From the NCBI GenBank assembly GCA_017517605.1, contig JAFWYQ010000029.1, positions 1-32,631 on the forward strand: 32,631 nt of DNA, in the 5' to 3' direction. This document shows positions 1 to 32,631 of the stretch, one piece after another. The notes under the pieces were generated by a model. That model was given only the letters and a program-made list of their open reading frames with translations. It did not search any database and was not told where the DNA came from. Within the stretch, counting starts at the first letter, position 1, and the number at the start of each line of letters is the position of its first letter. A program made the translations under genes and the position numbers. The DNA comes from Bacteroidaceae bacterium (GTDB taxonomy: Bacteria; Bacteroidota; Bacteroidia; Bacteroidales; Bacteroidaceae).

Positions 1-11
1 ACTAGAAAGAA

Positions 12-121
<110 letters not shown>

Positions 122-130
122 TTGATTGGA

Positions 131-164
131 GCCTTCGATACTGCAATGTATCGGAGGCTTTTTT
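131..164 (+). terminator. rRNA operon terminator
   Basis: An 11-bp stem (131-141 with 148-158, one wobble pair) and a 6-base loop are followed by six T residues at 159-164. It sits 10 bases after the 5S gene, so it is the likely intrinsic terminator of the rRNA operon. Confidence 0.85.
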
Positions 165-190
165 GTTTCCTCACCTTCGTTTATAGATAT

Positions 191-214
191 AAAAAAAAAG
201 AGTGCAAGCACTCT
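191..214 (-). terminator. terminator of tRNA-Leu
   Basis: AGAGTGC at 199-205 and GCACTCT at 208-214 form a perfect 7-bp stem. On the minus strand it is followed by eight T residues (191-198 read in reverse). It lies 8 bases past the 3' end of tRNA-Leu, the usual spacing for an intrinsic terminator. The two terminators face each other between the convergent 5S and tRNA genes. Confidence 0.8.
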
Positions 215-222
215 TTTCTCTG

Positions 223-304
223 TGCGCGTGATAGGACTCGAACCTACACGTCTCTCGACACCAGATCCTAAGTCTGGCGTGGCTACCAATTACACCACAC
301 GCGC
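223..304 (-). tRNA. tRNA-Leu (anticodon UAG)
   Basis: Read on the minus strand this folds as a class II tRNA with a long variable arm. The acceptor stem is GCGCGTG with CACGCGC plus discriminator A. The anticodon stem CCAGA/TCTGG encloses the loop CTTAGGA, giving anticodon TAG (leucine, CUA codons). The T arm contains GGTTCGAGTCC. CCA is not encoded. The 82-base length fits tRNA-Leu with its variable stem. Confidence 0.96.
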
Positions 305-324
305 ATTTTCTCAACAAAGTGCTG

Positions 325-355
325 CAAAGATAAACAAAAAAAGCATATAATCAAA
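325..355 (-). promoter_or_regulatory. Bacteroidetes housekeeping promoter for tRNA-Leu
   Basis: On the minus strand TTTG (352-355) and TATCTTTG (325-332) are separated by 19 bases, matching the Bacteroidetes primary-sigma consensus. The -7 box lies about 20 bases before the tRNA. Confidence 0.8.
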
Positions 356-363
356 GAAAAGTC

Positions 364-1443
364 TTATTCTTTGTGTTCAAGGAGATATTGGCGGGCTGTT
401 TCAATAATCGTGTCAATTCCTTTTTGGATATCCTGTGATTCCATATTTACTTTTATGTCGGGTTCTATCCCAAATTCAGTATGGTTCATGTCGGGATCGA
501 ACATGGGACTGGCAGAGAATCTGACTGACCAACCATTGGGAAGTTCGGATGAAAATGGAAGACCTGAACCACCTCCTGTCTTATCGCCTATGATGACCGC
601 TTTTGGCATCTGTCTCATTTTGCTGACAAAATCGTTTGTGGAACTGAACGAGCGTCGGTTGGTCAGAACAGCGACCGGCTTTTGCCAGCGTACCCGGTCG
701 GTAGCCGGTTCCAGATAAATCGGTTCGGGGGAAGAGAAATCATTGCGTCCTTTACCAGTCTTGTAGCTGATGTAACCTGTGAGTATCTTTTTGTTAGTGA
801 AACGGGCTGCCAGTCTTTCGGCTAAGGTCAGCATTCCCCCTCCATTGTTCCTGACATCCAGAATCAATCCGTCGCAGATGGATAATTCATTCAGGACCTG
901 GTCCAGATTAGCTTCTCCGAGGCCGGAACTGAAACTCTCATAATATACATATGCGATGTTGTCTTCCCATATCTGATACTTGATGCCAGTTGTGGATACG
1001 TAATCTTTTTGTAGGTAGATTCGTTGAATGGTATCGATGAAGTTTGCCGGATAATCGTCATACCATGTCCTATATTGTGATGTCTCGTGATTGGCTATCA
1101 GGTTGACGTGTCCGTCACGAAGTTCATTCAACATATTGGCAAGAACCTGGAACAGTTCTTTGTCGGTCATTTCTGATGAAATCTTGTTTTTATATCGGCG
1201 ATACACTTCATCCCAGTCCAATCCATATTCCTTGTTCTTGTATTCAAAGAAGCAATATTTGTTGTCTATGATTTGCCATAAAGCTTCAAAGTTTCCCATG
1301 GGGGTGTTGTCGGGTACATCCTCAGTGATGCAGGAGGGGAGGAGAAATAGGAATGTGAGTATGGTTGTCCAGCACATAGCGAAGAATCTTCTTCGTTTGG
1401 TTCTGAATGACAAGTGGATTATATGGTTTCTTTTCATCTTCAT
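364..1443 (-). CDS. S41 family (tricorn/IRBP-like) peptidase, predicted lipoprotein
   Basis: This is a predicted cell-envelope serine protease of family S41. A basic N-terminus and hydrophobic stretch end in the lipobox LPSC with Cys38, so the mature protein is probably a lipoprotein. S41 signatures are GHV at 111-113 (the His of tricorn-type enzymes), RNNGGG at 198-203, SFSS at 265-268 (likely nucleophile Ser267) and GDKTGGG at 286-292. No PDZ domain is obvious. It is the last gene of a unit with DUF3316 and topoisomerase, overlapping the DUF3316 gene by ATGA. The start is uncertain: the first 22 codons partly coincide with a dispersed-repeat fragment (1381-1414), and Met23 at 1377 would give a more compact lipoprotein signal. 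The substrate is unknown. Confidence 0.88.
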   Translation of the reverse strand: MKMKRNHIIHLSFRTKRRRFFAMCWTTILTFLFLLPSCITEDVPDNTPMGNFEALWQIIDNKYCFFEYKNKEYGLDWDEVYRRYKNKISSEMTDKELFQVLANMLNELRDGHVNLIANHETSQYRTWYDDYPANFIDTIQRIYLQKDYVSTTGIKYQIWEDNIAYVYYESFSSGLGEANLDQVLNELSICDGLILDVRNNGGGMLTLAERLAARFTNKKILTGYISYKTGKGRNDFSSPEPIYLEPATDRVRWQKPVAVLTNRRSFSSTNDFVSKMRQMPKAVIIGDKTGGGSGLPFSSELPNGWSVRFSASPMFDPDMNHTEFGIEPDIKVNMESQDIQKGIDTIIETARQYLLEHKE

Positions 1444-2252
1444 TTATAGGGATTGACTAACTGGAAATGCTTTACAAAACCTATCATAAAGGCATGAGAC
1501 CATGCGTGGCTTTTCAAATCATTGACTTTGGCTTGTTGGATGTCGCAGACATAGCCTATCCGTATTGTCGTGGATTTGATGGGGCAATCCAGCGTGATGA
1601 ATTGACGGATAGCCGGTTGGTTGTGCAACGATGTAAAGCAAATATTCTTGCCCCAATCATGGGAGAGTGACATTTCGTAATAAGGTTGGCCGTATTCGGG
1701 TGAAAACATTATGCCGCCTAATGGAACATTTGCCTGATACCTAAGCTTGAAAGGATGGTTCTTGATGGTGAAATTATAGATGGCAATGCCTGATGCTCCC
1801 AAATTGATGTAAGCCTTGGCCTGTATCGGATTGTTGGAATTGCGTAAGTTGTATACAAATCCACCATTGATGTCAACGAGAGGACCGACCATTAGCTTGA
1901 GCTTGTCGGAGATAGGGAACTGATAGTGCCAGGCGTAATTCCAATTGGCATGAAATACCATTTCACTACCGGTTCCGGCCTTGTTCTCCGTGATTGAGAA
2001 GTTGGCTTGGAAAAGGGTTTGAGTAGAAACTCTTCCATCCATGATTTGAGTCCGACGCATACTTTCCCGTAAAACACGTGCTTCTAACCCAGTGTATTCC
2101 ATCGGCGAAAGGTAGGTGTCCAGAATATTGATGTGACCTACTCCGTAGAGGGTTGAACGCATGACATATCGGTTGGCTTTTATAGTGTCTTCTTGTGCCT
2201 GTACGGACAAGTACAGACATAAGAACACCAACAAATGCATCAGTCTTTTCAT
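1440..2252 (-). CDS. DUF3316 family exported protein
   Basis: The 270-residue protein has a clear signal peptide (KRLMHLLVFLCLYLSVQAQ) with probable cleavage after QAQ. The mature part is rich in alternating aromatic and hydrophobic strands such as YAWHYQFPI and LRYQANVPLGGIMF, and it ends in an aromatic/basic segment. This resembles Bacteroidales DUF3316 proteins, which look like outer-membrane beta-barrels. It starts 3 bases after the topoisomerase stop and overlaps the S41 start by 4 bases, so the three genes are probably co-transcribed. The family has no known function that I can state, and the barrel topology is inferred from strand pattern only. Confidence 0.8.
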   Translation of the reverse strand: MKRLMHLLVFLCLYLSVQAQEDTIKANRYVMRSTLYGVGHINILDTYLSPMEYTGLEARVLRESMRRTQIMDGRVSTQTLFQANFSITENKAGTGSEMVFHANWNYAWHYQFPISDKLKLMVGPLVDINGGFVYNLRNSNNPIQAKAYINLGASGIAIYNFTIKNHPFKLRYQANVPLGGIMFSPEYGQPYYEMSLSHDWGKNICFTSLHNQPAIRQFITLDCPIKSTTIRIGYVCDIQQAKVNDLKSHAWSHAFMIGFVKHFQLVNPYK

Positions 2253-2255
2253 GCT

Positions 2256-4031
2256 TTAAAACAATTTCATCTGACCGGTAATTTCATCTATGATATCCGA
2301 CTCGCTTTTGCCATAGTCAGGGTCTTCTATGACAGGTTCTTCTGTCGATGGATCCTCTTCTTCTGCTTCTTCAGGGAAACGGACGGGCTCCAGCTCCGTA
2401 ATTTCGGAGATGTTGAACGTGGTTATACGTTTTCCTTTGGCCTTATAGCTCTTGACTCCGATAAACTCGTCTACGTTAATCTCGAGAGGTTCGCGGAAAC
2501 TGTCGTTGCCTCCGAAAGTCACTTGGATGCGGGGATATACGACATCGGTGAGCAGAATCAGTTGGTTGCTCTTGTTTTCCCCCAAATAGTTGAGCTTGCG
2601 TGCCGAAGCTTCAAACGTGAAACGCTTGAGGTATGGATAGCCTTGTTGGTCGGCATCGTAGAGCGCCGCTGACCATATCTTATTGGGGTTGAACTTTTCA
2701 ATGATTCTAATGCCTGGCTCGTAATGATTGTTCAAATCAAAATTGGTGGTATAGAAGTCTCCATTTTCCATGGCTACCAAAATCAAGTCTTCACTATGGA
2801 ATTCGCCGAGATATTCGCCTCGTTCGTCATAGTTCAAACGCAGGATGTCCGGGTCGAACCATACTTTTCTTCCTCCTAAAGTAGAACCTCCCCGTTGCTT
2901 GAGGATGATTTTATGAACTTCGTTTTTGGAGAGAATGTTACCCATGGATTGGCGTCCCTTGATGGCAATTTCACTGAAATCTTTTTCAAAGACAATTTTC
3001 TTGATGCGCGGATTGGGCTTCAGGGTGACTTTGATGATTTCGGCTTCTCCGTTAGGATTGACGGTAAAGTACTCAATGCGTGAATTGGGCTTTCCTTGTG
3101 TCACATCATAGTCCCGGTCACGGGTGATGGAGGTGATGTTGAAGCGTTTGATGTAATGGAAACCATTTTTCCCGTCCCGATAGACTACGTTGTAGATGGT
3201 TCGTTGGTCGTTTTTCTTGAACACGTTTACATACAGGACATTTTTTCCCACAAACATCTTGTCGGCTACACGTACAATTTTGTATTTACCGTCTTTGTAG
3301 AACAGTATCACGTCATCCATATCTGAACAGTTGGCCACGAATTCGTCCTTTTTCAGACTGGTACCGATGAATCCTTCTTCCCGGTTGATGTACAGCTTTT
3401 CGTTGGCTTCTACAACCTTGGCCGCCTCGATGGTGTCGAAGTTGCGGAGTTCCGTACGTCTTGGGTAGTTGAATCCGTATTTGTTCTTCAACATCTCGTA
3501 CCATTCGATGGTGTAATTCACGATATGGGCAAGCTTGAAATTGATTTCTTCAATCTCTTCTTTGATACGGGCGATATTCTCATCGGCTTTCTCCTTGTTG
3601 AATTTCAGGATGCGTGCCATCTTGATTTCCATTAGTCGAAGAATGTCTTCTTTGGTCACTTCCCGTACAAATTGCGGGTAATAAGGAGTCAGACGCTCGT
3701 CGATATGTTCACAGGCTGCATCCATGTTTTCGGCCTGTTCGAATTTCTTGTCCTTGTAGATGCGCTCTTCGATGAATATCTTTTCCAATGATGCGAAATG
3801 CAAGCTTTCAAGCAATTCGTCTTTCCGGATTTCAAGCTCTTTTCGTAATAGTGCGAGGGTATTGTCCGTTGATTTCTTCAAAACGGCACTTACGTTGAGG
3901 AAATGTGGCTTTTTGTCATCGATAACACAACAGTTTGGCGAAATGCTTACTTCACAATCAGTAAAAGCATACAAGGCATCCAATGTCTTGTCCGATGAAA
4001 CTCCTGGTGCCAGATGTACCAATATTTCCAC
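2256..4031 (-). CDS. parC: topoisomerase IV/gyrase subunit A, C-terminal fragment after frameshift
   Basis: This 591-residue open frame is the continuation of the A subunit whose N-terminal part lies at 4043-4930. It begins inside the breakage-reunion domain (EILVHLAPGVSSDKTLDALY) and runs through coiled-coil arms (KILKFNKEKADENIARIKEE) into a C-terminal DNA-wrapping domain with repeated blade-like segments. An acidic tail (EEAEEEDPSTEEP) ends in a short basic/hydrophobic end. The called start is an internal GTG without initiation features. Restoring one G near 4048/4049 makes GTT GAT GAC CTG ACT TCT GAG and joins the two frames into about 890 residues, a normal length for the Bacteroidales protein. 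Whether the protein is truly broken is doubtful, because the gene should be essential. Confidence 0.85.
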   Translation of the reverse strand: MEILVHLAPGVSSDKTLDALYAFTDCEVSISPNCCVIDDKKPHFLNVSAVLKKSTDNTLALLRKELEIRKDELLESLHFASLEKIFIEERIYKDKKFEQAENMDAACEHIDERLTPYYPQFVREVTKEDILRLMEIKMARILKFNKEKADENIARIKEEIEEINFKLAHIVNYTIEWYEMLKNKYGFNYPRRTELRNFDTIEAAKVVEANEKLYINREEGFIGTSLKKDEFVANCSDMDDVILFYKDGKYKIVRVADKMFVGKNVLYVNVFKKNDQRTIYNVVYRDGKNGFHYIKRFNITSITRDRDYDVTQGKPNSRIEYFTVNPNGEAEIIKVTLKPNPRIKKIVFEKDFSEIAIKGRQSMGNILSKNEVHKIILKQRGGSTLGGRKVWFDPDILRLNYDERGEYLGEFHSEDLILVAMENGDFYTTNFDLNNHYEPGIRIIEKFNPNKIWSAALYDADQQGYPYLKRFTFEASARKLNYLGENKSNQLILLTDVVYPRIQVTFGGNDSFREPLEINVDEFIGVKSYKAKGKRITTFNISEITELEPVRFPEEAEEEDPSTEEPVIEDPDYGKSESDIIDEITGQMKLF

Positions 4032-4042
4032 TTTCTCAGAAG

Positions 4043-4930
4043 TCAGGTATCAACCTTGCGGATCTTGATTTTCCCTTTTTCGCTGGCCTTTACGATGGAC
4101 TCGCATACACCGGGAACTGTTTTCCCGAATGGTATTTCTGTAATGGAAAGGGTCTTGTTGTCCAGCTTGTTTATCTTGGCACGAACCTTGACCATACCGC
4201 CTCTTTCTCCGTCGTTGTATTTGGAAACATCAATGGATCCTCCTGTTTGGAAGTCGGGGTATAGCTGAAAATCTTGTCCTCGCAGATAAGCGATGGATGC
4301 ATCACATAATTCATTGAAATTGTGTGGAAGGATTTTGGATGAAAGACCTACGGCAATCCCTTCCACGCCCTGTGCGAGAAGTAAAGGAAATTTTACAGGC
4401 AAAGTGATGGGCTCCTTGTTTCTTCCGTCGTAGGAAGCCTGCCATTCAGTGGTCTTAGGGTTGAAGACCACGTCGAGGGCGAATTTAGAGAGACGCGCTT
4501 CGATGTAACGGGGGGCTGCAGCACCATCTCCCGTCAAGATATTTCCCCAGTTACCTTGACAATCGATCAGAAGCTCTTTCTGTCCAAGTTGAACCAAAGC
4601 ATCGCCGATGGAAGCGTCCCCATGAGGGTGAAACTGCATGGTGTGTCCAACGATGTTGGCCACTTTGTTGTATCGTCCATCGTCCAGACGCTTCATACTG
4701 TGCAGGATACGTCGCTGTACTGGTTTGAAACCATCGTTGATGTGTGGTACGGCTCTTTCCAAAATCACGTACGATGCATAATCCAGAAACCAGTTTTGGT
4801 ACATTCCGCTCAATTGGTGCTTCACGGTGTCCTTCTTGGCATCTGTGGGCTTGTAGTCCGAATGATGTTGCTCGTTGGATGAAGTGTTTTCGGCGTTTAA
4901 CTCTTCTTTATCGATGTGTTCGTCGCTCAT
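4043..4930 (-). CDS. parC: topoisomerase IV/gyrase subunit A, N-terminal fragment (frameshifted)
   Basis: This is the N-terminal 295 residues of a type IIA topoisomerase A subunit, which cuts and reseals DNA in complex with the B subunit. Visible family signatures are GFKPVQRRILHSM, the winged-helix segment VGHTMQFHPHGDASIGDALV, and AAPRYIEARLSKFA with the active-site Tyr that binds the cleaved DNA end. The frame stops at ...KIRKVDT, where the intact family continues KVDDLTSEKVEILVHLAP. That continuation is present in the next frame (2256-4031). In Bacteroidales this longer second GyrA-like protein is usually annotated DNA gyrase/topoisomerase IV subunit A, so parC is chosen over gyrA with moderate certainty. 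It heads the unit with DUF3316 and the S41 peptidase. Confidence 0.88.
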   Translation of the reverse strand: MSDEHIDKEELNAENTSSNEQHHSDYKPTDAKKDTVKHQLSGMYQNWFLDYASYVILERAVPHINDGFKPVQRRILHSMKRLDDGRYNKVANIVGHTMQFHPHGDASIGDALVQLGQKELLIDCQGNWGNILTGDGAAAPRYIEARLSKFALDVVFNPKTTEWQASYDGRNKEPITLPVKFPLLLAQGVEGIAVGLSSKILPHNFNELCDASIAYLRGQDFQLYPDFQTGGSIDVSKYNDGERGGMVKVRAKINKLDNKTLSITEIPFGKTVPGVCESIVKASEKGKIKIRKVDT

Positions 4931-4968
4931 ATGTATTTAATTTCCTTAATGTTCTCATGATATGAAGA

Positions 4969-4976
4969 CAAAAATA
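4969..4976 (-). promoter_or_regulatory. putative -7 box for the topoisomerase unit
   Basis: TATTTTTG on the minus strand matches TAnnTTTG and lies 39 bases upstream of the topoisomerase ATG. No good TTTG -33 box is at the standard spacing. Confidence 0.4.
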
Positions 4977-5035
4977 CGACTTTTATTGAAAAAAATCATT
5001 TACTTTGCAGATTATTTCGTGATTCTTTCCCTTTC

Positions 5036-5132
5036 TTGTCATTCAGACGACCGAAGGGAGGAAGAATTTCGGAATCATAAAGTGGGTGTTACCGAGATTC
5101 TTCGCTACACTACGTTTCGCTCTGAATGACAA
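5036..5132. repeat. dispersed inverted-repeat element, copy 1
   Basis: This is a 97-bp non-coding element bounded by perfect 12-bp terminal inverted repeats, TTGTCATTCAGA at 5036-5047 and TCTGAATGACAA at 5121-5132. The interior contains GTGGGTGTTACCGAGAT. A second copy with the same ends and interior motif is at 13518-13631. It sits in the divergent gap between the topoisomerase and glyS, immediately before the glyS leader. MITE-like or REP-like identity is inferred; no transposase is nearby. Confidence 0.75.
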
Positions 5133-5174
5133 GGGCGGTTAATTATGAGAAGTAATAATAAAATAAATAAGGAA

Positions 5175-6716
5175 ATGGCACAAGAAGACGTTTTTAAGAA
5201 ATTAGTTTCGCATTGTAAGGAATATGGTTTTGTTTTCCCGTCGAGTGAAGTATACGACGGATTGGGTGCAGTATATGATTACGGCCAAATGGGAGTTGAA
5301 CTCAAGAATAACATCAAGCAATACTGGTGGCAAAGTATGGTGCTTCTGCATGAAAATATTGTGGGCATTGATTCTGCTATCTTCATGCATCCGACCATTT
5401 GGAAGGCATCCGGACACGTGGATGCATTCAACGACCCGTTGATTGACAATCGTGATTCTAAGAAACGTTATCGTGCCGATGTGCTGATTGAAGAACAGTT
5501 GGCCAAGTATGACGAAAAGATTGATAAGGAAGTGGCCAAGGCTGCCAAGCGTTTCGGCGAAGCGTTTGATGAAGCTCAATTCCGTAGCACCAATGCACGT
5601 GTACTCGAAAACCAAGCCAAGCGTGACGCTCTTCACGAACGTTTTGCCAAGGCTTTGAACGATAACGATTTGGCAGAACTCCGCCAGATTATCGTGGATG
5701 AAGAAATCGTATGCCCCATCAGTGGAACCAAGAACTGGACGGAAGTACGTCAGTTCAACCTCATGTTCTCTACCGAAATGGGTTCTACCGCCGATGGCGC
5801 CATGAAGATTTACCTTCGTCCGGAAACTGCTCAGGGTATCTTCGTAAACTACCTCAACGTGCAGAAGACCGGCCGTATGAAGATTCCTTTCGGTATTGCT
5901 CAGATTGGTAAAGCCTTCCGTAACGAAATCGTAGCCCGTCAGTTCATCTTCCGTATGCGTGAGTTCGAACAGATGGAAATGCAGTTCTTTGTAAAGCCGG
6001 GTACCGAACTAGAATGGTTTGCCAAGTGGAAGGAAACTCGCTTGAAGTGGCACAAGGCTCTCGGCTTCGGTGATGACCACTACCGTTACCACGACCATGA
6101 CAAGTTGGCCCACTACGCCAATGCCGCTACTGACATCGAATTCCTCATGCCGTTCGGCTTCAAGGAAGTGGAAGGTATCCACTCGCGTACCAACTTCGAC
6201 CTCTCCCAGCACGAAAAGTACTCAGGCAAGAGCATCAAGTACTTCGATCCGGAAATCAACGAAAGCTATGTGCCATACGTTATCGAAACCTCTATCGGTG
6301 TAGACCGTATGTTCCTCAGCATTATGAGCGCATCCTACTGTGAAGAAAAGTTGGAAAATGGCGAAACCCGCGTAGTGCTGAAGTTGCCTGCAGCCCTTGC
6401 ACCGGTGAAGTTGGCCGTTATGCCGTTGGTCAAGAAAGACGGTCTGCCCGAAAAGGCCCGCGAAATCATCAACGACTTGAAGTTCCACTTCAATTGTCAG
6501 TACGATGAAAAGGATTCTATCGGTAAGCGTTACCGTCGTCAGGATGCCATCGGTACTCCGTATTGTATCACCGTTGACCACCAGACTTTGGAAGACAATT
6601 GCGTAACTTTGCGTAATCGTGATACCATGCAGCAGGAACGTGTGGCCATCTCTGAATTGAGCAATATCATTGCCGATAAGGTAAGTATTACCAGTCTTTT
6701 AAAGACTCTTCAATAA
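5175..6716 (+). CDS. glyS: glycine-tRNA ligase
   Basis: This is a class II dimeric glycyl-tRNA synthetase, which charges tRNA-Gly with glycine in the cytoplasm. From the MAQEDVFKK start the protein has 513 residues, normal for this single-chain type. Visible are the N-terminal SSEVYDGLGAVYDYGQ, motif 2 (FRNEIVARQFIFRMREFEQ) and motif 3 around GVDRMFLSIM. The anticodon-binding domain follows (KLAVMPLVKKDGL to the end). An upstream in-frame ATG at 5145 adds ten polar residues lying next to the inverted-repeat element; Met11 is preferred because the family starts there. The FKBP gene follows after 7 bases. Confidence 0.95.
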   Translation: MAQEDVFKKLVSHCKEYGFVFPSSEVYDGLGAVYDYGQMGVELKNNIKQYWWQSMVLLHENIVGIDSAIFMHPTIWKASGHVDAFNDPLIDNRDSKKRYRADVLIEEQLAKYDEKIDKEVAKAAKRFGEAFDEAQFRSTNARVLENQAKRDALHERFAKALNDNDLAELRQIIVDEEIVCPISGTKNWTEVRQFNLMFSTEMGSTADGAMKIYLRPETAQGIFVNYLNVQKTGRMKIPFGIAQIGKAFRNEIVARQFIFRMREFEQMEMQFFVKPGTELEWFAKWKETRLKWHKALGFGDDHYRYHDHDKLAHYANAATDIEFLMPFGFKEVEGIHSRTNFDLSQHEKYSGKSIKYFDPEINESYVPYVIETSIGVDRMFLSIMSASYCEEKLENGETRVVLKLPAALAPVKLAVMPLVKKDGLPEKAREIINDLKFHFNCQYDEKDSIGKRYRRQDAIGTPYCITVDHQTLEDNCVTLRNRDTMQQERVAISELSNIIADKVSITSLLKTLQ

Positions 6717-6723
6717 AAGAAGC

Positions 6724-7311
6724 ATGATGAAAAAATCTAACATTTGGTTGGTGGCGTTCTTGTTCGCTCTTCCGTTCATTCTTTTTTCTTGTGATGAAAC
6801 GGACGGGGTTGTAGACCCTTATGCAGATTGGACCGAACGCAATCAACGCTTTATTGATTCCATTGCCAACGTCGCCAAGTCGAATCCGTCGGAATGGAAG
6901 ATTGTACATACTTATAAATATCCACCTCAGAGTTTGCTCGGTGGTGAAGTGAATGAGTATGTCTATTGCAAGATTCTGGAAAGTGGCGATGGCGAAAAGC
7001 CGTTGTTTACAGATACGGTAGCTGTGAATTATCGCGGACGTCTGATTCCTCTTTATGATGGCACTACTGTTGTTTTCGATCAGAGTTATCAAGGGGACTT
7101 GGATTCAAGTACGGCTGTACCAACAGAATTTGCGGTTAGTAATGTGATTACCGGATGGGCTACTGCCCTTCAGAGTATGCATGCAGGCGATCGATGGATG
7201 GTTTACATCCCATCTGAATTGGGCTATGGGGAGATGAAGCAAGCGACTATCCCAGCCAATTCAACTTTGATATTCGATATTGACCTGGTTGATGTGATTC
7301 CATTGAAATGA
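6724..7311 (+). CDS. FKBP-type peptidyl-prolyl isomerase, lipoprotein
   Basis: This predicted envelope prolyl cis-trans isomerase assists protein folding outside the cytoplasm. An N-terminal hydrophobic segment ends in the lipobox LFSC with Cys23. An acidic spacer and a helical region precede the C-terminal FKBP domain, from DTVAVNYRGRLI to FDIDLVDVI. Typical FKBP features include GWATALQSMHAGDRWMVYIP and ELGYG. At 195 residues it is a usual small Bacteroidales FKBP lipoprotein. It follows glyS by 7 bases, so it is probably co-transcribed, and it is followed by a strong terminator. Confidence 0.92.
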   Translation: MMKKSNIWLVAFLFALPFILFSCDETDGVVDPYADWTERNQRFIDSIANVAKSNPSEWKIVHTYKYPPQSLLGGEVNEYVYCKILESGDGEKPLFTDTVAVNYRGRLIPLYDGTTVVFDQSYQGDLDSSTAVPTEFAVSNVITGWATALQSMHAGDRWMVYIPSELGYGEMKQATIPANSTLIFDIDLVDVIPLK

Positions 7312-7330
7312 TATCATAACCAACAAAAAA

Positions 7331-7358
7331 AGCGGGACGTTTTTTAAAACGTCCCGCT
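7331..7358. terminator. bidirectional intrinsic terminator
   Basis: AGCGGGACGTTTT at 7331-7343 and AAAACGTCCCGCT at 7346-7358 form a perfect 13-bp stem. It is flanked by A residues upstream and T residues downstream. It lies between the convergent FKBP and asd genes and can serve both. Confidence 0.92.
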
Positions 7359-7382
7359 TTTTGTTATTTCATTTGCTTGTAC

Positions 7383-8393
7383 TTATTTGACGTTCTTTAC
7401 TTTAATCAAATATTCAGCAATCTGTACGGCATTCAGTGCAGCGCCCTTCTTGATTTGGTCACCTACAATCCAGAAGGTCAATCCGTTTTCGTTAGCCAAG
7501 TCCTTGCGGATACGTCCTACATAAACAGGATCTTTGCCGGCAAGGAACAGCGGCATGGGGTATTCCTTTTCTGCCGGATTGTCCATCAATACCAAACCTT
7601 CGCCCTTGGCGAAAGCTTCGCGGGCTTCTTCCGGAGAAACAGGACGTTCGGTTTCCACCCAAATGCTTTCGGAATGTGAACGAAGAGCCGGTACACGTAC
7701 ACACATGGCACTTACCTGAATGTCAGAGTGCATGATCTTGCGTGTTTCATTGAACATCTTCATTTCTTCTTTCGTATAACCATTGTCGGTAAATACGTCG
7801 ATTTGCGGAATCAGGTTGAAAGCCAATTGGTAAGCGAACTTGTTGACAGTAGCCTGCTTGCCGGCCAACACTTCGCGATACTGTTCGTACAATTCGTCCA
7901 TAGCGGCAGCACCCGCACCACTGGCAGCCTGATAAGTGGCTACATGCACACGCTTGATGTGTGAAAGGTTTTCAATGGCTTTCAAGGCTACTACCATCTG
8001 GATGGTCGTACAATTAGGATTGGCAATAACACCGCGTGGACGATTCAGAGCGTCTTCTGCATTGACTTCGGGAACAACCAAAGGTACATCCGTATCCATG
8101 CGGAATGCGCTGGAATTGTCAATCATGACAGCACCGTATTTGGTGATGGTTTCTTCAAATTCTTTTGAAGTACCGGCACCGGCAGAAGTGAATGCGATGT
8201 CTATATCTTTGAAATCATCGTTGTGCTGAAGAAGTTTCACTTCCAATTCCTTACCTCTGAATGTGTATTTTCGTCCGGCACTACGTGCAGAACCAAATAA
8301 AACCAATTCATCCAATGGGAAGTTTCTCTCATCGAGCACACGTAGGAACTCTTGTCCTACGGCTCCACTAGCACCAACAATTGCTACTTTCAT
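7383..8393 (-). CDS. asd: aspartate-semialdehyde dehydrogenase
   Basis: The enzyme reduces aspartyl phosphate to aspartate semialdehyde with NADPH, the branch point to lysine/diaminopimelate, threonine and methionine. The Rossmann start [18 protein letters not shown], the catalytic Cys128 in NPNCTT and the active-site segment [15 protein letters not shown] are all present. The length of 336 residues is standard. It is monocistronic, transcribed divergently from the antiporter, and ends at the shared terminator. Confidence 0.96.
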
Positions 8394-8485
8394 TTTTCTT
8401 TCTATTTTAGTATTTAATGTATCTTTTTATTCGTCTTTTCTCCGACTTTGAATTACCTTGGAGGTAAATCCTACGAAATTGCTTG

Positions 8486-8493
8486 CAAAAATA
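8486..8493 (-). promoter_or_regulatory. putative -7 box for asd
   Basis: TATTTTTG on the minus strand matches TAnnTTTG. It is 93 bases upstream of the asd start, which would give a long leader. A clear -33 box is missing. Confidence 0.35.
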
Positions 8494-8536
8494 GTACATT
8501 TAGAAATAAGACGTATGAAAAATGGAACTTTTTTCT

Positions 8537-8544
8537 TAAATTTG
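8537..8544 (+). promoter_or_regulatory. putative -7 box for the antiporter unit
   Basis: TAAATTTG matches TAnnTTTG and lies 33 bases before the antiporter ATG. The -33 box is not recognisable. The asd and antiporter promoters would be about 45 bases apart in a divergent arrangement. Confidence 0.4.
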
Positions 8545-8576
8545 TCGATAAAATGATATAAATCTATCCAATCCTT

Positions 8577-10727
8577 ATGAATATCTTGAGTCTTGGCATA
8601 CATTTTCCCATAACGGATCCTACTTGGATCTTTTTCTTGGTGCTGATTATTATCCTGTTTGCCCCTATTCTGTTGGGACGTCTGCGGATACCCCATATCA
8701 TCGGAATGATTCTGGCGGGGGTTGCCATTGGCAAGTATGGATTCAATATCTTGGAACGTGACAGCAGCTTTGAACTTTTCGGTAAGGTGGGTATCTATTA
8801 CATCATGTTCCTGGCCGGCTTGGAAATGGACTTGGAGAACCTGAAGAAGAACATTGGAAAGGCTTTCTTGTTTGGGGTCCTCACATTCTTGATTCCTTTT
8901 GTTGTCGGTATGTGGGTTGGAGTTTCGGTACTTCATTTTACTGTACCCGCTTCGATACTTCTTTCCTGTATCTTTGCTTCTCATACGTTGGTGACCTATC
9001 CTATAGTGGGTCGTTATGGCATGACCCGTAACGATGCTGTGTCCATTTCCATCGGAGGTACCATGTTTGCCCTTACCGTTGCCCTGTTCGTGTTGGCGGG
9101 TATCTCGGGGATGTATCGGGGTGAGTTGGAATCCAGTTCCTGGATTATCTTTTTGTTGAAGTGTGTGGGCTATTGTGCGTTTGTCATTTTGGTGTTCCCA
9201 CGAATCGGCCGTTGGTTTTTCCGTACATACGAAGACAATGTGATGCAATACATCTTTGTGCTTTCATTGGTGTTCTTGAGTGCGGCTCTGGCAGAGCTGG
9301 CAGGATTGGAAGGCATCTTCGGCGCTTTCCTGGCCGGCTTGGTGCTGAACCGCCTGATACCTCATGTTTCTCCATTGATGAACCGTACGGAGTTTGTGGG
9401 GAATGCTTTGTTCATTCCTTATTTCCTGATAGGAGTGGGGATGCTTATCAATCTCGGAGCCTTGTTTAATGGAGGTAACACATTGATGGTTGTTGCGGTG
9501 ATGCTGGTGGTAGCTACCACTACGAAGTGGGTGGCGGCTTTGCTTACCCAATGGATATGTCGGATGAGTCGGGTAGCCAGACAGATGATGTTCGGGTTGA
9601 CCAACGCCCATGCAGCCGGTGCATTGGCAATGGTGATGGTGGGTACCAAGATAGAAGTGGCGCCCGGCCAATTCCTGATGAATGAGGATATGCTGAATGG
9701 TATAGTCATACTGATACTTTTCTCGTGCATCGTGAGTTCGATTACGACAGAACATGCCGCCCGTACGATGGCACTTTCTGAAGACAGTGATGTGGGGGAC
9801 AAACGCAAGAAGGAGGACGAACGCATTCTGGTGGCGATATCCAATCCCGAAACCGTGGAACCTTTGATGAACATGGCTTTGCTGATGCGCGACCCCAAGT
9901 CCAAGCAAGACCTGTTTGGAGTCAGTGTGGAAGTGGAATATGACGAGGTTGAAAAGCAGCGAAAACTGAATCAGCGCCGGAAGAATCTGGAAGAAGCGGT
10001 TCGTCTGGCTGCTGCGGTAGATGTGCCGATGAAGACCCGATGCCGTTTGAGTACCAATATCGTTTCAGGACTCCTGCATACCATCAGCGAAAGCAATGCA
10101 TCTGAACTGGTGTTGGGGTTGCACCACAAGCATGGTTTGTTGGACTCGTTCCTCGGTAACTTCACTCAAGCGTTGCTGAAGGGGACTTACCGTCAGATTA
10201 TGATTGTGAAGAGCCTGATGCCTGCCAATGTGTTACGTCGCATCGTGGTGGCGGTTCCTCCCAAGGCCGAATACGAAGCCGGTTTCTACAAGTGGGTGGA
10301 ACGGTTGGCACGCATTGGCGGACAACTCGGATGTAGAGTACATTTTTGGGGCGTAAAGGATACGCTGGAACGCCTCAAGGGATATTTGGACAAGTTTCAT
10401 AGCGGAGTGCGGGCGGAGTATTCGGAATTGGACAGTTGGGACGACTTGCTGCTGCTCACCGGACAGGTGTCATACGATCACCTGTTGGTAATCGTCAGTG
10501 CCCGTAAGGGTTCCATCTCTTACCAGACCTCTTTCGAGAACCTTCCGGAGCAGATAACCCGCTATTTTTCCAATAACAGCTTGCTGTTGGTTTATCCGGA
10601 CCAATTGGGCGACCCGCAGGAAATCATTTCATTCTCCAGCCCTCGCGGACAATCGGAGAATCGTATATATGATAATGTAGTACGTTGGTTCTACAAGTGG
10701 TTCAAGAAAGGAGAAGAACATGATTGA
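8577..10727 (+). CDS. CPA2-type cation:proton antiporter with C-terminal USP-like domains
   Basis: This is a predicted inner-membrane Na+(or K+)/H+ exchanger. The first ~390 residues form about twelve hydrophobic helices with family features such as [35 protein letters not shown] and [14 protein letters not shown]. The cytoplasmic remainder (from about residue 410) resembles tandem universal-stress-protein modules (for example [20 protein letters not shown] and [17 protein letters not shown]). The 716-residue length is typical for Bacteroidales KefB-like proteins carrying such tails. The 3' end overlaps the next ATPase gene by 8 bases, implying translational coupling. Ion specificity cannot be read from the sequence. 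Confidence 0.9.
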
Positions 10728-11373
10728 TTTGGTTGGCATTAAGAAGAGTTTTGGTACCTTGGAAGTGCTGAAAGGTATCGATTTGCATATCAACAAGGGA
10801 GAAGTGGTAAGTATTGTTGGCCCCAGTGGAGCAGGTAAAACCACCTTGTTGCAGATTATTGGGACGCTCGACCGCGCGGATGCCGGCTCTGTCCGGTTGA
10901 ATGGTGTGGATGTTTGCCGTTTGAAGGAGAAGGAACTTTCGGTTTTCCGTAACCGGCAAATCGGTTTCGTCTTCCAGTTCCACCAGTTGCTGCCCGAGTT
11001 TACGGCCTTGGAAAATGTCATGATGCCGGCTTTGATTGCCGGTGTTTCCTCTGTCGATGCGATGAAGAAAGCCAAGGACACGCTTGATTTCCTGGGCTTG
11101 TCGGAACGTGCTTCCCACAAGCCTTCCGAATTGTCGGGAGGTGAAAAACAAAGAGTGGCCGTTGCGCGGGCGCTTATTAACCATCCTTCCGTAATCCTTG
11201 CCGATGAACCTTCAGGAAGCCTTGACACACAAAACAAGGAAGAACTGCATCAGCTGTTCTTTGATCTTCGCGACCGCATGGGGCAGACTTTTGTCATTGT
11301 CACCCACGATGAAGGCCTGGCTTCGTTGACCGACCGGACCATCCACATGAAGGACGGCTGCATCATTGATTAG
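10720..11373 (+). CDS. ABC transporter ATP-binding protein, LolD/MacB type
   Basis: This 217-residue ATPase has Walker [11 protein letters not shown]-loop [18 protein letters not shown], signature LSGGEKQR, Walker B VILADEP and H-loop VTHD. The Q-loop and overall length match the LolD/FtsE/MacB group, whose members drive lipoprotein release or mechanotransmission at the inner membrane. No permease gene is adjacent: the upstream partner is an antiporter (8-bp overlap) and the downstream gene is convergent. Its LolCE- or MacB-like partner must be elsewhere, so the gene symbol is withheld. Confidence 0.9.
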
Positions 11374-11578
11374 GAAACGCTTCCTTCAGAATCGCTTTGG
11401 CCCGTTCCAAATCCTCTTCAAAGACCAGGACTTGGATGCCGAAACCTTGCAATGCCGATAGCACCTGATTGCTTATCTCACCTTGAATGACGGACTCAAT
11501 GCCTTCGTTCTTTAGGATGTCCTGCAACATGTGAGCTTCAATGTTGTTGGCAAAAGTAGTCAGAATAACTGTTTTCAT
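11363..11578 (-). CDS. DUF2007 domain protein
   Basis: This 71-residue protein spans essentially one domain: [20 protein letters not shown] (strand plus helix), then GIESVIQGE and a C-terminal strand-helix ending in [10 protein letters not shown]. The pattern fits DUF2007 (putative signal-transducing protein), a small ferredoxin-like fold of unknown function. Its 3' end overlaps the LolD-like gene by 11 bases in convergent orientation, a compact but ordinary arrangement. Confidence 0.82.
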
Positions 11579-11655
11579 TCTTTTTCCTCCTCTTTCTTTA
11601 GGGTTGTCAATGTAGGTTTTCCATTAAAAGAACACCGAAAGATAGTCTTTTTCTG

Positions 11656-11663
11656 TATCTTTG
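11656..11663 (+). promoter_or_regulatory. putative -7 box for the CvfB-like gene
   Basis: TATCTTTG is a perfect TAnnTTTG match 17 bases before the ATG at 11681. This supports starting the gene there rather than at the in-frame ATG at 11531. Confidence 0.65.
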
Positions 11664-11680
11664 GCAAAAAAATAAAAGCC

Positions 11681-12514
11681 ATGCATGTAGAATTAGGAAA
11701 ATATAACCAATTGGAGGTAGTCAAGGAAGTCGACTTCGGCCTTTACCTCGATGGTGGCGATGACGGTGAAATCCTGTTGCCTACCCGTTATGTGCCTGAA
11801 GGATGTCGTCCGGGCGATATGCTCAATGTATTCATCTATCTCGACAACGAAGAACGCTTGATTGCCACTACTCTGGAACCGTTGGTGCAAGTGGGTGAAT
11901 TTGCTTGCCTCGAGGTGGCTTGGGTGAATGAATACGGTACATTTCTTGACTGGGGGTTGATGAAGGACCTGTTTGTACCTTTCCGCGAACAGAAGATGAA
12001 GATGCTGAAAGGACATCGCTATGTGATTCATGCTCATGTGGATGAAGACAGTTATCGCATCATGGCATCTGCCAAGGTGGAACGCTATCTCTCCAAGGAT
12101 ATGCCTCCTTATGAAGCCGGTCAGGAAGTGGATGTGATGGCATGGCAACGGACAGATTTGGGCTACAAGGTGATAGTGGACAACCGGTATAGCGGATTGC
12201 TTTACCGCAACGAAATATTCCAACCGCTCGAACCGGGAATGAGGTTGCGGGCGTATGTCCGTCAGGTGCGTCCCGATGGCAAGATTGACTTGTCGCTTCA
12301 GCAGGATGGCGGCCGTAAGGTAAAGGATTTCTCTACAGAACTGTTGGAGTATATCAAGAATCATGACGGATATATTCCTCTTCACGACAAGAGTGACGCC
12401 GAAGAAATCTACGAGACATTCGGCGTGAGCAAAAAAACGTTCAAGAAGGGAGTGGGGGACTTGTACAAACGTCGTCTCATCGTGTTGCAGGAGGATGGAA
12501 TCCGCTTGGCATAA
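11681..12514 (+). CDS. CvfB-like S1 domain RNA-binding protein
   Basis: This 277-residue cytoplasmic protein contains successive S1-type OB folds: VELGKYNQLEVVKEVDFGLY, EVAWVNEYGTFLDWGLMKDLFVP and KVIVDNRYSGLLYRNEIF to KIDLSLQ. A C-terminal winged-helix-like segment follows (SDAEEIYETFGVSKKTFKKG). This layout matches the CvfB family, whose Gram-positive members bind RNA and affect virulence gene expression; the role in Bacteroidales is unknown. An in-frame ATG at 11531 would add 50 low-quality residues over the DUF2007 start. The promoter at 11656 and the family start argue for 11681. Confidence 0.88.
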   Translation: MHVELGKYNQLEVVKEVDFGLYLDGGDDGEILLPTRYVPEGCRPGDMLNVFIYLDNEERLIATTLEPLVQVGEFACLEVAWVNEYGTFLDWGLMKDLFVPFREQKMKMLKGHRYVIHAHVDEDSYRIMASAKVERYLSKDMPPYEAGQEVDVMAWQRTDLGYKVIVDNRYSGLLYRNEIFQPLEPGMRLRAYVRQVRPDGKIDLSLQQDGGRKVKDFSTELLEYIKNHDGYIPLHDKSDAEEIYETFGVSKKTFKKGVGDLYKRRLIVLQEDGIRLA

Positions 12515-12593
12515 TCTGACGTCGTAGTTTCCCCATCATTGAACCATCGCCTTGCCTTGTGTGTTGTACACATGAATTTTAATAAACAGATTT

Positions 12594-13094
12594 ATGACAA
12601 CTACATTCAAAGGAACTCCCATTATCTTGGCCGGCCAGTTCCCTCAAGCGGGCGATGACGCTCCTGCATTTTATTTGGTTAGGGACGATATGTCCGAATT
12701 TACCCTCAAGGATGGCAAGGGCCATTATCTGATTCTGAATATATTCCCGAGCCTTGATACGGGAGTATGTGCTACGACCGTGCGCCGTTTCAATAAGATG
12801 GCGGCTTCACTACCCGGTGCCTTGGTGCTCTGTATTTCGAAGGACTTGCCCTTTGCCCAACAACGTTTCTGTACCACCGAAGGGCTTGATTACGTCATCC
12901 CTTTGTCCGATTTCCGTTATACTTCCCGCTTCGGCGAAGATTACGGAGTGCTTATCGCCAGCGGCCCAATGAAAGGCTTGTTGGCGAGGGCGGTTGTTGT
13001 CATCAGCCCCGAAGGGAAAGTGGTGTACTCCGAATTGGTGAACGAAGTGACGCACGAACCCAATTATGATGCGGCTTTGAGGGCGGTGAAATGA
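12594..13094 (+). CDS. tpx: thiol peroxidase
   Basis: This atypical 2-Cys peroxiredoxin reduces hydrogen and organic peroxides using thioredoxin. The peroxidatic Cys59 lies in FPSLDTGVCATTVRRFN and the resolving Cys93 in KDLPFAQQRFC, the Tpx-type pair. The length of 166 residues is standard. It stands alone, 79 bases after the CvfB-like gene, and is the last housekeeping gene before the low-coding junction. Confidence 0.95.
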   Translation: MTTTFKGTPIILAGQFPQAGDDAPAFYLVRDDMSEFTLKDGKGHYLILNIFPSLDTGVCATTVRRFNKMAASLPGALVLCISKDLPFAQQRFCTTEGLDYVIPLSDFRYTSRFGEDYGVLIASGPMKGLLARAVVVISPEGKVVYSELVNEVTHEPNYDAALRAVK

Positions 13095-13192
13095 TGGAAT
13101 AAGAGGTACGCCCCATTCCATTCTGTAGGGGGGTACCACGCCGTGTTCGTTGGCCGATGGCGAAGCGTGTAGGAAGTTGTGCCAAAATACAC

Positions 13193-13292
13193 TTTTCATC
13201 CGCTGATGACGCTGATAACGCAGATTTTTCATCTTTATGAGACCGAAAGGTTATTATTTATCTGCGCTATCCGCGTAATCTGCGGATGAAAA
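13193..13292. repeat. inverted-repeat element, second type
   Basis: A 100-bp element is bounded by perfect 11-bp terminal inverted repeats, TTTTCATCCGC at 13193-13203 and GCGGATGAAAA at 13282-13292. Inner arms also pair (AACGCAGAT near 13217, ATCTGCGCT near 13260). The sequence differs from the TTGTCATYCAGA family. The preceding 13095-13192 holds another imperfect stem (13105-13114 with 13128-13137) and no gene. A mobile or REP-like nature is inferred from structure only. Confidence 0.65.
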
Positions 13293-13517
13293 ATTAAAAG
13301 AGGCATTTTTGACACATCCTCGATTATTAGTATTTCTAAAGTCGGAATTGGGCTTTTCAATGCCTCGTATAGAAATGATGTCCAACTGCTTTCATACGTT
13401 TCACGGCTATTCAAGTTGCTGATTGTCAGAAGATACAGGTGAAATGAAGACGGAAATCCGGCATTCACACGTTTCACAAAGTGGATGGAGAAGTCTGAGG
13501 ATTTTTTTCTTTCCATT

Positions 13518-13631
13518 TTGTCATCCAGACGACTGAAGGGAGGGAGACGTGTTGATGAGGGCTTTGCCCGAATAATCTCGGAAGCACATAGTGGGTGTTA
13601 CCGAGATCCTTCGTTACGCTCTGGATGACAA
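13518..13631. repeat. dispersed inverted-repeat element, copy 2
   Basis: A 114-bp element has perfect 12-bp ends TTGTCATCCAGA (13518-13529) and TCTGGATGACAA (13620-13631). It shares the interior GTGGGTGTTACCGAGAT with the copy at 5036-5132. The end sequences differ from copy 1 by one base, changed symmetrically in both arms, which suggests that pairing is conserved. Confidence 0.75.
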
Positions 13632-13666
13632 TAAATGTTTCTAACCTTGTCAACAAGCCAAATTTC

Positions 13667-13928
13667 AAAAGTTCCTAACTCAACGTACCAAGACTCGTAA
13701 CTCGGCATTCTACGAGTCGCGGTACGGCATTCTACGGGTCGTAGTACGGCATACTACGGGTCGCGGTACGGCACTCTACGAATCATAACTCAACGTTTTA
13801 CGAGTCGTAACTCAATGCTTTGCAAAGTGCAAGACGTTCCTATGGAAATATCAAAACGTTAGATAGGAAATATCGTGAACATCCTATGAAAGTTCTTAAT
13901 ACTTCCTATGGAAGTTCGAAAAACTTTC
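13667..13928. repeat. tandem array with 22-bp period
   Basis: Twelve contiguous units can be laid out, all 22 bp except one of 20 bp (13821-13840). Units at 13689-13820 resemble TACGRGTCGYRGTACGGCAYTC. Units at 13841-13928 are AT-richer and resemble TATGGAAGTTC followed by AAAAACTTTC. Most units keep a weak internal dyad (GAGT/ACTC or GGAAGTT/AACTTTCC). No gene overlaps it. Confidence 0.8.
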
Positions 13929-14351
13929 TATGCTTCGTCTGATGATTCTTTAAGAGTATTTGTAAATTGTTTTATATAAACGACTTACATGTTAAACGGT
14001 AGAAAAGTGAAGATGTAGATTTTGTAAACGATAAAAAAGTCAAAGATTTAACATTTTTAACTTTCGTTTTAGAAACTGCGTGTACATACACATGATAACA
14101 AATAACATGTTGCTTATGTCTGCAAGATAAATGAACTTCCATACAACAAGCATTCCTTTCAAAAGGAATCCTGTTGAAATCGTTTTCGTACTCAAAGACA
14201 ATTACGCCCATGCAATAATAGCGGAGATTGCAATAGTCATTCCATACAGTCCATTATTCTTGGCTGTACTTGATGACTATATACGGATCTACTAATCAAA
14301 ACTACATCTTTACTTCGGAGCATAAAAGGTTCAACAAACAAGTTGAATATC
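13929..14351. other. non-coding AT-rich stretch
   Basis: No convincing gene, RNA or promoter is seen here. A 79-codon minus-strand frame (13972-14211) lacks recognisable protein character and an initiation context. A short hydrophobic frame around 14210-14260 has no good start. Confidence 0.5.
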
Positions 14352-14786
14352 CTAAACGTTCTTATACCTTGAAATATATTGCTTGAGATATACGGATAAA
14401 GTAATCATACATCCAACCATCAAGAGAGTTACGAGTGCATAAGCAATAAATCGCAATGTGGAAGAATTAAAGGAAAGGTAAATACAAAAGAAAATGAATA
14501 AACTAACATCAATAAATATTATTGCCATCAGTGCTCTGTTCATATTCTTCATGCGTTTCATATATTCATTAGCAAAGCGTAAATCGCTCGTCTTAACAGG
14601 GTCAATCTCCTCGGAATATCTAATCTCATCTGTAAGTTTTCGTATTGCCTGCTTATTACTCTCCATAAATGAGTACACAACAGTAAAGATTGTAATAGCA
14701 ATACCTAAAACGCCTAACAACAGTGAAATACATATATTGTCAATGGACGTAAAAAACGAATCAGGTAAGTTGTTAAACAGCTCCAT
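14352..14786 (-). CDS. predicted three-helix membrane protein
   Basis: I do not recognise this family. The 144-residue product has a hydrophobic helix at about 18-40 and a charged cytoplasmic or periplasmic segment at about 42-84 with heptad-like character (KQAIRKLTDEIRYSEE, NEYMKRMKNMNRA). Two closely spaced helices follow at about 85-104 and 111-134. Its start overlaps the end of the upstream 309-residue gene by 14 bases, so the two are probably translated together. The composition is AT-rich compared with the housekeeping block. The layout resembles small membrane effectors paired with a soluble sensor, but that is only an analogy. Confidence 0.65.
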   Translation of the reverse strand: MELFNNLPDSFFTSIDNICISLLLGVLGIAITIFTVVYSFMESNKQAIRKLTDEIRYSEEIDPVKTSDLRFANEYMKRMKNMNRALMAIIFIDVSLFIFFCIYLSFNSSTLRFIAYALVTLLMVGCMITLSVYLKQYISRYKNV

Positions 14787-15702
14787 TTGTTAAATAGTTT
14801 GTTATTACATTATTAAAGTTACGGACCATCGTTCGTATGTTGTTGATATCTTGCAAGTCCTGAAAATCTACATTTTGAGAATACCCGTATTTTGACACCA
14901 AGGTAGACTGCAAATTTCCATCATCGTCCAACTCTTGAGTAATAGTATCTGTGGTTGCCCTATTATTTCGATCCTTGAAAAATTTAATCCGCCTTTTGAT
15001 TCCTTCTACCACACTTGCATTATCATTGATGATTTCTTGAGCTTCATCTGTAGTAACATTTTCATATTTGATAGAGTGGGTAGTCTTAGTTGTCGCACTA
15101 ACTATCTTATGATGAACAGCAATATGTTCATTATCTTCATTTTCTAAATATGCAAACGAAACTTCTACTTCAGGAATAATATCAACGCCATTAAGGGATG
15201 TTGGCAAAGTAAACTTAAAAGGAAGTTTTAAAATCTTATTTATTGTGTATTTTATAGTGTTTATTATATCGGAATCATCCTTGTTTGGTGTGTCATAGAT
15301 TACGACTATCCATTTATTACTCCATGTGTTATTTATGTGTTCTATTACAGGGTACAGCAAAGCATAATTTTTAGCACTTCCGATTCTATCATTGGGCGTT
15401 ATTGATACTTCCGGATTCCGATCTTTTTTTAGATACAAATCATCAAAACCCTCTCTATACTCTTCTACGCAAATAATTATGGATGGTGTTTGTCCTATAT
15501 TGCACAAATCGTAATGTATGTTTTTAATCACCTTAGATTTGCTTTTGCCACGAAATGGAATTCGAAGCTTTTGATTTGGTGCAAGATTGTTGTATATATT
15601 AATATCGTTAATAACGTCTTGTCTTAGTGCTATACATTGTTCATGGTGAGAGTCCAAAACGCTCGTAACTAATGTTGGGTATTTTATTTTTAGTGTTGCC
15701 AT
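14773..15702 (-). CDS. uncharacterised protein, partner of the membrane protein
   Basis: I do not recognise this 309-residue soluble protein. It has alternating strand/helix segments (SIIICVEEY, KWIVVIYDT) suggesting an alpha/beta core. A charged region follows (EGIKRRIKFFKDRNNR), and the C-terminal third is helical and Asn-rich (DINNIRTMVRNFNNVITNY). The ATG at 15702 (MATLKIKYP) is chosen. A TTG eight codons upstream extends the frame to 15726 but lacks support. It is AT-rich, Asn/Ile/Lys-rich and probably acquired. The 14-bp overlap with the membrane protein gene makes a two-gene module. Confidence 0.65.
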   Translation of the reverse strand: MATLKIKYPTLVTSVLDSHHEQCIALRQDVINDINIYNNLAPNQKLRIPFRGKSKSKVIKNIHYDLCNIGQTPSIIICVEEYREGFDDLYLKKDRNPEVSITPNDRIGSAKNYALLYPVIEHINNTWSNKWIVVIYDTPNKDDSDIINTIKYTINKILKLPFKFTLPTSLNGVDIIPEVEVSFAYLENEDNEHIAVHHKIVSATTKTTHSIKYENVTTDEAQEIINDNASVVEGIKRRIKFFKDRNNRATTDTITQELDDDGNLQSTLVSKYGYSQNVDFQDLQDINNIRTMVRNFNNVITNYLTNGAV

Positions 15703-15770
15703 ACTCAATTTGCTTTTGTTCTTCAACGTAATATCGATCTGTTGTAACTTTATTCGAATATGAAAGGAAA

Positions 15771-15794
15771 CTGAGGGTATGTTTCTACCCTCAG
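15771..15794 (-). terminator. perfect hairpin, possible terminator
   Basis: CTGAGGGTA (15771-15779) and TACCCTCAG (15786-15794) form a 9-bp stem with a 6-base loop. On the minus strand it is followed by TTTCCTTT, a weak T tract. Just upstream on that strand is a 23-codon frame (15803-15874, start ATGGAAATG, ending IKQIIKG) that may be a gene remnant or a tiny ORF. Confidence 0.45.
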
Positions 15795-15944
15795 CCGGCC
15801 GATCAGCCTTTGATTATCTGTTTGATGTAGAGGTATATTGTTCTGATATCGTCAGGAACGGAAATCATTTCCATTATATTAGGCTAACATACATATAACT
15901 ACCCACCTACATAAAGTAGATGCAATATTGAACATACACACTTC

Positions 15945-16011
15945 GCAGAGTCTTCAAAGCTCTGCCTTTTCACTCTCAGAGCTAGTTGGGCAAATTTCTG
16001 CCCAATCTAGC
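15945..16011. other. structured non-coding region with two hairpins
   Basis: GCAGAG (15945-15950) pairs with CTCTGC (15960-15965). GCTAGTTGGGCA (15981-15992) pairs with TGCCCAATCTAGC (15999-16011) with one bulged T. On the plus strand the second stem is followed by an A/T-rich tract. The whole gap 15703-16175 has no convincing gene. It could hold a terminator, a leader or a small RNA, and strand is not decided. Confidence 0.4.
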
Positions 16012-16175
16012 ATAAAAACTTTTGCTTTTTCATTTTTCTTCAAATTTTGTTTTTACTCCTGCAACCTATGTCCTGCAGTAAGGACTTCATGAAATCTCCT
16101 TCAACTATCCACCCATCCGCCCAGCTCTTGCTGTCCATCCAGAGATTTCAATCTATATCTTTGAACGTATTTCTT

Positions 16176-16628
16176 CTAATGCCAAGACATCTTTTGTATT
16201 ATCCACACTCCGTCATTATCCTTGCCTTCATGCTTCAAGATTCCGCTCTTCTGTAAGGCAGAAAGGTCACGTTCGATGGTGCGTTGACTCACCGACAAAG
16301 TCTCCGACATTTGTTTGCCGGTGATTGTCGGAGACTCTTTGATGAGATTGAGGATTTTCTGCTGACGCTCAGTGAGTTTGGTCTCCGACACGTCTCCGTC
16401 ATGGTCTCCGACATTTGAGGTATCGGAAGAGGCAAAGATGATGGTCTGGAATTGGGTCGGAGTAGATTTGAACACAGGTTTCAATTCGTCCTTATACCCA
16501 TCCAATGCTTTGGTCTCATTACAGATGCGTGTGAGTCCGCTACCTCGTTTCTCCATATAGTCAAGTTGAGCCATCACGTTTGCAAGTATGGGATTGCGCC
16601 TTTCAGAAGACACATCTTTGATGTCCAA
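16176..16628 (-). pseudogene. C-terminal remnant of RecG-like (AlbA_2/HATPase) transcriptional regulator
   Basis: The frame encodes only the C-terminal ~150 residues of the common ATP-binding regulator annotated as RecG-related. It has SSERRNPILANVMAQLDYMEKRGSGLTRI (end of the ATPase-like part) and a linker. A winged helix follows (TERQQKILNLIKESPTITGK, then SVSQRTIERDLSALQKSGIL). Intact family members have an AlbA_2 DNA-binding domain of several hundred residues upstream. Here a TAA stop lies five codons before the first homologous residues, and the next gene ends 23 bases away. A 5' deletion, possibly linked to insertion of the defence genes, is the likely cause. A residual DNA-binding peptide from a TTG start is possible but unsupported. 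Confidence 0.75.
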
Positions 16629-16651
16629 ATCCTGTGTCCTTTATTATTTCA

Positions 16652-17545
16652 TTACTGCATCATGCCTCGCGCCCCTTCATAAGAGCAACTCTCAGCACCT
16701 ACTTTCTGTGCTTCATTCAGAGCTGTTTCCAAATCTGATTCTAAGAGATTGCATATTCCAAACATTACTTTGTTTTTGAACAAATTATTAATCAAGGCAG
16801 CCGCTGTCCAATCACCTGCGCCTGCGGTGTCAACCACTTTATCATTGGCGACGGGCTCCAAATGCTTCCATCCGGAATTCAGACGGTAACTCAATCCTTT
16901 TGCGCCTTGAGTCTGGATAAACAGCTTATCCTTGTAGCTTTCAAACTGCTCAACGTCTTTAATGCGCTGATCCGAGAACTTAATAACATCAGCCACTTCA
17001 ACACACTGATTGAACCGTTTCACATTTCCTCCTCTGCTGGAAGGTTCAAAGAATATTACAGAGCCTTTTTCCTTGAACAATTCTGCCAATCTCAGAATGG
17101 CAGGTGAAACCCTGTCAAAGAAGAATACCTTTGGCACAAAGTCTATCCTCTCAATCACCCCATTTGCCTGTTTCAGCGTCAGCGACTTGAAGTCCAGATA
17201 GAACCGCCCGATATTGTTGCGCGATTCAAACTTATGCGTGGGAATACCGTCCTTGTTAATGAAGTTACGCTGCACGATCACCGGTGTCTTACCGTCTTGG
17301 GTAGAGACAAAATCAGTGTGTACACGGTGCTTTTTCATGTCATCCAGCACTCTCACCCCGTCTTTCGTTCCATCCAGACGCGCTATGGGATAGGCATCCC
17401 ACCCCATGTAAGAGAGAATCATCATCACATTACCGCATGTGCCACCCACGTAATAGGATATAGGGACTCTTTGCCCGTCCCATATCAAAACATCCAGGCA
17501 AATCAGGCCTGCTCCAACTGCTATATTATTTGTTTCAAGTTTCAT
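16652..17545 (-). CDS. PfkB family carbohydrate kinase
   Basis: This 297-residue ribokinase-fold sugar or nucleoside kinase transfers phosphate from ATP. The substrate-side motif YYVGGTCGN lies at 32-39. The ATP/catalytic motif VVDTAGAGDWTAAALI lies near the C-terminus, with GAGD at 242-245 and the catalytic Asp. The substrate is unknown. The start is 17 bases after the AbiEii stop, within a 14-bp tandem repeat. A sugar kinase is unexpected behind a toxin-antitoxin pair. It fits the SIS-HAD and phosphoribosyltransferase genes farther upstream better, so it may belong to that system. Confidence 0.88.
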   Translation of the reverse strand: MKLETNNIAVGAGLICLDVLIWDGQRVPISYYVGGTCGNVMMILSYMGWDAYPIARLDGTKDGVRVLDDMKKHRVHTDFVSTQDGKTPVIVQRNFINKDGIPTHKFESRNNIGRFYLDFKSLTLKQANGVIERIDFVPKVFFFDRVSPAILRLAELFKEKGSVIFFEPSSRGGNVKRFNQCVEVADVIKFSDQRIKDVEQFESYKDKLFIQTQGAKGLSYRLNSGWKHLEPVANDKVVDTAGAGDWTAAALINNLFKNKVMFGICNLLESDLETALNEAQKVGAESCSYEGARGMMQ

Positions 17546-17565
17546 GATTCAAGTTTCAAGATTCA
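17538..17565. repeat. 14-bp tandem duplication at the PfkB start
   Basis: AGTTTCATGATTCA (17538-17551) and AGTTTCAAGATTCA (17552-17565) differ by one base. The pair spans the AbiEii stop codon and the PfkB start codon. It may mark a joint formed by slippage or illegitimate recombination. Confidence 0.6.
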
Positions 17566-18366
17566 AACTACAGGATTAAGCCTCTCCACCAACTCCGCTT
17601 TCACCTTTTCCCACGCCACCTGAGGGTCATACTCCACCTGTGGCCCAAGAATCATTTCCGTGTCCGTCAAGAATTCCTCATCTTGTAGTTTTCCGTCCAT
17701 ATTCAACAAAAACTCTTTGTATGTTGGCAAGTGAGACGCAGTAAAGCTCAGATACCGCTCATAGCTCTCCATCACCTTCCCTTTATCCAACTCGGGGTGC
17801 ATTGATAGTATCTTCCAAAGGTCAAACAAATCACGTCCTTTTCTCCGCTGATACACAGCCCTCAGCTTCGTTCCTGTCAGTTCAGCCAACTCATAGGTCA
17901 GCACCTCGCAAGCACCTTTAAACCACGAACTATTCACCGCAAAAGGCACTCTTACCATTGGATATACCGAGAAATGCTCCTTGCAGTTAATCTCCACCTT
18001 CAAGTGAATCTCGCCCGCATCCATATCCGTCGGCTGCACCTTGAACACCAGCGTATTGTTGTGCTTCTTCTGCTTCACCACCGGCTCGCCCAGCCAAGCC
18101 AAAGCATCCCGCAGATGGTCAATCGTCTCTTTGATGGGTTCCGCCTGCACTTGTACCAGGTCGATATCTTCCGAGTATCTGGGCTGCGGCTTGAGATACA
18201 ACTTACCCAATGCCGTGCCGCCTCTGAATGCAAGATGCTCCGCAAGAAATACATCGCTATAAATAGACGCTAACGCACGGCAGACTATCAAATCCTGTTC
18301 GATAAATTTATTCACCACCCACGGGGCCTGCTCGCTCCATTCCGTAATATATCGCTCTGGTATCAT
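17563..18366 (-). CDS. abiEii: AbiEii/AbiGii-type nucleotidyltransferase toxin
   Basis: This is the toxin of a type IV-like abortive-infection system. The nucleotidyltransferase core is visible as LAFRGGTALGKLYL and RYSEDIDLVQ, the latter containing the metal-binding Asp pair. The conserved TKLRAVYQRRKGRDLFDLW segment follows. The 267-residue length fits the family. Known AbiEii proteins act as nucleotidyltransferases that modify cellular targets such as tRNA ends and cause growth arrest. The gene overlaps the antitoxin gene by ATGA (18363-18366). Confidence 0.9.
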   Translation of the reverse strand: MIPERYITEWSEQAPWVVNKFIEQDLIVCRALASIYSDVFLAEHLAFRGGTALGKLYLKPQPRYSEDIDLVQVQAEPIKETIDHLRDALAWLGEPVVKQKKHNNTLVFKVQPTDMDAGEIHLKVEINCKEHFSVYPMVRVPFAVNSSWFKGACEVLTYELAELTGTKLRAVYQRRKGRDLFDLWKILSMHPELDKGKVMESYERYLSFTASHLPTYKEFLLNMDGKLQDEEFLTDTEMILGPQVEYDPQVAWEKVKAELVERLNPVV

Positions 18367-19169
18367 AACTCGTCAATCTCTATGGTTTCGTTCACAATAA
18401 TTCTCCATTTGGCGTTTCTTTCGCACCCCTCGCTACTCTTTCCAGCCTTTAAAGGTACATACTGGAGTGCGAAACCGGAACACTTCAACAGACTGTACAC
18501 CGACTCTGCCGCTTCTCCTTCCTCCAGCACCTCGTCCAGAATATAGCCCAGACGCTGCAGACTGGTTACAGGCACTTCCTTCACGAAGTCAGCCCCTAAG
18601 CGCTCGAAATCCAGTTTCTCAGCCAGTTCAGCCAGAACAGTGGCTGCACGCGAAACGCTCCCTGTCTTTGCCTGATACGTCAGCAAATCCACTGCCGTCA
18701 GTTCAGGACACGACACGTTAATGTAGCCCGTCCGCGTCTGCCGCCTCTCCACGTATGTCTCAGGAATATGACTTTTGCAGAAAAAATGCGTAAGGTACTT
18801 CTCTCCCTTCTTGTCACGCATGGCGGGAGGCTCTATCATCACGCTGAACCGCAGCGGAACCTGATGCGAAGCTCCGTGATAACTTGCCGCACTCAACAGA
18901 GCCACATAGTATTTGCGTCCCAGATGGTGCATCATGTCATCCAAGTAAAACGACTGCGGCACAGCCCCGCGCAGCACATACTCATCTGGCACAATGACGT
19001 AGAAGCCGCGCAGGGGCGACATGATCCGTCCCTTGCTCACCTCTCTGGTCAGTGCCCGTGCAATGCTGCCGGCACTCATGTCAGGGAATGCCTGCGTCAC
19101 CTCATCGTGTGTGAAGGTATAATTGCCTCTGAGTGGCTTATCATATATCCAACTTGCAATGCTCGCCAT
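18363..19169 (-). CDS. abiEi: AbiEi-family antitoxin
   Basis: This is the antitoxin and probable autorepressor of the AbiE pair. It has an N-terminal winged helix (YTFTHDEVTQAF, SAGSIARALTREVSKGRIMS, LRGFYVIVPDEY). The AbiEi antitoxin domain follows with LLSAASYHGASHQVP, NVSCPELTAVDLLTY and a C-terminal extension to 268 residues. The promoter upstream carries a TAGACA/TGTCTA dyad, consistent with autoregulation known for the family. AbiEii follows with a 4-base overlap. Confidence 0.88.
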   Translation of the reverse strand: MASIASWIYDKPLRGNYTFTHDEVTQAFPDMSAGSIARALTREVSKGRIMSPLRGFYVIVPDEYVLRGAVPQSFYLDDMMHHLGRKYYVALLSAASYHGASHQVPLRFSVMIEPPAMRDKKGEKYLTHFFCKSHIPETYVERRQTRTGYINVSCPELTAVDLLTYQAKTGSVSRAATVLAELAEKLDFERLGADFVKEVPVTSLQRLGYILDEVLEEGEAAESVYSLLKCSGFALQYVPLKAGKSSEGCERNAKWRIIVNETIEIDEL

Positions 19170-19194
19170 TATCTTGTATTTAATATTCCGTTTG

Positions 19195-19227
19195 CAAAGA
19201 TAGACATTTTTTGTCTAACTTCGCAAA
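19195..19227 (-). promoter_or_regulatory. abiE promoter with operator-like dyad
   Basis: On the minus strand TTTG (19224-19227), 21 bases and TATCTTTG (19195-19202) form a consensus Bacteroidetes promoter. Between the boxes lies the perfect dyad TAGACA-N5-TGTCTA (19201-19217), placed where a bound repressor would block RNA polymerase. AbiEi is the natural candidate. Confidence 0.75.
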
Positions 19228-19280
19228 TTAATAAAGAATAATCTTGTTTTTATTGTTTCTTAACTTTTCTATTTTTGGGA

Positions 19281-20357
19281 TCAGTCATTATATGCATCAC
19301 CTTTTATCCACATTAAAAAAGTCGTACTCTTTTTGTTCAGTTCATCAAAATCTATATTGTCTTTGTCTATGACATAATCACGGCTGATAACGTTATAAAT
19401 GGCAACTTCATTCTCATTCTCCATCGCAGTCAGAAGCGCACCAACCGACAGGAGTTTGCTAGATAACAGAGCTATCCCATAACAAGCCATCTGCTTCACC
19501 TTTCCCAAAATTTCGTCTTCCGACAGGATAAACCTCGTCAGCAATCTATACAATTCAAAGGGATTACGTTCGTGAGCATAAATGATATTGTCCTTGGCAT
19601 CTTCTTGTTTAAATAGTTCTTTATACTCCTTGATAATCGAATCTGTTCTGAAAGGGTCCAATGATGGATAAGGAACGACGGGGAAATCTTCATCCGGATT
19701 GAAATGTCCCAAAATCTTGTTCCATTTCTCCATTCCGTTCTCTCCCAGCAATGAGATCTGAATCCTTATTCTGTCAGGTTCCGCCTCCAGTCCGATACCA
19801 GGATTAAACTTCACCATCGGTTCTATATCATCTGCTAAATTGATGTATTTAATGCGTCTGTCAATTTCTGCATTCTCAGAAACCATAATAAACAGGTTTT
19901 TATTATTTTGACTTTTGTAGATAGATTTGACCAGATTGAAGTACAACACCTTGGGCAAAGCACTGATGTCCACGATAATGTTATCATAACCGTTTGTCAG
20001 ACTCTCTATCTCCTTGTTCATTATCTTCACGCCCCTGTTCAAATCTTTTTTTGCCCCTATCTTCAATTGGTAGACTGAGGACTGCACCGCACCTTTTTCA
20101 AGCAATGTCTTTCTGGCTTCGATATTCCGCTCTATCATTGACGCATTTGGAGATTTCGTATAGTCGCCAAAAACGATGATTTTGCAGTCAATCTCCGTTT
20201 TTGTTTCCACAAAAGCCCTGAGAACATTATTCATACGTGGGTCAAAGCCCTCACCTATGATGAGCAGGGTTTTACCATGTGGACGATCTGCATCACTCCA
20301 AAATTGGGTGACTTGTTCGTCACCCTCGAACATCACATACGAATCCCAACTTCCCAT
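19281..20357 (-). CDS. uncharacterised Rossmann-like protein of the PRTase/ATPase operon
   Basis: I do not recognise this 358-residue family. The N-terminal half looks Rossmann-like: GKTLLIIGEGFDPR (28-41) gives a strand and glycine-rich turn, IDCKIIVFGDY (56-66) a second strand, and YDNIIVDISALPK (124-136) a third with a possible active or ligand site. The C-terminal half is helical (ELFKQEDAKDNIIYAHERNP, MACYGIALLSSKLLSVGALL). It overlaps the ATPase gene by 25 bases, so the two are tightly coupled. It could be a sensor, a nucleotide-binding effector or an enzyme acting on the product of the operon. Confidence 0.75.
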   Translation of the reverse strand: MGSWDSYVMFEGDEQVTQFWSDADRPHGKTLLIIGEGFDPRMNNVLRAFVETKTEIDCKIIVFGDYTKSPNASMIERNIEARKTLLEKGAVQSSVYQLKIGAKKDLNRGVKIMNKEIESLTNGYDNIIVDISALPKVLYFNLVKSIYKSQNNKNLFIMVSENAEIDRRIKYINLADDIEPMVKFNPGIGLEAEPDRIRIQISLLGENGMEKWNKILGHFNPDEDFPVVPYPSLDPFRTDSIIKEYKELFKQEDAKDNIIYAHERNPFELYRLLTRFILSEDEILGKVKQMACYGIALLSSKLLSVGALLTAMENENEVAIYNVISRDYVIDKDNIDFDELNKKSTTFLMWIKGDAYND

Positions 20358-22192
20358 TTTTCTTCTTTTTTTATCCAGTCAGTCAACTCCCTTATGGTTC
20401 TTTTTCTCCAACCGCCATAGCCTAAGGGCAAAGAGAAAGCGGCACAAATCCAGCGGTTCAGGTAGAACACTGTCCACTCCTTATCCTTCTCGCCTTGCTT
20501 TGTTTCTCTGGTAAACAGCAGATTATTGGCCAGACATATTCTTAATACGCTTTCAAGTTGGGTGTCATCTATCATATTGGTAGTCTTGCCAAAGAGCGTG
20601 TCCACTTCCTTGATGGCAAAACCATTTACTGTACCGTATGAACAACCCAATTGCAACGTCTGGCTCTTACAGAACCCTCCCAGATTGTTGATAAAAGTAA
20701 ATACTCCTCTACCGTACTCTGTCAGCATCCGCTTCAATTTTTTCTTGCACTCGTCTTTGATGAGCCTATCCTGTGTAGCAGCAGACAACAGCAAGGCTTT
20801 ACGGGGATGCAACAGTTTCTGGGTGAGCAATTGTTCATAAAGCACATTGCAGAAGCTGATAAACTGTTCTGTATTATTCGGGGACAATTCTTTCAATGTG
20901 TCCGTTCCGTAATACATCGGATGATTGAAAACTGCAGGTATGATATCTCGGCTTATCTTTATAAGGTCAGCCTTGATATGCTCATTATAAGAAGCTAGTT
21001 CATGCGGGAACATCGGGAACGACGTTTTGAATTCTCGTTGTGCGAACAACATAAGGGCAAAGGTCTGTTCAGCCATGTCCTTAGACGTATCAAAGTTTTT
21101 ATCTATATAGCTCAATAATTCATCATAAAGACCAAATTTCGTAGCAAGGTCTTTCCTGCTGTAATCAATGATTGTCTGATACTGATCGTCAGAAAGTATA
21201 GACAACTGTTCCAATGAGTTGTTCAATTTGATGTCATGTCTGGACAGATTGGAACGCTTCTCCATTATACTTCCCAGCATTTTCTCGAACTTGTTGTCCG
21301 TTCCCAAATGAATGCTGTTATAGTCACGACCTATCATGTCTGTCTTGGGCATCAACTCCTCATAAGTAAACTTATCGTACCGCATGGCCAGCCAAACGGT
21401 ATTGCTGATACGCGTCTCTACCAGTTCCTGCCGCAGAAAGTCAAGCTGCGTCCTAGACAACTTGTGACAATCGTCCAGTTGGAAAATAAAGTCATCTACA
21501 ATAGTTTTGCCCGATATAGTAAAATCCGACGCATGGAGTTCATTCAAAATGAATAATGAATCGTGACCGTGCTTCTCGTCAGTGTTTTCATATGTTTCTA
21601 TGATGTCCGTTATTTGTCGTTCTATTCCTGCAGCCCAGTCAAACAGCTCCTTGGCTGTATGGGGTGTCGGGTTGGGGGCAAACCTGTTCGACAGTTCCAG
21701 CGAGGGATCGAATTCCACTTGTCCCAGCTGTTCATATGCCAGATTCTTCAATTGCTGCAAAGCCTTAATAGCCACCAATGTAAACCGGGCATTCAACAAG
21801 GCAAAAAGCAGCCGTCTGGCCTGTGGTTTGGTGAACACCTCTTCATCTTCCAGATCTGCATAACTCCTGTTCGTCAGCAGATATGCTCCGCATTTCAGTA
21901 TTCTATTGGAAGTGACCACGCCCATACTCTTCAGAGCTTTGAACATCTTATCGTTGTCCTTCTTGTTGTTATGAACCCTGAATACAACTGACGGGGAGAA
22001 ACAACGCATCATCGTTGTCTTTCCACCACCTGGAGCACTGCATATGTAGGTTAAGTTTCCCCACAATGAGCCCCTTTCACTGTATTCCTTCAGAGGATAC
22101 AGCGAATCATCAGATAAGAGACTGACGAATACATCATCCGCTGTCATCTTCTCTGAAGCTCTCATGCTAAATGGATTCTCATACTGCTGCAT
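20333..22192 (-). CDS. P-loop ATPase, ORC/CDC6-like AAA type
   Basis: This 619-residue protein has an N-terminal P-loop ATPase. Walker A is SAPGGGKTT (52-60), and a Walker B-like strand with two acidic residues is FIFQLDD (235-241). A sensor-like strand VWLAMRYD (266-273) precedes a mainly helical C-terminal half. The C-terminal 100 residues have winged-helix-like character and an aromatic/basic end. The arrangement resembles ORC/CDC6-type AAA ATPases that I recall in predicted conflict systems. The start is 2 bases after the PRTase stop. A switch or sensor role powered by ATP is inferred. Confidence 0.8.
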   Translation of the reverse strand: MQQYENPFSMRASEKMTADDVFVSLLSDDSLYPLKEYSERGSLWGNLTYICSAPGGGKTTMMRCFSPSVVFRVHNNKKDNDKMFKALKSMGVVTSNRILKCGAYLLTNRSYADLEDEEVFTKPQARRLLFALLNARFTLVAIKALQQLKNLAYEQLGQVEFDPSLELSNRFAPNPTPHTAKELFDWAAGIERQITDIIETYENTDEKHGHDSLFILNELHASDFTISGKTIVDDFIFQLDDCHKLSRTQLDFLRQELVETRISNTVWLAMRYDKFTYEELMPKTDMIGRDYNSIHLGTDNKFEKMLGSIMEKRSNLSRHDIKLNNSLEQLSILSDDQYQTIIDYSRKDLATKFGLYDELLSYIDKNFDTSKDMAEQTFALMLFAQREFKTSFPMFPHELASYNEHIKADLIKISRDIIPAVFNHPMYYGTDTLKELSPNNTEQFISFCNVLYEQLLTQKLLHPRKALLLSAATQDRLIKDECKKKLKRMLTEYGRGVFTFINNLGGFCKSQTLQLGCSYGTVNGFAIKEVDTLFGKTTNMIDDTQLESVLRICLANNLLFTRETKQGEKDKEWTVFYLNRWICAAFSLPLGYGGWRKRTIRELTDWIKKEEKWEVGIRM

Positions 22193-22194
22193 AA

Positions 22195-23328
22195 TCAGTG
22201 ACGTGTAATTCTGTAGAACAAAGGGTATAGTCTATCTCCCGCCTCTCTCTTGGGTTGCCAGATGATGGGGAGGGAATTGTTTGGTGTGTTATGGTTCAGA
22301 ACAATCGTTAGGGCGCATTGCCTATAACCGAGATAGTAGTCAGTATTGCCTGCTGGATAACTTTCCTTATAGGCCCTAGTCAATGCAGGCTCATTGATAT
22401 ATCGTTTCTGGCTGATGATTTTTTGGATTGCCAACGCTTCCGTTCCTGTGTGACTGGTAAATTTCGCATCTTCATAGAGCATTTGGACACACTCCAACGT
22501 TACATTCAAGTCAGGGTGCTGCTTCTTATACTGTTCCAACATAGCATTAATATGATCCAAAGCACTCTTGGTCGCTATTAGGAAATACAAATGAATGTCA
22601 AAACCGTCAACCAAAAGTTTTTTGAATTCCTCTTTACCGTTAATAGCTTCAAAGAATTTGGGCAACTTCCCTGCAAAGGTTCCATCATCCCTTATCCGGA
22701 TAAACGAGGAGCCACTGGCCGTGAAATCATCAATCAATACGATAGATTCGAATTTCTTTTCCGAACCCTCTACCAAATCTTTACTTTTCTCAAGTTCCTC
22801 AGCCAGTTCTTTGATTTTTGTGTCATCAGGGTAATAATTTGTCAGCACTTGGTCATTATCCAAATAGCTGTTTCTGCGGATAATATCAATATGCGAACCA
22901 TCACTAAGACCGATGAACAGGGTCTTTCGTTTGTGTGACTTAAACTCTGCCGCGTTGTCAAGCCGCTTGTTGTTGTATTTATTCACAGTCAAGCCATGAT
23001 TCCTAAAATCCTTTACCACTTTCTGTCTAATGGCAGGTATAATCTTGGTGCTATAAAGCAAATCAATGAGATGTGAAATCTGGGTTGAGTTAATATAGAT
23101 GATATACTTCTTCACAAACTCATACATAAGTTTCCTGTCATCGATATCTTCAAACTGACTCAGCCAAAGATAAAAGTTCCCCACAAACTTTATGCCAGGA
23201 ATAAACTGGTCATAGGAGTCATACTTGATGTCTGACATCAAATCTATCTCCTTCAAATGCTCCGTAGCCTCAATATCGTCCCATTTCATCAGCTGGGCAA
23301 GGAACTGTTTTGCCAGATTAAATCGCAT
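22195..23328 (-). CDS. phosphoribosyltransferase-like protein (conflict-system type)
   Basis: This 377-residue protein carries a type I PRTase fold. The PRPP-binding loop is SIVLIDDFTASGSSFIR (195-211), with the two acidic residues and small-residue loop of the family. TLFIGLSDGSHID (136-148) fits an earlier core strand and diphosphate loop. The N-terminal ~130 residues are helical and the C-terminus is an uncharacterised extension. Classical PRTases couple PRPP to a base. Here the base or alternative acceptor is unknown. It lies 4 bases after the SIS-HAD gene and 2 bases before the ATPase, so an operon is near certain. Confidence 0.8.
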   Translation of the reverse strand: MRFNLAKQFLAQLMKWDDIEATEHLKEIDLMSDIKYDSYDQFIPGIKFVGNFYLWLSQFEDIDDRKLMYEFVKKYIIYINSTQISHLIDLLYSTKIIPAIRQKVVKDFRNHGLTVNKYNNKRLDNAAEFKSHKRKTLFIGLSDGSHIDIIRRNSYLDNDQVLTNYYPDDTKIKELAEELEKSKDLVEGSEKKFESIVLIDDFTASGSSFIRIRDDGTFAGKLPKFFEAINGKEEFKKLLVDGFDIHLYFLIATKSALDHINAMLEQYKKQHPDLNVTLECVQMLYEDAKFTSHTGTEALAIQKIISQKRYINEPALTRAYKESYPAGNTDYYLGYRQCALTIVLNHNTPNNSLPIIWQPKREAGDRLYPLFYRITRH

Positions 23329-23332
23329 AGGC

Positions 23333-25204
23333 TCAGAATTTGATTTTAAAACCTTTATTTGTCTTTTTTATCTTGCGCAGATAATACTTTACGACATCCA
23401 AACCTCTCAGGTCCCTGGGCGCCAGATTCCAGCAACTATTAGGGTTGCGCGACACACCATCAACACTCAGGGAATAAGGCATGGAAAGCATCTCAAAATC
23501 ATTACCCTCATAATCGCCGCGGTCTCCTATCGCCAACACATCTTCGGAAATATCCTTTACAGCCGACTTGCTTGCCCTAGTGCTGACTACAATATCCATA
23601 GAGTGGCTTGAACTCCACACATGAAGCTTATCCAGTTTATTGGAAAGAATAATTTCATTGCATATTTCGTATGCCTTCATTTTGTCCATACAAGTAAATG
23701 ACAATTGGGTGCTGTATTTTCTGAAGGTTGGCACGAAAGAATAACACTTGATTTCTTTTTCCAGCTTCACCAATTGTTCATCCAACGGAGCGTCCTTAAT
23801 TGCTTCAATGGCGGTAGCGTCATCAGACAGAGTAACAATAACTGCGCCATTATAGCAGCCCAAATAAACTTTCTGCCAATATTCCTTCTGGATAGACTTC
23901 CTCAACAGTTCATGAACTGAACCACCCCGTCCAGTCATGATGGCAATCTTTATTCCATCTGAAAGTAACTTATTCAGCTTTTTGGCAATAGAATCCTCCA
24001 ACTTTTCATTATATCTTGATTTCCTATCCACATTGCAAATGGTTCCGTCATAATCCAGAGCTAGAAGATCGAATTCTTTCTCCCTCAACATTGAAATGAA
24101 CCCATCATACGCATTTGAATACTCTTCATATTCTTTTGCAGGTATCAAAGCCTTGCTTCCAAGCCTTAGTTTCCTACATATTGCCAATTCTTTAGCTGGT
24201 AGTTTAATGCAATCATCACTAATTAGTTTAACGTAATTCAGATGATATAATTCGGTTCCATAGTCAGGGACACCCGGACGTCCGGGGTCTATCCCTCTCA
24301 TGTTTCCAATGGTAGCAACCAACTGAAACGACTTCACCAACAAGTCAATGGTAGCAAGTGGCGTACTGAGTTCTGTTTCAATGCGAACCACATTGACATC
24401 ATCTGGCATCTTGCTTAAAGTCTTATCTGCTAGCGGGCGGTCATTCTCGTTCACCAAAGCCACAATGCAAGAATTTGCCCCCTTTTTGTCAAACCACTGA
24501 TGCCTACCATGTCCAAAGTTACGGTAGTCTGCCATCAAGACAGAACCAAGTGCAGCTTCTGAGAATTTGGATTCCAAATCAACAGCCACTGGCTCGCTTA
24601 AATTGCTATAAAGAACAATGAAGTTGTCTATCTTCGAGAAAACAATTTCATGATTATAACTATAACCTATTCCTTTCTGGATATACTTTGACGGTTTTGC
24701 ATCAAAGAAACAACGGTACATCAGCACAAAGAAGGCTACAAGAGAGTTGGTAGCCAGAAAACCGTCTTTTACAGTAGGAATTGGAAATGTGTGTTTTTTA
24801 AAATCAGTACTATATTTGCCAATAACCTCATCCCACTTGGGGCTTTCACGAAGGCAGATCCCAGTCATATCACCCCTTCCTACTTCCAAACCATGTTGGA
24901 ACGCAATCAAGAAGTCTTTATTTCGCCCCGCTGCACTGAAGAATAATAATTTGCTATCACGTATTACAGTATCAGAATATGTATCAAAAGCTAGAGGTGT
25001 CATAGGAACTGCAAGCCCGCACATCTGCTTATAGAGCATGGCTGCATAGCTTGCCGCACTATATGAACCACCACTTCCGATACAAATCAAGGGGGTACCA
25101 GCATTTAATGAAAAGAAAGAGCGCAATGCCGTCACATCTTGCTGCTCAGCCCACTTTATGGTGCCCGCAAGCTTTTCCAACTCTACTTTGAATGGCTTTC
25201 CCAT
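23333..25204 (-). CDS. SIS-domain and HAD-phosphatase fusion protein
   Basis: The 623-residue fusion has N-terminal sugar-isomerase (SIS) folds. The phosphosugar loop is CIGSGGSYSAASYAAML (41-57), and a second half includes FSEAALGSVLMADYRNFGHG (214-233). The C-terminal Cof-like HAD phosphatase has motif I LDYDGT (Asp384/Asp386), motif II MTGRG (423-427) and motif IV GDRGDYEGND (560-569). All HAD catalytic acids are present. It likely isomerises or senses a phosphosugar and removes a phosphate. The ATG at 25204 (MGKPFKV) is chosen. A longer frame to 25294 would read through the promoter at 25250-25257. It is the first gene of the four-gene operon. Confidence 0.85.
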   Translation of the reverse strand: MGKPFKVELEKLAGTIKWAEQQDVTALRSFFSLNAGTPLICIGSGGSYSAASYAAMLYKQMCGLAVPMTPLAFDTYSDTVIRDSKLLFFSAAGRNKDFLIAFQHGLEVGRGDMTGICLRESPKWDEVIGKYSTDFKKHTFPIPTVKDGFLATNSLVAFFVLMYRCFFDAKPSKYIQKGIGYSYNHEIVFSKIDNFIVLYSNLSEPVAVDLESKFSEAALGSVLMADYRNFGHGRHQWFDKKGANSCIVALVNENDRPLADKTLSKMPDDVNVVRIETELSTPLATIDLLVKSFQLVATIGNMRGIDPGRPGVPDYGTELYHLNYVKLISDDCIKLPAKELAICRKLRLGSKALIPAKEYEEYSNAYDGFISMLREKEFDLLALDYDGTICNVDRKSRYNEKLEDSIAKKLNKLLSDGIKIAIMTGRGGSVHELLRKSIQKEYWQKVYLGCYNGAVIVTLSDDATAIEAIKDAPLDEQLVKLEKEIKCYSFVPTFRKYSTQLSFTCMDKMKAYEICNEIILSNKLDKLHVWSSSHSMDIVVSTRASKSAVKDISEDVLAIGDRGDYEGNDFEMLSMPYSLSVDGVSRNPNSCWNLAPRDLRGLDVVKYYLRKIKKTNKGFKIKF

Positions 25205-25249
25205 AATTAAACTTTGACTCCACTTAAAAAGTGGCAATAATTTGATTTG

Positions 25250-25257
25250 CAAAGATA
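25250..25257 (-). promoter_or_regulatory. -7 box of the SIS-HAD/PRTase/ATPase operon
   Basis: TATCTTTG on the minus strand is a perfect TAnnTTTG match, 46 bases before the chosen ATG. The -33 region is weak (TTCC). It shares TATCTTTGCAAA with the abiE promoter. Confidence 0.6.
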
Positions 25258-25374
25258 CAACTTTTTCTCGAAATGGAAGCATAAAAATAATCACTACGCG
25301 CGTAATTTAAGCGAATTTAGTCTAAAACAAGACTGTGATATAACAAAGAGAAACGATTTGTGTTGAAAAATGAC

Positions 25375-25382
25375 TACCTTTG
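25375..25382 (+). promoter_or_regulatory. putative -7 box for the Crp/Fnr gene
   Basis: TACCTTTG matches TAnnTTTG, 28 bases before the ATG at 25410. No TTTG lies at the normal spacing; one at 25357-25360 is closer than usual. Confidence 0.5.
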
Positions 25383-25409
25383 TATCCGCGAATCAGATAA
25401 CTGGCGAAT

Positions 25410-25991
25410 ATGACAACGAACAAACACTTCAATTCCTACAAGGAGGGACTAGATTTGGAGTTCCTGCGGGAGTACTGCATGGAGCATGGGGAACGGCGGA
25501 CGTTCGAGCGGGGCGAGACGCTGGAGGAGGCGGGCAAGCCGGCACAGTGGGTGGCCTATGTGGAGCGTGGATGCTTCAAATACATGGTGCATAACGACGA
25601 GGAGGGAAAGGATTATTGTACGGGCTTCGCCTTCGAGGGAGAGTTCGTTGCAGATTACCCGAATTGTCTTTCTGGTAAGATATCCGAGGTGACTATTATG
25701 GCTGGGACATCATGCAAAGTATTCCAAATCCAAGGCAAAGATTTGTGTTCATTGCTGGAGTCTGCCAATATGAGAAACCTCAAACAAGCCATATCTGACC
25801 ACCTTTTTGCCCAAGTATATACACAATATCTTGATTCCTATCGTATGACAACTAGAGAACGATATAAACGTTTACTCAGTCGTTGTCCAGAAATTGTACA
25901 ATGCATCAGTCTGAAAGATATTGCTTCTTATCTAAAAGTAACTCCTACCACAATCAGTAATATTCGCCGTGAGATATCTTTCAGTCTGTAA
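25410..25991 (+). CDS. Crp/Fnr family transcriptional regulator
   Basis: This 193-residue regulator has an N-terminal cyclic-nucleotide-type beta roll (ERRTFERGETLEEAGKPAQW, then VAYVERGCFKYMV). A dimer helix follows, then a C-terminal winged HTH (CISLKDIASYLKVTPTTISN). There is no Fnr-type four-cysteine cluster at the N-terminus. The first ~250 bases are clearly GC-rich and the rest is AT-rich, unlike a uniform gene. The SDR gene lies 102 bases downstream behind a perfect palindrome, so the two may form a regulator-target pair. Confidence 0.88.
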   Translation: MTTNKHFNSYKEGLDLEFLREYCMEHGERRTFERGETLEEAGKPAQWVAYVERGCFKYMVHNDEEGKDYCTGFAFEGEFVADYPNCLSGKISEVTIMAGTSCKVFQIQGKDLCSLLESANMRNLKQAISDHLFAQVYTQYLDSYRMTTRERYKRLLSRCPEIVQCISLKDIASYLKVTPTTISNIRREISFSL

Positions 25992-25994
25992 ATT

Positions 25995-26010
25995 CTCAAA
26001 ACGTTTTGAG
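25995..26010. promoter_or_regulatory. perfect 16-bp palindrome, possible operator
   Basis: CTCAAAACGTTTTGAG is fully self-complementary and lies 4 bases past the Crp/Fnr stop and about 60 bases before the SDR -7 box. No T tract follows, so a terminator is less likely than a protein-binding site. The Crp/Fnr product is a candidate binder. Confidence 0.45.
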
Positions 26011-26070
26011 AGTTTGAATGTCCAATGACAATTTTATTTCGAAATACACGTTTAGCTTATACATTCTTAT

Positions 26071-26078
26071 TACCTTTG
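26071..26078 (+). promoter_or_regulatory. putative -7 box for the SDR gene
   Basis: TACCTTTG matches TAnnTTTG and is 15 bases before the SDR ATG. The -33 box is not clear. Confidence 0.5.
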
Positions 26079-26093
26079 TGATCAAAAAACGAA

Positions 26094-26825
26094 ATGAATA
26101 TCCTCATCATTGGAGCCACATCAGGTATAGGAAAGGCACTCTTTGAAAAATATGTGTCAGAAGGGAACCACGTCGGAGTTGTTGGCCGACGGACGAATTT
26201 GCTTGATGAACTGCAAATACAGCATCGATACAACACCTTCGCTTTTGCGGCAGACATTACCAAACAGGACGAAATAGAACTGGCCATTCACACTCTTTGC
26301 AAGAAACTAGGGAATATTGACATTGCCATAGTTTGCTCTGGGATTGGCGACCTCAATCCTTCACTTGTCTATGCATTGGAACACCCAACGATAGAAACGA
26401 ACGTAAAGGGATGGACATTTGTCATAGATTCGCTTTACCATATATTTGAAAAGCAGGGATATGGCCACCTCGTAGCAATCACATCAATAGGAGGGCTACG
26501 AGGTGAGCCAATGGCTCCTGCTTATAGTGCAACCAAAGCCTATCAAATCAACTACATGGAAGCTTTGCGCAAAAAAGCTTTCAAGAGCGGTGGGCACATA
26601 ACAGTTACTGACATTCGTCCTGGTCTCGTTGATACAGCAATGGCTAAAGGTGACGGTCTGTTCTGGGTGATGCCAGTCAATAAAGTTGCCAACCAAATTA
26701 TTTCCGCTATTCGCAAGAAAAAAACAAAGCATACGTCACCAAACGATGGCATTTTCTCGCCATCATCAATAAGATTCTACCATTCCACCTGTATAGATTA
26801 TTGTAGTATTATTCGTGCTCGGTAA
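26094..26825 (+). CDS. SDR family oxidoreductase, frameshifted near its C-terminus
   Basis: This is a short-chain dehydrogenase using NAD(P)H. It has the cofactor motif GATSGIGKAL, the catalytic Ser in ITSIGGLRG and YSATKAYQ (YxxxK) for Tyr and Lys, followed by DIRPGLVDT. The substrate is unknown. The reading frame changes at an A7 run (26718-26724). One extra A would give KAYVTKRW and a hydrophobic end ...ILPFHLYRLL stopping at 26806, as in relatives. As read, the last ~30 residues are out of frame (HTSPNDGIFSPSS...). The catalytic domain is intact. The cause may be a sequencing error, a real mutation or slippage. Confidence 0.82.
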   Translation: MNILIIGATSGIGKALFEKYVSEGNHVGVVGRRTNLLDELQIQHRYNTFAFAADITKQDEIELAIHTLCKKLGNIDIAIVCSGIGDLNPSLVYALEHPTIETNVKGWTFVIDSLYHIFEKQGYGHLVAITSIGGLRGEPMAPAYSATKAYQINYMEALRKKAFKSGGHITVTDIRPGLVDTAMAKGDGLFWVMPVNKVANQIISAIRKKKTKHTSPNDGIFSPSSIRFYHSTCIDYCSIIRAR

Positions 26826-26841
26826 AAAAAATTGTTCTTCC

Positions 26842-26881
26842 CGTGCAGTCTTTTTCTCCATTGTAGGACTCTATAAATAGA
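26842..26881 (+). promoter_or_regulatory. shared promoter-like element, copy A
   Basis: CGTGCAGTC (26842-26850), 16 bases, GACTCTATAAATAGA (26867-26881), 6 bases before the sigma-barrel ATG. The same two blocks with identical spacing precede the next two transcription starts. An inverted repeat surrounds the 3' block: TCTCCATTGT (26855-26864) and ACAATGGAGA (26894-26903). This is unlike the TTTG/TAnnTTTG promoter, so an alternative sigma factor is inferred. Confidence 0.7.
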
Positions 26882-26887
26882 GATGTT

Positions 26888-28612
26888 ATGCTGACAATGG
26901 AGATAACACGGCTGATAGAACGGTGCAAGCAGGGGGATGCGGATGCCCTCGGAGAACTGTACAAGGCATACGCCCAGCGGATGAGGGACGTGTGCCGACG
27001 CTATATCAGCGACGAGCAGACGGTGGAGGATGTGTTGCACGATGCTTTCGTGATTATTTTCACTTCGTTCGACAGGCTGCGCGATGTGCGACGTGCCGAG
27101 CAATGGATGATGGCCATCACAAGGAACGTGGCATCGAAATGCAAGGATCATTTGGAGGCATTGCCAACGGTTTCGCTTGAAGAGACGAGCGAGGTGGGAT
27201 TAATTGCCGCCAAGGACGAGGAAAGGGACGTAAGGGGTGTGCCGTTAAGCGAGGTGGTGAGAATGATAGACAGACTGCCGGAGGGTTATGGGCAGGTATT
27301 TCGATTGTCGGTATTCGAGGGCTTGTCGCACAAGGAGATTGCCGCCATGCTGGGCATCGAGCCACATTCGTCATCGTCGCAACTGGCACGGGCGAAGAAG
27401 ATGCTGCGCAAGATGATGCAGCAGTATTGGGTTGCCGGACTTCTGTTGCTACTTGTTCCTATTACGTTCTTCCTGCTCAAAAAAGGAGATACTGCTATCA
27501 AGGATGAAGACGGCGGTGAGCACCAGCCGTGGGCTGTTGTGGCGATACAGAAAGAGGCATCCAAAGAATCGTCGAAAGAATCTCCGACTGACCAGACGCA
27601 GGAACCCGTGATTGTTCATCTGTCAGTGCATCGTACCACTGTCATTGACTTAGACACCCTGCAATCGGTCATTGCCCAAACAGTGGATTCTGTCACGTCT
27701 GATACATTATATAATTTTATAGCCCAAGAGCAGATGGTAACTGATACCATTGGGACGGATACGACAAAGGCTATACGCAAGGTAGAGTTACCGCATTACG
27801 ACATTGCCGACCTGTTCCCCGACAAGCCAACCATCGGCACCAGTCATCAGCGAAAGTGGTCGGTGGACCTCGCATACACCGGAGGCTTTGGCGAGCAGAA
27901 CTATAACCGTCCATACAGCTTCACGGAAATGCCAACGTTAGTCATCAGCGGCCAGCCGCCATCGCCTGTCACCTTCGAGAACTGGAGCGACTATGCAGCC
28001 TTCTTGGCGGACAATCCCGACGACGGCAGGAGTCACACCCGCAGCGTCATCATGAACATAGCCTTGAACAATGCCAATCAGCCAGGTAATGACAAGATTG
28101 TGCGCAAGAGCCACCACTATATGCCAATCAGCTTCTCGTTGGCATTGAAGTATAAACTGAGTAATCGCTTTAGTCTGGAAACTGGACTAAGTTACAGCCG
28201 TCTGAAGTCTGAGTTTGAGATGGGTTCAAACGGCAATACCATCAAAGAGCAGCAGACCATTCACTACCTCGGCATCCCCGTAAAGGGCATCTGCAATATG
28301 TACACTGGCAAGGCGTGGAGCCTCTACGGCAGCCTCGGCGTGACGATGGAAATTCCTATCTATTCGCCGTTCAACACGAACTATTACTTGCATGGTGCAT
28401 TGGAGGCCACGGACAAGACCACCCTTCGCGTCCCGTGGCAGTGGTCAGTCGGCACTGGTATCGGTTTGCAGTACAACCTCACGCCCAGCATTGGACTCTT
28501 TGCCGAGCCAAGTCTGCAATACTACATCCCGACGGGCAGCGACATCGAGACCTACCGCACAGAGCATCCGTTCACATTCTCATTGCCGTTGGGCATCAGA
28601 TTTACGTGGTAA
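26888..28612 (+). CDS. ECF sigma factor fused to TM helix and outer-membrane beta-barrel
   Basis: This single 574-residue reading frame has three parts. Residues ~9-85 are sigma region 2 (DADALGELYKAYAQRMRDVC, TVEDVLHDAFVIIF) and ~118-176 are region 4 (LPEGYGQVFRLSVFEGLSHK, EIAAMLGIEPHSSSSQLARA). Residues 181-197 form one hydrophobic helix. After a Ser/Thr/Glu-rich linker (~198-320), residues ~322-574 show alternating strands of an outer-membrane barrel ending in FTFSLPLGIRFTW with a C-terminal aromatic residue. Bacteroidetes commonly encode sigma factors next to separate membrane-anchored barrel or anti-sigma proteins; here the parts are joined. Release by proteolysis after an envelope signal is one model. 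It is preceded by element A and followed by element B. Confidence 0.85.
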   Translation: MLTMEITRLIERCKQGDADALGELYKAYAQRMRDVCRRYISDEQTVEDVLHDAFVIIFTSFDRLRDVRRAEQWMMAITRNVASKCKDHLEALPTVSLEETSEVGLIAAKDEERDVRGVPLSEVVRMIDRLPEGYGQVFRLSVFEGLSHKEIAAMLGIEPHSSSSQLARAKKMLRKMMQQYWVAGLLLLLVPITFFLLKKGDTAIKDEDGGEHQPWAVVAIQKEASKESSKESPTDQTQEPVIVHLSVHRTTVIDLDTLQSVIAQTVDSVTSDTLYNFIAQEQMVTDTIGTDTTKAIRKVELPHYDIADLFPDKPTIGTSHQRKWSVDLAYTGGFGEQNYNRPYSFTEMPTLVISGQPPSPVTFENWSDYAAFLADNPDDGRSHTRSVIMNIALNNANQPGNDKIVRKSHHYMPISFSLALKYKLSNRFSLETGLSYSRLKSEFEMGSNGNTIKEQQTIHYLGIPVKGICNMYTGKAWSLYGSLGVTMEIPIYSPFNTNYYLHGALEATDKTTLRVPWQWSVGTGIGLQYNLTPSIGLFAEPSLQYYIPTGSDIETYRTEHPFTFSLPLGIRFTW

Positions 28613-28613
28613 G

Positions 28614-28653
28614 CGTGCAGTCTTTTCGTAGTTCGACGGACTATATAAGTAGA
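28614..28653 (+). promoter_or_regulatory. shared promoter-like element, copy B
   Basis: CGTGCAGTC (28614-28622), 16 bases, GACTATATAAGTAGA (28639-28653). It begins 2 bases after the sigma-barrel stop codon and lies 21 bases before the lipoprotein ATG. The lipoprotein therefore likely has its own promoter of the same type. Confidence 0.7.
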
Positions 28654-28674
28654 AGATTACAAAACTTTTTAGTT

Positions 28675-29250
28675 ATGAAGAAAAACATCAAGAACAGTAT
28701 CTGGACGATGGCGATAACCATTGCCAGTTTTGTAATGCCGCTGGCAGCCTGCAGCAGCGATGACGATGGAGTCAGTATGAGGACTGAAGACAGTTTGCAA
28801 GAAGAGACCAGGCTTTTTGCTCGTGGCTATTGCACGTTGCCTACAGGATTGTCAGAAGGTGATGCTTACGAAGTATTTACAGAAGATGACATTGAATGGT
28901 TCGATGTGAATACCCGTGAACTGCGCTTTCACGCCATGGAGGAGCCTCTATACGAGAAGCTGCGCCTGCTTTCTGGCGTAGAATTCCGTCTGGGCGACCA
29001 GAAACTCTTTTCTGGCAGTACCTTTGTCGGTCTCATCTGTAGCCAGGTATTCAATGATCTGGTACTCTGCTGTGGCAAGATTGAGGACGGCGAAGTCATC
29101 GATAGCAATCGCTACTATCTCTATGACTGCTATCCCAATACGCCGCAGTTCCTCAACGACGAGCAGGTGAAGACCAATCGTGCAAAACGGGCGAACCAGT
29201 GGGAGACATTCACGAAATATCTTGAAAGCAAGGGAAAGTTGAAGAAATAA
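28675..29250 (+). CDS. predicted surface lipoprotein of unknown function
   Basis: The 191-residue protein has a lipoprotein signal ending in LAAC (Cys26). SSDDDG follows immediately, an acidic stretch like the lipoprotein export signals that send Bacteroidetes lipoproteins to the cell surface. The mature part has YCTLPTGLSEGDAYEVF, a core with several cysteines (LICSQVFNDLVLCCGK, DCYPN) and a basic C-terminus (SKGKLKK). I do not recognise the family. It lies between elements B and C and probably belongs to the sigma-barrel regulon. It could be a ligand sensor for the barrel or an effector of the response. A longer in-frame ORF from 28315 is a shadow over the barrel gene. Confidence 0.75.
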   Translation: MKKNIKNSIWTMAITIASFVMPLAACSSDDDGVSMRTEDSLQEETRLFARGYCTLPTGLSEGDAYEVFTEDDIEWFDVNTRELRFHAMEEPLYEKLRLLSGVEFRLGDQKLFSGSTFVGLICSQVFNDLVLCCGKIEDGEVIDSNRYYLYDCYPNTPQFLNDEQVKTNRAKRANQWETFTKYLESKGKLKK

Positions 29251-29260
29251 TCACGCTCTC

Positions 29261-29300
29261 CGTGCAGTCATTCGTTGCAGTTTCAGACTTTATAAGTAGA
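29261..29300 (+). promoter_or_regulatory. shared promoter-like element, copy C, with hairpin
   Basis: CGTGCAGTC (29261-29269), 16 bases, GACTTTATAAGTAGA (29286-29300), 17 bases before the radical SAM ATG. A perfect 12-bp inverted repeat, CGTTGCAGTTTC (29273-29284) and GAAACTGCAACG (29299-29310), encloses the 3' block and is followed by AATTTTT. It could also act as a terminator for the lipoprotein transcript or as an operator. Confidence 0.7.
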
Positions 29301-29317
29301 AACTGCAACGAATTTTT

Positions 29318-30373
29318 ATGTACACGATTTATGATTATGCCTACAATGGCTACCTCTATCTGAACAACATCATGCGTCCGCGCCACAAGCGGCTGTCGCA
29401 ACTGATGATTTATTCAACGACCGCGTGTCAGTCGCGCTGCAAACATTGCAATATCTGGCAGAAGAAGGTGGAACATCTATCGCTCGATGACATCCGACGA
29501 ATCATGCAAAGCAAATGCATCACAAAACGAACAACCGTAGGACTGGAGGGTGGCGAGTTTATCCTGCACCCACAGGCTGCGGAAATCATGGCGTGGTTCC
29601 GCAAGCATCATCCAAACTACACGCTACTGTCTAATTGTCTCGCGCCCCGTCGTGTCATAGATGCCGTCCGTCTCTATCAGCCCCGGCACCTGTACGTCTC
29701 TCTCGACGGTGGTCGCGAGACTTACCAGCATATGCGAGGGCGTGACGGCTATGACCGTGTGATTCAGGTAGTGGAGGCACTGAAGGACGAGGTGCCTCTG
29801 TCGCTGATGTTCTGTCTGTCGCCCTGGAACAACTTCGATGATATGGCCTTCGCCATTGACATTGCCAAACAATACTGTGTGGACATGCGCATCGGCATCT
29901 ATGGAACGATGGCCTTCTTCGACACGACGAGCGAATTGCTGACTGCTTCGGACTTTATCGGTCAGATTCCCAAGAGCATCCACGATACGAAAGAGAACTT
30001 TGACTTTGTAGCACTCTACAACCAGTGGCGCAACGGGCATTTACGTTTACGCTGCCAAAGCATTATGAGCAGTCTTGTCATCCATAGCAACGGTGACGTG
30101 CCGCTCTGTCAAAATCTTGACGTCACTCTTGGCAATATCCATAGCCAAACTCTCGACGAGATTTTCAACGGCGTGACATCCTGCCAGACGCAGTGCCATT
30201 ATTCCAAGAACTGCAACGGCTGTTGGGTTAACTTCCACCGCAAATACGATATCATATTGCTACGCAACTTTGAGCGGCTCCTACCCAAGCGGCTCATCGA
30301 GCAGTTCTACGGGCCATACCAGTGGGCGGAAAATCCACGCACAACTTATCACCAATACTTCAAGAATCTATGA
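29318..30373 (+). CDS. radical SAM/SPASM protein
   Basis: This 351-residue radical SAM enzyme uses a [4Fe-4S] cluster and S-adenosylmethionine. Cluster Cys37, Cys41 and Cys44 are in CQSRCKHC, and LEGGE (76-80) stands for the SAM-binding GGE motif. A C-terminal SPASM-like region has Cys246, 264, 289, 293, 299 and 302 for auxiliary clusters. SPASM enzymes modify peptides, proteins or sugars. No precursor peptide gene is visible nearby. It has element C upstream and overlaps the Gfo/Idh/MocA gene by ATGA, so the two enzymes are probably coupled in one pathway. Confidence 0.88.
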   Translation: MYTIYDYAYNGYLYLNNIMRPRHKRLSQLMIYSTTACQSRCKHCNIWQKKVEHLSLDDIRRIMQSKCITKRTTVGLEGGEFILHPQAAEIMAWFRKHHPNYTLLSNCLAPRRVIDAVRLYQPRHLYVSLDGGRETYQHMRGRDGYDRVIQVVEALKDEVPLSLMFCLSPWNNFDDMAFAIDIAKQYCVDMRIGIYGTMAFFDTTSELLTASDFIGQIPKSIHDTKENFDFVALYNQWRNGHLRLRCQSIMSSLVIHSNGDVPLCQNLDVTLGNIHSQTLDEIFNGVTSCQTQCHYSKNCNGCWVNFHRKYDIILLRNFERLLPKRLIEQFYGPYQWAENPRTTYHQYFKNL

Positions 30374-31458
30374 TACAACAATTGATAGACCGCTACAAAC
30401 GCCTCCGCACAGAGCGTTTCCTTGCCCAAACGTACCAATACTCTTATGCCTTCGTCGGCATGGGCCAACACTCACTCACCAATCTTTATCCCGTGCTCCA
30501 CTACCTTGGCGTACCGCTGAAATACATCTGCGTCACGTCGGATAGGAAAGCCCTGCTGATAGAACGGAAATTTCCACAAGTGAAAGCCACGACCTCGCTT
30601 GATGACATCCTTGCCGATGATGCCGTCAAAGGTGTTTTGGTCTCTACCTCTCCTGTCGCCCATTTCTCCATCGCATCGCGCGTCCTCCAAAGCGGTAAGT
30701 CATTGTTCATGGAGAAACCACCCTGTCAGACACTACAGGAACTTGATGCCCTCATAGACAAGCAGCGACTTTATGGCTCCCCCATAGCAATGGTTGGATT
30801 GCAGAAACGCTATGCCCCTGCCGTGCAGATCCTTCAAAAGCGTCTGCGAAAGGAGCATCTTAACAGTTATGATCTTCATTACTTAACGGGGGCATATCCA
30901 GAGGGCAATGCCCTGCTCGACCTTTACATCCATCCCCTCGACCTCGTTTGTTTCCTCTTTGGTACCCCCGATATCATAGCCTGTCAGCAAGTCGCCCCTG
31001 CGTCCTATATCCTCATGCTCCGGCATCCCCACATCATCGGCACCCTCGAACTATCTACCTCCTATACCTGGACATCTGCCGAAGAATCCCTGAAAGTCTG
31101 CACATCAAAAGGCATCTACTGCCTCTCGCAGATGGAGCAGCTGACTTTCGAGCCAAAACCTTCAACCATCTTTGGCGTCCCATACGAGAAGATTCAATCA
31201 GAGAATAAAACTGTCGAATACCTATATGCACGTAACAACTTTACTCCCACACTCCTTAACAACCAAATCTATTTGCAAGGCTACTACAACGAGATATTAT
31301 CCTTCATAACATCTGTAGAACACGAACATTCAAGCGCCCTCACTGATATTGCAACAGTTAAACCAACTTACGAAATCTTGATGGGTATAGAGAGTTTTTT
31401 AAAGAATCCAATGGAAATACACATAGAAGGCAATCTCCAACACAATCGTTATGATTGA
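30370..31458 (+). CDS. Gfo/Idh/MocA family oxidoreductase
   Basis: This 362-residue NAD(P)-dependent sugar-type dehydrogenase has the Rossmann segment YAFVGMGQHSLTNLYPVL and VKGVLVSTSPVAHFSIA. The catalytic EKP motif is in LFMEKPPC, and a C-terminal alpha/beta domain includes DLYIHPLDLVCFLFG with a His typical of the active site. The ATG at 30370 overlaps the radical SAM stop (ATGA). A longer frame from 30322 has no support. The substrate is unknown; pairing with a SPASM enzyme suggests a modified sugar or a peptide-linked sugar. Its last 60 bases overlap the opposite-strand coiled-coil gene. Confidence 0.87.
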   Translation: MIQQLIDRYKRLRTERFLAQTYQYSYAFVGMGQHSLTNLYPVLHYLGVPLKYICVTSDRKALLIERKFPQVKATTSLDDILADDAVKGVLVSTSPVAHFSIASRVLQSGKSLFMEKPPCQTLQELDALIDKQRLYGSPIAMVGLQKRYAPAVQILQKRLRKEHLNSYDLHYLTGAYPEGNALLDLYIHPLDLVCFLFGTPDIIACQQVAPASYILMLRHPHIIGTLELSTSYTWTSAEESLKVCTSKGIYCLSQMEQLTFEPKPSTIFGVPYEKIQSENKTVEYLYARNNFTPTLLNNQIYLQGYYNEILSFITSVEHEHSSALTDIATVKPTYEILMGIESFLKNPMEIHIEGNLQHNRYD

Positions 31459-31992
31459 CAGAAGGGAAAGGGAGCCGATGATGTAGAACAAACGCTGTGA
31501 CAGCCATACACCTTCGTTGTTCCTCACAATGTCAGTAAGTCTGTGACTCTGCTTCTGCCATAGAACTTCCTGCTGTTTGTATTGGTCGGCAAGTATCTGT
31601 TTCTCCTGTTCCATCCATTGGTTATGGAGTTTTTGCATCTTCTCCCAGTCATCATCAGACACATTCACCGTTACCTTCAACTTTGTGGGTGCATCTTCCA
31701 TAACTTGGTCGATGTGCTCATTTATGGAATCAACCTTTTTGCTGATGGTATTCACGGCTGCACCAAGCACTTCTTCTTCACGCTGGGTTTGGCGGATTGA
31801 AGATTCCAAGGATAGCTTGGCATTGATGACGGCAGTTGTTGCCTTGTCAATGTCACTACTCAATTGTTTGAGTTCAGGAACACGACTGATGATGTCTTGT
31901 TCGGCATCCTTCTCCTGAATTTCCTCCTGAACTTCGTTGAACATTACATCGAAGTCAGGCTTGTTCTCATTGTTCTTACTTTTTCTAATCAT
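31399..31992 (-). CDS. coiled-coil protein with C-terminal membrane anchor
   Basis: I do not recognise this 197-residue family. It is highly charged with long helical heptad-like stretches (residues ~15-165, e.g. EVQEEIQEKDAEQDIISRV, EKQILADQYKQQEVLWQKQ). It ends in one hydrophobic helix (about 170-193), giving a tail-anchored or single-span topology. It starts 17 bases after the LRR gene stop, so the two are likely co-transcribed. The 3' 60 bases, encoding part of the membrane helix, are antisense to the Gfo/Idh/MocA C-terminus. A role in a mobile element or envelope complex is possible but not shown. Confidence 0.68.
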   Translation of the reverse strand: MIRKSKNNENKPDFDVMFNEVQEEIQEKDAEQDIISRVPELKQLSSDIDKATTAVINAKLSLESSIRQTQREEEVLGAAVNTISKKVDSINEHIDQVMEDAPTKLKVTVNVSDDDWEKMQKLHNQWMEQEKQILADQYKQQEVLWQKQSHRLTDIVRNNEGVWLSQRLFYIIGSLSLLSIITIVLEIAFYVYFHWIL

Positions 31993-32009
31993 AGATATGT
32001 GTGATTGTT

Positions 32010-32486
32010 TTAACGGTGGAAACCGCGTTTAACTGTTTTTGGTTTGTACATGGAATGTGCCATCAATAGGCATCGGCGAGCAAAGGTGCGTTCGTCCTCG
32101 TCATCCTTTTTGCCCCAGCCAGACTCAGGAACGGAACCGCCACCACCTCCGCAAGATTCAGACAGGAAAGTATAAATGCCCATACTTGTGACTGATTCTG
32201 GAATAGTTACATCAGCCAACACACTACAATCAGAAAAAGCATAATTACCGATGCTTGTTACATTGTCCGGGATGATTATACTTGTCAGATTTCTACAACC
32301 ATTAAATCCATTGTCCAATATACATCCATCTGTTAATTTGATTTTCACCTCATGTTCTCCTGTTTCGCTGAATGTATATTTAGTAACAGGTGTGACCTCT
32401 TCCCCATCAATCATCATAGTTTCTACATTTGAAACAAAATTGATGATAGTAGTTTGATTTTCCGTTGAAGTTACGTCATATTTCAA
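32010..32486 (-). CDS. short BspA-like leucine-rich repeat protein
   Basis: This 158-residue protein lacks a signal peptide. The N-terminus (KYDVTSTENQTTIINFVSN) and KYTFSETGEHEVKIKLTDG form a beta-rich cap. It is followed by about two and a half LRR_5/BspA-type repeats (GFNGCRNLTSIIIPDNVTSI, YAFSDCSVLADVTIPESVTS). The repeat array stops abruptly at a Gly-rich linker (CGGGGGS). A short charged tail (KKDDEDERTFARR...FHR) follows that does not look like LRR sequence. Related proteins usually have more repeats, so shrinkage of the array or a domain swap is possible. It leads the coiled-coil gene on the minus strand. Confidence 0.72.
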   Translation of the reverse strand: MKYDVTSTENQTTIINFVSNVETMMIDGEEVTPVTKYTFSETGEHEVKIKLTDGCILDNGFNGCRNLTSIIIPDNVTSIGNYAFSDCSVLADVTIPESVTSMGIYTFLSESCGGGGGSVPESGWGKKDDEDERTFARRCLLMAHSMYKPKTVKRGFHR

Positions 32487-32631
32487 GATAAGTATTTACA
32501 ACCAGTTATTACTCAATATTTTGCGAATAATAAGTCAGAAATATGGTCATAACCTTTAACGGTGCATTCTAAAAGGTGAAGATTTAACATTTTTATTGTT
32601 TCTTAACGCTCAAAGCGTATCAATAAAGGGC

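Follow-up and report, generated by a model that had tools for sequence, protein, structure and literature searches.

The question raised by this locus is whether four closely spaced genes, read in a preliminary description as a candidate conflict system with one unplaceable protein, belong to a defence system, where that system ends, and what it might do. The DNA analysed (the window) is 32,631 nucleotides of a Bacteroidaceae genome, and the genes and sites of the cluster described below lie on its minus strand.

Gene content and promoters of the locus

The four ORFs are exactly as first described (25204-23333, 23328-22195, 22192-20333 and 20357-19281), with 4 bases between genes 1 and 2, 2 bases between genes 2 and 3, and a 25-base overlap between genes 3 and 4. 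Gene 1 (23333..25204) encodes a SIS domain, which is phosphosugar-binding or isomerase-like, and a C-terminal HAD-IIB phosphatase domain. Its longest ORF begins at 25294; homologues begin with the Met encoded at 25204, the near-invariant M31 of a 14-sequence alignment, which is also the start chosen earlier. The protein matches Pfam Hydrolase_3 (3.6e-8) and an NCBIfam Cof-subfamily model (4.8e-9, but under the family cut-off), and its PDB relatives for SIS and HAD have weak E-values (best 1.3e-5). HAD motifs I-IV (DxD, S/T, K and GDxxxxxxD) are intact, with S and T interchanging in motif II among the 14 sequences. In these, D414, D416, G417, T418, G455, R456, G590 and D591 are invariant and K575 is near-invariant, all counted from 25294; the first two are the Asp384 and Asp386 previously counted from 25204.

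Gene 2 (22195..23328) encodes a PRTase-CE phosphoribosyltransferase (PF24390, 97.8 bits, curated cut-off 27) containing the PRPP loop read before, VLIDDFTASGSS (LIDDFTASGSS), with D200, D201 and G206 invariant in 63 sequences; its structural model had no Foldseek match at E<=0.001. Gene 3 (20333..22192) encodes an ORC/CDC6-like P-loop ATPase (PF24389, 83.8 bits, cut-off 27; E 1.6e-23) with Walker A SAPGGGKTT (core APGGGKT), in which P54, G55, G57, K58 and D240 are invariant in 15 sequences and Walker A and B are intact. Both proteins match, above cut-off, the families of predicted conflict systems that the preliminary description had named.

The cluster does not end at 19281 with four genes, as was thought; it is a five-gene system with an AbiE cassette embedded. 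Gene 5 (16652..17545) encodes a PfkB-family sugar/nucleoside kinase (PF00294, 64.2 bits, cut-off 25.8, E 1.6e-17) with an intact DTAGAGD signature, the D239, G242, G244 and D245 of DTxGxGD being invariant in 34 sequences; its best NCBIfam match, ribose-1-phosphate kinase (9e-12), is under that family's cut-off. In 46 of 46 non-Bacteroidales loci measured, PfkB comes immediately after the CARF gene (gene 4). The slot between them in the window holds an AbiEi antitoxin (18363..19169; PADLOC AbiEi 3.5e-86) and an AbiEii toxin (17563..18366; PADLOC AbiEii 1.9e-106), both intact. Because the PfkB gene past AbiE is the fifth core gene, the cassette is nested within another operon, unlike the usual AbiE, and its reading as a mere neighbour of a finished operon was rejected. 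What had been taken for a broken RecG-like regulator is an ORF of 150 aa (16628-16176) with HATPase_c_4 and HTH.

An TATCTTTG at 25250..25257 reads as a Bacteroidetes-type -7 promoter element (consensus TAnnTTTG), 45 bases from the gene 1 ATG at 25204 and with no clear TTTG partner at the usual upstream distance. A second, promoter/operator-like TATCTTTG lies 5' of AbiEi (19195..19202), with a TTTG 21 nt upstream (19227-19224) and an inverted repeat, AGACA-AAAAA-TGTCT, at 19216-19202. Because AbiE has this site of its own, the single promoter proposed earlier can be claimed for genes 1-4 only, and one promoter for the whole cluster was dropped. Given the same site, AbiE may be a passenger. Of 23 informative Bacteroidales loci, 15 have AbiEi in this slot, and across Bacteroidales the slot contains AbiE, AbiL, PDC-S01 or nothing; a copy in Prevotella lacticifex (L077) is one whose slot is empty. 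Among 251 family genomes, AbiE had two matches above 90% identity, both inside the slot, and 13 longer remote matches (34-46%) had no triad (genes 2-4) or PfkB within the 2.7-3.8 kb examined; the AbiE of the slot forms one close clade.

A stand-alone tandem CARF protein

Gene 4 (19281..20357), the protein that could not be placed, is a stand-alone tandem CARF protein (PADLOC CARF6; CARF fold). Foldseek placed KCC/NKCC regulatory domains and KaiC at the top and the first CARF protein only at rank 46. Those top identities were rejected because they align at an rmsd of 17-22 A and because structural realignment is led by 18 CARF proteins. The closest fold is Can1 (6sce), a type III CRISPR CARF protein; in gene 4, no effector domain was seen, nuclease domains included. 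An alignment of the CARF protein had no meaningful match to PDB sequences. The window's protein found itself alone in 393 genomes of the order, which reflects rarity in this sample, divergence, or both. A remote search matched eight genomes, with four strong matches and one weak match adjoining an ORC-type ATPase, two weak matches having neither an ORC nor a PRTase gene within the short stretch examined, and one match unconfirmed.

To our knowledge, all CARF ligands described come from Cas10. No match to Cas10 (Csm1 or Cmr2) was found in the window's genome (G000), which is 80.5% complete. Among 28 carrier genomes hand-picked from 80, Csm1 exceeded its cut-off in one and Cmr2 in none (three and two, respectively, at E<=1e-3), and in the genomes with the methyltransferase version described below Csm1 was over cut-off in 0/6 (1/6 at E<=1e-3). 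Since Cas10 is missing in most carriers checked, cyclic oligoadenylate from Cas10 was rejected as the general ligand; nor does gene 4 fit a type III CRISPR ancillary effector, for which Cas10 would be expected in the same genome. Gene 4 has conserved residues and might bind cyclic oligoadenylate, and gating by a nucleotide is proposed by analogy, because Cas10 is absent from this genome and from most carriers checked.

Distribution, block exchange and neighbourhood

The observed gene cluster is real, and the set is not a chance assembly, since it recurs in many phyla. Its distribution is patchy: scanning 84,980 species genomes gave 319 loci, a count that is pattern-limited. The genes mostly occur together: 68 of 79 loci are collinear in the five-gene order, one has PfkB inverted, and 10 are cut by contig ends. 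Flanks vary between most Bacteroidales loci and the operon stays whole.

The triad of PRTase, ATPase and CARF genes has been swapped at the DNA level in two locus pairs, in which the exchanged triads are 34-47% identical in protein and the flanks on either side 97-99%. Most of the Bacteroidales loci behind this evidence are MAGs; assembly error is unlikely because the boundaries nearly coincide in the two independent pairs and such mixing recurs in other loci. Within the triad, identity matrices agree closely, with rho 0.90-0.91 across the 18 Bacteroidales loci compared and 0.85-0.90 across 42 loci from elsewhere. In the 42 non-Bacteroidales loci SIS-HAD and PfkB also co-vary (rho 0.79), against 0.55-0.60 between this pair and the triad. 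In the 18 Bacteroidales loci SIS-HAD tracks the triad (rho 0.56-0.59) more than it tracks PfkB (rho 0.18, p 0.09), so the pairing of SIS-HAD with PfkB as a module is supported by the other phyla only.

The triad also occurs without SIS-HAD and PfkB. Eleven PRTase-CE/ORC regions were fetched, and DNA methyltransferases adjoin the triad in 6/6 of the triad loci among them. In relatives, these two families keep company with CARF6 proteins and DNA methyltransferases, whereas the front end here is SIS-HAD plus PfkB, with no methyltransferase. Because the triad occurs without SIS-HAD and PfkB, its CARF ligand cannot in general depend on those enzymes.

A conserved multi-gene conflict system, as proposed at the outset, is supported by the Pfam matches and by the neighbourhood: PADLOC families at 1e-15 number 188 among 144 neighbours versus 10 in the 113 control ORFs. 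The operon adjoins genes for transposition, conjugation and partition, SIS-HAD lies on 18 plasmid records, nine of them typed conjugative, and NADAR is a frequent plasmid companion of SIS-HAD/PfkB. The methyltransferase-version PRTase as query led to three plasmid records. A lone SIS-HAD query had no match in IMG/VR; an alignment query found three contigs, two with all five genes (L136, L137) and one with four genes and NADAR, and without PfkB in the stretch examined (L138). A set of 50,697 phage records contained no match.

Possible function and rival explanations

The preliminary interpretation as a whole is partly supported; the ATPase as switch, and a PRPP- or sugar-phosphate-derived nucleotide as product or substrate, are still inferences. 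The best explanation, with a probability of roughly 0.5, is a threshold-gated two-module immune system. PRTase-CE, the ATPase and the CARF protein (module A) would sense and act: the ATPase might detect infection or assemble into a complex, which the CARF protein would license on binding a nucleotide ligand, and the PRTase could then cleave or remake the N-glycosidic bonds in nucleotides, so that both phage and cell starve. SIS-HAD and PfkB (module B), often with NADAR on plasmids, would be the ribose- or sugar-phosphate side, which makes, clears or reports a metabolite setting the threshold. Module A is exchanged between strains as a single cognate block, and in Bacteroidales the Abi cassette (AbiE, AbiL or PDC-S01) nested ahead of the kinase is plausibly a back-up. 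PRTase-CE is reportedly a nucleotide-degrading effector and is said to be named in work by Nicastro and colleagues from 2023.

The signal of Ter systems is read by ligand-binding proteins. Ter PRTases with HAD phosphoesterases are reported to make a nucleoside or nucleotide derivative as that signal (PMC7824862), and the partner set here differs in being SIS, PfkB, ORC ATPase and CARF. The likeness favours a reading in which SIS-HAD, PfkB and the PRTase make a new ribose-derived messenger; the CARF protein would read it and thereby switch the ATPase, with the PRTase as producer and not effector. Kinase, phosphatase, isomerase-like domain and PRTase, taken together, do resemble a small pathway, and the co-variation of SIS-HAD with PfkB, the CARF protein lacking a visible effector domain and the scarcity of Cas10 agree with it; triads beside methyltransferases, which lack SIS-HAD and PfkB, argue against it, and it is judged unlikely. 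Mobility would be the function itself if the operon stabilised plasmids or islands or excluded rivals, the exchanged blocks being incompatibility types. The conjugative plasmids, the adjoining mobility genes and the whole operon between differing flanks suit such addiction, but the enrichment of anti-phage families among neighbours makes it rather improbable. Least probable is a metabolic role of the operon, in stress or in the salvage of nucleosides or sugars, its defence neighbours having hitch-hiked. All the enzyme families have housekeeping relatives, and a divergent SIS-HAD (L054) stands alone within a sugar ABC transporter locus, the one exception to the locus not being a core sugar-catabolism one; the patchy distribution, the swapping of divergent triads between near-identical flanks, the internal Abi cassettes, the CARF sensor and the methyltransferase front ends argue against it.

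Among the closest known systems is Chp, described (PMC12715507) as a single membrane CARF-HAD phosphatase effector, activated by cyclic tetra-adenylate from Cas10, whose activation depletes ATP and IMP. An HAD phosphatase and a CARF domain likewise meet in one pathway here, but as separate proteins, and it is the PRTase and ATPase, rather than the HAD protein, that the CARF protein travels with. In favour of the immune reading, the legend to Fig. 4 of PMC13092281, on validated E. coli defence systems, has a PRTase among its domain abbreviations. The novelty of this gene set is uncertain, as Nicastro et al. 2023 (gkad879) deals with nucleotide-targeting immune effectors and may already describe this version. 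A broader proposal, tentative and doubtful at present, is a CRISPR-independent CARF immune platform, whose PRTase-ATPase-CARF cassette would be swapped in place like restriction specificity genes, with sugar-phosphate enzymes or DNA methyltransferases as front ends, a new ribose-derived nucleotide instead of cyclic oligoadenylate as ligand, and exchangeable second-line Abi effectors in the inner slot.

CARF sensors in a setting largely without Cas10 raise the matter of what else CARF domains sense, a question that five clonable genes make directly testable. Exchange of the block amounts to a natural experiment on which proteins must match each other, and the variety of front ends hints at a portable immune module common to restriction-like and metabolite-watching systems.

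Composition and distribution of the five-gene set

The SIS-HAD alignment was used to scan 84,980 species genomes, giving 319 loci, of which the best 80 (79 distinct) were kept and each of their proteins typed with profile HMMs; these 79 are the loci closest to the query, and the remaining 239 may be less regular. The preliminary description had presented a four-gene operon, and this has to be extended, as PfkB is the fifth member of a five-gene core: SIS-HAD, PRTase, ORC ATPase, CARF and PfkB have the same order and orientation in 68/79 loci, including L113, in which the ORC gene reads in two pieces. PfkB is inverted in one locus (L089), and the other ten are ended by a contig edge. By record titles, the hosts include Bacteroidota, Acidobacteria, Chloroflexi, Nitrospirae, cyanobacteria, myxobacteria, planctomycetes, Armatimonadetes and proteobacteria.

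SIS-HAD was also found on 18 plasmid records, 17 of them with the CARF protein. The PRTase, ORC ATPase and CARF genes (the triad) were present in 15 of the 16 records inspected (typed by profiles, L175 by annotation), counting the Rhizobium plasmid L053 though several of its genes are broken: at 4660-10727, PRTase, CARF and SIS-HAD are each in pieces and ORC is open. PfkB is nearby in 14 of these 15 and a NADAR gene in 8, the latter being rarer among the genome loci (2/79). The sixteenth record, L054, has a lone divergent SIS-HAD without the triad (8146-9840), next to a sugar ABC transporter and a ROK regulator, a possible metabolic ancestor. In a Sinorhizobium plasmid (L046, 3548-15818), two triads flank a single set of SIS-HAD, PfkB, NADAR and HTH genes, the second PRTase reading in two frames. 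The system is also present on three IMG/VR contigs (L136-L138), putatively viral by database source.

The PRTase-CE, ORC-CDC6-like and CARF6 families were already known. The five-gene set was not found in titles and abstracts of the open-access literature searched, a scope outside which the likeliest earlier sources lie (Burroughs 2020, Makarova 2020 and Nicastro 2023, the last cited in PMC10853773); as far as can be seen, the set with its tandem CARF, the exchange of the triad as a block, the slot for Abi cassettes and the alternative front ends described below are apparently new. Among related work, passages of a BREX paper (PMC12839542) discuss ORC-Cdc6 ATPases, and PMC12715507 describes a fused CARF-HAD effector. 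Parts of the DefensePredictor paper (PMC13092281) mention NADAR and HAD in other systems and, in the legend to its Fig. 4, PRTase and MTase among the domains of validated E. coli systems; PRTase, NADAR and CARF are each treated separately in sections of PMC7824862 and PMC5512222.

Exchange of the triad and its alternative front ends

Identity to the window varies along the operon; in L062 it is 47% for SIS-HAD, 34-38% for the triad, 97% for AbiE and 88% for PfkB. A clean exchange was seen by blastn in two locus pairs. The DNA of L062 and L066 is 97.8% identical to base 4086, just before the PRTase start (4130), has no blastn match until 8258, and is 96.6% identical from 8259, next to the CARF end (8272). 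Likewise, L073 and L074 are 95% identical to 8217 (PRTase start 8222), unmatched after it, and 97% identical from 12350 (CARF end 12319). Under forced alignment, identity in the exchanged part is about 40-65% in 150-base segments.

Rank correlations of pairwise identity (18 Bacteroidales loci and 42 others; 500 permutations, giving a p floor of 0.002) agree with this block exchange. Within the triad they are 0.90-0.91 in Bacteroidales and 0.85-0.90 in the others; in Bacteroidales, PfkB against the triad gives -0.11 to -0.02 and SIS-HAD against the triad 0.56-0.59, and SIS-HAD against PfkB gives 0.79 in the others but only 0.18 in Bacteroidales. The operon as a whole is mobile too, since the flanking genes are dissimilar between most Bacteroidales loci.

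The triad also occurs with another front end. PF24390 (PRTase-CE) was over the cut-off in 15/393 genomes of the order and PF24389 (ORC-CDC6-like) in 5/61. Eleven stretches around such matches were examined with profiles; in six (L176, L177, L178, L180, L182, L183), PRTase and ATPase are accompanied by a third gene of 302-339 aa and a DNA methyltransferase adjoins the triad, and profiles found neither SIS-HAD nor PfkB in these six, nor the triad in the other five. Each of the six third genes matches CARF6, and the gene aligns with the window-type CARF profile with 96.7% probability over 195 columns. For ATPase and PRTase, too, the alignment with the window-type profiles spans most of the length (99.4% and 99.3%). 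One of these loci, L177 (genome G001), is from the window's own genus.

The slot between CARF and PfkB and the defence neighbourhood

Outside Bacteroidales, PfkB directly follows CARF, with a gap of -23 to 68 bases, in all 46 loci having both gap ends resolved. In the 24 Bacteroidales loci, a cassette often separates the two genes; one (L065) is cut too early to show the slot. AbiE fills it in 15, including L059 (identical to the window), L068 (AbiEii split), L082 (AbiEi and AbiEii fused in one frame) and L057, L064 and L067, whose sequence ends inside or just behind AbiE. The slot holds PDC-S01 in L063 (scanned) and L075 (by clustering), AbiL in L073 and L074, and is empty in L070, L072, L077 and L078. 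The window's slot is of the AbiE kind; its AbiE has a promoter-like site and an inverted repeat to itself, and 17 bases separate AbiEii from PfkB. In 251 genomes of the family, AbiEi was matched at >90% identity twice, each time in the slot; neither triad nor PfkB was found in the 2.7-3.8 kb examined around each of 13 longer remote matches (34-46% identity), and three further matches are very short and uninformative. Within these searches, the close AbiEi clade was seen in the slot only. The nested AbiE and its substitutes resemble back-up or guard modules, but they may be passengers.

Defence genes were also found around the operon. On either side of non-Bacteroidales loci, the nearest two ORFs (144 of 183 ORFs in total, 51 loci) matched 188 PADLOC families at 1e-15, against 10 (e.g., BrxH, DpdF, DrmD and mad3) for 113 control ORFs taken from carrier genomes in 14 stretches of ten kilobases. 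Both numbers count families, not proteins, and the ORFs were picked by a simple longest-frame rule. The matches listed (25 of the 188 families) include AbiEii, type I and type IV restriction, PbeA, GajA and mads proteins. Additionally, Multiubiquitin, ThiF and DUF6527 genes, likely another conflict system, adjoin the system on a Bradyrhizobium plasmid (L050, 2501-4543).

In the window, a 150-aa ORF directly after PfkB (16176-16628, minus strand), with C-terminal HATPase_c_4 and HTH, is apparently a remnant of a RecG-like regulator; its cluster also follows PfkB in three other loci, one being the window-identical L059. By domain matches, the 574-aa ORF at 26888-28612 (plus strand) combines regions 2 and 4 of an ECF sigma-70 factor with an outer-membrane beta-barrel domain (OMP_b-brl_2) at its C-terminus, an unusual fusion or a read-through. 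Family searches gave no convincing match for the 317-aa ORF at 14773-15726 (minus strand).

CARF ligand and proposed mechanism

Cas10 is rare among the carriers checked, so that cyclic oligoadenylate produced within the host cell is not the ligand of CARF in general. In 28 genomes hand-picked from 80 carriers, the window's included, Csm1-type Cas10 was over the cut-off in one and the Cmr2 type in none (three and two, respectively, at E<=1e-3); neither was found in the window's genome, which is 80.5% complete. In six methyltransferase-version genomes, Csm1 was over the cut-off in none and at E<=1e-3 in one.

Because the triad travels and varies as a unit, its products are probably partners in a single cognate complex, in which the ATPase would be the switch and CARF the nucleotide-sensing gate. 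The PRTase would attack or remake nucleotides at the N-glycosidic bond, judging from the chemistry of its family and the way PRTase-CE is described. On a Sphingomonas plasmid (L044, 6245-7120), nucleoside 2-deoxyribosyltransferase-like and NADAR genes adjoin the five-gene system, placing further N-glycosidic-bond enzymes beside it. SIS-HAD and PfkB are predicted to process sugar phosphates and need not match the triad, which would be expected if they communicated with it through a small molecule. As the methyltransferase occupies the place of SIS-HAD and PfkB in the sister systems, here it is proposed that the front end probably signals to the triad when to act.
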